Source: Agapetus fuscipes
Taxonomy: Eukaryota > Arthropoda > Insecta > Trichoptera > Glossosomatidae
DNA: 64,000 nucleotides
Assembly (NCBI GenBank): GCA_951799405.1
Contig: OX637354.1
Span: forward strand, 434,001-498,000
Direction of reading: 5' to 3'
The translations under genes and the position numbers were made by a program. Under the pieces are notes generated by a model that made no database searches, was not told the DNA's origin, and was given only the letters and a program-made list of their open reading frames with translations. How positions within the stretch are numbered: the stretch's first letter is position 1; each line of letters begins with the position of its first letter. Below are positions 1-64,000 of the stretch, one piece after another.

Positions 1-8
1 GCTCGATA

Positions 9-122
9 CCAGTCGATAGCTCAGTTAGTAGAGTGCTTGCATTTCATGCCATGAGCTCGGTCTCGAATCCCACCGAGGGTGTTAGAAATGATTTGCCGTT
101 TCGGTGTTTATTTCAAACTCCG
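9..122 (+). mobile_element. SINE-A head, truncated copy
   Basis: tRNA-like head with an A box (TAGCTCAGTTAGTAGAGTG) and a degraded B box (GGTCTCGAATCC), followed by the SINE-A start of body (GTGTTAGAAATGATTT). It breaks off near 122 within an MSH4 intron or 3' flank. Confidence 0.85.
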
Positions 123-164
123 CAACCATACAAATTTTAGTCGCTGAAGAAGTTCAAGGTAGAC

Positions 165-260
165 ATGGGCAAACGTCCGGAAGCCTCTGCTTCCTCAGAC
201 CACGGCAACAGATCCTGGAAAACATCTCTCCAGTATCATCAGCCGGCCGTGTAAGTCTCA
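165..260 (-). mobile_element. Inverted-end element fragment (PLE/LINE-like)
   Basis: Contains the block CAGACCACGGCAACAGATCC through CATCAGCCGGCCGTGTAAG, also found at both ends of the elements at 12742-13233 and 37037-37255. Confidence 0.6.
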
Positions 261-322
261 AACTCCAATTCAATTATAGATTCTTTAAAATTCAAGTAAA
301 TAGATATCCAGAAATATGTAAC

Positions 323-424
323 CTGTGCCATGATTTGAAGCAGAGCAATTTGCTTGATGAAGATGGTCTTCCCTCCCATGTTGGGTCCAGTGATGATGTT
401 GAAGTTGTACTCAGGACTTGCAAA
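323..424 (-). CDS. MSH4: MSH4 coding exon 11, Walker A
   Basis: Thirty-four codons, [20 protein letters not shown] and on to LLQIMAQ (residues 541-574). GPNMGGKT is the Walker A/P-loop of MutS ATPases. The acceptor is ccgattttag and the donor CAG|gttaca. The exon is the last one in the window; Walker B and later exons must lie to the left. Confidence 0.95.
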
Positions 425-3400
425 CTAAAATCGGTGTTGTAACAAAATTAATCTTCTAAGTTTGTGTCACGACAGAAATCTCCTTTGACAGAATGTTTGT
501 GTCGGGGAATATTCTGTCAATGAACATTTTGTCGTGGTACCAGCTAAGGGCCTGTTGCACCATCTCCAATCAGACAAAAATCAAAATTAAGTGTGATTTC
601 TCCCATCAAATCAAAAGTTTGTTTGCATATACGTAAACCAGCTAATGTTCTTCATCTTTCTTGTTCAAATACCATCATATTATAACCCACTTCCGAGAAA
701 TATTTAAACGAGGTCCTTACCAGAATTAAGCAATGAAATTTGATGGTCAATCGAATATTGATTGGAGGTTGGTGCAACAGGCCCTAAGGCTACAAGCTTA
801 CGTACAGATTCTATCGAGCAGATGGCTTACCACGTCGTTGGGAACAACAGATGAGGAGATGACGTACTCCAGCATGGGGTGCGTGGCATCCTTCAGTTCA
901 AGGAATTCGTTGAATTGGGGTCTAACGTATCCACCGGACGAGCTCACCTGACGACAGCAAAACATATTTGGCTTATGTGAACAAATCATTAAATTATCTT
1001 TTTAATCAAGTTGTAAACAGCAAAGAAGTCAGCACAAAATAAAATCAGGACGAAATTCTGACTCCAGAAGAACTTTCTGCTTAATTCCTTACACTTTGGA
1101 TATCAATCCAAGTCGGAGCTTGCTAGCGCTTGCAAAAAAATTCCATAGATAAAAAATCACAGTACACCTTATTTTTGACACAAATCGCTATCTAGTCGTC
1201 TACGGTCATAAGGAATTTAGCGGAATAGCGCTCCAGGGGGGGAATTCTCGACGGCCGTCGGTAGGTCTTACCGTATTTATTTGAAATTGATTGGCGAAAT
1301 GAAGCATGGTGGCGTATCAACAGCTGATCCATTTTATATGGATCAACAACGATCAGCAGTTGAGGCTTATTCCGAGGCGGTTATTTCGTCCTATTTGCAA
1401 AAAGGTACTGTTAGATCTATCGAAGGTCGTTGAGACTTCCATCCCAGACCGTTTGATAGGGAAACAGCCAAACAATATTTTGATCTCGGTTCCTAAGGAC
1501 TCTAGTCATATAGATGGGTATCGTCACCCTGCCGAAAGACGTTTTAAATAAAAGACTTTGTTCAGATCCCATTAATGGTAAAATAATAAGGTCACAATTT
1601 TTGGTCACGTCCTTAAAACCTTGAAACACTTCAAATAGATGATACGATGGCTGGAATAACAAAAGATCAAATGCAAAAACTAAAGCGATTTCATCAAATG
1701 TGGAGGAGCTTTGACTATAAGCGATAAGGAATGTTGAAAAGATAAAAATTGAAGTGTTCATTCACCTGAGCCAGAGAAAGTAAGACGTCTAGTTCAGCCA
1801 CATGCTCACACAGCTGGTACAGCACTCCCATGTAGGGACGCAGCTCTGTCAACAGACTCACGATGACCCTTAAAACACATCATCAGCTACAATTATATTC
1901 TGTTACTGTTACTGTATCCTGCCGCCGTTCCACTAGGGGTGACTGGTACCCCCGCAGATACGTGTTCACTTTTTTCTGTCTTTGCACATCTAATTCATCA
2001 CTTTCCTCCAGCATACTCTTCTCTTATTCTCACTCTGCAGGTTAGATTCTTTCGCAATCTCAGCTATTTGGTCTATCCGTACCTTCCTCGGTTTTCCCCT
2101 TCCACGTTTTTATCTGATATTTCCTCTTCTTCATTAGTCGTTCATCATCCATTCCGAACCATCTCATCGTGCTTTATTGTACTTTCATTCTCATATTCTC
2201 TTTTATAACACACTCGTTCATTACCCGATCACTGCGGACTCTACCATTCAGTGTCTTTTCAATAATTGCTCTCAGGTAAGCCATTTGCCAACGAACATTC
2301 ATTAACTGTGTACCAATATGCCATTGCGTACCGCCAATCTTATATTATTTGTGAGTTTCCTACTTCTCGCAATCATTTCCGTCACACTTATTCCTCTACT
2401 ACCGCGCTCTTCCAATTCTTTCATCAGTTTCCCATTTGACTCAAACATTCTTCCCACATTCAATAAACAACATTAATTTTAATAACAACATAGTTACGTG
2501 TTGCTCATGGTTAGTATCTCAGTCAGTGATTCTCTCGCCCTCTGATCCAGCAAGACAATCTCCTCAGTTGTCATCGTGATGCTGGTGCCGAGATTTTGAA
2601 CCTGGACAAGTGGAAGTCTCCAATTATAATCAATACTCCAAAAATACTTCCAAAACATCCTCCCAGTGCGTGTTTGGTTTATATCAATCATTCGATTCAA
2701 AGATGACCTTAAAATAAAAGTGTCTTGCAAATCACATTCTACACAATCTGAGCAAAGAAAAATTCTTAAAACACGATGATGATGACGGTGGATGATTTCT
2801 TTCCTGTGGCGTCATTTAATGTTCCAGGATCATCTCAAGGGCGCCATGGCTTCTGGAGAAAAGCAGTGTCTTCAGTCTCTTTCTGAAGGTGGTGGTAGGC
2901 TGGTTCGCGCGAACACCGACGGGCAAATTGTTCCAGGCAAAGATAATCAGTGTTATGGCCGAGGGATCAAGTGGCTGATCTTTCTAACGTATTTGGAACA
3001 GAACAACGCTGGTTCGATCCCCGCTTGGGTCATTTGGCCATAACTTTGACCCTGGTTCAAAGGATGTCATTGGGTAATTACTAATTAATAATTCATGAAA
3101 ATAAACAATAATGAATTATTAATTGATAATATTTTTCAGGGTTTGGTGGTTTACACAGTGAAAGTCCATTGTATAATTAATCTAAGAAATATACAAAAGC
3201 CTGTATTGTCCTGAGGATGCCTTTTTAGGCGAAAACTGTAAGACATATTTAAAATAAAATAATAAAAAAGTGAATTAAAACAGTATATTTCTTTGATTAA
3301 TTATTAATTGATAATATTAATACCTATTTTCGGCCAGGCAGAACAGGTTGTTGAATTGCATTCCTCTTCACAAATATATTTAATTATATGTACATATGTG

Positions 3401-6400
3401 TAGCTTAGTTGCATTGTGTACCACCTCGAGAACATTAAAAAAATGTATTTGAAAAACTCAAATTTCATGAGAATTCGATCTCAAATGGAGATACACCCGG
3501 CAACTCTTGCCGTTCTTCCCTGAAAAAGGGGTGACATTGGCAAAGTAAACCATTTTACATTATGGGTGGTCAGCCGCATACTAACCTACAAGTCAAGGAA
3601 CAAGAAATAAAAAATCTTAAAACACGATAATTGGTGTTATGGCCGAGGGATCAAGTGGCTGATCTTTCTAACGTATTTGGAACGGAATATAACGCTGGTT
3701 CAATTCCCGCTTGGGTCATTAGACCATAACTTTGATCCTGGTTCAACAGATGGCATTGGGTAATTATTACTAAATTAATAATTCATTGAAAATATACAAT
3801 TATGAATTATTAATTGATGATAAACCTGTTTTTGGCCAGGCAGAATAGATTGGTGAATTGAATTTCTCTTCACAAATCTATTTGAAAAAAAAGACACATA
3901 GGTCCAGTACACATACAAACATTGCTCATGTGAAATTACCTGTGATGGGCATAAGCCAAACAAGCACTACGGGAACGAAAGCAAAGAACAAATGTAATTT
4001 TGCCTGGAAGAAGATCGGTGGCAGCGTTGAGACATCGAATGTTCCTTTTTTCTTCACCGGCAGCACGATATGGAATCCCTTGCTCGCGCTGTTGCTGGTC
4101 TTCAGTGGGAGTCCGTACTGCTGGGAGAGCTGGTTGACAGTCTCCTGGATGTCCGTGATCAGCTCCGAGTAAGACCTCCTCGCCACGTCCAGGAGACCGT
4201 TGATCTCCGGCCGGACAGCAAAGCAGCGCTGCATGTGTGAGGAGCCACCGCGACTAGCTGTGACGCCATCTTGCAAGACACGCTTGATGCGGGAGAGGAT
4301 CTCTGCGTACTTGGGATTTTCTAGATCCTGAATGAAAACAAATAGATAGAAATAAATGGCGGTTGATCTGTAATGTTGGCGACTAGGGTTTATTGAATTG
4401 ATTTTTTTTTTCTGTTTTAGTTTTGATGTCCATAGATATTATTATTTATTGATTTATTAAATGTAATTTGTCGTGTATGTTCCTTGACTCATAGGTTGGT
4501 ATGCGGCTGACCACCGATGCTGTAAAAATGGTTCACTTTGCCAATGTCACCCCTGTTTCAGGGAAGGACGGCCAGAGTTGCATACCAGAGTTGTATGTCC
4601 ATTTGAGATTTGGTTTTTATGTTTCTACCATAATCTAGAACAAGCAAGAATCTTTCGTACCTATAAATACGAGAAAAGATTATGTGGGACAGACAGAGTC
4701 GCTTAGATCTTTGTATCGCAAACACCTGTAGGCAGAAAACATTTCAACATTTTTGTTTTCGGAAAAAATATGCATCTTTTGAATGTGTGTCTTAGTGAAT
4801 CTTACTGAATAAATAGTAAGGAAGGGGGCATATAGGGGGCCCCGAGCTTTTCCCCTTACCAGGGCCCCAGATGGCTTAATCCGAACCTGAATTATCCACT
4901 CAATTCAGAGATGTCGCACCTTTTTGACGTCGCTGAACCACAGCCCTGTTGCAGGTTGCAGAGCTGTGATTAATGCTGGCAGCAGTTCCATCGTAGCCTT
5001 GAGCTGCAGCGTGTGGCTCAGCTGCGCCTCCCCAGCGCGGCCGCCATCTTGCTGCGGCAGCTTCACGCAGAGCAGCAGCACCTTCTCCACGTCAGATAGC
5101 TGGCGCATCACATTCTGGACACATATACGTGATGTAGTCAAGCAGGATAGAGCGGGACAGTGAGAAATAATAATAATAACAATAGGATTTTTTATTTGGT
5201 GAGCGCTGTTTTTGTGTGTATCACACCTCAAGAGCCCTGTGCGAGCTTGGTCGTCGCTGTAGAAAGGGCCAATTCTCAAGCAAGACCCAGTTGTTGTAAG
5301 GTTGAATGAACCTTCAGTGACCGGTCTTTGGTAAAGGTTTATGAATTTTTCAACCCAGCGAAGAGCACATTCGAAATATAAATGGTATATTTTTGTGCTC
5401 CGCCGGGATCCGAATCCACAACCTTCCATTTACGAGTCCGAAGTGTTGCCACAACGGACTACGGACCGGTCCAAGATGCCAACGACACGCGGTGTACCTG
5501 AGCGGTTACCCATCCAAGCACTGACCACGCCCAATGTTGCTTAACTTCGGTGATCTATGGGAACCGGTGCTTTCAACATGGTAACGTCGTTGACATACAA
5601 ATTGATGATATGACATAGAAAATTACACATGACATGACATTGACCTTGCTGCAGTACGGCCGGCCATTGGCCCAGTCGGTTACGCAGACTTTGTTGCTAC
5701 AAAATCAAATTTCTCCGCTTTTGAGCGATTTTGCGCTTCGTTTTGCCAAGCTGCATCCGCAGCGGATTCACAGTAATCCTGTCCTTAGATTTAAATTATT
5801 ATTATTTCGTATTATGTGTATCATTCTTCACGCTACTCGTGATCTAGCAACAATGCCACAAGGAGTGCCACCCGAGGTATGCTATTAGCTTCAGTAACAT
5901 CGAACTATTCACTTTTAGAGTCATGGGCACGCCTCTGACCTAGAGGTTCTTGTTTTGTCGTGCCGTTGCTTTTACTTCACGGGGAGGCTTTTCGCCACTT
6001 GACAAAATATATAGCTTTGCATGAGCATCCATGTGCTGTGGGTACTTCTGACACATACATACAGAACGGGTACGAGGAGGGTTTGAGCATACATGACATG
6101 ACGAAACATGACAAAGCATCACTATGACAAAACATCACTATGACAAAACATCACTATGACAAAACAATACAAGGGCCAAACGTCACATATCTCAAACAGA
6201 GCATACCATAAACGGCACATGAAAAAACATCACATGACAAAATACCCAACATAAATATTTATCTTCTTTCCACCCGCCTTGTGCGAGTCTTTCGAGGACA
6301 ACGCGGTAAGCAGTTGCTCTTTATGTGAAATTTTAAAGGAAATTTAATCTTCTAGGTGATGGTATTTTTTATAAATTTTTAAAATAAAATACTAAGGTAC

Positions 6401-9400
6401 GAATTTTGAACCAAAAACGGGAACTGCCGTAAAGTTTTTTGAAAAATGCTCTGAAACTACAGCAGATACCAAGAATATGTAAGAGATTATTATTGTATAA
6501 AAAGTTATGTTTTTATATTTGACGTACAAAAATATCATATTTTCTATTTTGTTATTGAGTTATAAAATATATTGTAAAAAATAACATTTTACCCCCTTTT
6601 CTCCTGAGCAAGAAGGGTTGGAAATACAAATTTGTAGTATGTTTATCCTCTTATTACAAGTAATGTATGTAGTATCATATTTTTTTACTTTATTTCCATG
6701 GCTCATACAACTAACTTCAAAAGATCGTTTTTTATAATTTACAAAAAAATGGCCGCATTCAAAACGCTCCAGGTTTGGAATATTTTTTTTTATGCAAAAA
6801 GCAGGTAATTAATATGGATCATTAGTTTTTACTAGTCTCTGCCTGGTAGTCGATGAGGTAGTTTGCACCATTTTTTGGGCCTCTTTGAAGAGGCCGCATC
6901 CAAAACGCTCCAGGATAGGAAAAGGCAGATCTGTGAAAAAATCATGTACTCGATGCAAACTACCAGCCTGACCATGTCTCTGCCTGGTAGTCGATGAGGT
7001 AAGGTTTCATACGTCTAGCTCTTAGACTACAAGTGAAACACTAAGAGTGAAAGTTTCTATATTTTGAAGAAGCCATCTTACTTGCAGCCCCGCCATGAGT
7101 CCCTGATCGTTCTCCAGCAACTCCTCGACGCTCTCCAGGCGCGTGTTGATGGTGGTGACGTCACAGGTAGGCTGCAGGATGTTGGCGCGCAGGGTCCTCA
7201 CCCCTCCGACAGTGCTGGCGTGGTTCAGGATGGCCAGCAGGCAGCAGCCATGATGGAACTCTGTAGAGCCAGACAGGGACTCCACCAGCTCTAGGCGGAT
7301 AGCCGTCTCTACGTCTGAGGAGATGGTAATGAATGCTTTAGTGAAGCTGATGGTGGAGACGCCACAGGGAGGTTGCAGGGTCCTCACCCCTCCCGCAGTG
7401 CTGGCGTGGTTCAGGATGGCCAGCAGGCAGCAGCCATGATGGAACTCTGTAGAGCCAGACAGGGACTCCACCAGCTCTAGGCGGATAGCCGTCTCTACGT
7501 CTGAGGAGATGGTAATGAATGCTTTAGTGAAGCTGATGGTGGAGACGCCACAGGGAGGTTGCAGGGTCCTCACCCCTCCCGCAGTGCTGGCGTGGTTCAG
7601 GATGGCCAGCAGGCAGCAGCCATGATGGAACTCTGTAGAGCCAGACAGGGACTCCACCAGCTCTAGGCGGATAGCCGTCTCTACGTCTGAGGAGATGGTA
7701 ATGAACACTTTATTGAAACTGCATGGTTCGAAGAAGTAGGTTCATATTGGTAAATCATGAGCGCGGTGATTTTCAATCGTTGTCATCCCTATTTTTGTTA
7801 AATATCGTTGTGTTTTGTTTTGTTTTTATATAAATTGAAGCCGATCTTCAAAATAAATCACTTGTTCTCCTACTTCCGACTTGTAACTACTACTCTTCGC
7901 TATCCTCTGATCTTCGATCTGCTACTCTTCCTGACCATCTCTTCACTTCTTTGATAAGACAACGACCCACCGCTTTGCCCCCTGACATCGAGATTTGGAA
8001 TACTTGGAAAGGCAGCTGCCTTACAACCAGCTGACAGAGGAACAGTGAAGAGAAGACGGATCCAGTCCAACCGCGCCCGGAGAGCGTCAGCTACAAGCTG
8101 GTTGAAGTGATTTTTTTTTACAACTCACCTATGACTGTGGAATTCTGTGAGCCATGATACTCTATCTTCAGGGAGTGCTGAGCAAACACAACACACTGGA
8201 TGAACTCCACGTACTTCAGGACCGCAGCTGCAGCAGTCAACGCGTAAAACCTACAAGTACCAACAACATCATCAATTGGGAATGGGTTAGGATCCCAAAG
8301 GTGACAGGATAATTGACGGTGATGACAAAACATCACAAGACAAAACAACACAGAAAATACATCACCATTGCAAAATAATACATGACAAAATATCACGTAG
8401 GTACCTAAAACAGAACATAGCACAAACGGCAAATGAAAAAAACATCACTTGACTAAACATCAAAAAAGCACAAATATTTATTTTGCTTCCACACGCCCTA
8501 TGCGACTTCTTCGGGGATAACATGGTTATAAGTTGCTCTTTATGTGTAGCTAAGTAATGTTTTTTTTTATCTTATATTGACAATCAGGAACATGAATCAT
8601 TTTTTAAAAGTTTTACCAATTATTGATATATGCATGAGTTCCAATTTTTCATGTCTCACTTTTTTGTCATGCCGTTTATGGTGTTTTCTGTTTTGTGATG
8701 TTTCATCATGCGATGTTTTGTCATGTGCCGTTTATGGTGTTTTCTGTTTTAGGTACCGATGTTTTGTCATTGTGATGTTCTGACATGTGTCATTCGTTTT
8801 TTCACTGTCGTTCTATCATGGAACCGATTTCAAATACATGAGTGTGTGTGTGTTCCTTGACTTATAGGTTGGTATGCGGCTGACCACCCATGCTGTAAAA
8901 ATGGTTCACTTTGCCAATGTCACCCCTGTCTCAGGGAAGGACGGCAAGAGTTGCAGGGTGTATGTCCATTTGAGATTTGGTTTTTATGTTGTAGGTTCAC
9001 ATGAGGCATGTGCAAGCGCGAACTTGTACGTGTCTGGTTGTGAGAATGCATGTAATGTGAATCTCCAATGTAACATATCTTTGCAACTTAGATTAGATTA
9101 GATTAGATTAGAGTAAGTGAGTAGTACGAAGTATGAAATTTTTGTATTACTTATGCATCAGTTGCAGCTGCACAGAACTGTACTCCGGAAGACAGAGCTC
9201 CTTGATTTGCTGGAGTCCTGCCGTGTCCGAGAAGTGCTTCCTCTGCACCGATGTGAGAGTTATTTGAGGAAACTGGTCTCGCACCAAGCGGAAGAGCTCT
9301 GTGGGCACTGGACCACTGTTGAAGGTGTTGGGCACAATAATCTAAACGGACAATCAAGAAAACTTGGTTTAGGGCCTGTTGCACCAACCTACAATCAATG

Positions 9401-11289
9401 TTTGATTGACGTATCAAATTTGATTGTTTAATTCTGGTAAGGACCTCGGTTAAATATTTCTCAGAAGTGGGTTATAATATGATGGAATTCGAACAGGAAA
9501 GATGATGTAGATCAGCTGGTTTACGTATATGCGACCAATTTTTTGATTTGTTGGGAGAAATCACACTTAATTTTGATTTTTGTCTGATTGGAGTTTGGTG
9601 CAACTGGCTCTTAATGAAGTCTTCACTTATTCGAGATAGGAAAAATCGCAAAAAACAGGCGGCTGACGATGGATTAGAGAATGTTGGTACACAATGGCAT
9701 ATTGTTACCGACATGATGAATGGAAGTGAGACATGAACTACGAGTGATAGTGAAATGAGTAAAGGATGAACGGTGGAAATAAAACACTTGAGGAGTATCA
9801 CAGAAAAATCTTTAAGAGATAGAGTTAGAAATAAAAGGTGAAAGACAACAAATGCAAGTTGAAAAAAGGTTGTCAAATTAAAATACATTATAATGTGATG
9901 AGATGGTTTGGCGAAAGAATTTATGATGAAAGAGTTGCAAAGTTCGATGTTACTGAAGCTCATAATGTGCCTGACAGGAAAACTGAAGAAAGTATGTAGA
10001 TTATGCTGACCTCAACAGGCTTGAAGAAGTGCACCTTGGTGAGAGAGTGCAGATAGGAGTGAGAGTCGCTGAGCTGGCAGAGCACCAGGCGTGGACGCCG
10101 CAGGTCTATGGCAGCCATGCCTACCTCTCCTCGTGCTGCACCACGACCTTCTGATATAGCTGTCAACAAACATAACCTCAACAGGCTGGAAGAAGTGCAC
10201 CTTGGTGAGAGAGTGCAGATAGGAGTGAGAGTCGCTGAGCTGGCAGAGCACCAGGCGTGGACGCCGCAGGTCTATGGCAGCCATGCCTACCTCTCCTCGT
10301 GCTGCACCACGACCTTCTGATATAGCTGTCAACAAACATAACCTCAACAGGCTGGAAGAAGTGCACCTTGGTGAGAGAGTGCAGATAGGAGTGAGAGTCG
10401 CTGAGCTGGCAGAGCACCAGGCGTGGACGCCGCAGGTCTATGGCAGCCATGCCTACCTCTCCTCGTGCTGCACCACGACCTTCTGATATAGCTGTCAACA
10501 AACATAACTTCAACAGGCTGGAAGAAGTGCACCTTGGTGAGAGAGTGCAGATAGGAGTGAGAGTCGCTAAGCTGGCAGAGCACCAGGCGTGGACGCCGCA
10601 GGTCTATGGCAGCCATGCCTACCTCTCCTCGTGCTGCACCACGACCTTCTGATATAGCTGTCAACAAACATAACTTCAACAGGCTGGAAGAAGTGAACCT
10701 TGGTGAGAGAGTGCAGATAGGAATGCGAGTCGCTGAGCTGGCGGAGAGAAGACAGTATGTCCCCCTTGGTGCTTATTTGGCGTATCTGTTATTTGATTCA
10801 AAGAAGACCTTTCCATTGAGAATCACATTCTACACAATCTGATAAAAAAAGTAAATAAATCAATTTCCCGTTTTTATAAGACGCATTCGTTCAACCCACA
10901 TACAATGATACAAACATTGATCATATCAGAAAGATGACCTACTAGGTCGAAAACGTTCGTAATTTGTTTAAAGATTTTAATCTTTTTAAATAAATTTACC
11001 CGTGAAAATAAACAGTGTTTTTTAATTCATCAAAAAAATTAAATTGATCATATCCATCAGGGACAGAAGACAAACAAGCACTTAGGGGACGATGCTACCA
11101 CCTCACCGGTTATCTCATATTTTTGGGACATCTCAGAACCAGCCAAAAAATAAACAACCCTATTTTACCACAGCATCCGGATAAAGTATTGTCTTGAAAA
11201 CACTTACCAAGGATGATGCAGGATTCGTTGGATGTCAGATTGCTGGGGGTAGAGCAAGGAGTTGTGTGAGATCTACTGTCACTTATCAT
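323..11289 (-). CDS. MSH4: MSH4, MutS homologue 4 (5' part of gene, 11 coding exons)
   Basis: MSH4 pairs with MSH5 to form a meiotic clamp that stabilises recombination intermediates and promotes crossovers in the nucleus; unlike MSH2/3/6 it does not repair mismatches. Eleven exons can be joined with compatible phases into 574 codons that follow the family order: connector domain (about residues 28-181), core and clamp domains (182-540), and the start of the ATPase domain with Walker A GPNMGGKT at 553-560. Exons are 11208-11289, 10011-10159, 9151-9341, 8129-8250, 7082-7314, 4920-5114, 4004-4327, 2498-2601, 1766-1868, 831-947 and 323-424. The long variable N-terminus of vertebrate MSH4 is nearly absent. 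There is no mismatch-recognition domain I, as expected for MSH4. Walker B and the C-terminus lie off the left edge. No stop or frameshift was found, so it looks functional, apart from exon duplications described separately. Confidence 0.93.
831..947 (-). CDS. MSH4: MSH4 coding exon 10
   Basis: Thirty-nine codons, [20 protein letters not shown] to VVPNDV (residues 502-540). YVRP and the ATHPMLE stretch mark the approach to the ATPase domain. The acceptor is tgtcgtcag and the donor GTG|gtaagc. Confidence 0.92.
1114..1232 (-). mobile_element. MITE, AGCGCTATTC terminal-repeat family, partial
   Basis: Ends in gaatagcgct and contains the inner block cacagtacaccttatttttg, shared in reverse orientation with 26936-27118 and 33690-33782. 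Only one terminus is preserved. Confidence 0.7.
1766..1868 (-). CDS. MSH4: MSH4 coding exon 9
   Basis: Encodes [20 protein letters not shown] to LDVLLSLAQ (residues 467-501). The acceptor is tgttttaag and the donor CAG|gtgaat. The LDVLLSLA block is the conserved end of the MutS core lever. Confidence 0.92.
1895..2465 (-). mobile_element. LINE-B 3' end, degraded ORF2 C-terminus
   Basis: Minus-strand remnant of a LINE ORF2 C-terminal region with the CCCCTAGTGGAACGG 3' terminus and a (GTAACA)n tail on the right-hand side of its own strand. It is a diverged relative of the copies at 20997 and 23275. Located in the MSH4 intron between exons 8 and 9. Confidence 0.65.
2498..2601 (-). CDS. MSH4: MSH4 coding exon 8
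   Basis: Begins [19 protein letters not shown] and ends LTEILTMSN plus AC (residues 433-466 plus a split Thr). The acceptor is cttgtccag and the donor AC|gtaact. It joins exon 7 in phase 0 and exon 9 through the split codon. Confidence 0.88.
2657..2775. mobile_element. MITE, CGTCCCCTTAGTGCTTG family, partial
   Basis: Shares GATTCAAAGATGACC and CACATTCTACACAATCTGAG with the complete copies at 34466 and 53290. The right end is missing. Confidence 0.65.
2779..2945 (-). mobile_element. LINE-F fragment (CR1/L2-like ORF2 C-terminus)
   Basis: Same sequence as 12880-13050: on the minus strand it encodes the PVGVRAN-type C-terminal motif of CR1/L2-like ORF2, followed by a (TGA)n-rich tail. Confidence 0.6.
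2950..3385 (+). mobile_element. SINE-C with a 150-bp insertion
   Basis: A tRNA-like head (GTTATGGCCGAGGGATCAAG, then B box GGTTCGATCCCCGC) resembles a class II (Leu/Ser-type) tRNA. The body ends GGCCAGGCAGAACAGG and CTCTTCACAAATATATT. The body is split by foreign DNA between about 3143 and 3297, flanked by repeats of TTAATTGATAATATT. Confidence 0.8.
3143..3297 (+). mobile_element. Short repeat with hammerhead-like hairpin
   Basis: Contains CTGAGGATGCC, a T-rich loop, GGCGAAAAC, then an A-rich stretch and AACAGTATATTT. A similar layout occurs at 10936-11035 and 40555-40650. It sits inside SINE-C. Confidence 0.45.
3633..3884 (+). mobile_element. SINE-C copy
   Basis: Head TGTTATGGCCGAGGGATCAA, B box region GGTTCAATTCCCGC, palindromic AT-rich middle (AATTAATAATTCATT and its near reverse) and the tail ending CTTCACAAATCTATT. 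It lies in the MSH4 intron between exons 7 and 8. Confidence 0.85.
3890..3977 (+). mobile_element. MITE right end, CGTCCCCTTAGTGCTTG family
   Basis: Ends AACAAGCACTACGGGAACG, the terminal repeat of the family. It abuts the GC-type donor of MSH4 exon 7. Confidence 0.7.
4004..4327 (-). CDS. MSH4: MSH4 coding exon 7, with GC donor
   Basis: One hundred and eight codons, [20 protein letters not shown] to LPPIFFQ (residues 325-432). It contains the clamp segments [13 protein letters not shown] and [13 protein letters not shown], typical of MSH4. The acceptor is ttttcattcag. The donor reads CAG|gcaaaa: the reading frame and homology end at this GC, so this looks like a GC-AG intron. A MITE end lies about 25 bases into the intron. 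Confidence 0.9.
4353..4640 (+). mobile_element. LINE-A 3' end
   Basis: Begins with the last ORF2 codons (GGTTGATCTGTAATGTTGGC) and continues into the 3'UTR with CCTTGACTCATAGGTTGGT and CACCCCTGTTTCAGGG. It begins only about 25 bp upstream (gene sense) of the exon 7 acceptor. Confidence 0.8.
4920..5114 (-). CDS. MSH4: MSH4 coding exon 6
   Basis: Sixty-five codons, [20 protein letters not shown] to WFSDVKK (residues 260-324), part of the MutS lever/core. The acceptor is atgtgtccag and the donor AAG|gtgcga, both phase 0. The [18 protein letters not shown] helix matches the family. Confidence 0.92.
5167..5594 (-). mobile_element. 5S rRNA-SINE-B dimeric SINE, copy 1
   Basis: On the minus strand a 117-nt 5S rRNA-like head (5594 to 5478) is followed after a short linker by the SINE-B tRNA-like head, its body (GGTTGAAAAATTCATAAACC, GAGAATTGGC) and a (TTA)n-type tail at 5167-5180. 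The same order and junction occur at two other loci. It lies in the MSH4 intron between exons 5 and 6. Confidence 0.88.
5478..5594 (-). ncRNA. 5S rRNA-derived SINE head, copy 1
   Basis: The minus strand reads GTCAACGACGTTACCATGTT, then GATCACCGAAGTTAAGCAAC, then GGATGGGTAACCGCT, and ends CACCGCGTGTCGTTGGC. This is nearly the full 5S rRNA length and matches its internal control region. Substitutions and direct fusion to SINE-B show that it is not a functional rRNA gene. Confidence 0.9.
6090..6345. mobile_element. Foldback-type element, partial
   Basis: Repeats of ATGACAAAACATCACT are followed by a SINE-A tail-like block (GTGCGAGTCTTTCGAGGACA to TTGCTCTTTATGTG). It has the same layout as the left half of the elements at 8290-8825 and 42150-42665, but no right arm is visible. 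Confidence 0.6.
6745..7005. repeat. Local direct repeats in MSH4 intron
   Basis: GTCTCTGCCTGGTAGTCGAT occurs near 6835 and 6978, and GGCCGCAT followed by CAAAACGCTCCAGG occurs near 6752 and 6890. The period is about 140 bp. No coding content was seen. Confidence 0.6.
7082..7314 (-). CDS. MSH4: MSH4 coding exon 5
   Basis: Encodes [14 protein letters not shown] through [13 protein letters not shown] to [10 protein letters not shown] (residues 182-259), the start of the MutS core. The acceptor is catctcctcag and the donor CAA|gtaaga. The two tandem units upstream (starts 7500 and 7686) repeat the acceptor and the first half of the exon without a stop, so splicing to either would add 62 or 124 codons in frame. 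Confidence 0.9.
7130..7707 (-). repeat. MSH4: 186-bp tandem triplication of MSH4 exon 5 start
   Basis: The acceptor-exon junction occurs at 7314, 7500 and 7686, an exact 186-bp period. Units 2 and 3 contain the intron end, the acceptor and the first part of the exon. They lack the RANI segment and diverge after GGVRTL. As 186 is a multiple of three and no stop is present, all three units form one open frame on the minus strand. Confidence 0.93.
7708..8128. other. MSH4 intron 4, no recognised feature
   Basis: The stretch includes a locally GC-richer part at about 7980-8100 (CAACCGCGCCCGGAGAGCGT) without a convincing open frame. I see no known repeat in it. Confidence 0.4.
8129..8250 (-). CDS. 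MSH4: MSH4 coding exon 4
   Basis: Encodes [19 protein letters not shown] and on to [10 protein letters not shown] (residues 141-181). The VLKYVEFIQ block is diagnostic for MSH4. The acceptor is ggtacttgtag and the donor ATAG|gtgagt. The split codon completes as Asp with exon 5. Confidence 0.93.
8290..8825. mobile_element. Foldback element with minisatellite arms and SINE-A tail core
   Basis: The left arm is a degenerate array of GACAAAACATCAC-like units. The right arm (8640-8815) is its reverse complement (GTTTTGTCATG units). Specific paired blocks include GTACCTAAAACAGAA on the left and TTCTGTTTTAGGTAC on the right. The core, 8470-8550, resembles the SINE-A 3' tail (GCGACTTCTTCGGGGATAAC). 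Confidence 0.75.
8846..9113 (+). mobile_element. LINE-A 3' end with (GATTA)n tail
   Basis: A near full-length LINE-A 3'UTR from TTCCTTGACTTATAGG through CACCCCTGTCTCAGGG to TTGCAACTTAGATTAGATTA. The pentanucleotide tail marks the 3' end. It is inserted in the MSH4 intron, 3' of exon 3. Confidence 0.85.
9151..9341 (-). CDS. MSH4: MSH4 coding exon 3
   Basis: Starts [10 protein letters not shown], includes [20 protein letters not shown] and ends QLQLMH plus two bases (residues 78-140). The acceptor is tccgtttag and the donor AA|gtaata. It matches the MSH4 connector segment that carries the conserved IQRKYF-type motif. A LINE-A fragment with a (GATTA)n tail ends 40 bases downstream of the donor. 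Confidence 0.92.
10011..10159 (-). CDS. MSH4: MSH4 coding exon 2 (copy nearest exon 3)
   Basis: 149 nt encoding [19 protein letters not shown] and on to KVHFFKPVE, the first strongly conserved MSH4 segment (residues 28-77). The acceptor is ttgttgacag and the donor GAG|gtcagc. It is the gene-distal member of a tandem array in which three more near-identical complete copies and one 3' partial copy lie upstream. This copy alone has gtcagc rather than gttatg at its donor. Confidence 0.85.
10177..10325 (-). CDS. MSH4: MSH4 exon 2, duplicate copy 2
   Basis: A second complete 149-nt copy of exon 2 with its own acceptor and a GAG|gttatg donor. Only 17 nt separate it from copy 1, too short for an intron, and the 166-nt unit breaks frame on read-through. 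It could therefore serve only as an alternative to copy 1, not in addition to it. Confidence 0.6.
10343..10491 (-). CDS. MSH4: MSH4 exon 2, duplicate copy 3
   Basis: Third complete copy of the 149-nt exon at the same 166-bp period, with the same acceptor. The coding sequence is intact. Confidence 0.6.
10509..10657 (-). CDS. MSH4: MSH4 exon 2, duplicate copy 4
   Basis: Fourth complete copy. It has a synonymous CTC to CTT change in the QLSDSH segment, and its donor reads GAA|gttatg. It is nearest to exon 1 among the complete copies. Confidence 0.6.
10675..10748 (-). pseudogene. MSH4: MSH4 exon 2, 3' partial copy 5
   Basis: Only the last half of exon 2 (from [15 protein letters not shown]) is present. 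Homology stops abruptly near 10748, with a pyrimidine-rich ctccgccag just before it, so the outer duplication breakpoint lies inside the exon. It lacks the 5' half of the exon. Confidence 0.7.
10780..11090. mobile_element. MITE (CGTCCCC family) interrupted by hammerhead-like repeat
   Basis: MITE blocks ATCACATTCTACACAATCTG and the right end AACAAGCACTTAGGGGACG flank a 100-bp insert (about 10930-11035) with AGATGACCTACTAGGTCGAAA and AAACAGTGTTTTTTAATT. It lies in MSH4 intron 1. Confidence 0.6.
11208..11289 (-). CDS. MSH4: MSH4 coding exon 1
   Basis: Twenty-seven codons plus one base, beginning [10 protein letters not shown] and ending SCIIL, then donor G|gtaagt. The split codon joins exon 2 to give the SCIILAISEGRG stretch that aligns with the start of conserved MSH4 sequence. 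The ATG at 11289-11287 is the first Met. A good acceptor (tttttatag) ends just 2 bases upstream, so an upstream 5'UTR or coding exon is possible. Confidence 0.8.
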
Positions 11290-11778
11290 ACCTATAAAAA
11301 CAATAGGTTACGAGTCAGGTAATAAGGCAGGGCTTCAGGATTATTGTGATTGGCTAAGGAACATAAAAGCAGCTGTCATTCTTTGTTTGGAAAAGTATCC
11401 TGAAACTATTTATAATCCAAGTCGTAAAGATGTAAAGCTATAAAAATATCCCTGATGACGGCGGGGTCTCATGGGGCTTAATTATAGTTGGATGCTTTTC
11501 CTTCCCTTACTCACTTCTCTCCCCCCATTCCTTTTCCTTCCTTACTGATGTTGTTGATAATTTGTTTTTTTGCTCCGCAGTATTGCTTTTTTTCACTTTT
11601 TCATTGTTTATCTGAGAATGACCTTTCGGAGAATTTTTGTCGCACAACGTAATTTTTGCAAACTTTGCTGGTTTTTTAATTATTTCAATTATGCTTTTTG
11701 TACCAAGATGAATCATATTAAAACTGTTTGTTTGCTATTTAAATTAAGTAAATAAAAAATAAAGATTAATTAACATAG
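11290..11778. other. Upstream flank of MSH4
   Basis: AT-rich sequence 5' of the first recognised MSH4 exon. It would hold the 5'UTR and promoter, but no core promoter motif can be assigned with confidence. Confidence 0.3.
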
Positions 11779-11818
11779 TCCGGTCGATAGCTCAGTTGGT
11801 AGAGTGCCAAGAAGTAAA
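11779..11818 (+). mobile_element. SINE-A head fragment
   Basis: CCGGTCGATAGCTCAGTTGG followed by TAGAGTGCC, ending abruptly. Only the A-box region remains. Confidence 0.7.
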
Positions 11819-12136
11819 CTGAACATATTGTTTTATTTACCTCGACTTCTTGAGGAGCCGCCGCGGTTTCTTGGCGGCAGAGCGAACCTCGGAGTGACAG
11901 TTTCTGCGTGGCTGGAAGTTGTCGCTATAGGACGAGACGAGGAGAGGAATCTTCGCTGGTCAGCTCCAGCAACACTGCCGGAGGACGTCACTGCTGGGCT
12001 AAGGAAGTAAACAAAGTCACACCAACACCGCGTCGCTGAGGAAGCCCATCCGATGCGGAGACGAAACGTACGGTAAATGTAGCATCTAGCAGCTATGGTA
12101 AAATATGTATCTCGGTGTTTAATGCTCTCAAAGAAG
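11819..12136. other. Unassigned GC-rich repeat-like block
   Basis: Contains CGTCGCTGAGGAAGCCCATC and GGAGACGAAACGTACGG, similar in layout to the hammerhead-like motif of other elements here. Its ends are not defined. Confidence 0.35.
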
Positions 12137-12692
12137 TTGCCCCATCTAATGTAATCTAATCTAAGTAGAAAGGATGTATTACATTTGAAATTCATATTAA
12201 ATGCATTTCTATAACCAGACACGAATCGTGCTTACACATTCATCATGTGGGCCTACAATATATAAAACCAAACCCCAAATGAGCATAGGCCCTGCAATTC
12301 TTGCCGACTTTCCCTGAAACAGGGGGGGGGGGGCATTGGGAAAGTGAAACATTTCTTGCAGTATGGGTGGTGAGCCTCATACCTTAAGGGTCACAAACAA
12401 TTCATTACAGTTAACTTTATAAAACAAATAAATTGAATAAAATTATAAAATTAAAATGTTTAGAGTATCTATAAAAGATGAAAATTCAAAATTTTAAAGC
12501 CTTTCAAATCAACCACAATATTTTCGGTCCTTCCATACTTCTTTCATTTCCTCCAGAGTCATAACCTTTTTCATACCAGCTCTCCTTTTATTATGACTCT
12601 GGATATGCCATTCATTCGCTATTTCAGGAATTTGATCCATCCATACCTTGCTCGGTCTTCCCCTATCACGACATCCATTTATTCTTGTTTTA
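12137..12692 (-). mobile_element. LINE-A 3' end with ORF2 remnant
   Basis: Reading on the minus strand, a damaged ORF2 C-terminus (12692 to 12493) precedes the 3'UTR (to 12137), which ends in the TTAGATTAGATTACATTAG tail. About 100 bp of unrelated AT-rich DNA lies between the two parts. Confidence 0.7.
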
Positions 12693-12741
12693 TACTGAAG
12701 TCAAGTTGTAAATCCATTTTGAGATTGAATAAGAGTTTTAG

Positions 12742-13233
12742 GCTTACACGGCCGGCTGATGATGCTGGAATGATGTTTTCCAGGATCTGTTGCCGTGGTC
12801 TGTGGGAGCTGGAGCTTTCGGACGTTTCGCCCATTTCTACAATGGGCTTCTTCAGCGTGAAGTATGATGGTGATGATGATGATGGATGATTTGTTTCCTG
12901 TGGCGCCATTAAAATGGTCCAGGATCATCTCAAGGGCGCCATGGCTTCTGGAGAAAAGCAGTGTCTTCAATCCCTTTCTGAAGGTGGTGGTAGGCTGGTT
13001 CGCGCGAACACCGACGGGCAAATTGTTCCAGGCAACCGGCCCGGCCACCGCAAAGCTCCTGTCTGCAAAATTTGATGTGTTCGCTCTTTTGGGCACTATG
13101 ACCTTGTTGACAGCAGTGAGGGCAGAGCGTAGTGGTCGTTTTGAAGGCTCATGGTGAAGATGATCTTGATGAGAACTGCAGCTCCCACAGACCACGGCAA
13201 CAGATCCCGGATATCATCACTCCAGCATCATTT
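12742..13233 (-). mobile_element. Element with inverted ends carrying LINE-F ORF2 C-terminus
   Basis: The two ends are inverted copies of a block containing GATCTGTTGCCGTGGTCTGT. In between, the minus strand encodes a CR1/L2-like ORF2 C-terminus ([19 protein letters not shown], then a FRKGLKTLLFS stretch). Near the left end the minus strand has CTGAAGAAGCCC and GGGCGAAACG, a hammerhead-like arrangement. Inverted ends plus such a motif recall Penelope-like elements, but no GIY-YIG or PLE RT is present. Confidence 0.6.
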
Positions 13234-13539
13234 TTAAGATTGTTTTGTTATTGAAGTTTACCGTTTTCTAGAAATGCGAGATGGCGGCATTGGAGGACCC
13301 ATATGTGAAGATGTCGACGCAACGGCTTCGCTGAAATCATCTTTTCTGCCGTCCAGAATGCCGGGAAAGCAATATTGGGGAGCCTTCATTTTTACCGGCA
13401 TTCCCAAAATGCTATTTTGAAGCTCAGGCCCCAATTGTCCTAAAATAGTGTAAAGCAAGTTTATTAAGGTCCTTTTTTTTTGTGCGGGAGACTCCCTAGA
13501 TTCTAAAGACTCTAAAGACACTTGTTGTAGTGCCGCAGA

Positions 13540-13896
13540 GGTGTACGAGCTTGGTCGTTGCTACAAAGCGCCAATACTCAAGCAAGACCCAGTTGCTGTA
13601 AGGCTGGATGGACCTTTGGTGACCGGTCATTGGTAAAGGTTTATGAATTTTTCAACCCAGCGAAGAGCACATTCGAAATATAAATGGTATTTTTTTGTGC
13701 TCCGCCGGGATCCGAATCCACAACCTTCCATTTACGAGTCCGAAGTGTTGCCACTACGGACTACGGACCGGTCCAAGGTGCCAACGACACGCGGTGTACC
13801 TGAGCGGTTACCCATCCAAGTACTGACCACGCCCAATGTTGCTTAACTTCGGTGATCTATGGGAACCGGTGCTTTCAACATGGTAACGTCGTTGAC
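13540..13896 (-). mobile_element. 5S rRNA-SINE-B dimeric SINE, copy 2
   Basis: On the minus strand the 5S-like head (13896 to 13780) is followed by SINE-B with the same junction as at 5478. No run of four T occurs on the transcribed strand across the whole dimer, so Pol III could in principle read through. The 3' tail is truncated near 13540. Confidence 0.9.
13780..13896 (-). ncRNA. 5S rRNA-derived SINE head, copy 2
   Basis: 117 nt, almost identical to the head at 5478-5594, with GATCACCGAAGTTAAGCAAC and CACCGCGTGTCGTTGGC. It is a pseudogene-like head within a SINE, not an rRNA gene. Confidence 0.9.
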
Positions 13897-14005
13897 TAAA
13901 CGTTTGTCCTGTTGCACCAACTTCCAATCAATATTTGATTGACACATCAAATTTGATTGCTTAATTCTGTTAAAGACCCCGGTTAAATATTTCTCGGAAG
14001 TGAGT

Positions 14006-14165
14006 AATTCTTCCTTGACTTATAGGTTGGTATGAGGCTGACCACCCATACTGTAAAAAAATGTTCACTTTGCCAATGTCACCCCTGTTTCAGGGAAAGT
14101 CGGCAAGAGTTAAAGGGCTTATGTTCATTTGAGATTGGGTTTTTATATTTTAGGTCCACATGCGG
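14006..14165 (+). mobile_element. LINE-A 3' end fragment
   Basis: TTCCTTGACTTATAGGTTGG to TCCACATGCGGCATGTGTGA of the LINE-A 3'UTR. The tail is replaced by another, inverted fragment. Confidence 0.75.
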
Positions 14166-14184
14166 CATGTGTGAGCGAGAAATG

Positions 14185-14300
14185 ATGTGTGTCTAATCTC
14201 ATCTAATGTCATCTAATCTAAGCTGCAAAGATATATATTATTTAAGATTTAAATTACATGCATTCCCACAAGCAGACATGTATAATTTCGCGCCAACACA
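14185..14300 (-). mobile_element. LINE-A 3' terminus fragment, inverted
   Basis: Starts with an (ATTAG)n-like tail (CTAATGTCATCTAATCTAAG) and runs into the 3'UTR end on the minus strand. Confidence 0.6.
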
Positions 14301-14312
14301 TGCCGCATGTAC

Positions 14313-14476
14313 TGTACTGTAACATACTGTAACTGTAACTGTAACTCTGTCGCCATTCCGCTAGGGGTGGCCAGAGCCTCTGCAGAGTTGCCTCCATTTT
14401 TTCCTATCCTGACATACCTCTTTCAATTCCTTCATATCCATCACCTTTTTCATGCATTTTCTTCTTTTACGCTCAC
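14313..14476 (-). mobile_element. LINE-B 3' end
   Basis: A (TAACTG)n tail is followed by TCGCCATTCCGCTAGGGGTG, the LINE-B 3' terminus. The minus strand carries the last ORF2 codons ending in the ELKEVCKD-like region, truncated near 14476, where a LINE-A 3'UTR fragment (to about 14660) begins. Confidence 0.7.
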
Positions 14477-15029
14477 TTACGCCCTACAATATAAAAACCC
14501 AATCTCAAATGAATATAAGCCCTGCAACTCTTGTCGTCCTTCCCTGAAACAGGGGTGACATTTGCAAAGTGAACCATTTTTTTACAGTCTGCTTGTGAGA
14601 ATGCATTTAATATGAATCTCAAATGATACATATCCTTGCAACTTTAACAACTACATAGATTAGGGTAATAATAATATGATGAATTTTGAACAGGAAAGAT
14701 GATGTACATCAGCTGATCTACGTATATGCAACCAAATTTTGGATTTGATAGGAGAAATTACACTCAATTTTGATTTATGTCTGATTGGAGATTGGTACAG
14801 GTACAACGGACCCTAAATGAATAGTTTTATGAGATAATGTGACCATAAAAACAAATATTTTATTGATTTTAGATTAGAGTTCGCAATGTTTGGGGGATAA
14901 ACGAGTGTGGTAGGTAGGTATCTATAATCTTTAATCTTAGTTGCAAAGATACTTATATTAACATTCAAAACTCATATCAAATGCATGCCCACAAACAGAC
15001 ACGTGTAAGTTCGCGCTTACAAATCGCTG

Positions 15030-15215
15030 CCTTAGTTCTTGTTTACTGTATAGACCATTCAGCTAATTTTCCATGAGCAATGTTTGCAAGTGTACTGGAC
15101 CAATGTGTCTTATGAAAACAGGAAATTAATTAAAAAAATATTTAAAACAACTCTCACATTATCGAGTTGTACGTTTTTTCTTAGCTCAGATTGTGTAGAA
15201 TTTGATTCTTAAGAC
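15030..15215. mobile_element. MITE (CGTCCCC family), partial
   Basis: Shares GTACTGGACCAATGTGTCTT and CAGATTGTGTAGAATTTGAT (inverted orientation) with 53290-53533. The ends are lost. Confidence 0.5.
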
Positions 15216-15374
15216 TACTGCATTAAAAAGTCACGTTTGACAGAATTGGTCTATACGGCAAACAAAAACTGGGGGAGCGAAATGCTGAATGTTAATATCA
15301 CTATTTTTTACAAAATGGGTGGTCAGCCTCATACAAACATATAAGTCAAGGAATATGGTATACAAGATAATTTG

Positions 15375-15710
15375 AGAATAAAAGTAGAGATACAAAAAAG
15401 CACGATGAAATGGTTCGGGCATCTTGAAAGAATATGTAGATGATGAACGACTAACGAAGAGAGTGTAAAGAGGAAATGTTAGAGGAAAACGTGAAATGGG
15501 AAAACCGAGGAAGGAATGGATAGACCAAATAGGTGAAATTGCGAAAGAATGGAACCTGCAGAGTGAGAATAAGAGAAGAGTAAGTATGAGGAAAGTAATA
15601 AATGTTAAGGAGGTAAAAGAGATATGCGAGGACAGAAAAAAGTGGAGAAACATCTGTGGAGAGACCGGCCACCCCTAGTGGAACGGTGTCAGGATACAGT
15701 AACATTAACA
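15375..15710 (+). mobile_element. LINE-B 3' end
   Basis: Broken plus-strand ORF2 C-terminus (GKPRKEWIDQIGEIAKEWN, then MRKVINVKEVKEICEDRKKW) ending GRPPL/ETGHP, with the 3' terminus CCCCTAGTGGAACGG and a (GTAACA)n tail. A reversed LINE-A scrap at 15298-15345 precedes it. Confidence 0.75.
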
Positions 15711-16525
15711 GAATAAATAAGGCTTTAAATGTAAATTAATTAATTCAAATACCTGTAACAACAAATTTATTTTTCATTTTTCGTTCAAAAAACGATTTAT
15801 TAATCCTCCCTCCTCGAGATACTTTGTGGTATTGATCTCCTTTCACAACATTCATGGCTGCCTATAAAATATTATTCAACTTTGAAGTAAACGAAAATAA
15901 AATGAAATAAGTTTGATACTCTTTTCCAAAATGTCTAAAGTTATAGTCGCCCGCTTTTTTTCAAAATAACGTTTATTTTCCATAAACAAATTTTCATGGC
16001 TACAATCGAATATATTTCTCAACCAGCTTACTTTTTTTATACCTAACTGTCTTTCATAAAATATTATTGCACTCTGACATCTGTTAATTTTACGTTAAAG
16101 CTTTTCTCCGTTGTATCGCAATACCGTAGAAACTTTTGTCATAAATGAATAGATGGCAGAGCTATTCAAATTTGAATTATTGTATCATCATGGTAGATTT
16201 TTTGTGGTATAGAATGAAAATGATTTTAATCATATTATAACTGATATTTGATATGGGAGAAATATGCGGTTTATTTTTTAGATTGAGGGCTCCTTACAAA
16301 TTAAATTCGTTTGAATTTTGATAAGAACTTGTTTACAGAAATTGTTCGCAGCTGGTTTTATTTGGATAGGTGGCGCAGAAGAGCAAAAGTATTTATTCCC
16401 TGAAAATGCTGAATGATATGAATGATTCCCATTTAAAAAGTATGGAGTTCAATCCCCGATGATGTAAAGAAAAAAGTCAGGGCATTTCATTTTTTTTAAG
16501 CCAAATATTAATTAAGCAAATTGAA
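15711..16525. other. AT-rich spacer
   Basis: AT-rich DNA with no gene, RNA or repeat that I recognise. Confidence 0.4.
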
Positions 16526-16908
16526 CCGGTCCGTAGTTCAGTGGTAACACTTCGGACTCGTAAATGGAAGGTTGTGGGTTCGAATCCCGGCGGAGCACAA
16601 AAAATATATCCCATTTATATTTTAAATTTTCTCTTGGCTGGGTTGAAAAATTCATAAACCGTTAACAATGACCGGTCACCAAAGGTTCATCCAGCCTTAC
16701 AGCATCTGGGTCTTGCTTGAGAATTGGCGCTTTGTAGCGACGACGACCAAGCGCGTAAAAAGGTTGATAGCTCAATTGGTAGAATGCTCGCATTCCATGC
16801 CGAGAGCAAGGGTTCGATCTCAAGGTTTCACTCAGCCTTCACAAGAAATGAGAACCAGCCCCCCCGGGAGCTGGGAAACCCCACTTCAACTGAAAGTGGG
16901 GGTGGGGA
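16526..16908 (+). mobile_element. Composite SINE: SINE-B fused to SINE-A
   Basis: A SINE-B head (TAGTTCAGTGGTAACAC, GGTTCGAATCCCGGC) and body to ACGACCAAGCGCG is joined directly to a SINE-A head (GTTGATAGCTCAATTGGTAG) and body. SINE-B lacks its normal tail. The same junction occurs at 22050, 26340 and 49650. Confidence 0.8.
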
Positions 16909-16913
16909 AAGTT

Positions 16914-17062
16914 TGGTGACCGGTCATTGGTAAAGGTTTATGAATTTTTCAACCCAACTAAGTAATATTATATTTTTTGTGCTCCGCCGGGATTCGAACC
17001 CACAACCTTCCATTCAGAGTCCAAAGTGTTACCACCACAGGTTACCACTGAACTACGGACCG
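16914..17062 (-). mobile_element. SINE-B head, inverted
   Basis: The minus strand carries the GGTTGTGGGTTCGAATCCCG box and the upstream GGTCCGTAG start. It faces the composite SINE to its left. Confidence 0.8.
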
Positions 17063-17962
17063 AGTATGTAGGTGTTTACTTTTTTTAAGGGTAAATTTGT
17101 GTATTTAATTAATCAATTAATTTATAAATAATATGATGAATTAAGGAGTGTCTTCCTTCGTGTATTGTATTTTTTTACAAACGAAAGCTTTGTGTAATAT
17201 ATTTCTGAAGCAACTAGGTAGTTCATTGTGTCGTGAGCTTTCGGGGCGAGAGGACGTCCGTGTTGGACGCGGGTTTAAAAAAACTACGATAAATGTTTTC
17301 AAATAAAGTTCCCTCTGTCAAATAGTATAATCTTATCTATCATTCACAAGAGATAGCATTTAACTCGTATACTTATTTAAGTGATTCAATCACAGATAAA
17401 GATATTATCAGATAAAAAGTTGCTAAGCGAATGTGTCATTTGTGTAAAAATAAATAATTTTAAATTGAAATGATTTAATATTTTTGATAAATGTGTGATT
17501 CATTTGTGAAATTAAGTGATTGTTTTGTGTTAAAAAAACATCGAAAATAATTTAACTTCGAAAACAAAGTACAATTTACAAGATTAATTTAATTTAAAGT
17601 TAGGTTATGTTTTCATTATAAAAGTAACATTCGTTCAAATAATAATATTTTTAAGAAAGATAATCATAAAAGATCTGAATTTAATTCTCTCGAAATTATA
17701 TCAAAATAAAGATATAATCTTAAATTATTTTAAAATTAAAGGTTTTTGTTAAAACCTTATTTTAATTCTACTTTTTAAAATGTCAATATTACGTGGTTAT
17801 AAATAAACGTGAATTTAAATCTATAAAACAAAATGTATTCGTTTAAAAATGAATGAAACGTTTATTATAAAAATATGTAAATAAAATTTATTTATAAATT
17901 AATTATGTACAAATTATATAAATGTATATTTTTATAGATAGCTGAAATAAAAACATTTGAAA
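17063..17962. other. AT-rich 5' flank of the Methuselah-like gene
   Basis: Very AT-rich region that must contain the promoter and 5'UTR of the receptor. A hairpin-prone block lies near 17230-17275 (GAGGACGTCCGTGTTGGACG). No promoter element can be assigned safely. Confidence 0.35.
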
Positions 17963-18466
17963 ATGCTGTCCAATCGGTGTGTTTGGCTAGTTTTAATGTT
18001 TGCCTGTAGACTTGCAAGCAGTGACGATCCGTGTGGATTTCTAGACAGTGTTGATTTGACAGGAGGAGTGCGAATGAATGATGGATCTATCAAGTTAGAT
18101 GGAGTGGTGTACCCTCCATCGGAACAATTCGTTTACACAGTTAAAAACGAAACTAAAGAAGCTAGCAATGATTACTACCAAGATGAAGTGACTACATTTA
18201 ATGATCTTTATCCTGAAGAACATGTGCGAGGCTGTGCCTGTAGAATGGGGAGGCCTTGCATGAGGAAATGCTGTCCTAGAGGTCAGGTGATGATAAACAA
18301 GACTTGCCTGGATCATGGAAGTGCTAAACTGCCAAAGGTTTACGATAAAAAAACCCTTTTAGCTGAGGTGGATGCGTCCAAACATTTCGCTTGGGTGTAC
18401 GGATACAAAGAGATATGTCTGCTTACCAGTAAGTATGTGGAGACTGAAGACACCTATCTGCAAACG
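17963..18466 (+). CDS. mthl: mth-like exon 1, signal peptide and ectodomain
   Basis: 168 codons starting MLSNRCVWLVLMFACRLASS, a clear signal peptide, then DDPCGF. The ectodomain has the Methuselah cysteine signature CACRMGRPCMRKCCPRGQ at 91-108, and possible N-glycosylation at NET (62) and NKT (112). The start ATG has A at -3. The donor is ACG|gtgagt. A cryptic gtaagt at 18429 lies within the exon. Confidence 0.93.
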
Positions 18467-21400
18467 GTGAGTTGAAAAATGTTTGTTATCAATGAATATA
18501 TCCGAAATTTCAAATGAATGGAATATCCAGAGTCATAATAAAAGGAGAGCTCGTATGTAGAAGGTTATGACTCTGGAGGAAATGAAAGAAGTACGTAAGG
18601 ACAGAACGAAATGCCGGTTGATCTGTAATGTTGGCGGCTAGGGTTTTTTAAATTGGAATTAGTTTTCTGTTTTAGTTTTTATGTTCATACATAATATTAT
18701 TATTTATTGATTTTAAAAATATAATTTGTCGTGTATGTTCCTTGACTTATAGGTTGGTAAGCAGCTGACCACCCATGTTGTAAAAATGTCACCCCTGTTT
18801 CAGGGAAGGACGGCAAGAGTTGCAGGGTGTATGTCCATTTGAGATTTGTTCATGTTGAGGCTTATGTTCATTTGATATTGTGTTTTTATTAGAGATGGGC
18901 CGAAATTCGTTTTACATTTGGGATAACCGAATATCGGCAGCTTGAACCGAACTTCGGAATTCGGCTGAATTTCGGTTCAAATGCCGAACATTTGGGGAAA
19001 GAAAAAGTAAAACAAAATACCTACTTGCACAATTTTGACTGTTATAAATGGATGTCATACTATTTGTATAAGCGTCAAATAAAAATTAGTTCTTTACATA
19101 CGCACTCATCTATCTATAATCTAAGTTGCAAGGATATATTCATTCAAAGCTCTCAGATGTATGCCCACAAACAAACACGTGTAGTTCGCGCTTACAAATG
19201 CTGATTGTGTACTTACAAATAAAATCCAAACCTCAAATGAACATAAGCCCTGCAACTCTTGCCGACATTCCCTGAAACAGGGGTGACATTGGCAAAGTGA
19301 ACCATTTTTTACAGTATGGGTGGTCAGCCTCATACCAACCTATAAGTCAAGGAATACGAGTGAAAAATAACATTTTTAAGTATAAAAAAAAAAACAAAAT
19401 CTTAAAAATAAATCTATACAAAAAAAGTAAAAAATTTCTTACGCAAAAAATGTAGCAAACTAATAAACCAACATTACAAATCAGCATTGCAGATTAGCCG
19501 CCACTTCTTCCTGTCCTTGCATACTTCTTTCATTTTATCCAGAGTCATAACCTTTTTCATACAAGCTCTCCTTTTATTATGACTCTGGATATCCCATTCA
19601 TTTGCTATTTCGAAAATTTGGTCCATCCATACCTTTCTTGGTCTTCCTCTTCCACGACATCCATCAATTCTTGCAGCATACACTTTCTTCGTCAGTCTTT
19701 CCTCATTCATTCTCTCCAAATGTCCAAACCATCTAAGTATACTTCTTTTAATCTTTACTTTCACACTTTCTCTTACACCACATTCCTCTCTAACAAAATC
19801 ATTCCTCACCCTATCACTCCGTCTTTTTGGCCGTGTTCAAAAAAAAAATCCCGTTGTTTGTAAAAATATGTTTCTTATCCTTTATGGTCTTAGTAAAAGA
19901 GTGACATTAATGAAAAAAATCACGCAAGTTAAATAATTTTTTGTCTTAATTTTAAAGTTAATTTTTTTTATATTACTTAAAAAATGACGCCACAAAAAAA
20001 TATTTAAAAAAACTCGTTTTTTTTACTTTTTTTTGCTCGGATTTTGTTGTTTTATATTTTGGAAATATTTTTTTTCTTTATATTTATAGAATGATACAAA
20101 TTCTAGTTCGTAGTGTGATTTTTAATAGAATAATGTGAATAGTTTTTGAGATAATATGAAAAAACTGTTTTCAAGAATTAAATAAGTTAATTAGTTTCAG
20201 TTTTTTCATATTAGCGCAAAAACTATTCACATTATTCTATTAAAAATCACACTACAAACTAGAATTTGTATCATTCTATAAATATAAAGAAAAAAAATAT
20301 TTCCAAAATATAAAACAACAAAATCCGAGCAAAAAAAAGTAAAAAAAACGAGTTTTTTTAAATATTTTTTTGTGGCGTCATTTTTTAAGTTATATAAAAA
20401 AAACTAACTTTAAAATTAAGACAACAAATTATTAAATACGCGTGATTTTTTTCATTAATGTCACTCTTTTACTAAGACCATAAAGTACAAGAAACATATT
20501 TTTACAAACAACGGAATTTTTTTTTTGACCGGAGTCTTAAATAGTCATTAAGCACTCATGGTCATTTATTTTAGTAACAACAAGTGAACATTAACTTACA
20601 AAATTTATAAAAACTAAATCTTCTTCTACTCCGTTACAAAGATATCAGATTGAAACAAAAATGAAATCAATTTAGTATTTTTCTAACAAATAACAGTAAC
20701 TAGAAACTGTAATGCGTTACTTTTTTTACCGAACCGAAGTTCTGCCGATTTTTTTATTTTAACCGAATGTTCGGCCGAAGTTCGTATTCGGTTCAAACTA
20801 CATTCGGCCCATCCCTAGTTTTTATGTTGTGAGTACACAGGCGGCATGTGTAAGCTCGAACTCCTACGTGTCTGCTTATGGGAATGCATTGAATATTAAT
20901 CTTAAATGTAATATATCTTAGCAACATTGGTTATAGATTATAGATGTAGAAAATCCTTTTCAATAGAGGCAAAAAGTAAACAAATGTTAGTATGAAATAC
21001 TGTAACTGTAACTCTGTCGCCATTCCGCTAGGGGTGACCAGAGCCTCTGCAGAGCTGCCTCCATTTTTTCCTATCCTTACATACCTCTTTCAATTCATTC
21101 ATATCCATCACCTTTTTCATGCATTTTCTTTCTTTACGCTCACTTTGTATATCCCATTCTTTCACAATCTCCTCAATCTGATCACTCCATACTTTTCTCG
21201 GTCGTCCCTTCCCTCTTTTTCCATTCACACTCTCTTTGTATACATACTTTGTCAGTTTATCATCATTTATTCTTTCCACATGCCCAAACCATCTCATCAC
21301 ATTCTTTTGTACCTTAACTTTCACATCCTCTTTCAAATTACATTCTTTTTTTACCCATTCATTCCTAACTCTATCCCTCAGAGTTTTTCCTGTCATGCTT

Positions 21401-24400
21401 CTCAAATGCTTCATTTCCACCGTACATACTTTACTCATTTCGCTATCATTCACTGTCCATGCTTCACTTCCATACATCAAAGTCGGTAACAATATGCCAT
21501 TGTGTACCGCCATTCTCAGATCCATCGTGGAGAAGGATAATATTTTTCTTGGCACCATAGGCGGTCCAGAAAGTACTGGAATCGGCGTCTTTATTTCATA
21601 GTCAATTAATAATTTTATCGCTTTTTAAAAGAAAACTCATTTTCAATTAATTGCTTACTCAGCTTATCTTTAATGGAAATTAACACTTTTTTGTTGTTAG
21701 GTAGAAAATTCTTAATCAATTTTTATTATTTATTCTACGAAACTATATTTCTCATTAAAAAAATCATTTTTAATTTTTCATACAGGATATTTTTATTGAG
21801 CTACACATATAGTGTAACTTCTTGCCTGCGTTATCCCCGAAGGGATCGCATGAGGCGATTCGGGACCTATTTATTTTTACGGGTAAGGGGGCCGGCCTCA
21901 CAACAACCACTTTCAGTTGAAGTGGGGGTTTCCCAGCTCCCGGGGGGCCGTTCACACTGGACATGTTCAATGAACGTGTTTATTTTTTTTTAAACTGGAT
22001 CTTGCTTGAGAATTGGCGCTTTGTAGCGACGACGACCAAGCTCGTAAAAAGGTCGATAGCTCAATTGGTAGAAATATCTTTGACCCTGGTTCAACAGATG
22101 TTATTGCGTAATTCTTAATTAATAATTAATTAAAATAAACAATAATTAATTATTAATTGATGATATTATTACCTGTTTCTGGCCAGGCAGAATAAGTTGG
22201 TGAATTGCATCCCTCTTCACAAATCTATTTTTTTTTTAATTAAATTAAATTGACATGTTCAATGAACGTGTTTATTTTTTTTTTAAACTGGGTCTTGCTA
22301 GAGAATTGGCGCTTTCTGCAGAGACAACCAAGCTCGCAGAGAGCCTGAGGTGTCTATATCTATAATCTTGTTGCTAAGATATATTAACATTTAAAGCTCA
22401 TATCAAATGCATACCCACAAACTAAATATAAAATCCAAACCTCAAATGAACATAAGCCCTAAATATGTATAAATATGTCGAACACTATTATGATTATTTT
22501 ATCAATTATTTTGGGGTTTGTCCTCAGACCGGGCAGCTCATGACAGAGAGCGGCCTGCTGGTGAACTTCCTGGAGTACTGCCTGGAGTTCATGCCGGAGG
22601 ACAACGGCACGGATCTGACCAAACCCAAGGCCATCATCTGCTTCCCGCCCGAGGAGGCGCCCAACAAGCTCATCTTCATCCTGCTGTCTGCAGGTAGGAG
22701 CAGCAGGCTATCCTGGAGATCAACATCCAAAACCGAAACACTGGGATATCCGAAATAAATAAAAATAGCCGTATTCGTAACTGAAACCGATAAAATAAGT
22801 TTTGGATAATATCGAACAATTCAATGGAAATTACGAATGGTAAATTGTTCTAATAATCCCAAAACCCTGCCCTCAAACTTGGCCTCTTCCCTATTACGTC
22901 CCCTTATTTACCACCTGAGGATAAATGACCTTTCGAATTGCATTATTCTTCTTCTCAATCTTGTTCCTCATCGCTGAGGGTTGTGACCCGTGTGGAAGCA
23001 ACCACTCTTCTCCAGTTCTCTCTTGACTGCGCTGCCAGCAGCGCTCCAGCCACCGAGGTGCCTGCTGCTTTCTTAAATTGATTGGTCCATCTGTGGGGGA
23101 TCTTCCTCTTCCTCTCTTTCCCTCCAAGTCACCGATCAAAACCAGTCGTTCCAGGCTATCTTCATTGTCGCGGACAACGTGTCCGAAGAACTGAAGGATA
23201 TAGAAGGAATACGGAAGAACAGAAGGAATACGGAGTGTACATAATATATTGGCCAGAGTCAAGCTATCCAAACGTAACTGTAACTGTAACTGTAACTCTG
23301 TCGCCATTCCGCTAGAGGTGGCCAGAGCCTCTGCAGAGTTGCCTCCATTTTTTCCTATCCTGACATACCTCTTTCAATTCCTTCATATCCATCACCTTTT
23401 TCATGCATTTTCTTCTTTTACGCTCACTTTGTATATCCCATTCTTTCACAATCTCCACAATCTGATCACTCCATACTTTTCTCGGTCGTCCCTTCCCTCT
23501 TTTTCCTTTCACACTTTCTTTGTATACATACTTTGTCAGTCTATCATCATTCATTTTTTCCACATGCCCAAACCATCTCATCACATTCTTTTGTACTTTA
23601 ACTTTCACATCCTCTTTCAAATTACATTCTTTTTTTACCCATTCATTCCTAACTCTATCCCTCAAAGTTTTTCCTGTCATACTTCTCAAATGCTTCATTT
23701 CCACCGTACATACTTTACTCATTTCGCTATCATTCACTGTCCATGCTTCACTTCCATACATCAAAGTCGGTCCCGACGTAGCTCCCGACAAATAGGCTCG
23801 TTACTTACTTACTTATTTTAGGTGTCCAGAACCACCTATGCCCAGTATCTCCAGTGACTAGCGGCAGCCACTGCACTGTCGTTTCGTGGAAGCAGGTCCC
23901 TCAGTGTGTATTATTCACCAAATAAGGGGCACACTGATATATGTGCCAAGTCCTGGATATCCCCGCAGTCGCACAGGGTGTCCTGTCCACGGTCAAGCAG
24001 GCCCCACCTCGGAACGTTTGTCCTGCACCTAGTCACCCCAGTCCTGAGTCTGTTGAATGCAGTCGTTGGTGCGTCTACTGTACGTACATTGCATGATGTT
24101 GTTGTTATTTCCCCAGGTATGATCATTTCCCTGCCGTTCATGGTGGCCACCATCCTGGTGTACGGCATCATCCCCGAGCTGCAGAACCTGCACGGCAAGT
24201 CCCTCATCTGCTACCTGCTGTGCCTGGTGCCGGGGTTCTCCACCCTGGCAGCCGTGCAGATCATCAACTCTGGAGCGGGCAGGATCGACGAGGGACCGTG
24301 TCTCATTGCTGGTAACAAGATCACTTTTTTAAAATAAAATAAAAATAATAATATTAGGATGATTTATTTGGTGAGCGCTGTTTTTGTGTGTATCACACCT

Positions 24401-27400
24401 CAAGAGCCCTCTGCGAGCTTGGTCGTCGCTGTAGAAAGCGCCAATTCTCAAGCAAGACCCAGTTGTTGTAACGTTGGATGGACCTTTCAGTGACCGGTCT
24501 TTGGTAAAGATTTATGAATTTTTCAACCCAGCGAAGAGCACATTTGGAAATATAAATAGAATGTTTTGTGCTCCGCCGGCATTCGAATCCACAACCTTCC
24601 ATTTACGAGTCCAAAGTGTTGCCACTAGACTACAAACCGGTCCAAGAAATGCTAACAACACGCGGTGTACCTAGCGGTCACCCATCCAAGTAGCAACCGC
24701 GCCCAATGTTGCTTAACTTCGGTGATCTGATGAGAACCGGTGCTTTCAACGTGGTATCGTCGTTGACTGATGTACACCTACTTTGCCTGGTCGGATGTCC
24801 TCATGCGAAAGCAAAAGCTTGTGTGCATGCAATGGCATCTGTTGAACCAGGGTCGAAGTTATGGTCAAAGGGGCCAAGCGTGATTCTAATCAGCGGTATT
24901 CTGTTCCAAATACGCTCGTCAAGAATAGCGACTTGACTTCCTTGACCATTACACTAACTATTATTCTACATGTTTCTGTTGAATTATAGGTTGGTATGAG
25001 GCTGACCCCCCATGCTGTAAAAAAACGGCAAAAGTTGCACGGATTGTGTTCATTTGATGTTTGGTTTTATATTTGTAAGTACACATGTAACTGACAAGGT
25101 GTCTGTTTGTGGGCATGCAATATGAATTGTAAATATTAATATATCTTTGCAACTTAGATTATAGATTATGTATATTTTGTTGTTGGCCGCTATTGCCCGT
25201 ATGACGAAAATCTATAAACAAAAAAAAAAACACTTGTTTGTTTAAGTTGACAAACTAAACAAGGCTCGAGTTTGTTTGTTTGCTTTGTAGAGATTTGTTT
25301 AATTGCTCAATGCTCCACGGACTCTCCAAGTGAGAGGGAACAAGAAACAAACAAAGTTGGAATGAGAAGATGGCGGGAAACAAAGGGAAGAAGTGAAAAA
25401 GAAACGGAAAAGTGATAAATGAAAATGGGAAAGCTTAAATAAATATCTATATGCGTGTGTGGTTATAAACTTGGAAAAAAATATTACGAAATGAATCGCA
25501 TTTATGTAGTTTTTTTACTTTTAAACATGATTTCAAATTATATATTCCGGTTGATAGCTCAGTTGGTAGAGTGCTTGGATTCCATGCCGTGAGCTCGGGT
25601 TCGAATTCCACCGAGGGTGTCAGAAATGATTTCCCGTTTCAGTGTTTAATTCAAACCCCAAAATAAAATACCGGCCAGGTTTCCTCAGTCTTCACAAGAA
25701 ATGAGTACCAGCCCTCTCGCGAGCTGGGAAACCTCCACTTCAACTGAAGTGGCTGGTGTAAGGCCAGCCCCCTTAGCTGTAAAAATAAATAGATTCAACT
25801 CGCCACATGCGACCACTTTGGGGATAACGCGGCAAGAAGTTACACTATTTGTGTAGCTTACTTGCGTTTTTTTTATATACGTAGAATTCTTTAATGTATT
25901 ATCTAAGTTGCAAAGATATATTGTCATGCTCATATTTAATGCATGCCCAAAAGCAGACACACGCTGCATGTCTACATACAAAATGAAAAAAAAAACCTCA
26001 CAGGAATATAAAACGCGACTAAGCTACACATATAGTGTAACTTATTACCTGCGTTATCTCTGAAGGGGTCGCATGTGGCGATTCAGGACCAACTTATTTG
26101 TACGGGTAAGGGGGCCGGCCTCAACACCAACCACTTTCAGTTGAAGAGCGGGTTTCCCAGCTCCCGGGGGCGGGCACGTTCTCATTTCTTGTGAAGGCTA
26201 AGCAAGCCTCGGGATCGAACCCTTGCTCTCGGCATGGAATGCAAGCATATTACCAATTAAGGGCCTTTACAATGACACACTGTCATAAAAGGGACTATAT
26301 AATTTTGGGTTAATAATAAAAATAATAAGCTATCGACCGGACTTTTTTACGAGCTTGGTCGTCGCTACAAAGCGCCAATACTCAGCGGTGGGATCTGACT
26401 ATTTAACTTCATTGTAGAGAATTTGCCGTAAATAGGTAGAGGATGTTTACACAGATGTCAGATGATAAGAACGATTCTTAGTACGGACGATCACAAGATA
26501 TGCAACTTGGCTAGTATTGAAGTTTTTCAATCCCGCTAAAAGTTTTCAAGTGTTGCAATATGCCAGAAGTATATATTATTCTCTATCGACTACATACTAA
26601 ATCTAAGCTGCAAAGATATGTATCATTTGAGATTCATATTGAATGCATTCCCACAAGCAGACATGCATAATTTCGCGCTTACATATGTCGCATGTGGACC
26701 TACAATATAAAAAACCCAATCTCAAATGAACATACCCTGCAACTCTGGCCGACCTTCCCTGAAGCAGGGGTGACATTGGCAAAGTGAACCATTTTTTACA
26801 GTATGGGTGGTCAGCCGCATACCAACCTATCAGTCAAGGACGATACGAACATAATAGAATGTACATGGGTGCTATCTGCATGTTTGAAAAAAAATTGACC
26901 GGCTAATATATTTTCCTTATCACTACCTTGACCAGAAGCGCTATTCTGCTAAATTCCTTACGACCTTAAGGCGATGAGCTAGCGATTCGTATCCAAAAAT
27001 AAGATGTACTGTGATTTTTTTTATCTATGAAGTTCTTTCGCAAGCGCTAGCGCTAGTTTTGAACACGAATCGCCAGATCGTCGCCTTAAGGTCGTAAGTA
27101 ATTTATCAGAATAGCGCATCAGTCCGTAGTCTAGTGGTAGCACTTCGGACTCGTAAATGGAAGATTGTGGGCTCGAATCCTGGCGGAGCACAAAAAATGT
27201 CATTTATATTTTAAAATATGCGTCTACGCTGGGTTGAAATTTTTTAGTTACTTTGCCAAAGATTGGTCACCGTAGGTCCATCCAGCCTTACATCAACTGG
27301 GTCTTGCTTGAGAATTGGCGCTTTCAACCAAGTTCGCAGAGGTATCGACCGGGCTACTGCAGCTCGTAATCGGCAGGTAATAACACTATTAGGATGATTT

Positions 27401-28901
27401 ATTTGGTGCGCGCTGTTTTTGTGGGAATCACACCTCAAGAGCCCTTTTCGAGTTTAGTCGTCGCTATAGAAAGAGCCAATTCTCAAGCAAAGTCCAGTTG
27501 CTGGAAGGCTGGATGGACTTTTGTTGATCAGTCTTTGGTAAATGCATATTAATTTTTCAACCCAGCGAAGAGCATATTTAAAAATGTAAACTGTATATTT
27601 TTTGTGCTCCGCTGGGATGCGAGCTCACGACCTTCCATTTACGAGGCCGAAGCGTTACCACTAGACTACGGACCGGTCGTTACATGTGATTTTGTATGCA
27701 CATGCCTAATTTTAACTACAGTAAAGATCTCTCAGCTCTTGACACGTAAATGTTTACTCTGTGAGAGATTTACAATAGAGGAATGAGTGTTAGAGATCCG
27801 GTCTGCCTGTGTACGCATGCGTGTATTGTAAGGCAATAAAAGTCAATTTATTTTTAAACTTGAGATGAATCTATTTAAACAGTACCGAGCATTATAAAGA
27901 GATCAAAGCAAAAAAAATAAAAAAAAATCGAAAATCATGTGAGATATTGTCGCTTTTACATTTCTTAATTTTTGTTTTTTGACGCGGGTTTTTTTTTGGT
28001 TATATTACGATTTTAGGGTTCAAAAGTCTTTCAATTAAAAATACTGGTCTTCTTATACAGTTGTTTATTTTACACTTTTAAATAATTTATTTTCACAAAG
28101 ATAGTCTCGACTATTCCATTACACTTGGTTTCTGTTCACTGGTTTAGGTTCAATGTATGTAGTTGTAAAGCTTGTAGGATACTGGCTCTGCAAGCAACTC
28201 GCACCCTTCTTATACTCTTCAAAACAGTACAATCTAGATCTATATTCGCTAGACAGTTCTAGAAAGGCGTAGTAATAATTATTTCTCGATGCTTCGAGTA
28301 TTTTTATTCAATGATTCCTACCCACACAATATAATACAGAATTCCTATAACTATAACTAATACCTATTCTAATATTTACAAAACAGTAACTTGTCATAGC
28401 ACTGCTGCCAACCCTTACTGTCGATACTATCCTTATTTTCCACCCATGGTTATCCTTTTCTACCAGACTCATACGAACGCAAGCCGTAAACTATTTGTGA
28501 ACCTTTTTACTATCTATCTCCCTGAACAATTTTATTTTAAATGCGCTGTCACTTTGACATGAGCTTCATTTTTGTTTTTAACGTGATTGTTTGGCCAACT
28601 TGTCATAGCACTGCTGCCAACCCTCACTGTCGATGCTATCTGTCACACATTGTTATCCCTTCTACCGAACGTAATCCATAAACTATTCGTGAACACTTTA
28701 CCGTTTAGCTATCTATCTCCTTCACACATGCTCACTTTCCATACATCCATCCCTCTTCCACGCGATAATCGCAAAAGTGACAGCTAATGACATCTAAACC
28801 CTGATCTTTTTTTTGTTCTCAGGTCACGTGATCTACTTCTTCTTCGTCGCCAGTTTCTTCTGGCTGAACGTCATGTGCTTTGATTTGTGGCGCGGCTTCA
28901 G
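17963..28901 (+). CDS. mthl: Methuselah-like GPCR, first four coding exons
   Basis: A cell-surface class B secretin-superfamily receptor of the insect Methuselah family. Related receptors modulate stress resistance, lifespan and development through peptide ligands; the ligand here is unknown. Four exons (17963-18466, 22528-22693, 24117-24311, 28823-28901) join in phase to give 314 codons plus two bases. They encode a signal peptide (about 1-20), a cysteine-rich Methuselah ectodomain, TM1 (225-246), TM2 (253-273) and TM3 (about 286-308). The SFFWLNVMCFDLW stretch is the family hallmark. TM4 to TM7 exons are missing from the visible sequence and probably lie beyond the right edge. Introns are filled with TEs. 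Confidence 0.92.
18882..18889. repeat. 8-bp target-site duplication (left)
   Basis: GTTTTTAT, identical to 20818-20825, flanking the hAT-like element. Confidence 0.9.
19105..19822 (-). mobile_element. LINE-A 3' end with ORF2 C-terminus, nested in hAT-like element
   Basis: The minus strand encodes MRNDFVREECGVRESVKVKI and on through RWFGHLERMNEERLTKKVY and GRGRPRKVWMDQIFEIANEW to KDRKKWRLIC, then the 3'UTR. This is the C-terminal part of an endonuclease-reverse transcriptase of RTE-like type. It is cut at its 5' side by the foldback at 19835. Confidence 0.85.
19835..20530. repeat. Large perfect-type foldback, 330-bp arms
   Basis: Left arm 19835-20166 and right arm 20199-20530 are reverse complements with few mismatches, around a 32-base spacer. 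Both ends read CAAAAAAAAAA then CCGTTGTTTG on the appropriate strand. Blocks such as TAGAATGATACAAATTCTAG and its inverse are easy to check. It is almost pure AT-rich DNA without coding capacity. Confidence 0.9.
20818..20825. repeat. 8-bp target-site duplication (right)
   Basis: GTTTTTAT, identical to 18882-18889. Confidence 0.9.
20997..21558 (-). pseudogene. LINE-B ORF2 C-terminal region and 3' end
   Basis: A 176-codon minus-strand frame: TLMYGSEAWTVNDSEMSKVC, then MRWFGHVERINDDKLTKYVY and GKRGKGRPRKVWSDQIEEIV, ending CRGSGHP. This is the stretch after the RT domain of RTE-like endonuclease-reverse transcriptases. The 3' terminus is CCCCTAGCGGAATGGC with a (GTTACA)n tail. Confidence 0.85.
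21797..21950 (-). mobile_element. SINE-A body, truncated
   Basis: Minus-strand SINE-A tail and body (AAGTTACACTATATGTGTAG to CCGGGAGCTGGGAAACC). The head is missing. Confidence 0.8.
21951..22075 (+). mobile_element. SINE-B/SINE-A junction fragment
   Basis: After a unique GACATGTTCAATGAACGTGT block, the SINE-B body (CTTGCTTGAGAATTGGCGCT) runs into a SINE-A head (AAGGTCGATAGCTCAATTGG), then breaks into SINE-C. The same 60-bp leader recurs at 22248-22315. Confidence 0.65.
22076..22240 (+). mobile_element. SINE-C 3' half
   Basis: GACCCTGGTTCAACAGATGT through the AATTAATTATTAATTGATGA middle to CTTCACAAATCTATTTTTTT. Confidence 0.75.
22248..22353 (+). mobile_element. SINE-B body fragment, second copy of leader
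   Basis: Repeats the GACATGTTCAATGAACGTGT leader and a SINE-B body end (GAGAATTGGCGCTTTC, CCAAGCTCGCAGAG). Confidence 0.6.
22353..22462 (-). mobile_element. LINE-A 3' terminus fragment
   Basis: TATAATCTTGTTGCTAAGAT to CAAATGAACATAAGCCCT on the minus strand. It ends 65 bp before the exon 2 acceptor of the receptor gene. Confidence 0.65.
22528..22693 (+). CDS. mthl: mth-like exon 2, ectodomain stalk
   Basis: TGQLMTESGLLVNFLEYCLE to LIFILLSA (residues 169-223). It contains the YCLEF and IICFPPEE cysteine positions typical of the juxtamembrane Methuselah ectodomain. The acceptor is ttgtcctcag and the donor GCAG|gtagga (phase 1). Its GC content is far above the surrounding introns. Confidence 0.92.
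22925..23272 (-). pseudogene. LINE-C ORF2 C-terminal fragment
   Basis: The minus strand encodes FFGHVVRDNEDSLERLVLIG and GKRGRGRSPTDGP, a post-RT segment of another RTE-like LINE family, with stops after PSAMRNK. Located in intron 2 of the receptor. Confidence 0.7.
23275..23778 (-). pseudogene. LINE-B ORF2 C-terminal region and 3' end
   Basis: About 159 codons on the minus strand, nearly identical to 20997-21558 (MSKVCTVEMKHLRSMTGKTL, ending CRGSGHL), with a (GTTACA)n tail at 23275-23300. Confidence 0.85.
23815..24090 (-). pseudogene. LINE ORF2 C-terminal fragment (NRLRTG family)
   Basis: The minus strand encodes FNRLRTGVTRCRTNVPRWGL, LCDCGDIQDLAHISVCPLFG and SAVAAASHWRYWA-stop, the zinc-knuckle-like C-terminal tail seen in many arthropod LINE ORF2 proteins. 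It abuts receptor exon 3. Confidence 0.7.
24117..24311 (+). CDS. mthl: mth-like exon 3, TM1-TM2
   Basis: GMIISLPFMVATILVYGIIP gives TM1, then ELQNLHGKSLICYLL leads into TM2, ending EGPCLIA (residues 225-288). The NLHGK loop is conserved in the family. The acceptor is tttccccag and the donor GCTG|gtaaca. Confidence 0.95.
24341..24766 (-). mobile_element. 5S rRNA-SINE-B dimeric SINE, copy 3
   Basis: Same order as the other two dimers: 5S-like head (24766 to 24651), a linker, SINE-B head and body, and an ATTATTATTTT-type tail at 24341-24355. This copy is diverged independently, so the dimer is a family rather than one duplication. Confidence 0.9.
24651..24766 (-). ncRNA. 5S rRNA-derived SINE head, copy 3
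   Basis: The minus strand reads GTCAACGACGATACCACGTT, GATCACCGAAGTTAAGCAAC and ACACCGCGTGTTGTTAGC. In places it is closer to insect 5S rRNA than the other heads. Confidence 0.9.
24778..24940 (-). mobile_element. SINE-C variant
   Basis: The minus strand has a degraded tRNA-like head (CTTGACGAGCGTATTTGGAA) and a body with CTTTGACCATAACTTCGACC and ATTGCATGCACACAAGCTTT. The latter block is shared with 41588 and 57510, defining a second SINE-C body type. Confidence 0.7.
24982..25165 (+). mobile_element. LINE-A 3' end
   Basis: GAATTATAGGTTGGTATGAG to TTTGCAACTTAGATTATAGA, with an internal deletion in the middle. Confidence 0.7.
25166..25546. other. AT-rich spacer, no feature seen
   Basis: Includes repeated TTGTTTGTTT-like motifs around 25225-25300 but no gene or known repeat. 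Confidence 0.4.
25547..25874 (+). mobile_element. SINE-A, full length
   Basis: Head with A box TAGCTCAGTTGGTAGAGTG and B box GGTTCGAATTCC, body with TCACAAGAAATGAGTACCAG, and the tail GTTACACTATTTGTGTAGCT ending in a run of eight T, a Pol III-type stop. Confidence 0.88.
26013..26383 (-). mobile_element. Composite SINE-B/SINE-A with an insertion in the head
   Basis: The minus strand has a SINE-B body end (GACGACCAAGCTCG) joined to a SINE-A head that is interrupted by about 66 bp at 26266-26330. The SINE-A body is otherwise complete. Confidence 0.75.
26597..26845 (-). mobile_element. LINE-A 3' end
   Basis: TAAATCTAAGCTGCAAAGAT to TATCAGTCAAGGAC. Covers the whole 3'UTR. Confidence 0.8.
26936..27118. 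mobile_element. MITE, AGCGCTATTC family, complete
   Basis: Termini AGCGCTATTCTGCTAAATTC and GAATAGCGC are inverted, and the similarity continues for about 60 bp per arm (TTACGACCTTAAGGCG on both strands). The centre carries GCAAGCGCTAGCGCTAG. Confidence 0.82.
27118..27345 (+). mobile_element. SINE-B copy
   Basis: Head CAGTCCGTAGTCTAGTGGTA with B box GGCTCGAATCCTGGC; body to GAGAATTGGCGCTTTC. It starts directly at the right end of the MITE. Confidence 0.82.
27379..27678 (-). mobile_element. SINE-B copy, full length
   Basis: The minus strand runs from CGGTCCGTAGTCTAGTGGTA to the tail CACCAAATAAATCATCC plus TAATAGTGTTATTA. There is no 5S head at its start, so this is the monomeric form. Confidence 0.82.
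28004..28390. mobile_element. Solo-LTR-like repeat, diverged copy
   Basis: About 390 bp closely related to 45300-45691 (CTGTTCACTGGTTTAGGTTC, GACAGTTCTAGAAAGGCGTA). The ends are worn and no duplication is clear. Confidence 0.65.
28390..28725. repeat. Direct repeat pair, about 130 bp
   Basis: TTGTCATAGCACTGCTGCCA starts both copies, at 28391 and 28600, each followed by ACTGTCGAT and AACTATT-GTGAAC blocks. They end about 100 bp before receptor exon 4. Confidence 0.7.
28823..28901 (+). CDS. mthl: mth-like exon 4, TM3
   Basis: HVIYFFFVASFFWLNVMCFD and LWRGFR (residues 290-315, last codon split). FWLNVM is diagnostic of Methuselah TM3. The acceptor is tttgttctcag and the donor AG|gtgagt. A convincing next exon was not found downstream. 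Confidence 0.93.
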
Positions 28902-29144
28902 GTGAGTTCTTTTTTAAAATCTTTCTTCTTTCCTTCCTCTAACCGACTCACTTTTATTCTCTATGCCAATTCTCGTGCGTACTTCATTGTGGCATATTTA
29001 AACCCTGGACATAATTGTATCACACGTCATTAAATTGTTTGAATTCCAACACTAACAGTCATCCATCGACACTGCGAAATATAAATATTTCCTTGTTTAC
29101 GTGAAATTATATATTTTGTACGAGTTTTGTGAGAATACGTATTC

Positions 29145-29262
29145 TTCTTCTTTTGGTGCCACTTCTATCAAAGATCGGGGATCATCGTGGCTATTTTGAC
29201 CTTTTGGGTAGAAACAGGGTCTTGGTGCGTTTGTTGAACCATTGTCGCAGGTTTTTCAGCAC
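29145..29262 (-). mobile_element. LINE 3' end, RTE-like, (GAA)n tail
   Basis: The minus strand reads like the extreme C-terminus of a LINE ORF2 (NLRQWFNKRTKTLFL) followed by AAAAGAAGAAGAATACG. Confidence 0.45.
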
Positions 29263-29264
29263 CA

Positions 29265-29602
29265 ATTCCTTGACTTATAGGTTGGTATGAGGCTGACCAC
29301 CCATACTGTAAAAAATGGTTCACTTTGTGCCGGTCGATAGCTCAGTTGGTAGAGTGCTTGCATTCTACCCCGTGAGCTCGGGTTCGAATCCGACAGAGGA
29401 GGGTGTCAGAAATGATTTCCTATTTCGGTGTTTATTTCAAGCCCCATAATAATTGGTAAGGTAATAAATAATACCGATAAGGTTTACTCAGCCTTCACAA
29501 TAAATGAGTACCAGCCCCCTCGAGAGCTGGGAAACCCCCACTTCAAGCAAGAGTTGCAGGGCTTATGTTCATTTGAGATTGGGTTTTTTTTATATTGTAG
29601 GT
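29265..29602 (+). mobile_element. LINE-A 3'UTR split by SINE-A
   Basis: LINE-A pieces (29265-29327 and 29547-29602) flank a SINE-A copy at 29328-29546 that lacks its last 120 bp. The SINE-A body jumps straight into GCAAGAGTTGCAGGGCTTAT of LINE-A, so about 30 bp of LINE-A is missing at the join. Confidence 0.75.
29328..29546 (+). mobile_element. SINE-A, 3' truncated
   Basis: Head GTCGATAGCTCAGTTGGTAG with B box GGTTCGAATCC. It is distinguished by a CATTCTACCCCGTGAGC anticodon-arm variant also seen at 51630. Confidence 0.85.
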
Positions 29603-29604
29603 CA

Positions 29605-30535
29605 TGACAGGTGAACTTGAAAGAAGAGTAATGAAGGGCAGGTGTGTACTGGGTGCCACAGCTTGTATCGCCAAAAATCAAAACATATCTAAAAATGCTC
29701 GATTGGCGGTACGCAGTGGCATACTTTTACCCACCTTGATGTATGGAAGCGAGGCCTGGACGGTGAATGAAAGTGAAATTAGTAAAGTCCATACTGCTGA
29801 AATGGACTTTCTAAGAAGTATGATTGGGAAAAAAACGGAGTGACAGGGTGAGGAATGATTTTGTAAGAAAAGAATGTGGTGCAAAAGAAAGTGTGAAAAT
29901 GAAGATTAAAAGAAGTTTGTTAAGATGGTTTGGGCATATGGAGAGAATGAATGAGGAAAGACTGACGAAGAAAGTATATGTTGGTAGAATAGATGGATGT
30001 CGTGGTAGAGGAAGACCGAGAAAGGTATGGATGGACCAAATATCCGAAATTGCGAATGAATGGAATATCCAGAGTCATAATAAAAGAAGAGCTTGTATGA
30101 AGAAGGTTATGACTCTGGAGGAAATGAAAGAAGTATGCAAGGATAGAAAGAAATGGCGGTTGATCTGTGATGTTGGCGGCTAGGGTTTGTTAAAGTGAAA
30201 TTGGTTTTATGATTTAGTTTTTTTTTTATGTCCATGTATATATTGTTATTTATTGATTTAAAAAATGTAATTTGTCATGTATGTTCCTTGACTTATAGGT
30301 TGTTATGCGGCTGACCACCCATAATATAAAAAATTGGTTCACTTTGCCAATGTCACCCCTGTTTCAGGGAAGGACGGCAAGAGTTGCAAGGCTTATGTTC
30401 ATTTGAGATTGGGTTTTTATATTGCAGGTCCACATGCGGCATGTGTTAGCGCGAAATTATACATATCTGCTTGTGGGAATGCATTTAATTTAGATCTTAA
30501 ATGATATATATCTTTGCAGCTTAGATTAGATTAGA
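29605..30535 (+). pseudogene. LINE-A ORF2 C-terminal part plus complete 3'UTR and tail
   Basis: Two overlapping frames separated by a frameshift near 29835 encode ARLAVRSGILLPTLMYGSEA and WTVNESEISKVHTAEMDFL, then WFGHMERMNEERLTKKVY, GRGRPRKVWMDQISEIANEW and KDRKKWRLICDVGG-stop. The 3'UTR follows without a break and ends TTAGATTAGATTAG. This copy ties the many 3'UTR-only fragments in the window to one LINE family. Confidence 0.88.
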
Positions 30536-30660
30536 TTAGTAGGTCCACATGCGGCATGTGTGAGCGCGAAATTATGCGCGTCTGCTTGTGGGAATGTATT
30601 TAATATGAATCTCAAATGATACATATTTTTGGAACTAAGATTTAGATTTAGATTTAGATG
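30536..30660 (+). mobile_element. LINE-A 3' terminus, tandem partial copy
   Basis: GTAGGTCCACATGCGGCATG to a (GATTTA)n tail. It follows directly after the previous LINE-A tail. Confidence 0.75.
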
Positions 30661-31264
30661 TCCTTCGGCGTCCCTGAGATCTTCTCCCTTCAATCTTACC
30701 CTATATGATGAGATGAGAAAGACGGTATTTCTCATTTCTCAAAATGTGACCGAAGTACATCAGCCTTCTCTGTGTAATGGTTGGCAGAAGTTCCTTTGTG
30801 GTGCGCATACGTCGGAGGACTTCTTCATTGGTGACCCGATCACGCCAAGATATCCAGAGCATTTTTCGGTGGACACACATCTGAAATTCAAGAATTAATA
30901 AGGGTTAATCTTCACAGTGTGAATACACTAACACTAATAAAGCTATTCACAAGACATTTGGCCCATGGTTGATATACGTAGGCTGCGGATCGGCCATGGT
31001 TCTACTGTTTGAGAATAACACGTTAAAACTATTATATCGCCACCGAATATTCACTGATTTGCGAAAGCCCTAAACCCTCACGGCTATAATCTTTCAGTGA
31101 TTTCTGAGCCTCCTTTGCTTTGTGTAAACACTTGGGAAAGTGTAGCTTCACGGGAGGGCCTTCTGCCACTCGCATCTCACATAACTTTTGCATGCGAGTC
31201 CTGTGACACATCCCCGGATGGGATGGATATACAGGGCGTGGGTCAGTGGAGGGGAGACTGACCC

Positions 31265-31490
31265 TGAGAGAAGGTGTTGATTTGCGAAATCGTGGATAAA
31301 ACATTTTATTGTGTGTAACTTCTCATAGTAAGTGAATTAATTATAAGGAAGTGCTCATATCAAACTTCTAAACGACATGAATTTTACACTTTTGTAGTGT
31401 TTTCTCTCGTAGAAAATAGGAAAACATGTGCATTTATCCAGAAATCCATGCAAGCTTCATACGCCACTTATTCAGCTTAACTTTCAAGGT
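31265..31490 (+). repeat. Dispersed repeat R7
   Basis: AACTTCTCATAGTAAGTGAA through AAGGAAGTGCTCAT to TCGTAGAAAATAGG. Also found at 39893-40140 and, inverted, at 43090-43285. The type is unknown. Confidence 0.65.
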
Positions 31491-31496
31491 ATCTAA

Positions 31497-31738
31497 ATCT
31501 AATTTAAATCTAAATCTAAGTTGCAAAGATATGTATCATTTGAGATTCATATTAAATGCATTCCCACAAGCAGACACGCATAATTTCGCGCTCACACCTA
31601 CAATATAAAAAATCCAATCTCAAATGAACATAAGCCCTGCAACTCTTGCCGACCTTCCCTGAAACAGAGGTGGCATTGCCAAAGTTAACCATTTTTTACA
31701 GTATGGGGCTCAGCCTCATACCAACCTATAAGTCAAGG
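31497..31738 (-). mobile_element. LINE-A 3' end
   Basis: A TCTAAATCTAATTTAAATCTA tail-like start, then the full 3'UTR to ACCAACCTATAAGTCAAGGA on the minus strand. Confidence 0.8.
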
Positions 31739-31739
31739 A

Positions 31740-32140
31740 TATCGACCGATGTAAAAATAATGTTTGAAATTAGAAGCCAGAATTAGATAAAAAAAATTAC
31801 GCAGACAGGATTTGGGTTTGAATTTTAAATTTTAGGGTCCACGGCGCAGACTGCGTAGGACAACACACAATCTCCCGCAATTATTACGACCTCCACCAGC
31901 TGTTTATGACAGTTGGGTTTTAGCTTTTCGCGGGCCGGGATAAATTTAGCACAACTTCAAACAACACAACGGCCTGTGAGCAAACAATAATGAGCAGCGC
32001 GAGAAATATAAATTATTGTCTAAATAAAACTAAATCAGTTAATTTATGGGTTAAACTGAAACTCACGATCTAAGTTAAGCATGATCTTAAATGAAATACT
32101 GTAAGGACCATAAGGGATTTAAAAAAAAAAAAAAGTAGAC
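31740..32140. other. Spacer, no feature seen
   Basis: Contains a locally GC-rich part (31835-31985) without a credible open frame or RNA. Confidence 0.4.
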
Positions 32141-32144
32141 ATAG

Positions 32145-33340
32145 TACGGTCGATAGTTCAGTGGGTAGAGCGCTTAAATTTCATGCCGAGAGCTCGGGTT
32201 CGAATCTCAGAAATGTCATGTGTTTTTTTAAACAAAAAGTAGGAACAGTACGGTCGATAGCTCAGTGGGTAAAGCGCTTACATTCCATGCTGAGAGCTCA
32301 GGTTCGAATCTCAGAAATGTCATGTGTTTGTTTAAACAAAAAGTAGGAACAGTACGGTCGATAGCTCAGTGGGTAAAGCGCTTACATTCCATGCTGAGAG
32401 CTCAGGTTCGAATCTCAGAAATGTTATGTGTTTTTTTAAAAGTAGGAACAGTACGGTCGATAGCTCAGTGGGTAAAGCGCTTACATTCCATGCTGAGAGC
32501 TCAGGTTCGAATCTCAGAAATGTCATTTGTTTGTTTAAACAAAAAGTAGGAACAGTACGGTCGATAGCTCAGTGGGTAAAGCGCTTACATTCCATGCTGA
32601 GAGCTCAGGTTCGAATCTCAGAAATGTCATGTGTTTGTTTAAACAAAAAGTAGGAACAGTACGGTCGATAGCTCAGTGGGTAAAGCGCTTACATTCCATG
32701 CTGAGAGCTCAGGTTCGAATCTCAGAAATGTCATGTGTTTGTTTAAACAAAAAGTAGGAACAGTACGGTCGATAGCTCAGTGGGTAAAGCGCTTACATTC
32801 CATGCTGAGAGCTCAGGTTCGAATCTCAGAAATGTCATGTGTTTTTTTAAAAGTAGGAACAGTACGGTCGATAGCTCAGTGGGTAAAGCGCTTACATTCC
32901 ATGCTGAGAGCTCAGGTTCGAATCTCAGAAATGTCATGTGTTTGTTTAAACAAAAAGTAGGAACAGTACGGTCGATAGCTCAGTGGGTAAAGCGCTTACA
33001 TTCCATGCTGAGAGCTCAGGTTCGAATCCCAGAAATGTCATGTGTTTTTTTAAAAGTAGGAACAGTACGGTCGATAGCTCAGTGGGTAAAGCGCTTACAT
33101 TCCATGCTGAGAGCTCAGGTTCGAATCCCAGAAATGTCATGTGTTTTTTTAAAAGTAGGAACAGTACGGTCGATAGCTCAGTGGGTAAAGCGCTTACATT
33201 CCATGCTGAGAGCTCAGGTTCGAATCCCAGAAATGTCATGTGTTTTTTTTAAGCAAAAAGTAGGAACAGTACGGTCGATAGCTCAGTGGGTAGAGCGCTA
33301 ACATTCCATGCTGAGAGCTCAGGTTCGAATCACAGAAATG
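32145..33340 (+). repeat. Twelve tandem tRNA-like SINE-A heads
   Basis: Units start (GGTCGATAG) at 32148, 32252, 32356, 32455, 32559, 32663, 32767, 32866, 32970, 33069, 33168 and 33273. Periods are 104, 99 or 105 bp. Each unit has A box TAGCTCAGTGGGTAAAGCG (the first and last have TAGAGCG) and B box GGTTCGAATCT or GGTTCGAATCC. The linker is either a T7-T8 run, which could stop Pol III, or TTTGTTTAAACAAA, which could not. Sequence identity among units 2 to 11 is very high. Confidence 0.95.
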
Positions 33341-33598
33341 TCATGTGTCAATGTCAGAAATGATTTCCGTTTCGGTGTTTATTTCAAATCCAAAATAAGC
33401 ACCGACAAGGTTTACTCAGCCTTCACAAGAAATGAGAACTAGCCTTCTCAAGGGGCTGGGAAACTCCCACTTCTACTGAAGTTGTGACTTAAGACCGGCC
33501 ACCTTACATGTAAAAATATTAGGCTCCGCTCGCCACATGTGACTCCTTTGGAGATAACGCAGGGAAGAAATTACATTATGCGTGTAGATTAGTTGCGA
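33273..33598 (+). mobile_element. SINE-A body following the head array
   Basis: Head 12 continues into GTCAGAAATGATTTCCG, the CTCAGCCTTCACAAGAAATG body and a GATAACGCAGGGAAGAAATT tail, so the array is an expanded 5' end of one SINE-A. The body is more diverged than the heads. Confidence 0.85.
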
Positions 33599-33689
33599 AA
33601 TATCTAAAAAGGTATCCGATCTTCGATAGAAGTGGGATACAAAAAAAAAACATAATAATCATTCCCTCAAAGTCAGATTTCTGAAGTGC

Positions 33690-33782
33690 TATTCTGCTAA
33701 ATTCTTATGACTTTAAGGCGACGAGATAGCGATTTGTGTCCAAAAATAAGGTGTACTGTGAAATTTTGCAGAATAGCGCTTC
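33690..33782. mobile_element. MITE, AGCGCTATTC family, short
   Basis: GTGCTATTCTGCTAAATTCT and GCAGAATAGCGCTTC are inverted termini. The inner block ATAAGGTGTACTGTGA is shared with 1114-1232. It is internally deleted relative to 26936-27118. Confidence 0.78.
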
Positions 33783-33784
33783 TG

Positions 33785-34076
33785 ATAACCATAAGAAAAT
33801 CTTCATAAATCATATTGAAATGTTATAAATCCGCATGGTGGAATCATATTAATACCAAGTTGCTTTAATTCATAGAAACAGTTTTTTTCTTTGATGTAAT
33901 CTCACAGTAATTTATCATCTGAACGATATTTCCTCCGGTCTCGCAAAAAGTACTGCGGGATTTCGCTCTTATCTCGTTTTCCATATTAATATCACTATTG
34001 AAACGGAACTTCTCAGAAAAAAAATGAAAACATCCTGAAATGCGGTGGGCGAGAGAAGGGAGGACAATCTGTGCAG
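33785..34076. other. Spacer, no feature seen
   Basis: AT-rich sequence without recognisable content. Confidence 0.35.
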
Positions 34077-34078
34077 TA

Positions 34079-34314
34079 CCCTTAGTACGAGTTGCAAAAC
34101 TTGAGGAATGTAAAGTTTACGGCAATCATTAAAGAGTGATTTCCCCCAAAATCTGCCGTTTTTGTTTGTTTGAACTTGATTTTCTTCATCACTGTAACTC
34201 TTTTGCTAAGACCACAAAGTGTAAGAAACAAAAACGGCAGATTTTGAGAGAAATCGCGCTTTAATATTTTCCGTTAACTTTACTTTTCTCACGTTGTGCA
34301 ACTCGTACTAAGGG
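34079..34314. mobile_element. MITE with CCCTTAGTACGAG termini and TA duplication
   Basis: Termini CCCTTAGTACGAGTTGCA and TGCAACTCGTACTAAGGG are inverted, flanked on both sides by TA. The internal arms also pair (ATCTGCCGTTTTTGTTT and its inverse). The TA duplication suggests a Tc1/mariner-type or similar transposase. It shares TGCTAAGACCACAAAGTG with the foldback at 19835. Confidence 0.82.
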
Positions 34315-34318
34315 TACA

Positions 34319-34450
34319 AATCTATTTATAATCTAAGTTGCAAAGATGTATGTACATTTAAAATCCATATTAAATGCATTCACATAAGCAGACACGTATA
34401 AGTTTGCGCTTGCGAATCCTGCACGTGGATTTACAACATAAAAAACCCAA
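34319..34450 (-). mobile_element. LINE-A 3' terminus
   Basis: TTTATAATCTAAGTTGCAAAG to ACATAAAAAACCCAATGACA on the minus strand. Confidence 0.7.
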
Positions 34451-34465
34451 TGACAAATTAAATTA

Positions 34466-34725
34466 TCATCCGCTAAGTGCTTGTTTGGCTTATCTACCAT
34501 TTGATTCAAAGATGACCTTTCAATGATACTGACTTAATAATCACATTCTACATAATCTGAGCTAACAAAAAAAAAAAGGTAATACACGATGATGTGAGAG
34601 TTGTTTTTAATATTTTCAAAATCAATTTCCAGTTTTCATAAGACGCATTTGTCCAGTACACAAACATTCCACATGTGTCCAAATTTTGTCTGTTAGAGAT
34701 AAAACAAACAAGCACTAAGGGGACG
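34466..34725. mobile_element. MITE, CGTCCCCTTAGTGCTTG family
   Basis: Left CGCTAAGTGCTTGTTTGGCT and right AAACAAGCACTAAGGGGACG. The inner blocks GATTCAAAGATGACC and CATAAGACGCATTTGTCCAG match 53290-53533. Confidence 0.78.
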
Positions 34726-34728
34726 TTA

Positions 34729-35042
34729 ATAAATAATAACAATAATAATAATATTAGGATGATTTATTTAGTGAGCGCTGTTTTTGTGTGTATCACACCT
34801 CAAGAGCCCTCTGCGAGCTTGGTTGTCGCTGTAGAAAACGCCATTTCTCAAACAAGACCCAGTTGCTGTAAGACTGGATCGACCTTTAGTGACCGGTCTT
34901 TGGTAAAGGTGTATGAATTTTTCAACCCAGCGAAGAGCACATTTGAAAATATTAATGGGATATTTTTTGTGCTCCGTCGGGATTCGAATCCACAACCTTC
35001 CATTTACAAGTCCGACGTGTTGACACTGGAGTACGGACCGGT
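34729..35042 (-). mobile_element. SINE-B copy, full length
   Basis: The minus strand runs from CCGGTCCGTACTCCAGTGTC to the tail CACTAAATAAATCATCCTAA plus (TTA)n. Monomeric form; the B box reads GGATTCGAATCCC. Confidence 0.82.
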
Positions 35043-35857
35043 AGTTAGCTCGATCCATCCAGGAAGCTTTGAACATTCGACGGTAGACCCACATTTCAAA
35101 GGCAGTGGTTCTGTTTTCAGTTTGTCACTGTTATGGTCAAGACTCTTTGAAGAAATCGCCAGTTCGCACCCTGTTGACAATAACTTTGACCACGATTCAA
35201 CAGATGTCATTGAATAATTGTTTATGAATATTCCCTTACCCAATACGTTCTCGTTGGAAGACGCATACAAACCAGAATCATCTTTGTTTTCATAGACCAT
35301 GAGGTAAGCACAGCCATTTTCTTTCAAAATCCTTTTAAACTTTCAAGCTTAATTTTTGTGGGGAATTGTTTTGAAAGGAAGATAATGCTCTCGAGCTGCC
35401 ATTAGCCGTTTTTTTTCTGGAGTACGCTGCAAATGAATAAAATAGACGCCAGATGGTGCTATGAGAAAAAACCACATTTAAGTTGTCAATAATTCAGGAC
35501 TTGCATCTCCCCCCAACAAGTCCACATTTTAATTTAATTTCGACAGCTGGCAGCACTGCGGGCTCGCCATTTAAATTTCATACTTTTACGCGCATTTAAT
35601 TTTTTTTCAGGAAAAAGGAAAATTGCGGAAATCTTTTACGATCTATTTTTTGTGAAAGAAATACTATATTATGTAACGTTAAATTTTTTTATTGTTTAGT
35701 TCAAACTTAATTGTTTTAGTTCTGAGTTTTAAAAGGAAGTAAAATAACTATATACATAATATCTAGTATCTAATATTTAACAGGTCATTTTTTGTTTTGT
35801 TTGAGAATAGGAAAAGCGCTTGCTTATGAAAGATTGCATAATATGCTATTTCGCATC
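35043..35857. other. Spacer, no gene recognised
   Basis: A plus-strand frame continues to 35217 from the SINE-B but has no family resemblance. Near 35180 GACCACGATTCAACAGATGT is a SINE-C body scrap. Confidence 0.4.
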
Positions 35858-36032
35858 GCAACGAAGCTACACATATAGTGTAACCTCTTGCCCACCCTAT
35901 CCCCGAAGTGGTCGCATGTGGCGATTCGGGACCTATGTATTTTTACAGGTAAGTAGGCCAGCCTTACGCCAACCACTTCAGTTGAAGTGGGCGTTTCCAG
36001 TTCACGAGGGGGCTGGTTCTCATTTCTTGTGA
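35858..36032 (-). mobile_element. SINE-A body, inverted
   Basis: Minus-strand SINE-A tail and body (GGTTACACTATATGTGTAGC, CATTTCTTGTGAAATG at the break). The head is missing. Confidence 0.78.
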
Positions 36033-36425
36033 AATGCTCTGGAACTTCAGAAATCATTCTACCACTGTACTGTGCAAATGTAAAGTGACTCTTTGTCCGA
36101 ACTGAATGTGAAAATGTGTACGACAAGTCAATTGATTAGATAAAACCCAGAAAAGACACTGTTTTTATTTAACTTTAGTTTTTTTCAATGTTTTTTTTAG
36201 ATACGCCCCCAGAGTAGTAAACTGTCTAAAGCTGCAAGTACAGTATTCTTTATGTTGCTGAACTTCCGACAGTAAATACGGACATAAAAATTATTTTAAT
36301 GGCGGACAAACAACAGTGAAGAGAGAATTGACGACAAAATTTATGGCTGCCACTTCATTCAGAGACACTTTAGTCAAAGCATAAGCAGTCACTTAGACCC
36401 GAATGTTTCAAACCTGGCTTAGCTA

Positions 36426-36776
36426 GCCCATAGTCTAGTGTTAACGCTTCAGACTCGTAAATGGAAGGTGGGCCAGAATCCCGGTCTTCTTCTTCGTGTC
36501 AGCTTCGCACCGTATTGGCCCAGTAACGAGCAATGTCTACAGCTCTTTGGTTCCCCGCAAAGAGATCATCCATGGAGCAGCTTGTCGGACAGGAGAATCC
36601 CGGTGGAGCACGAAAATATGCCATTTATATTTTCAATATTTTTTTCTCTTTTCTGGGTTGAAAAATTCAAATACTGGTCAAAGCCAAAGACTGGGCACCA
36701 AAGGTTTATCCAGACTTACAACTACTGTGTCTTGCTTGAGAATTGGCGCTTTCAATAGGGATGACCAAGCTCGTAG
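36426..36776 (+). mobile_element. SINE-B copy with LINE insertion
   Basis: SINE-B head and body (TAGTCTAGTGTTAACGC, then GGTGGAGCACGAAAATATG) are interrupted at 36485. The 10-base GAATCCCGGT occurs on both sides of the insert (36476-36485 and 36594-36603), a target-site duplication. Confidence 0.78.
36486..36593 (-). mobile_element. Very short LINE 3' end with (GAA)n tail
   Basis: The minus strand reads ORF2-like DDLFAGNQRAVDIARYWANT and ends in a GACACGAAGAAGAAG tail. It is 5'-truncated to about 108 bp and bounded by the duplication GAATCCCGGT. Confidence 0.65.
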
Positions 36777-36794
36777 GTGTTCTGATTATTAGCA

Positions 36795-36990
36795 ACTTCA
36801 TACTGTATCTATACAATTACGTAAGATTCAGATGAAATGCATGCTCAAAAGAAGACTCGTTTAAGTCCGCGCTCACACATGCTGCACGTCTGCTTGTATG
36901 TTTCAAATCAGAAACGAATATAAGCCCTGCAACTTTGGCCGCCCTTTTCTGAAACAGGGGTGACATTGGCAAGGTGAATCATTATCGCAG
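36795..36990 (-). mobile_element. LINE-A 3' end fragment
   Basis: Diverged 3'UTR (CTGCAACTTTGGCCGCCCTT, CTGAAACAGGGGTGACATTG). Confidence 0.65.
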
Positions 36991-37036
36991 CTTCAAACCA
37001 GAAAAATGGTCAGGAAATCGCAAGATGGAAAAAAGA

Positions 37037-37255
37037 TACGTGCTGCTGGAGTGATGCTTTCCGGGATCTGTTGCCATGGTCTGTGGGGGCTGGAGCTTCC
37101 GGACGTTTCGCCCATTTCTACGACGGGCTTCATCAGCGTGAAGTATGATGGTGATGATGATCTTGTCCTTGATGAGAACTGTGAAGCTCCAGCTCCCACA
37201 GACCACGGCAACAGATCCCGGAGAGCATCACTCCAGCATCATCAGCCGGCCGTGT
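37037..37255. mobile_element. Short inverted-end element, hairpin
   Basis: Arms of about 56 bp (GGGATCTGTTGCCATGGTCT and the inverse AGACCACGGCAACAGATCCC) surround CATCAGCGTGAAGTATGATG. On the minus strand CTGATGAAGCCC, a loop and GGGCGAAACGTCC form a hammerhead-like core. It is the short form of 12742-13233, without the LINE-F insert. Confidence 0.65.
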
Positions 37256-37344
37256 AAGCCTAAATCTCTTATTCAAAGATACGTGCGTCTGGTCAGAATG
37301 AAATACTTTGGTGAATTACACTCATCTTCAAATTTTTCGAATTG

Positions 37345-37442
37345 TAGGCGCGAACCTACATGTGCCTGTCTGTAGGCATGCATTTCATATGAGCCCTAAA
37401 TGTTAACATATCCTTGCATTGCAGCTTAGATTATAGATTATA
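37345..37442 (+). mobile_element. LINE-A 3' terminus
   Basis: GTAGGCGCGAACCTACATGT to TTGCAGCTTAGATTATAGAT. Confidence 0.65.
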
Positions 37443-37714
37443 GAAAGGAAGTGAGAGTTTAGTCTTCAACTAATTCTGAATAGCGCAGTTTATGTTTTTG
37501 TGGAATGACCTCTTAAAATTGTTACGACCTGCGTTTTTCTTCAAAATAAAATAAAACAGCCGTAAAGTAAATAATCAAAATAATCAGACCTCTATTTTAT
37601 GACCAGTTTTACATCATCCCTCAATTTTTCATGACCCGTCACCTAAAAACGCAAAAGCAAGCACATGTAAGTTATCAGTTCACATGCTGCATGTGTATAT
37701 ACAAAATAAACTAG

Positions 37715-37797
37715 ACCGGTCCGCAGTTCAAGTGGTAACACTTCGGACTCGTAACTGGAAGGTTGTGGGTTCGAATGCCGGTGGAGCACAAAAAATT
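37715..37797 (+). mobile_element. SINE-B head only
   Basis: CCGGTCCGCAGTTCAAGTGG, B box GGTTCGAATGCCGGTGGAGC, ending in an A run. Confidence 0.75.
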
Positions 37798-37826
37798 AAC
37801 TGCAAACACCGTCATCTCTAAATTTT

Positions 37827-38015
37827 ATGATTTTTGAGCATTGCATCCTCACAACCAGACACGTACAAGTTGGCGCTTGCACATGCCTCATGTGAACCTA
37901 CAACAAAAAAACCAAATCTCAAATGGACATACACCCTGCCAACCTTTCCTGAAACCGGGGTGACGTTGGCAAAGTGAACCATTTTCTACAGCATGGGTGG
38001 TCAGCCGCATACCAA
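37827..38015 (-). mobile_element. LINE-A 3' end
   Basis: CATTGCATCCTCACAACCAG to GGTGGTCAGCCGCATACCAA on the minus strand, lacking the terminal tail. Confidence 0.75.
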
Positions 38016-38404
38016 GAACAAACAAAATGTCTGTAGATGACTTACGTACAAAATTGTAGCAATTGGAATAATTGGGCGCTGAAAACAATAGCCATACATC
38101 AATCATATGCATCGTTATTCATAATACGCTCTGAGCATCTCTTTAGTAACGCTCTCCAGTATGAATGTCTCAAGAAAGCTGTTGCTTTTCACTTAGTCAA
38201 TGCGATTCTGAATAAGCATTTGAAATGGAGGGAAAAATATTATTTCAACTATTAGTCACTCAATATACGACCCTAATTTTTGTTCGTAAATCGAAAAATC
38301 TTCAACTTTTGAAACCAGTGGTGAAACTTCAAAAAGTGGATATAGTTAAAAAATAAATAAAATATCTCGTAATAGATTTTAACTGTTCTGACAATATTTC
38401 TATC

Positions 38405-38655
38405 TATCTCAAATCTAAGTTGCAAATATACATTACATTTAAGATTTATATTTAATGCATTCTCATAAGCAGGCAGGTATTAATTCGCGCTTGCGCTTGC
38501 CGCATGTGAACCTACAACATAAAAACCAAATCTGAAATAAACATAAGCTCTGCAACTTTGGCCGACGTTCCCTAAAACAGGGTGACATTGGCAAAGTGAA
38601 CCATTTTTTTATAGAATGGGTGGTCAGCCTCAAACCAACCTATAAGTCAAGGGAT
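38405..38655 (-). mobile_element. LINE-A 3' end
   Basis: Full 3'UTR, CAAATCTAAGTTGCAAATAT to CAACCTATAAGTCAAGGG. Confidence 0.8.
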
Positions 38656-38857
38656 AAGCTTATTTTTGGTTTAACTAACCATGTTTATGTTTAAATACAA
38701 TATTAATTCCGTATCTGAATCATTTAGTATTTATTAAGCCACCTGAAAAAGCAAACAGATTGTTAGAAAAACCGGTTGTGGAATTATAATCTACTCGCCG
38801 TAATTGAATACAAATTTATTTTTATTTTTATCTTTTAAGATTGAAAAAAAAAAAAAA

Positions 38858-39144
38858 TTAGGCTGATTTATTTGGTGAGCGCTGTTTTTGTGTGTATTAC
38901 ACTTCAAGAGCCCTCTGCAAGCTTGGTCGTCGCTGTAAAAAGCGCCAATTCTCAAGCAAGACCCAGTTGTTGTAAAGCTAGATGGAACTTTTGATGACCG
39001 GTCTTTGGTAAAGGTTTATGAATTTTTCAACCCAGCGGAGAGCAAATTTGAAAATAAAAATGTTATATTTTTTGTCGCCGGGATTCAAAACAACAACCTT
39101 CCATTTACGAGTTCGAAGTGTTACCACTGGACTACGGACCGGTC
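38858..39144 (-). mobile_element. SINE-B copy
   Basis: The minus strand runs from CCGGTCCGTAGTCCAGTGGT to CACCAAATAAATCAGCC. The B box is degraded (GTTTTGAATCCCGGC). Monomeric form. Confidence 0.8.
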
Positions 39145-39442
39145 TGATGAACGATTACAAAGTAAATGGCTCTATAATATCACTCGTTTAACAAGTCAAA
39201 CGTAAACTGAAGCAGTTGTATTTCAAATATTGAGCCTTGGTTCCACGAAGGCTTAGCGGGGAAAATTGAAAACAAACATAAGAAAAATACCAAGCACGTA
39301 AGAAATGTATATTTCAGATAAGAGGTAAAAAGTTTTCAAAACTCGGGAGAGAAACCGTAGCTTGTTTGTTTATTATTTTGCTTGAAAAATTGTAGAAATA
39401 TTTACATATCGCCACCTCAAAGGTAAAACTAAATAAGTGCTC

Positions 39443-39895
39443 TAATCTAAACTTATCTAAGTTGCAAAGATATGTAACATTAAGGATTCACATTATATGC
39501 ATTTTCACAAGAAGACCCGTATAAGTTCGCGGCATGTGAACTTACTACATAAAAACCCAAATCTCAAATGAACATACTCCCTGCAATTCTTTCCGTTCTT
39601 CCCTGCAACAGGGGTGATATTGGCAAAGTAATCCATTTTCTACGCATGGGTGGTCAGCCGGATACCAGCCTATAAGTCAAGGAACATACACAACAAATTT
39701 CATTTTTTAAATCAATAAATGGACATAAAATCCTAATTTAAAAAATCCTAGTCCTAGCCGTCAACATTACAGATTAAACGCCATTTCTTTCTGTCCTTAC
39801 ATACTTCTTTCATTTCATCCAGAGTCATAATCTTCTTCATACAAGCTCTCCTTTTATTATGACTCTGGATATCCCATTCATTGATTGCTGATTTA
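39443..39895 (-). mobile_element. LINE-A 3' end with ORF2 end
   Basis: Tail TAATCTAAACTTATCTAAG, whole 3'UTR, then the minus-strand ORF2 end (HNKRRACMKKIMTLDEMKEV to KKWRLICNV). It continues directly into repeat R7 at 39893. Confidence 0.8.
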
Positions 39896-40140
39896 CTGAG
39901 TTGAGAAATCGTGGATTAAACATTTTATTGGGAGTAACTTCTCATAGTAAGTGAACTAATTATAAGGAAGTGCTCATGAAAAACTTCTAAATTACAGGAT
40001 TGTCACACATTTTTTCAGTGTTTTCTTTCGTAGAAAATAGGGGGAAAAGAAGCATTTATCTGACTTACTTATGTCATTTGTTAAGTTTTACCCCTAAGGT
40101 AGCGATATAATGTTTTCATCTAAACTTTTATACACTTGAG
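39893..40140 (+). repeat. Dispersed repeat R7, copy 2
   Basis: TTGAGAAATCGTGGATTAAAC to GTAGAAAATAGGGG, 80-90% like 31265-31490 by eye. Confidence 0.6.
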
Positions 40141-40554
40141 TCAGTTTTTTTTATTAATAAAAAAACGTATTTTTACATTGACATAAAATTATTGAAAGTA
40201 TTTTTATTGAAAAAATTCGTGCAACTCTATTTGTATTAAATATCAAAAGTTAGTAAATCTGGTATCTCTTGACTTATAGGTAGGGACTGGAAAATAGTGG
40301 TGTTATTTTTTAGGAAATTCGCGTTATTTTTTTGTGAAATTCGCGTTATTTTTGATCAAAAACAGGGAAATTCGCGTTATTTTTCATGATAAACGGGGAG
40401 ATTCGGTGTAATTTTAAGGGTTGATAAGATCAAAATAAAGGTTTATATAATTGCAAAACAAAATATATTACTAATATTTACATTTTATTATGTAAACAAC
40501 AATATGTACCTTCAAAAACAAGGAATAATAAACAACATCTGTCTCAATACGAGT

Positions 40555-40650
40555 ATCTGCAACCGAAGATGGTGGAAGTACCCACCGAAAACGTTTTTGC
40601 AATAAAAAATACTCAAGTGGTACAAAACAATGTTTTTTAATTTTAGTTTC
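40555..40650 (+). repeat. Short repeat with hammerhead-like hairpin
   Basis: CCGAAGATGGTGG, CCCACCGAAAACG, an A-rich part and AAACAATGTTTTTTAATT. Same layout as 10936-11035 and 3205-3290. Confidence 0.5.
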
Positions 40651-40969
40651 TTAATTTTTTTAAATTATTTTTTAAAATAATAATTTTTTTACAAAAACCA
40701 TTGATTAAAAAAGTATTAATATTTCAATGACACTCCGAATACCCTGCAAATATCCTTTTAAAATATTAAATTTTTGTGCATTTAGTCTCTAGATGAGGGT
40801 TATCTCATTTTTCAAGGGATGTTGGCTTTTATGAAAGCCTCAAGTTGTGCTCTTGGCTAATCCAGCAACAGCTTCACTCCTTGAAGTATTTTCCTTCATT
40901 GATGTCACGATTTAAGTCTGCTTGGATGATCCAGGATAGTTCTGCTTATCATTATTTTTTTAATAAAAT

Positions 40970-41150
40970 AGATTTGTGAATAGTAATGCAATTCACCAAC
41001 CTACTCTGCTTGGCCAGATACAGGTATTAATATCATTAATTAATAATTCATTATTATTTATTTTAATGAATTATTCATTTTTAATTACCCAATTACATCT
41101 GTTGAACCAGGGTCAGAACCCAGGTGGGGATCGAACCCCGCGTCTAGCGT
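40970..41150 (-). mobile_element. SINE-C copy inside hAT-like element 2
   Basis: AATAGATTTGTGAATAG, TCTGCTTGGCCAGATACAGG, the AT-rich palindromic middle, and a degraded head near 41145. Confidence 0.75.
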
Positions 41151-41587
41151 TCTAGCGTGTTTAACCGTTGAAAGAGACCAATTTTCCTGTGCTTTGCACC
41201 TTGCAAAGGGTTTTTGCAGGATTTTTTTCTTTCCCACAAAATCGTTGCGTTGCAAAAGCGATACATGACAACTTTTTGGCACAATTTCTACCAAAAGTAC
41301 GAAAATTCGCGATATTTGCGTAAAACCTGAAATTTCGCGTTATTCGCGTAAAAACATCAAAATTCGCGAATAAATTCGTTTTATCGCGATCGCGAAATTT
41401 TCCAGTCCCTACTTATAGGTTGTTATGAGGCTGAGAACATTCATGCTGTAAAAAATGGTTCACTTTGCTGATGTTGCCCCTGTTTCAGGGAAGGTTTTCA
41501 TTAGAGGTTTGGTTCTATTTTGTAGGTACAAATGTAGCGTTTGTAAGCGTGAACTTATACGTGTCTGCTTGTAAGCATGCATTTAAT

Positions 41588-41806
41588 TTTTTTTTTTTAA
41601 ATTGTGGAAACGAGTGCAATCCACCAACCTCTTTTGCCTGGCTAGTTGCCTTCATGCGAAAGCAGAAGCTTGTGTGTATGCAACGGCATCTGTTAAACCA
41701 GGGTCGAAGTTATGGCCAAGTGGGCCACACGCAATATTCGAACCAACGTCATCCGGTTCCGAATAGGCGACTTGACCCGCGTGGCCATAACATCGACTAT
41801 ATATAA
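41588..41806 (-). mobile_element. SINE-C variant copy
   Basis: Body with GCGAAAGCAGAAGCTTGTGT and head GTTATGGCCACGCGGGTCAA on the minus strand. Inserted in LINE-A. Confidence 0.75.
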
Positions 41807-42149
41807 TGTTAAATGCTAATATATCCTTGAAACTTAGATTATATATTATGAATACGTCAATGACGTCAGACATCTTTTGTATGTGGGTACCTCAAATATT
41901 TGACGTCCTTTTTCATGTGAAAAATTCTTTTTCTTAGAAGTTGATAAATCTTAAATAAGTTATAAGTAGAAATCGATGAACGTAATGAAGTGAAACGTAG
42001 CCCTAGTACTAACCATAATGTGTACACTTAACCATAGCATTCTACCAAAAATATATGTAAACTAAAATGCTCACTAGAGATGCTGCTCTATTCTCTTTAC
42101 ATTTTATTGGGAAACACTGTAATTGGGCTTACATGTAAGCTGGTATGCT

Positions 42150-42665
42150 ATAAAGTTCCATCATAGAACGACACAGTGACAAAACGACACATAAAATAAC
42201 GACACATGACAGAAAGACACGTGAGAAAACACCACTATGACAAAACATCACAGGAAAGTACATCAAACGACAAAATATCACAAAATACCTCGTGACAAAA
42301 CATCGCATACTTAAAACGGCACATGAAAAAACAAGCAACCCAAACGACACGAACATTTATTTTGCTTCCACACGCCATATGCGACTTCTTCGGGGATAAC
42401 ATGGTAAAAAATTGCTCTGTATGTGCAGTTTAATTTTTTTCTGTTTTGTGATGTTTTGTACGTGTGTTCTTTGTCATAATGGTGGATTTTCAGTATTGTT
42501 TTGTCAAAGTGACGTTTTGTCATGTAATGTACTGTCATCTGTCGTTTGTTATGTGTCATTCTTTCATGTTTCGTTCTGTCATGTGTTATTCTGTTACGTG
42601 TCGTTCTGTTGTGTGTCATTTTGTCATATGCCGTTTTGTCACTGTGCTGTTGTTAAGCTCTGAAA
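42150..42665. mobile_element. Foldback element with minisatellite arms and SINE-A tail core, copy 2
   Basis: Left arm of GACAAAACGACAC-like units (from CATCATAGAACGACACAGTG), right arm of GTTTTGTC and GTCGTTCTGT-like units (to CGTTTTGTCACTGTGCTG). The core 42358-42420 matches the SINE-A tail (TGCGACTTCTTCGGGGATAA). Same architecture as 8290-8825. Confidence 0.75.
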
Positions 42666-42809
42666 TGATGGAGCATGTGAAAAGAAACGAGCAAAGTTTT
42701 TAAAAAGAAATAAGCCGTCCATAAATAAAGTCCCATAAGCTGTGCTTCATCACCATATTAAATAAATAGAAAACCAATAATTGTTGTTCAGATACTTAAG
42801 GTTTTTTAT

Positions 42810-42965
42810 ACCACCCCTGTTTCAGAAAACGGCGGCAAGGTTAGTACAATTAATGTTCATTTCAGAAGAGACGAAATCTCAATAAAGGGTATAATACTTT
42901 TTACCGTATTTAATTCTAAAATCTAAATCTAAATCTTAGCTGCAAAGATACAATTTTATTGATTG
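42810..42965 (+). mobile_element. LINE-A 3' end, degraded
   Basis: CACCCCTGTTTCAGAAAACG to a TCTAAATCTAAATCT tail-like region. Confidence 0.5.
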
Positions 42966-43089
42966 TAGAGGCATTAACTTTGTAATCGTTCATCATTAAT
43001 GATAAAAGAAAAACAGCTTTGTTTTCGATTACTTTTATCATTGCAAAGATATATATTATTTAAGATTCATATGAAACGCATTCTATCTA

Positions 43090-43285
43090 CTTTTGTTGAA
43101 GCTAACATGGGTTTCTCAGATAAATGCACCTTTTTCCTATTTTCTACAAGAGAAAACACTACGAAATCCTGTAATTTAGGAGTTTGTCATGAGTAATAGT
43201 TCATAATAATTTCACCTACAATGAAAAGTTACCCTCAAAAAAATGTTTTATCCACGATTTCTCAAATCAGTTAACCAGTACTTAT
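43090..43285 (-). repeat. Dispersed repeat R7, inverted copy
   Basis: TTTTCTACAAGAGAAAACAC, TTTATCCACGATTTCTCAAA; inverse of 31265-31490. Confidence 0.6.
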
Positions 43286-43599
43286 TCGTGCAATATAACC
43301 CATAAGTAATCTGAGTTGAAAAGCTATTTTCATATTTAAAGAATTTTATGTTTAAAAAGGAACGAAAATACGTGGGCAATAAAATAAATAAAATGTATGT
43401 TTTTTACAGATTTCTCTTTTGGTTAATGTCTTGAAAATAACGGTCAATTTCATCATAACGCAAAACAAAGACAACACAAAAGAGAGGAGTAAAAAAGTAA
43501 ATAATTGAAACGGATGATAGCTGTAGGAGCAGACAATATAAAAGTTTACCCGCACGGAAAATCACTTTTTCTCCGGTTGACTCGTACGCTTATGTATTC

Positions 43600-43830
43600 T
43601 GGGATGAGGCTGACCACCCATACTAAAAGAATGGTTCACTCCGCCAATGTCACCTCTGTTTCAGGGAAAGTCGATAAAAGTTGCAGGGCTTATCTTCATT
43701 TAAGATTTGAGTATTATTTCAAACGTGCATATCACCACCTTAGTAAAGAAGCGGATGAAATGAAAGAAGTATGTAAGGAACGAAAAAAATGACGGCTGAT
43801 CTGTAATGTAGGCGGCCAAGGCAAAGACTC
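43600..43830 (+). mobile_element. LINE-A fragment, rearranged
   Basis: The 3'UTR (GGGATGAGGCTGACCACCCA to TATCTTCATTTAAGATTTG) is followed by ORF2 end codons (GAAATGAAAGAAGTATGTAAG). The order is reversed compared with an intact copy, so two fragments are joined. Confidence 0.6.
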
Positions 43831-43904
43831 AATTTTCTAGGCGTTTTGTAGATTTTTTAGTGTTTGTTTGTTTTTTATGACTGGATGTAATAAATTCCTT
43901 GTTC

Positions 43905-44150
43905 TCCTTGACCCTTAGGTTGGTATGAAGCTGACTACCCATACTGTAAAAAATGGTTCACTTTGACAATGTCAACCCTGTTTTAGGGAAGGTCGGCAGG
44001 AGCCGCAGGGCTTATGTTCACTTGAGATTGGGTTTTCGTATTGTAGGTCCACATGCGGCATGTGTTTTTGCGCACTAATAGGTATCTGCTTGTGGGAATG
44101 CATTAAATATTAATCTAAAATGATATATATCTTTGAAAAGATGTATAGAT
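43905..44150 (+). mobile_element. LINE-A 3' end
   Basis: TTGACCCTTAGGTTGGTATG to ATATATCTTTGAAAAGATG. Confidence 0.75.
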
Positions 44151-45295
44151 TTAGACAGCAGTTCCATACAAGACTGACGTTTGCTTGCCGAGAAAAGTTC
44201 TAAATTCAAAAAATTTTGGACGTCATTTATAAAATAGAATACTATACCATACTCTTGTATTTAGACAGGATTAAATAAATCGATAAATTTCATTCCTCTT
44301 CACGGCTTTACCTAAAAAAGAGCATATAGATTGTCTACTTGTTGTTTTATTTTCTAACGGCCGTAATTACGCCAAGTTAGCCGCTAAGTAACGGCCGTTA
44401 AACGAAATAAAACACTCGATTACCGAACAGAACGACCAACTTCTGCAATTGACTGACTTCTTTTTTTTTTGTGGGAAATTGAAAAGCCATTATTGTTTAC
44501 TGTTCTTCAACTGCAGACAAAACAGGGACGGACGCTCCATAGAGGCAAAATATATCAGAAGTCGCTCTATTTATACACTAAATGAAAAATTCAAAGAAAA
44601 TATTGTCACGAATATGTAGTTGTGTGTTGTGCCTTGTTAGTGTATGTGTTAAAGTCTGTGAAGTCTCTCTAGAAATAAAAAAGATATAAGGTACTTATAT
44701 AATTTGTATTTGTATTGTACAAGATTGCTCGAGTGTTTGGTCGAATGTTCTAGTAAAATCTCGCATGTAACAATTCTCAATGATTCGAGAATGATCCTTA
44801 TTCTTGCTATAAATAAGGATCAAAGCTCTCCGTAGCCAGAGACGCTAATCGACCGTTATACGGTGAAGGTGTAATGTGACTCTTTATATGAATCACACCT
44901 GAAATAAATTGTGTAAAAATAAATGACCGCAATTTTCAGTCCGGTAATTTTTACCGGGTTCTTTATACATATGATCAAAACACATATTTATTTTACTGCA
45001 TAGAAGAACAAAAAATACTCGTATCGACTTATTTGTTTTTTCAAATATTATTTTATGAACTAACTCTGGATATGAAGTTTGAAATATGTCCGTACTTCCA
45101 TCACAGAAAACCAATATTCTGATCGACTAACTTCGATAACAACTCTTCAAGAAGACCCAAAAATAACTAACGTACATTTTCACTGTTATTCAGAAACACT
45201 ACTCCCACATCTTTAATCAAGGGTAACTAAAATATCATGAAACGAAAAAAATGTGCGCAGAAAAGATACTCACGAGTAAAAAAATAAATAGATAA
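44151..45295. other. Spacer, no gene recognised
   Basis: AT-rich sequence with a small palindrome (TAACGGCCGT near 44356 and ACGGCCGTTA near 44391) of unknown meaning. Confidence 0.4.
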
Positions 45296-45299
45296 GTAT

Positions 45300-45691
45300 T
45301 GTTACGAAATTAGGGTTCAAAAGTCTTTCAAATTAAAATACACAGGTCTTCTTATACAGTTGTTTATTTTACACTTTTAAATAATTTATTTTCACAAAGC
45401 TTTCTCGACTATTCCACTTGGTTTCTGTTCACTGATCAAGTTGGTTCTATGTGTTTGTAAATCTCGTATGATACTGCTGGCCCTGCAAGCCACTCGCACC
45501 CTTCTTATACTCTTTAAAACAGTACAATCTAGACCTATATTTGCTAGACAGTTCCAGTAAGGCATAGTAATTATTATTTCTCGATGCTGCACGTATTTTA
45601 TTCAATGATTCCTACCCACACAATACAATACAGAATTCCTATAACTAATACCTACTTATTTTAAATATTTATATTTCATATTTACATAACA
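45300..45691. mobile_element. Solo LTR-like element
   Basis: 392 bp, beginning TGTTACGAAATTAGG and ending TTTACATAACA, so the ends are TGTTA...TAACA. A 4-bp duplication GTAT flanks it (45296-45299 and 45692-45695). No internal retrotransposon sequence is adjacent. The second, worn copy is at 28004. Confidence 0.78.
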
Positions 45692-45696
45692 GTATC

Positions 45697-45893
45697 ATTC
45701 ATCATCATCATCATTGGCACGACAACCCGGGGTGGGTCTTGGCCTCCCTCAGCAACCGCTGCCAGCGCTGTCTATCCAACGTCTTCCTCCTCCAGTCCCA
45801 CATTCCCACTGCACGGCAATCCGCCACCACTCCATCCAGCCATCTTGAGCGAGGTCTTCCCACTGTCCGGCGTCCCTCCGGGTTCATATATGT
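45697..45893 (-). pseudogene. LINE ORF2 C-terminal fragment with (ATG)n tail
   Basis: The minus strand encodes NPEGRRTVGRPRSRWLDGVV and DRQRWQRLLREAKTHPG, followed by a (ATG)n tail. It is a post-RT segment of a LINE family distinct from LINE-A and LINE-B. Confidence 0.75.
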
Positions 45894-45971
45894 AAGTATC
45901 ATTGGAATCTTTAAATTTATGTAATTGACAGAGATTGATTTAATTGATAGAGAGAAACTTCCTAAACATGA

Positions 45972-46300
45972 GTCTGGTCGATAGCTCAGTTGGTGGAGTG
46001 CGTGCATTCCAAGCCGACAGCTTGAGTTCGAATCCTATCGAGGGTGTTAGAAATGATTAACCGTTTCGCTTTTTATTTCAAACCCAAAATAAAATACCAG
46101 CAAAGTGTACACAGCCTTCACAAGAAATGAAAAATAAATACCAGCCCCCTCGGGAGCTGGGAAACCTTCACTTCAACTGAAATGGTTGGTGTAACGCCGG
46201 CCCCTTACCTGTAAAATTAAATAGATTCCACTCGTCAGATTCGACTCCTTCGGGGGAGCGCGGCAATAGTTTACACTATATATGTAGCTTAGTTGCGTAT
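45972..46300 (+). mobile_element. SINE-A, full length
   Basis: Head GGTCGATAGCTCAGTTGGTG with B box AGTTCGAATCC, whole body, and tail TTTACACTATATATGTAGCT. Confidence 0.85.
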
Positions 46301-46399
46301 CTTTTATACATTTCTCTATTTACGCAATGGTGAAGAAATTACTGGATGTTACTGGGGTCGAAAATATACTTGTCCCCATGGATTTATAGAACTTCATGC

Positions 46400-46471
46400 T
46401 TGTCATATGCGATCCCTTCGGGCAAAACGTGGCAAGAAGTTACAATACATGTGTAGCTTGTAGCGTTTTTT
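46400..46471 (+). mobile_element. SINE-A tail fragment
   Basis: TCATATGCGATCCCTTCGGG to GTGTAGCTTGTAGCGTTTTTT. Confidence 0.7.
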
Positions 46472-47283
46472 AGCGAGTAGTCGACTGTGAATAACAAGTA
46501 ACTTTTCAAAAAAACTTTCATGTTCGGATCGCATGCAGGAAGCTGTTTTCATGTCAATATGTAATTTCCGTTCATACTCAAGCACAACGTTTCACCAACA
46601 AAATGTATGGAAATCAAAACTATCAACTCTAGTGATCGTTCCAGTTTTCATACTATTCTTGTAAAGAACTCTTGGTCTAATTTCCACGTAAAGTTTACAC
46701 TTTCGTTTTACATGAATACTAGAAAAGCGCACGTATTGTGCGTTTCACTTTTCAGCAATATTTTTGTAAAAAGCTTTAGTTTCATTTAAACGTATTTTAG
46801 AACACTGTTTTCATGTCAGTACGTAATATAAAAACACCAATCTTATTGGCAATCTTAAAAGCTATTAAAAGATAACCTTGAACTTTTTTGAAACAATGTG
46901 AAACAAATTTACAAATGGCAGAGTGTGATTTATGATCATTTTCGCAAATTAAACGGAAAAATATATTCCTGGAAGCAAGGACTCCTACTGAGGTATCAAA
47001 ATCTAATTTGGAGGCGCCCGTGACTCGTAAAATCTAGAACAACTTCGCACTGCGCAAGGAAAACTTTTTCAAGAATAAAGTGCAACCTCGACATTCGTAT
47101 GCTTTGGTTAACCAACGCCTTGCAGATCTAAGTGTGCACCTTGTAGGTTGCGCTTTTTATTTTACTCGGATAATTAAATATAGGTGAAACGTCCAGAAGC
47201 TTCAACCCCGATGGGCCACGGTAAAATATCCCGAAAACATCAAGTGCTACATAATTGTCTTTTTTGTTACCAAATAACATCCT
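46472..47283. other. Spacer, no feature recognised
   Basis: A short GAAACGTCCAGAAGC block near 47185 resembles the inverted-end element family, but nothing else was seen. Confidence 0.35.
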
Positions 47284-47376
47284 TTAGGCCCGGTATTTTG
47301 AAGTATCGTAAAGTTAACTAAAATGCAATTTTAGTTAACTCATCATAATATTTCACTCACCAAATTCCGCCAGTAA

Positions 47377-47797
47377 GGCCCGGTATTTTGAAGTATCGTA
47401 AAGTTAACTAAAATGCAATTTTAGTTAAATTATCATAATATTTCACTCACCGAATTTCGGCAGTAAATATTTAGTAACTTTAACTTTCGATTTTCAAGAC
47501 GGCGGCGCTTCACTGACAGCAGCTGTTCTTTTTTAATGTAAGGATACATTAAAATTGTTGCAAACTGAACATTTTTTGTCTCGTTTTCTAGCTTAATGAA
47601 GATAAGGGCTATGATTTTTATGAATAGTTGTTTGTTTTAAAGCTTTTCAATGGCATTTTAATTATTTCCAAGATTTGAGGGCGAGGCTTCATATTTCGGC
47701 AATGTTCGGTTTTAGTTAACTCGAAATTGAGTATTTTGACTACAAGTTCAAGTAATAATTAACTAAAATATTACAACACTTCAATATACCGGGGGCC
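47377..47797. mobile_element. Harbinger-like element, inner copy
   Basis: The left end repeats the outer element's first 85 bp (GGCCCGGTATTTTGAAGTAT...). The right end is CAATATACCGGGGGCC. It includes TTTTCTAGCTTAATGAAGAT, again present in the outer copy at 48203. Confidence 0.75.
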
Positions 47798-47838
47798 TTA
47801 GTAACTTTAACTTTCGTGGAAAACTAACGTGGAAATTA

Positions 47839-48168
47839 GTCCGGTCGATAGCTCAGTTGGTAGAGTGCTTGCATTCCATGCCGTGAGCTCGGGTTCGAAT
47901 ACCACCGAGGGTGTCAGAAATGATTTCCCGTTTCGGTGTTTATTTCAAACCCCAAAATAAAATACCGGCAAGGTTTACTCAGCCTTCACAAGAAATGAGT
48001 ACCAGCCCTTTCGGGAGCTGGGAAACTCCCACTTCAACTGAAGTGGTAAGCGTAAGGCCGGCCCCCCCTTACCTGTAAAAATAAATAGGTTCAACTCGCA
48101 AAATGCGACCCCTTCGGGGATAACGCGGCAAGAAGTTACACTATATGTGTAGCTTAGTTGCGTTTTTT
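47839..48168 (+). mobile_element. SINE-A, full length, best preserved
   Basis: A box TAGCTCAGTTGGTAGAGTG, B box GGTTCGAATACC, body CAAGGTTTACTCAGCCTTCA, tail GGGGATAACGCGGCAAGAAG and CACTATATGTGTAGCTTAG, ending in TTTTTT. Confidence 0.9.
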
Positions 48169-48503
48169 GCGTTTAAGCTTTCGGAACATTTTTTGTCTCG
48201 TTTTCTAGTTTAATGAAGATAAGGGCTATGATTTTTATGAATAGTTGTTTGTTTTACAGCTTTTGAATGGCATTTTCATTATTTCCAAGATTTGAGGGCG
48301 TGGCTTCATACTTCGGCAATGCTCGGTTTTAGTTAACTCGAGATTAAATAATTTGAATAAAAGTTCAAGTAATAGTGAACTAAAATATTACTACAGTTCA
48401 ATATACCGGGCCTTAGTAATATCTGTAAAGTATATTTCAGGATTTATAAAATTAAATAAAACTAAACTTCCCCATCAAATATTACTATACATATCATACA
48501 TGA

Positions 48504-48808
48504 CTGGTCCGTAGTCCAGGTGGTAACACTTTGGACTCGTAACTGGAAGGTCGTGGGTTCGAATCCCGGCGGAGCACAGAAAATATACCATTTATATTTT
48601 CAAATTTGCTCTTCGCTGGGTTGAAAACTTCATAAACCTTTACCAAAGACCGGTCATCAAAAGGTCCATCCAGCCTTACAACAACTGGGTCTTGCTTGAG
48701 AATTGGCGCTTTCTACAGCGACGACCAAGCTCGCAGAGGGCTCTTGAGGTGTGATACACACAAAAACAGCGCTCACCAACTAAATCAGCCTAATTTTTTT
48801 TTTTTTTA
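48504..48808 (+). mobile_element. SINE-B, full length, best preserved
   Basis: CTGGTCCGTAGTCCAGGTGG, B box GGTTCGAATCCCGGC, body GGTCCATCCAGCCTTACAAC, tail GAGGTGTGATACACAC and CACCAACTAAATCAGCC plus a T run. Monomeric, no 5S head. Confidence 0.9.
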
Positions 48809-49386
48809 ATGACTTGCTAAAGCTTTAAACTGAAATAAGTAAATAAAATGCTTCAGCTAACGTATGCTTTGATTTCAGTATGAACTGCAAAATTGCAAGA
48901 ATTTCGAAATTTGAGGTAACATTACCTCAATTTAAGGCCTCGCTCTGCTCTCTCTCAAGCTTTGCCATTTTGGGAATACATTTTTGGCATAGAAATTCTT
49001 CATCTCGCAAGAGAGGATTTCTCTTTAACCAAAAGTACGTGGAAATTTGATGGTTTGAGCAAATGAATTCAGTTCCATCAAGTTTTCAGTTAATTATTTG
49101 ATTAAATAAATTATATGAGTTAATGAAACATTATAATTTCATTATTTTAATTAAAATTTGTTGATAATTTTTATCACAAAGCCGCGCCCAAATGTATCGT
49201 ATTAATACCTGTCACTCTAAATATATTTTAATTATTTAATTCAACATGTTAAAAGGCAATAGAGCATAAGCGACAAAAACTAAATTGTTCAGGAGAGCAG
49301 CTTAAAGTTTGAGTTTGCAGAAAAATGGTATAATTTTTTTTATTTTTTATCATATCGTGAAAATTAAAACAGCTCTACGCAACTAA
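48809..49386. other. AT-rich spacer, no feature seen
   Basis: No gene, RNA or repeat recognised. Confidence 0.35.
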
Positions 49387-49880
49387 AAAACGCAACTAAG
49401 CTACACATATAGTGTAACTTCTTGCCTGCGTTATCCCCGAAGGGGTCACATGTGGCGCTTCGGGACCTATTTATTTTTACAGGTAAGGGGGTCGGCCTCA
49501 CACCAACCACTTTCAGTTGAAGTGGGGGTTTCCCAGCTCCCGGGGGGGCTGGTTCTCATTTCTTGGGAAGGCTGAGTAAACCTTTGAGATCGAACCCTTG
49601 CTCTCGGCATGGAATGCAAGCATTCTACCAATTGAGCTATCGACCTTTCTACGAGCTTAATCGTCGTCGCTACAAAGCGCCAATTCTCAAGCAAGACCCA
49701 GTTGCTGTAAGGCTGGATGGACCTTTGGTGACCGGTCATTGGTAAAGGTTTTATGAATTTTTCAACCCAGCGAAGAGCAAATTTGAAAATATAAATGGTA
49801 TATTTTTTGTGCTCCGCCGGGAATCGAACCCACAACCTTCCCATTCAGAGTCCGTTGTTTTACCACTGAGCTACGGACCG
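49387..49880 (-). mobile_element. Composite SINE: SINE-B then SINE-A, complete
   Basis: On the minus strand a complete SINE-B head and body (49880 to about 49652) runs directly into a complete SINE-A (49651 to 49387). The SINE-A B box reads GGTTCGATCTC. The junction matches 16765 and 22050, so this is a propagated composite and not a chance insertion. Confidence 0.85.
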
Positions 49881-50382
49881 CTCTAAAACTAAAAAAATTA
49901 AGGCATTTATTGGCATTTCTAATAATGTGTTTTTACGATGTTGTACGATTACTTTATGTCACAAGCGCCTTTAGGAAAAAAAAATGCCAAAATCTTCTCG
50001 GTTACACCAAAACCATACATCTAAAACGTAGTTGATTGCTTGGGCATAAGCAACAACAAAAAATCATCGAAGAGCCATAAGAATTAGCGCATTAGAAAGA
50101 CTTGAAAATTTTTGGTAGGATGGCATTCATAACTCATTTTTGACCAAAACGTCGCTTATGCCCTACTTCCTTTTAACCGTCGGTGTCATTTTATTGACGT
50201 TTGAGGTGCGCCCCCTTAAGTGACATTGTTTTATTAATTTCAAAGTTTTAATTAGAAAAACAATCAACATTAATTCAATAAATTGACATTTGACATGACA
50301 GATTAATTAAATTCTAGTCTTTATGGGACGGGAGAAATGTCAAATTGCAATAAAGTGGCAGAAAGCCATGTCTTTAATATAT
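49881..50382. other. Spacer, no feature seen
   Basis: No gene or repeat recognised. Confidence 0.35.
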
Positions 50383-50678
50383 AATTTAAGTTGCAAAGAC
50401 ATATTAGCATTTAAAATTCACATTAAATGCATGCCCACAAACAGACATTGCGAAAACCCACTTCATACCCGTTCCGTTTATACACTTTCGCCACAAACAA
50501 AAACGTGTGTAAGTTCACGCATACAAATGCTGCATATGTACCTACTTACAAATTAAAATCAAAACCTCAATCCAACATAAACCCTGCAACTTTTTACCGA
50601 CCTTCCCTGAAACGAGTCTGGCATTGGCAAAGTGAACGATTGTTTACAGTATGGGTGGTCAACCTCATTCCAACCCTC
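50383..50678 (-). mobile_element. LINE-A 3' end
   Basis: AAGTTGCAAAGACATATTAG to GGGTGGTCAACCTCATTCCA, with about 40 bp of extra sequence in the middle. Confidence 0.75.
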
Positions 50679-50767
50679 ATACAGACATAAGGAGGCGATG
50701 GGCGAAAAAAGGTTGGGTAACACTGATCGAGAGCCTTTCTAATCAGTGATTCATAATATGTTGAGTC

Positions 50768-51357
50768 AGGTCGATAGCTCAGTGGTAGAGTGCTTGGGTT
50801 CCATGTCGTGAGCTCGGGTTCGAATCCCACCGAGGGTTTTAGAAAAGATTTCCCGTTTCATTTTTTTTTTTAATAGATTTGTGAAGAGGAATGCAATTCA
50901 TCAACCTAGTCTGCCTGGCCAGAAACAGGTAATAATATCATCAATTAATAATTAATTATTGTTTGTTTAAATGAAATATTAATTAATGATTACCGAATGA
51001 CATTTGTTGAACTAGGGTCAAAGTTATGGTCAAATGACCCAGGCGGGGATCATACCAACGTTATTCTATTCCAAATACGCTAGAAAGATCAGCCCACTTG
51101 GCCCCCTCGGCCATAACACCGACCGTTTATTTCGCTACCCAAAATAATACTACCAGCATGGTTTACTCAGCCTTTAGCAAGAAATGAGAACCAGCCCCCT
51201 TGGGAGCTGCGAAACTCCCACTTCAACTGAAGGGGTTGGAGCAAGGCCTGCCCCCTTACCTGTAAAAATAAACAGGTTCAATTCGCCACATGCGAAACCC
51301 TTCAGGGACAACGCGGCAAGATGTTACACTATTTGTGTAGCTTAGTTTAGTTGCGTT
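50768..51357 (+). mobile_element. SINE-A with SINE-C inserted in its body
   Basis: SINE-A 50768-50860 (A box, B box GGTTCGAATCCC) resumes at 51125-51357. A minus-strand SINE-C occupies 50861-51124. Confidence 0.82.
50861..51124 (-). mobile_element. SINE-C, full length
   Basis: The minus strand runs from GTCGGTGTTATGGCCGAGGG through the AT palindrome to CTTCACAAATCTATTAAAAA. The B box region is ATGATCCCCGCCTGGG. Confidence 0.85.
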
Positions 51358-51629
51358 ACATGCTCACAGACATTTAAGTCTACTCAGTAGATATCATAAT
51401 AACGCAATAGTATTTATAGAGGTTGCTTTTTATTTAAAAAAAACTTGGTTAAGTACCTGTAATTTATCAATGCGGTTTCATTTTTTGTAAATCAAATTAA
51501 AAGTATTTGGTAAAACAGCTCTTATCCATTGTGTAGGCTATCAACAAATTATGTGGTTTATTAACTGTAAAAAAAGCCACCAAGATATGCCACTTGAACA
51601 GCAGCAACAAATTCCTACAATCTAAGCTG

Positions 51630-51983
51630 TCCGGTCGATAGCTCAGTTGGTAGAGTGCTTGCATTCTACCCCGTGAGCTCGGGTTCAAATCCCACCGAGG
51701 AGGGTGTCAGAAATGATTTCCTGTTTCGGTGTTTATTTCAAACCCCATAATAAAAATACCGGCAAGGTTTACTCAGCCTTCACAAGAAATGAGTACCAGC
51801 TCCCTCGGAAGCTGGGAGGCCCCTACTTCAACTGAAGTGGTTGGCGTAAGACCGGCCCCCTTACCTGTAAAAATAAATAGGTTCAACTCGCCACATGCGA
51901 CCCCTTCGTACTCCGATGTATCCCCTTCGGGAATAAAGCGGCAAGACGTTACACTATATGTGTAGCTTAGTTGCGTTTTTTTT
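51630..51983 (+). mobile_element. SINE-A, full length
   Basis: Head CCGGTCGATAGCTCAGTTGG with the CATTCTACCCCGTGAGC variant and B box GGTTCAAATCC. A small duplication, CCCCTTCGTACTCCGATGTAT, sits within the tail. Ends in a run of eight T. Confidence 0.86.
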
Positions 51984-52076
51984 AAGCTGCGAAAATATTA
52001 TTTGTTGTATTAATTGTGTGTCTGTGTGAGTTGGTATACGTTGTGTCTGTGAGAATCTATTAAGTCAAAAGATGTT

Positions 52077-52320
52077 TCCTTGACTTATAGGTTGGTATGC
52101 GGCTGACCACCCATACTGTGAAAAAATGGTTCACTTTGCCAATGTCACCCCTGTCTCAGGGAAGGACGGCAAGAGTTGCAGGGCTTATGTTCATTTGAGA
52201 TGGGTTCTTCCACATGTGGCATGTGTTAGCGCGAAATTATACATGTCTGCTTGTGGGAATGCACTTAATATAAATCATAAATGATATATATCCTTGCAGC
52301 TTAGATTAGATTAGATTAGA
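52077..52320 (+). mobile_element. LINE-A 3' end with (GATTA)n tail
   Basis: TTCCTTGACTTATAGGTTGG to TTGCAGCTTAGATTAGATTA. Confidence 0.82.
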
Positions 52321-52394
52321 TGTAGGTATTTTAATTATTGTACCTGTACTTTTTAAATTTTGTGTGAGTGTTTACTCGAATATTCTAAATACAA

Positions 52395-52668
52395 TATAGA
52401 CATTGGCACAGTGAACCATTTTTTACAGTATGCGTGGTTAGCCTCATAATAAATCTATAATAATCTATAATCTAAGTTTCAAGGACACATTTATTTAAAG
52501 TTCTCAAATGTATGCCCACAAACACGTTTAGTTCACGCGTACAAAATGCTGAATGCGTACTTACAAATAAAATCCAAACCTCAAATGAACATAAGCCCTA
52601 CAACTTTTGCGGACCTTCCCTGACACAGGGGTGACATTGGCTCATACCGAATTGTTAGTCAAGGAATA
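52395..52668 (-). mobile_element. LINE-A 3' end
   Basis: Two inverted pieces: 52395-52445 and 52460-52668 (AATCTAAGTTTCAAGGACAC to TTAGTCAAGGAAT). Confidence 0.65.
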
Positions 52669-52954
52669 GAGATACAATGACACATAGATTGAATTGCAAC
52701 TTTTTTCGAATCTTTCCACATACGGTCGCATCTGCCACAATATTTTTCCAACTGTACTATTTGGTTTGCCCACTAAATTTTTCCCATATCGCGTGCCAAA
52801 GTAAAATGAGCGTGTTTAGAATACCAAGTGACTTTCTGACTTGCCGGAAAATACGCGGGAACATTCGAGTCGCCACCTTAAGCGATGGGGCAACTAAAGA
52901 CCGACAGCACGGAAAAACATAGTTCACATTACTCATGTAAACTATTTATAAAAC

Positions 52955-53205
52955 TAATAAACCTCTTGTATTCCTATCTGCTCAGTGATAAGAAAATGCC
53001 TGTTAACCTGAAACGCAGGGTCTTTGAGTCCTGCGTGCTTCCAGTATCCACCTATATGGCTTGGAAACAGTATAGCGCCAACAGACTGAGGACGTGCCAA
53101 AGAGCCATTGAAAAGAGGATGCTGGGAATCAATCTCAGAGACAAGGTTCCAAACCAATAGATCCGTAGACGCACTGGTGTCACTGATGCCATACTCAGGC
53201 TGACT
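52955..53205 (+). pseudogene. LINE-D ORF2 fragment (post-RT region)
   Basis: Encodes LLSDKKMPVNLKRRVFESCV, LPVSTYMAWKQYSANRLRTC and RAIEKRMLGINLRDKVPNQ-stop, then IRRRTGVTDAI. This is the MPLNLKRRVFDSCVLPV-type segment of RTE endonuclease-reverse transcriptases. A LINE-A 3'UTR scrap follows. Confidence 0.75.
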
Positions 53206-53289
53206 TTCATTAAAACAGGGGTGACGTTGCAAAAATGCGCCACTTTTACAGTGTGAATGGTTGGCCCTGCTCCAAAAACTATGACAGCA

Positions 53290-53533
53290 TGTCCCCACAG
53301 TGCTTGTTTGGCTTATTTGTGTACCATTTGATTCAAAGATGACCTTTGAATGAAATAATTGTCTTAAGAATCACGTTCTACACAATTTGAGCTAAGAAAT
53401 ACACGATAATGTTAGAGTTTTTTTTATCATTTTTTATCGTTTTCATAAGACACATTGGTCCAGTACACGTACAAGCATTGCTCATGTGAAATTACATCTG
53501 ATGGACATAATACAATTAAGCACTAAGGGGACG
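53290..53533. mobile_element. MITE, CGTCCCCTTAGTGCTTG family, complete
   Basis: Inverted termini TGTCCCCACAGTGCTTGTTT and AATTAAGCACTAAGGGGACG, with AGCA on both sides (53286-53289, 53534-53537). It is 244 bp, non-coding. Confidence 0.8.
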
Positions 53534-53702
53534 AGCAGTTTATCAAGAAAGCCAAGACACATCATCATCTTTACAGATTGTGGAGATAATGATGCCGATG
53601 ATAAATACGTTTTTATACAAAGCTTTTCATTTAAAAAAATTCACAACTAACGGTATTTTTAAAATTGGGAAGGATATTAAAAACTAAGCCCCTGATTTCT
53701 AA

Positions 53703-53822
53703 GGCCCGGTATTTTCAACGTGAGCATAGCGACGAATGAAAAGGATGCACTTTTTTCAATCGAGTGTGTAGTTTATTTTATCAGTCAAAAGTACCATGTG
53801 CAAACGTTGAAAATACCGGGCC
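53703..53822. mobile_element. Short MITE with GGCCCGGTATTTTCAACG termini
   Basis: GGCCCGGTATTTTCAACGT and its inverse ACGTTGAAAATACCGGGCC bracket 120 bp. The termini relate it to the Harbinger-like element at 47287. Confidence 0.75.
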
Positions 53823-53844
53823 TGTAGAATGAGTCAGTCATGGT

Positions 53845-54262
53845 ATTGAGACAGTCACAATGTCACAAAAAAGTGCCCACAAGCTAAGAGTCACACAGAG
53901 AGCAATGGAGAGAGCCATGTTGGGTGTCAGTTTGCGGGACAGACTCAGAAATGAGGACATAAGAGTCAGGACAAAGGTTTCCGATGTCATCAAGATGGCC
54001 GCAACCCTCAAGTGGCGATGGGCGGGACATGTCGCTCGCGATCCAGATGAAAAGTGGACAAAGCGACTGCTGTGCTGGTGCCCAAGGACAGCAAAGCGTG
54101 GAGTTGGGCGCCCACGGTTGCGTTGGCGTGACGATGTTCAGAGAAGTGCAGGACTTGCCTGGATGAGGATCGCTCAGGATAGAAACGAATGGAAAATGCG
54201 AGAGGAGGCCTACGTCCAGAAGTGGACGATCAATACAGGCTGAAGAAGAAGAAGAAGAATGA
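53845..54262 (+). pseudogene. LINE-D ORF2 C-terminus and 3' end
   Basis: Encodes RVTQRAMERAMLGVSLRDRL, LKWRWAGHVARDPDEKWTKR, GVGRPRLRWRDDVQRSAGLA and EEAYVQKWTINTG-stop, a classic RTE-type C-terminus, with a (GAA)n tail at 54242-54262. It is 5'-truncated and lacks the RT core. Confidence 0.85.
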
Positions 54263-54494
54263 GTCTAACCTTTACTCTACATTATTCATGCAACTATTTT
54301 TACACCGGGGAAAATTCCATTTTAAATTGCTTAAAACGTGAGGCGACCCTTGGTATCGACTGCTTCTATTTTAAAATACGCAACTCATTGTCAATCCCTA
54401 TTGATGTAAAATAATTTCACTATGGCCCGGTATTTTCAAATTTTGTTACATTCTAAAGAGCTTTTACTCAAAATACAGGAAATGACTAAAATGA

Positions 54495-55075
54495 GAAAAG
54501 ACTGACGACGAAAGTATACGTTGCAAGAATAGATGGATGTCTTGGTAGAAGAAGACCGAGAAAGGTATGGATGGAAGGAACAAATATCCGAAATTGCGAA
54601 TGAATGGAATATCCAGAGTCATAATAAAAGAAGAGCCTGTATGAAAAAGGTTATGATTCGGGAGGAAATGAATGAAGTATGTAAGGACAGAAAAAAATGG
54701 CGGTTGATCTGTAATGTTGGCGGCTAGGGTTTATGAAATTGGAATTTGTTTTCTGTTTAGTTTTGATGTCCATAGATATTTTTATTTATTGATTTAAAAA
54801 TGTAATTTGTCGTGTATGTTCCTTGACTTATAGGTTGATATGCGGCTGACCACCCATGCTGTAAAAATGGTTCACTTTTCCCAATGTCACCCCGGTTTCA
54901 GGGAAGGACGGCAAGAGTTGCAGGGCTTACGTTCATTTGAGATTGGGTTTTTATATTGTAGGTTCACATGAGGCATGTGCAAGCGCGAACTTGTACGTGT
55001 CTGGTTGTGGGATGCATGTAATGTGAATCTCCAACGTAACATATCTTTGCAACTTAGATTAGATTAGATTAGAAT
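54495..55075 (+). pseudogene. LINE-A ORF2 end, 3'UTR and (GATTA)n tail
   Basis: The ORF2 end (RKVWMEGTNIRNCE-like, frame broken, then RRACMKKVMIREEMNEVCKD and [15 protein letters not shown]) runs into the full 3'UTR and a TTAGATTAGATTAGATTAG tail. Together with 29605 it proves the ORF-3'UTR linkage. Confidence 0.85.
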
Positions 55076-55830
55076 TTAAAAAAATACATACTTTCCTCGT
55101 TGCAAGTCCCACCGCGAATTTATACAAAATTTCCATAATGTATAATTCAAAATAATTTAAAATGCATTTGGAAAATTGCGCAATATTTTTGCATTCGGAA
55201 TTTGCATTTACGGCGACCGGAATTTAAACTCATTTCGTAGTTCAAATTTATGTCCATTACTTTAATGGATCTTCCATGCACTTATTTGCATACATTTACG
55301 TTGGTATGAAGCTGACCGCCAACACTGTAAAAAATTATTCAGTTTGCCAATGTCACCTCTGTTTAAGTCTTCCATCATCCATTCGTTCAATGTGCTAAAT
55401 CATCTCATTACATTATTATGTACCTCAGTTTCATATCTTCTTTCAACTTGCATTTCTAAACAATCATTCATAAGAAATTCTAAACAAAGAATGGTAACAT
55501 TCTTATGAATGATCCAATTTGCAACGAAACTAAGCTACACATAGAGCGTTACCTCTTGATAGTCTGGTAGTCTGAAGTAGGTTAAGGCTGTAGATTGTGT
55601 TTATTAATTTCCCAGCAGTTTTCTAATTAAACCCGTACAGCATCTGTGAAAATTGCAAAATGTCGGTTGGAGCACCGCCAAGTTATTTGGATGCAGTATA
55701 TCGATCACAGCATGCTGATAGCTTTCCACAGAATGTGTGGGAGCATTAGTTATAGATAATAAATTACGTTTGTAGCGTCACATCCCTTAAATGTCACAAT
55801 GGAAGTTCTTTTAACTTTTATCTATCTCAG
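55076..55830. other. Spacer with minor LINE scraps
   Basis: A short LINE-A scrap lies near 55300-55360 (GTTGGTATGAAGCTGACC). Otherwise no feature seen. Confidence 0.4.
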
Positions 55831-55831
55831 G

Positions 55832-56088
55832 CTGACCTGTTATGCGGCTGACCACCCATACTGTAAAAAATGGTTCACTTTGCCAATGTCACCCCTGTTT
55901 CAGGGAAGGACGGCAAGATTTGCAAGGCTTATGTTCATTTGAGATTGGGTTTTTATATTGTAGGTCCACAGCGGCATGTGTTAGCGCGAAATTATACATA
56001 TCTGCTTGTGGGAATGCATTTAATATAAATCTTAAATGATATATATCTTTGCAGCTTAGATTAGATTAGATAAGATTAGATTAGACAC
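55832..56088 (+). mobile_element. LINE-A 3' end with tail
   Basis: GCTGACCTGTTATGCGGCTG to TTGCAGCTTAGATTAGATTA. Confidence 0.8.
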
Positions 56089-56319
56089 GTTTCAAGCGTA
56101 GGAAGGCAACAATAAACAATATGAAATTGTACCAAATAAAACAACTTTGTTTAAAATTAATTCTGCAACTAAAAGATGAATCCACGGCTGTAACATCCTT
56201 CAGGGTGAGATGCCAAAAAAATTAACTTTGTTTTTGATTTTGACGAGTAGGTATATCCATTTCAAACAATTCGCAAACAATCCATTTTTATCTTCAGGTG
56301 GCTAAATAATGAGTTTGTC

Positions 56320-56745
56320 TTGTCTTGTCTTGTATCCTGCCGCCATTCCTCTAGGGGTGGCCAGTACCTCCACACAAGTGCCACCACTTGACTCTGTCCC
56401 TGCATACTTCTTTCATCTCATCTAATTTCATCACTCTTTTCATGCATTTTTCTTCTCTTGTTTCCACTCTGTAAATTCCATTCATTCGCAATCTCACTTA
56501 TCTGATCAATCCATTCTTTCCTAGGTCTTCCTCTTCCACGCTTACCTATTACATTCCCTTTATACACTCTTTTTGTCAGTCGGTCTTCATTCATCCTTTC
56601 AATATGTCCAAACCATCGCATCACACTTCTTTGAACTTTCACTTTCACGCTTTCTTTTACTCCGCATTCATTCAGAACCCATTCGTTTCTCACTCTATCT
56701 TTCAGTGTTTTTCCTGTCATACTTCTCAAATGAGCCATTTTTACG
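56320..56745 (-). pseudogene. LINE-B ORF2 C-terminal region
   Basis: The minus strand encodes MAHLRSMTGKTLKDRVRNEW, VMRWFGHIERMNEDRLTKRV and GKRGRGRPRKEWIDQISEIA, then a 3' end with CACCCCTAGAGGAATGG and a (CAAGA)n tail at 56320-56335, different from the tails of other LINE-B copies. Confidence 0.82.
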
Positions 56746-57163
56746 ATGCATACCTACAAAATGAGTTACATGTAATTGTTTATGTATTTATAATTGGAAT
56801 ATAAATCTCAAAAGTGTTTTTTTAAGGATCCTGTGCGGGAAACTCCCAAGATTTCAGAGTATTTGAAGGTATGACACTTACTAGAGTGCCACTGAGGTTC
56901 ATGTTGGTCATGTGGTGGTTAATGTCCTGATCCTTTGTAGCAGGGCTGTTAGCTGCGTAGTGTTGTGTTGGCTTTGTTTTGAGATACTGAAAAAAAGTGG
57001 CGATTGATATTGATTTTGACAGGACAAGGTTAAATTGGGGTGGGAACACAACTGATACCGTTAACTCATTCCATAAGCGGGCAGTCTGACTAAGGAATGA
57101 GTCGTGAAAACACCAAGTTCTCATAGCTTTAACTTAGATTTAGTATTATAGAATGCGATATGC
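56746..57163. other. Unassigned block
   Basis: The minus strand has a frame (RTWCFHDSFLSQTARLWNEL, then TVSVVFPPQFNLVLSKSI) that resembles the extreme C-terminus of LINE ORF2 proteins (SFxxxxARLWNxLP pattern). Probably another LINE relic. Confidence 0.5.
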
Positions 57164-57164
57164 A

Positions 57165-57489
57165 GTCCGGTCGAAAGCTCAGATGGTAGAGTGCTTGCAT
57201 TCCGTGCCGGAAGCTCGGATTCGAATCCCACTTAGGGTGTCAGAAATGATTTCCTGTTCGATGTTTATTTCAAACCCAAAATAAAATACATGCCAGGTTT
57301 ATTCAGCCTTCACAATAAATGAGTACCAGCGTCCTTGGGAGCTAGGAAGCCCCCACTTCAACTGAAGTGGTTGGCTTAAGACTGGCCCCCTTACCTGTAC
57401 AACAAATTATTGGTTCCACTCGCCACCTGCAACTCCTTCGGAAAGAACACGGCTAGAAATTGCACCATATGTGTAGCTTAGCCACGTAA
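57165..57489 (+). mobile_element. SINE-A, full length
   Basis: Head GTCCGGTCGAAAGCTCAGAT, B box GATTCGAATCCC, body and a diverged tail. Confidence 0.83.
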
Positions 57490-57509
57490 TCATCTTTATG
57501 CCTGCTATA

Positions 57510-57711
57510 AATGTCGGTGTTATAGCCGTGGGGATCAAGTCGGTTATTCGGAATCGGATAACGTTGGTTCGAATCTCGCGACCATAACTGCGACCCTGGT
57601 TCAACAGATGCCGTTGCATGCACACAAACTTCTGCTTTCGCATGAAGACAACTGGCCAGGCAAAATAGGTTGGTGGATTGTATTCCTTTACACAAATCTA
57701 TTAAAAAAAAA
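57510..57711 (+). mobile_element. SINE-C variant
   Basis: Head GGTGTTATAGCCGTGGGGAT, B box GGTTCGAATCTCGCG, and the variant body with CGTTGCATGCACACAAACTT; ends CTTTACACAAATCTATTAAA. Confidence 0.8.
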
Positions 57712-58179
57712 GGGCCAAAGTTGTCTGTAGCGAGGACTTGTATCTAAGCTTTCGAGCTATACAGTACAAAAGCCACTCTGTGTACCACCGTGTGTGAACC
57801 GTATTTAAAATGAATCGTGCAAATAGATAAGCGCAATTTTTATCAAATAAAATCCAGTAAAACCATAACAATCTTATATTACCTTAATGAATGCAATATA
57901 CTTTTAATCCCGTTCATTCTTCTCACATTAATTTCGCGATATTTTACATCATCTTTATAGAAAGCACGGCAGCAGTCCGGCTTCTTTTGTCTCGTGTTAA
58001 TCTATCTCCCAGCCATTGTGATTCCCGTAATCATTCTAGGAATTCACAATGAGAATCTGCCTCGCCAGCGTTCCAGGTAAAACAGAGAGACAATAAGTTT
58101 AAGAACATCTGGACGAAAATATCGTCTCCGAGATGGAAAAGTTGTGCCGCCAAAATATTAACTATAACTATTACCCGTT

Positions 58180-58435
58180 ACGTTCCTTGACTTATAGGTT
58201 GGTATTAGGCTGTAAACAAAATGGTTGACTGTACCAATGTTACCCCTGTTTCAGGGAAGGTCGGTAAAGTTGCAGGATTACAGGGGTATGTTCATCTGAG
58301 GTTGGATTTTAATTTGTAAGTATACATGCTGCATTTGTAAGAGCGAACTTACACGTGTCTGTTTGTGGGCATGAATTTAAAATTAATTTTAAATGTTAAT
58401 AAATCTTTACAACTTAGATTATAGATTATTGATAG
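58180..58435 (+). mobile_element. LINE-A 3' end
   Basis: TTCCTTGACTTATAGGTTGG to TTACAACTTAGATTATAGAT, rather diverged. Confidence 0.75.
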
Positions 58436-58535
58436 ACCCCTAGTATAAACCTTAAAACTTTAATTAAAGTTGCAAACTCTACCATAGTTCCATTTACTAG
58501 TCCGAGGACAAATGTCTAAGATGTCTATAATCTAA

Positions 58536-58767
58536 CGGGGCTATTCTTAGACATTTTAGTCGCCCGTTGAGCCTACGCTTTGACAAACTAATGATGCCTT
58601 TGCTGAAAGTTTCATAGCCACCTACCGAATTGTGATAATATTTATATGAAGAATAATCAGCTGTTAACTTGCGGCCATCTTGGATTGACAGGTCTTTATA
58701 AAAATGCATCATTATTTTGTCAAAGCGTGGGCTCAACCGACGACGAAAATGTCTAAGAATAGCCCTG
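58536..58767. mobile_element. MITE with GGGGCTATTCTTAGACATTT termini
   Basis: The first 60 bp (GGGGCTATTCTTAGACATTT...) is the inverse of the last 60 bp (...AAATGTCTAAGAATAGCCC). The centre holds ACTTGCGGCCATCTTGGATT, also present in 63380-63559. Confidence 0.82.
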
Positions 58768-58769
58768 TA

Positions 58770-59003
58770 TGTTGCTAAGACATATTGATATATTTTAAAG
58801 CTCATGTTAAATGCACGCCCACAAGCAGATACGAGTTACTTCACGATTACACATGCTGCGTGTGTAGGTACTGAAAAAAACCTCACATACATAAACCTTG
58901 CAACTCTAGCCGCGTTCCCTGAAACTGGGGTGTTATTAGCAAAAGTTAACATTTTTTTACAGTATGTGGGGTCAGCCTCGCACTAACTTATTAGTCAAGG
59001 AAC
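58770..59003 (-). mobile_element. LINE-A 3' end
   Basis: GTTGCTAAGACATATTGATA to CACTAACTTATTAGTCAAGG. Confidence 0.7.
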
Positions 59004-59509
59004 GCAAAAACTTAAAAGTTAAAACAAAATTATATTAAAATTTCTCTAATCTTCGCATAAACAGCAACTTTCTTAAATTTTCCTATTCTTATATATTCAG
59101 TACATGAAAGCATTAGATAAACTTATTAATATGCTGTGTACACAATTATTAAACTAGATAATCCGCACAATAAAGTTTTCTAAGGATTTCCACTTGGCAG
59201 TCGGTTGTGTTCCAAACTTTTACCCTCTTGGGACTTGAGCCGAGGATCCTACTCAGGACCGCATTTACCCCTCTGGGGGCCCTGGTGCAAATAAAGGCTA
59301 GGGGCCTTCCTATATTCCCCCTCCCAAAATTCTCCCCCAACCTGTGAAAAATTGCCTCCCACTTTTTTGGTTGAATTTTTGGCTCCCCGAATGGTTTTCT
59401 GTGAGAAACTTTTATTTCTTAAAAATCAGTGTCTTTGTTTGTACAAAACGAGTATTTTTAAGCCGAAAGGGATCAAGATTAGCCCATACGTCACTTATCA
59501 GTGTTATCT
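59004..59509. other. Spacer, no gene recognised
   Basis: A moderately GC-rich stretch near 59200-59340 contains GGCCCTGGTGCAAATAAAGG; no coding assignment. Confidence 0.35.
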
Positions 59510-59552
59510 TTTCCTTGACGTATATGTTAGTATGAGACTGACCACTTCATCT

Positions 59553-59793
59553 AATCTAATCTTATTTGCAAAGATATATTACATTTGAGATTCATATTAA
59601 ATGCATTCTCACAAGCAGGCACGTATAAGTTCGTGCTGAAACAAGCCGCATGTGGACTTCCAATATAAAATCCAAATCTTAAAGGAACATAAGCCTTGCA
59701 ACTCTGGCAGATCTTCCCTGAAACAGGGATGACATCGGCAAAGTGAACCATTTTTTTAAAGTTTTGGATAGTCAGCCTCATATCAACCTTTAA
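59553..59793 (-). mobile_element. LINE-A 3' end
   Basis: TCTAATCTTATTTGCAAAGA to CAGCCTCATATCAACCTTTA. Confidence 0.78.
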
Positions 59794-59977
59794 GTAAAAA
59801 TTTGAGATGGGGTTTTTATGTTTTAAGTCCACATGCGGCATGTGTTAGCGTGCACTTATACGTGTCTGCTTATGGGAATGAATTAAATATATATTATATC
59901 AACACCTTGACGAGAAATGTCGCGTCTCATGAAGTGCCGCTAAAAAATATTAAAATATTGAAATTAAATGCAGTGCG

Positions 59978-60590
59978 ATGCCCACAAGAGGCCAAACGAG
60001 CGCGGACAAGATGGTGGAAGGGCTCGAAAGCCTCACCTCCATCATCTCGGAGTTAAAAGCGACAGTGGAGGCCCAAAATAATGTTATCAATGAACTTTGT
60101 GCCAAAATTATTAAATTAGAAATTGTTATGGAGGGAGAAGCTACCGCAGCAGCAACAGAAGCAGCCGCAGCAGCAACAGAAGCAGCCGCAGCAGGAACAG
60201 AAACAGCCGCAGCAGCAACAGAAGCAGCCGCAGCAGCAACAGAAGCAGCTACTACAAAAACGACCACCTCAACCGTCATCCGAACCTCAATGGCAAGTCC
60301 AGAGAACCAGACGTACACGCCGTCAAACGATGCTTCAGGGGACTGCTTCCACATCGGACCTGACAGCAATCATCGCCACCAGAAGTCTTCATGCCTGGAG
60401 ATTTGCCAAGGGCACTACCCAGCAGCAAGTCCAGGACTACGTGAAGACCAAGTGCGGTCTTGTTGTGGAGGCACTGCCTCTAGTGAATAAGGGCGAATAT
60501 ATGTCCTACAGGATTGTCGTGCAAGAAGATGGCTGGGACAGGGTGTTCAACCCAGATGTATCTCTCTCTCTCTCGCGGAGGGGGGGTGTT
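59978..60590 (+). pseudogene. LINE ORF1 (gag-like), frameshifted and truncated
   Basis: Starts MPTRGQTSADKMVEGLESLT, followed by a coiled-coil (SIISELKATVEAQNNVINEL). A 21-bp minisatellite follows (ACAGAAGCAGCCGCAGCAGCA-type units, 60148-60253). The C-terminal part continues in the next frame as TRSLHAWRFAKGTTQQQVQD and MSYRIVVQEDGWDRVFNPDV, a domain typical of jockey/CR1 ORF1 proteins. A length change in the minisatellite probably caused the shift. The normal ORF1 end is missing. Confidence 0.72.
60148..60253 (+). repeat. 21-bp minisatellite within LINE ORF1
   Basis: Five units of about 21 bp, CAACAGAAGCAGCCGCAGCA plus G. It codes for Ala/Glu/Thr-rich or Gln/Pro-rich peptide depending on frame. 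Confidence 0.85.
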
Positions 60591-63237
60591 CCTCGCTGTC
60601 AAAAATGCACTGGCCTCTCAAAGGCCGACAGACTTGGAGACTAGCGGGGAACACCTCTGGATCAGAATAATTGTCAATCATTCTCCCATTTTTGTATGTG
60701 TTCTTTATTTTCCATGCAGGGATGGCGAGGAAGATAGACAACTTTTTTATAATTTCATGGATATGAACTCAGTTGTACTGAGAAACCGCAGTTGTATTAT
60801 TCTAGGAGACTTTAACATGACCAGTATTAGCGACTCTGCAATACTGGAATACTCATGTTTCTTAGAGAGCAACTGCCTTACTCAGTACAACTGTGTTAAA
60901 AATACTTATGATAAAATGTTAGATTTAGTACTATGTAATGACAAATTAAAATGTAATGTGGTTAGATGTGTAGAGCCGTTGGTGTATGAAGATCGTCACC
61001 ACCCAACGCTCTCTGTGTCGGTGCATCTGCGGGGTGCGCCTCTGCACAATAGTCCGGCGCATCGCACGCACACACGCGCGCACACACAGACAACCAACAC
61101 GACTGATCATGATATTAATTTTAAATACCTAGACCTAATTAGATGTAGCGATATTCTTAATAATTATGATTTCAGTGTACTTTATAATTTGAACAATGCT
61201 AATAATGCGGTTACTTATTTTTATAATGTGTTATTTAAGATTTTTTCTCTGTGTGCTCCTAAAAAAAAGAGAGTTAATTACCAAAGTAGGACTTACCCAG
61301 CATGGTTCACACGGGATATTATTGATGATATAAAATGCAAACAGCGCTTACATAACAAATACCGGAAGAATAACACACCTCAAATTTTTTCTGAATTCTG
61401 TCAAAAGCGCGCTCAATTGAAAAAAGATATCCTGAATGCTCGTAAGTCCTACCTTGATAAAATTCAGTCCGGGATCGGAAGTGGTTCTAGGGAATTTTGG
61501 AAGTATGTCACATCGGTTAGAAAAGATGGTGACTCGTTCCCTACACTGATGGATGGAGACCTTATAACAACTGATCCTCAATCAGTCTGTGAAAGGTTCT
61601 CAGAATACTTTCAGTCCGTCTACAGCTCTCAGATCCCCGAAATAGATGTGGAATCCATGCTTAATAAACTGCCACTATGCAATACGAATAATATCAGCAT
61701 AGATCTGTTCACATTGGATGAGGTACAATCTTGCTTAGTTGGCATAAATCCTAACAAAGCAGCAGGTCCTGATAATATTCCACCAAAAGTCATCTTGGCA
61801 ATTTCTAAATCTATAGCAAAACCCTTAACATTTATTCTAAATTTATGTATAGAAAAATGCACTTTTCCGCAAATTTGGAAACTCACCAAAGTCATTCCTA
61901 TACATAAATCTGATTCAAAAACAGATGTTCATAACTATAGACCAATCTCTATACTATCAACATTTGCTAAAATATTTGAAAGTTTGATTCATAAGAATCT
62001 ACTTGAAAATATTAAATCCCGTATCACTATTCATCAACATGGCTTCCTGCCAAAAAGATCTACTGTCTCTCATCTTCTAACTATTAGTAAAGACGTAGCA
62101 TCTAATCTGGATTCTCAGCTCCAGACAGATGTAGTGTATACGGATTTCTCTAAAGCATTTGATCAGGTAGATCACGATATTCTTCTTGAGAAAATGCACA
62201 TACTGGGATTCTCCAAATCCCTGTTATTATTCTTTGCCTCCTATCTAAGGAACAGGCAACAGTACGTCAACATTAATGGTTTTTCCTTAAACACCTTTCA
62301 ACCGTTCTCAGGCGTTCCACAAGGATCAAATTTGGGTCCTTTGGCGTTTATTATTTTCATTAATGACATAATTGATCATCTTAAACACAGCTCTTGTCTC
62401 CTTTATGCAGACGATCTAAAGATTTATGTGAAAGTCGTAGATACTCACGACTGCATAAATCTACAAGAAGATTTAGATGCATTAGCAGCTTGGGCTGAGA
62501 AAAACAAGCTCATCTTTAATTCAAAGAAATGTGTCTCAATGTCCTTTAGTAAATCTTTTAGACCCATCTTGCATGAGTACAGTATTGGTGGGCAATTATT
62601 GTCTCGTGTAGAATCAATACGGGATCTGGGAGTTGTTTTTGATCCAGGACTGAGCTTCTCTAGCCATATAGCGCAGCTGACTACTAAGTGCTACCAGCTT
62701 CTGGGACTGGTGATCAGAGTGTGTAAACTGCTCACTGAGCCCAGAGCAATGGTGGACGTATTTAGCTGCGTTATACGGTCCAAACTGGAATACGCTGTTG
62801 AGGTGTGGACGCCTCATCAGCAAAAATATATCAATATGTTGGAACAAATCCAAAAGAAATTCCTGAGGTACCTCCTCATGAGGATACGTGGAAATTATCC
62901 GCAATATATGCATCATGAGGAGCTACTTCGGGAAACAGGTTTCAGAAGCCTGGAAACCAGGCGCAACGGGTTCCTTATGGTGCTCTCTCATAAAGTCATC
63001 AACGGCTTAATAGACAGTCCCACCCTGTTGGAGAGCTATAGGTTCTATGTGCCAGACGACTACAACCGTGGGCGAGGGCATAATTTATTTTATGTACCGA
63101 AAAGCCGTACAGATGTCGTCGCACAGCATCCTGTAACTCGGAGTATAAAACTGTTAAATGACTCTAATATAGATATATTCTACTGCAATATAAATAGATT
63201 TAAAATTTTAATCAGAGATTTTCTCCCAGCGTGTTGA
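60514..63237 (+). CDS. LINE ORF2: partial endonuclease and reverse transcriptase
   Basis: A 907-codon open frame. Residues from about 18 onward are the second half of an APE-type endonuclease (GGGVFLAVKNAL; LGDFN with the catalytic Asp at 99; RHHPTLSV near the end of the domain). The RT domain follows: NKAAGPDNIPP, VYTDFSKAFDQVDHD (catalytic Asp at 544), SGVPQGSNLGPLAF, and YADD at 631-634. The C-terminal tail ends RDFLPAC. The endonuclease N-terminal catalytic residues are missing, so target nicking should be impaired although the RT is intact. It copies its own RNA into DNA in the nucleus. Family: jockey/CR1 superfamily by motif pattern, exact clade unsure. Confidence 0.88.
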   Translation: MSCKKMAGTGCSTQMYLSLSRGGGVFLAVKNALASQRPTDLETSGEHLWIRIIVNHSPIFVCVLYFPCRDGEEDRQLFYNFMDMNSVVLRNRSCIILGDFNMTSISDSAILEYSCFLESNCLTQYNCVKNTYDKMLDLVLCNDKLKCNVVRCVEPLVYEDRHHPTLSVSVHLRGAPLHNSPAHRTHTRAHTQTTNTTDHDINFKYLDLIRCSDILNNYDFSVLYNLNNANNAVTYFYNVLFKIFSLCAPKKKRVNYQSRTYPAWFTRDIIDDIKCKQRLHNKYRKNNTPQIFSEFCQKRAQLKKDILNARKSYLDKIQSGIGSGSREFWKYVTSVRKDGDSFPTLMDGDLITTDPQSVCERFSEYFQSVYSSQIPEIDVESMLNKLPLCNTNNISIDLFTLDEVQSCLVGINPNKAAGPDNIPPKVILAISKSIAKPLTFILNLCIEKCTFPQIWKLTKVIPIHKSDSKTDVHNYRPISILSTFAKIFESLIHKNLLENIKSRITIHQHGFLPKRSTVSHLLTISKDVASNLDSQLQTDVVYTDFSKAFDQVDHDILLEKMHILGFSKSLLLFFASYLRNRQQYVNINGFSLNTFQPFSGVPQGSNLGPLAFIIFINDIIDHLKHSSCLLYADDLKIYVKVVDTHDCINLQEDLDALAAWAEKNKLIFNSKKCVSMSFSKSFRPILHEYSIGGQLLSRVESIRDLGVVFDPGLSFSSHIAQLTTKCYQLLGLVIRVCKLLTEPRAMVDVFSCVIRSKLEYAVEVWTPHQQKYINMLEQIQKKFLRYLLMRIRGNYPQYMHHEELLRETGFRSLETRRNGFLMVLSHKVINGLIDSPTLLESYRFYVPDDYNRGRGHNLFYVPKSRTDVVAQHPVTRSIKLLNDSNIDIFYCNINRFKILIRDFLPAC

Positions 63238-63379
63238 TGGCTGAGAGGGTGCACTATAATTAGGGAAACCTGTTGTGCACAATATAAAAAAAATATATAT
63301 ATGATTCTTAAATGTAATATATATTTGCAACTTAAATTATAGATTTTCAGTCTTTGGCGGCCCCTTGACCGTCAAGGCC

Positions 63380-63559
63380 CAGGGCTGGAAGTCTCATCAC
63401 CACGGTTATTCTTACCTATCGTACATCGGTAATATTTGTATGAAGACTAATCAGCCGTTCACTTGCGGCCATCTTGGATTGACAGGTCTTCATACAAATA
63501 TCACCGATATTCGGTAGGTAAGAATTACCGTGGTGATGAGACTTTCAGCCCAGCCCTGG
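63380..63559. mobile_element. MITE with CAGGGCTGGAAGTCTCATCA termini
   Basis: Ends CAGGGCTGGAAGTCTCATCA and its inverse (TGATGAGACTTTCAGCCCAG, then CCCTG). Arms of about 65 bp enclose ACTTGCGGCCATCTTGGATT, which links it to 58536-58767 although the termini differ. Confidence 0.8.
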
Positions 63560-63869
63560 TTCGGTCGCACCACTCGAACCGCCCTTAATCCGGGCCTGAT
63601 CCTACTTATAATGGAAATTAGCCCACACTTAACCTATCACCATCATCATCTGCAGCTAAGCGATATTCCTTGGTGGATACTGGCCTCATTTTAAAGTCTT
63701 GAACGTTGAAAAATTTAGTGAAGAAAAACGAAAAGTGAAAAGAACTTTTAAAAGTGTAATATAATTTGGAAAAGCTCTGAAAGTTTAAAAAATTTAAGTT
63801 GAAGAAAATGAATTGCTTTCGGGTGAGTCATCTTATGGAATTTAAGTTTAAAGAAAATAGTGAAAAAAT
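63560..63869. other. Spacer, no feature seen
   Basis: A-rich sequence with no gene or repeat recognised. Confidence 0.35.
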
Positions 63870-63945
63870 TACATTGGCAAAGTGAATCAGTTGTTACAGT
63901 ATGGATAGTCAGCCTTATACCAACCTATAAGTCAAGAAACTACCA
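63870..63945 (-). mobile_element. LINE-A 3'UTR scrap
   Basis: ACATTGGCAAAGTGAATCAG to ACCAACCTATAAGTCAAGAA. Confidence 0.65.
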
Positions 63946-64000
63946 AGGAACCTATAAGCCGCGATCCTGGTTAAAAAACATTAATACAAAAATAATATGA

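What the first reader, a model, noticed from the sequence alone, without database searches (positions are those of the whole stretch)
32145..33598. A SINE with twelve tandem tRNA-like heads
Seen: twelve head units of 99-105 bp, each with A and B boxes, stand in front of one SINE-A body. Some linkers carry T7 or T8 (units 1, 3, 7, 9, 10, 11) and the others read TTTGTTTAAACAAA, so predicted Pol III products would be one to several heads long. Units 2 to 11 are nearly identical and the body is more diverged, so the heads were homogenised or expanded recently. Inference: a satellite born from a SINE promoter, or a source of tRNA-like small RNAs.
Basis: partly seen in the sequence, partly recalled or inferred. 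Interest (0 to 1): 0.88.

Follow-up and report, generated by a model that had tools for sequence, protein, structure and literature searches.

The report
Tandem array from a SINE head
The promoter part of one old short retrotransposon (a SINE) was copied in tandem to twelve units, making a small local satellite; similar SINE-born tandem repeats are known in reptiles, and nothing here shows that this one is transcribed or does anything.

Summary
The array is real in the sequence. Twelve units (99, 104 or 105 bp, from 32148) precede one SINE body ending near 33597. Each unit has A-box and B-box matches 43 nt apart; only units 9-11 have the full 11-nt B box. Six of 11 linkers carry T7 or T8; five read TTTGTTTAAACAAA, a perfect palindrome.

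(1) Against a consensus from eight window copies, head and body of the array copy are about equally diverged (12.9%, 15.1%), and all 12 heads share four changes, three absent from the 11 other heads aligned. So one copy was duplicated in place. (2) The linker resembles the DNA just upstream of unit 1, so the duplicated block was flank plus head; the T runs sit at that junction. (3) None of 12 other head matches in the window has a second head, while four other tandem duplications of 90-186 bp occur there.

I read it as a nascent SINE-derived satellite, as described in squamates (PMC10702118). No tRNA fold was found. Pol III RNAs of one to four heads are possible but untested. The genome search did not complete (13 tries), so other arrays and assembly correctness stay open.

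The parts
32118..32147 (+). 5' flank of unit 1 (TTT, A14, GTAGACATAGTAC), likely source of the linker; the last about 5 bases may belong to the SINE's 5' end
   Evidence: Aligns with the linkers; apart from short A-rich matches the flank after about 31739 matches nothing else in the window
32148..32251 (+). Unit 1, 104 bp, most diverged head, followed by T7
   Evidence: 6-7 differences of 75 from the other units; T7 at 32223
32252..33272 (+). Units 2-11, near-identical heads with linkers; T7 at 32431, 32842, 33045, 33144 and T8 at 33243; palindromic linkers after units 2, 4, 5, 6, 8
   Evidence: 0-2 differences of 75; T runs; palindrome
33273..33349 (+). Unit 12, the head joined to the body; spacer CAGAAATGTCATGTGTCAATG in place of the usual CCACCGAGGGTG
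33350..33597 (+). SINE-A body, the only one in the array; 3' end TTGCG followed by AAATATC
   Evidence: BLAST to other window copies, 73.9-83.4% over nearly the whole body; 3' ends compared

Best explanation
A nascent SINE-derived satellite. A block of about 104-106 bp, made of some 25-30 bp of the 5' flank plus the head of one old SINE-A copy, was duplicated in tandem. An early stage with few units aged (unit 1 lacks two changes shared by units 2-12); later, unequal exchange or replication slippage multiplied the inner units to ten near-identical copies, leaving the end units diverged. The T7/T8 runs lie where the head's ATGTGT meets the flank's TTTAAA, with extra Ts, so they are probably by-products of the junction. 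As a side effect each unit is a potential compact Pol III unit: A box, B box and, in six cases, a terminator. Shown: anatomy, shared changes, divergences, flank-like linker, no internal T4 in the consensus. Inferred: order and mechanism of duplication, and any transcription.
For: All 12 heads share four changes against the consensus; three of them (bases 16, 24, 29) are in 0 of the 11 other heads aligned. All share the spacer CAGAAATGTCATGT, absent from the other copies. The linker matches the flank of unit 1 at 10 of 13 bases next to the head and is found nowhere else in the window. Inner units differ by a mean 0.87 of 75 while the copy's body is 15.1% from consensus. The ends are more diverged than the middle. 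Four other tandem arrays of period 90-186 bp are in the window. The consensus has no run of four Ts except at its end.
Against: The fourth shared change (base 42) is also in 4 of the 11 other heads, and the array body shares bases with a second group of copies, so part of the divergence may be subfamily difference, not decay. The body's 15.1% lies inside the range of the other copies (3.6-21.4%). A simple junction would give T4, not T7. One locus only; no empty site and no clear target-site duplication for the array copy.
Confidence: 0.76

Rival explanations
1. Assembly artefact: the true locus has one or a few heads and the assembler multiplied them.
For: Several near-identical tandem arrays occur in one window, two at 98% matches.
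Against: Units have private differences (1, 3, 4, 11, 12), three lengths, and C at base 60 only in units 9-11. No reads could be examined.
Confidence: 0.1
2. A mobile SINE subfamily with several heads and this linker, of which this is one copy.
For: The three private head changes and the altered head-body spacer could mark a subfamily.
Against: 0 of 12 other head matches in the window has a second head; nearest two are 667 bp apart. T7/T8 runs would stop most head transcripts before the body. The linker resembles the local flank. The rest of the genome could not be searched.
Confidence: 0.08
3. Head-only Pol III RNAs ended at T7 were reverse transcribed and inserted again and again at the same A-rich site.
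For: T7 directly follows heads and an A-rich stretch lies beside them.
Against: Each unit carries the flank-like AAAAAGTAGGAAC, upstream of the expected Pol III start (start position is recalled knowledge), so single-head RNAs should lack it. Five linkers have no T4.
Confidence: 0.04
4. A selected array that makes functional Pol III RNAs of one to four heads.
For: A and B boxes kept in 12 of 12 units; six terminators.
Against: Recent copying alone keeps the boxes. No stable fold, no RNA family, full B box in 3 of 12.
Confidence: 0.04

Closest known systems
SINE-derived satellites (sSat1-3) of squamate reptiles, PMC10702118 (read: abstract, Background, parts 1 and 2 of 3 of Results, Discussion)
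   Same: Tandem units cut from part of a tRNA-headed SINE, with a longer terminal unit that runs to the SINE's end; some units include about 30 nt of unknown origin or the tRNA part; short arrays at single loci; sub-variants that alternate.
   Different: Here the host appears to be an arthropod, the unit holds both promoter boxes plus flank-like DNA, and six linkers have T7/T8. Only one locus is known, and it lies near genes; a subtelomeric place could not be tested.
Amphibian Pol III tandem repeats (newt PolIII/TAN, Xenopus OAX, Rana/polIII, Hydromantes Hy/polIII), as described in PMC10702118 Background; Hydromantes and Xenopus also in a table of PMC9659126 (passages)
   Same: Tandem repeats with a tRNA-like Pol III region.
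   Different: Units of about 200-360 nt for three of them; PMC10702118 judges their SINE origin unproven, while here the parent SINE body is still attached.
Dimeric SINEs of insects: Sbg9 of Blattella germanica (PMC9191728, passages); Twin of Culex is named in PMC3272025 (passages), its double head is recalled
   Same: More than one tRNA-related part in an element.
   Different: They are dispersed families copied as units; here one locus with twelve heads and no sign of mobility.

Membership tests
SINE-derived satellite (sSat) | Tandem units that match part of a known dispersed SINE | tested here: met
   12 other head and 13 other body matches in the window
SINE-derived satellite (sSat) | A terminal unit that continues to the SINE's terminus | tested here: met
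   Unit 12 runs into the body to TTGCG
SINE-derived satellite (sSat) | At least four middle units | tested here: met
   Ten units between the end units
SINE-derived satellite (sSat) | Similar arrays at many loci, homogenised between loci | not tested
   The genome search was busy at 13 of 13 attempts; none in the window outside the array
tRNA-headed SINE (parent copy) | A and B boxes of a Pol III promoter | tested here: met
   full 11-nt B box in 3 of 12 units
tRNA-headed SINE (parent copy) | Target-site duplication | tested here: inconclusive
   Six copies looked at: 7-nt repeats at the ends of 2 (51629, 25548); none convincing in 4, the array copy among them
tRNA-headed SINE (parent copy) | Head recognisable as a tRNA | tested here: not met
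   No ARAGORN or Rfam tRNA match
Transcribed Pol III satellite | RNAs of about 84, 188, 292 and 396 nt | not testable with these tools
   Lengths predicted from T runs only

The most novel reading that the evidence does not exclude
A SINE-derived satellite outside vertebrates in which each monomer became a self-contained Pol III minigene, because tandem duplication of flank plus head itself created a T7 terminator at the junction; a later T-to-G change made a palindromic linker that abolishes termination, so the array encodes a graded set of one- to four-head RNAs. If other loci exist, this would be a route by which a SINE promoter turns into a transcribed satellite.
Probability: 0.12. Interest if true: 0.6.

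Novelty: new member of a known kind. Interest (0 to 1): 0.36.

Why it matters
It is a readable early stage of a satellite: parent SINE, first duplication, junction and later expansion are still visible at one locus. It bears on a question that the squamate study leaves open, whether SINE-born satellites occur in other animals. No function is shown.

Tried and rejected
Rejected: a tRNA-like fold. Judged unlikely: serial head-only retroposition and a mobile multi-head family (see rivals). An empty site was sought by comparing the flanks with the window; upstream of the array, after about 31739, only two short A-rich matches came up, so none was found. The spacer's 12-mer TGTCATGTGTCA recalls the 15-bp repeat at 42532-42646, but the exact 12-mer occurs once only, in the array; link dropped. 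SINE body patterns gave 0 matches in viral contigs and genome contigs, as expected for an animal SINE. I took the 166-bp array at 10009 for a second MSH4 exon by eye; a 51-aa peptide from it matched nothing in Pfam, NCBIfam or the PDB, so that reading is unproven. Paper searches that ran: (one search listed 20 of 37 papers, 20 of 940; the others listed all they found). No insect SINE-head array was seen in those listings; weak evidence, since the library is open-access only.

Full report
Setting. The window appears to come from an arthropod: a frame at 17951-18475 matches Methuselah_N (E 2.1e-12), and minus-strand frames at 7022-7741 and 3926-4438 match MutS domains III (E 5.8e-22) and IV (E 1.9e-4). 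That Methuselah receptors are typical of arthropods, and that the MutS pieces look like MSH4, is recalled. The species is unknown to me.

The array. Twelve units start at 32148 and follow at 99, 104 or 105 bp. Each has TAG(C/T)TCAGTGGG and GGTTCGAATC 43 nt apart; the 11-nt B box is complete in units 9-11 only. No such pair arose in 50 shuffles of the window. The other five linkers contain TTTGTTTAAACAAA, a perfect 14-bp palindrome; it differs from the unit 1 linker by one T-to-G change, which could be a templated correction of an imperfect palindrome (inference).

The parent. BLAST in the window (E up to 0.001) gives 12 other head matches, two of them short (31 nt at 11777, 40 nt at 26254), and 13 other body matches. 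No head match has another within 667 bp. An inverted head fragment beside the body-only copy at 21940, visible, fell below the cut-off. A consensus was made from eight single-head copies on an alignment seeded with the copy at 47838. Leave-one-out divergence of those eight is 0-12.7% in the head and 3.6-21.4% in the body (the last over 28 sites only); the array copy has 8/62 (12.9%) and 37/245 (15.1%). So its body lies within the range of the others and its head just above it.

Order of events. All 12 heads share four changes from the consensus within the first 60 bases; units 2-12 share two more that unit 1 lacks; units 2-11 share one that units 1 and 12 lack. Of the four, three (bases 16, 24, 29) are in none of the 11 other heads aligned, while base 42 is also changed to A in four of them (45976, 49645, 26254, 16762). 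The array body also shares bases with the group of 49645 and 26254, for example AGAAC for AGTAC. Hence part of the divergence may be subfamily difference, and 'already decayed when duplicated' is likely but not proven. The pattern fits an older stage with few units, then recent multiplication of inner units: mean difference among units 2-11 is 0.87 per 75 bases. The three units with C at base 60 lie side by side (chance 8/120 = 0.067), weak support for local copying.

The linker. The bases between heads resemble what lies directly upstream of unit 1 (TTT, A14, GTAGACATAGTAC against T7, AAACAAAAA, GTAGGAACAGTAC). GTAGGAACAGTAC occurs 11 times in the array and nowhere else in the window. So the duplicated block most likely ran from the flank to ATGTGT after the head. 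Joining ATGTGT to TTTAAA gives T4; the observed T7 needs three more Ts, as slippage would give (inference). The consensus has no T4 before its end. Of nine other copies examined, five have a T4 or longer only at the 3' end, one (45976) has an internal T5 and three have none; a tenth, 50769, has an internal T11.

What it could express. If Pol III starts 5 bases before the head (assumed), the first T runs give RNAs of 84 nt (units 1, 3, 7, 9, 10, 11), 188 nt (2, 6, 8), 292 nt (5) and 396 nt (4), and about 500 nt from unit 12 through the body to a T4 at 33764. The array copy lacks the T run after GCG that 5 of 7 other copies have. So a normal SINE RNA is not expected from it. No expression data were available.

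Context. Tandem Repeats Finder lists four further arrays of period 90-186 bp: 186 bp x 2.9 and 166 bp x 4.4 (98% matches each), 115 bp x 2.0 (85%) and 90 bp x 2.0 (94%). The first lies over a MutS-like frame. In the 166-bp array units 2 and 3 are identical over the 74 bases compared and the last unit differs most. Short tandem duplication is common in this window, whether biological or from assembly, so the SINE-head array needs no special cause.

Comparison. The plan matches the SINE-derived satellites of squamates. That paper also names amphibian Pol III tandem repeats whose SINE origin it judged unproven; a review table lists salamander and Xenopus satellites from tRNA-related regions. Hence a new member of a known kind, probably in a new host group. 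The paper itself leaves open whether such satellites are restricted to squamates.

Limits. The whole-genome search was busy at each of 13 attempts, so neither other arrays nor assembly quality could be tested.

Noticed in passing
7189-7727: A 186-bp unit repeated 2.9 times at 98%, open in one frame through the copies and overlapping a MutS domain III match: an exon-bearing piece of a MutS homologue duplicated in tandem.
   Followed up: partly
10009-10746: A 166-bp unit repeated 4.4 times at 98%; by eye MutS-like on the minus strand, but a 51-aa peptide from it matched no family or solved structure.
   Followed up: partly
16762, 26254 (-), 49645 (-): A second group of SINE copies with a similar head joined directly to the later part of the body; two of them, 16762 and 49645, share a longer 5' part.
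   Followed up: partly
60487-63237: Open frame of 916 codons with reverse transcriptase (E 1.2e-32) and endonuclease (E 2.7e-5) matches, a long LINE frame without a stop.
   Followed up: no
27120-27180: Another sequence with a tRNA-like promoter look (GTAGTCTAGTGGTAGC ... GGGCTCGAATCC), perhaps a different SINE.
   Followed up: no
31500-31739: A highly repeated element upstream of the array with dozens of matches in the window on both strands.
   Followed up: no
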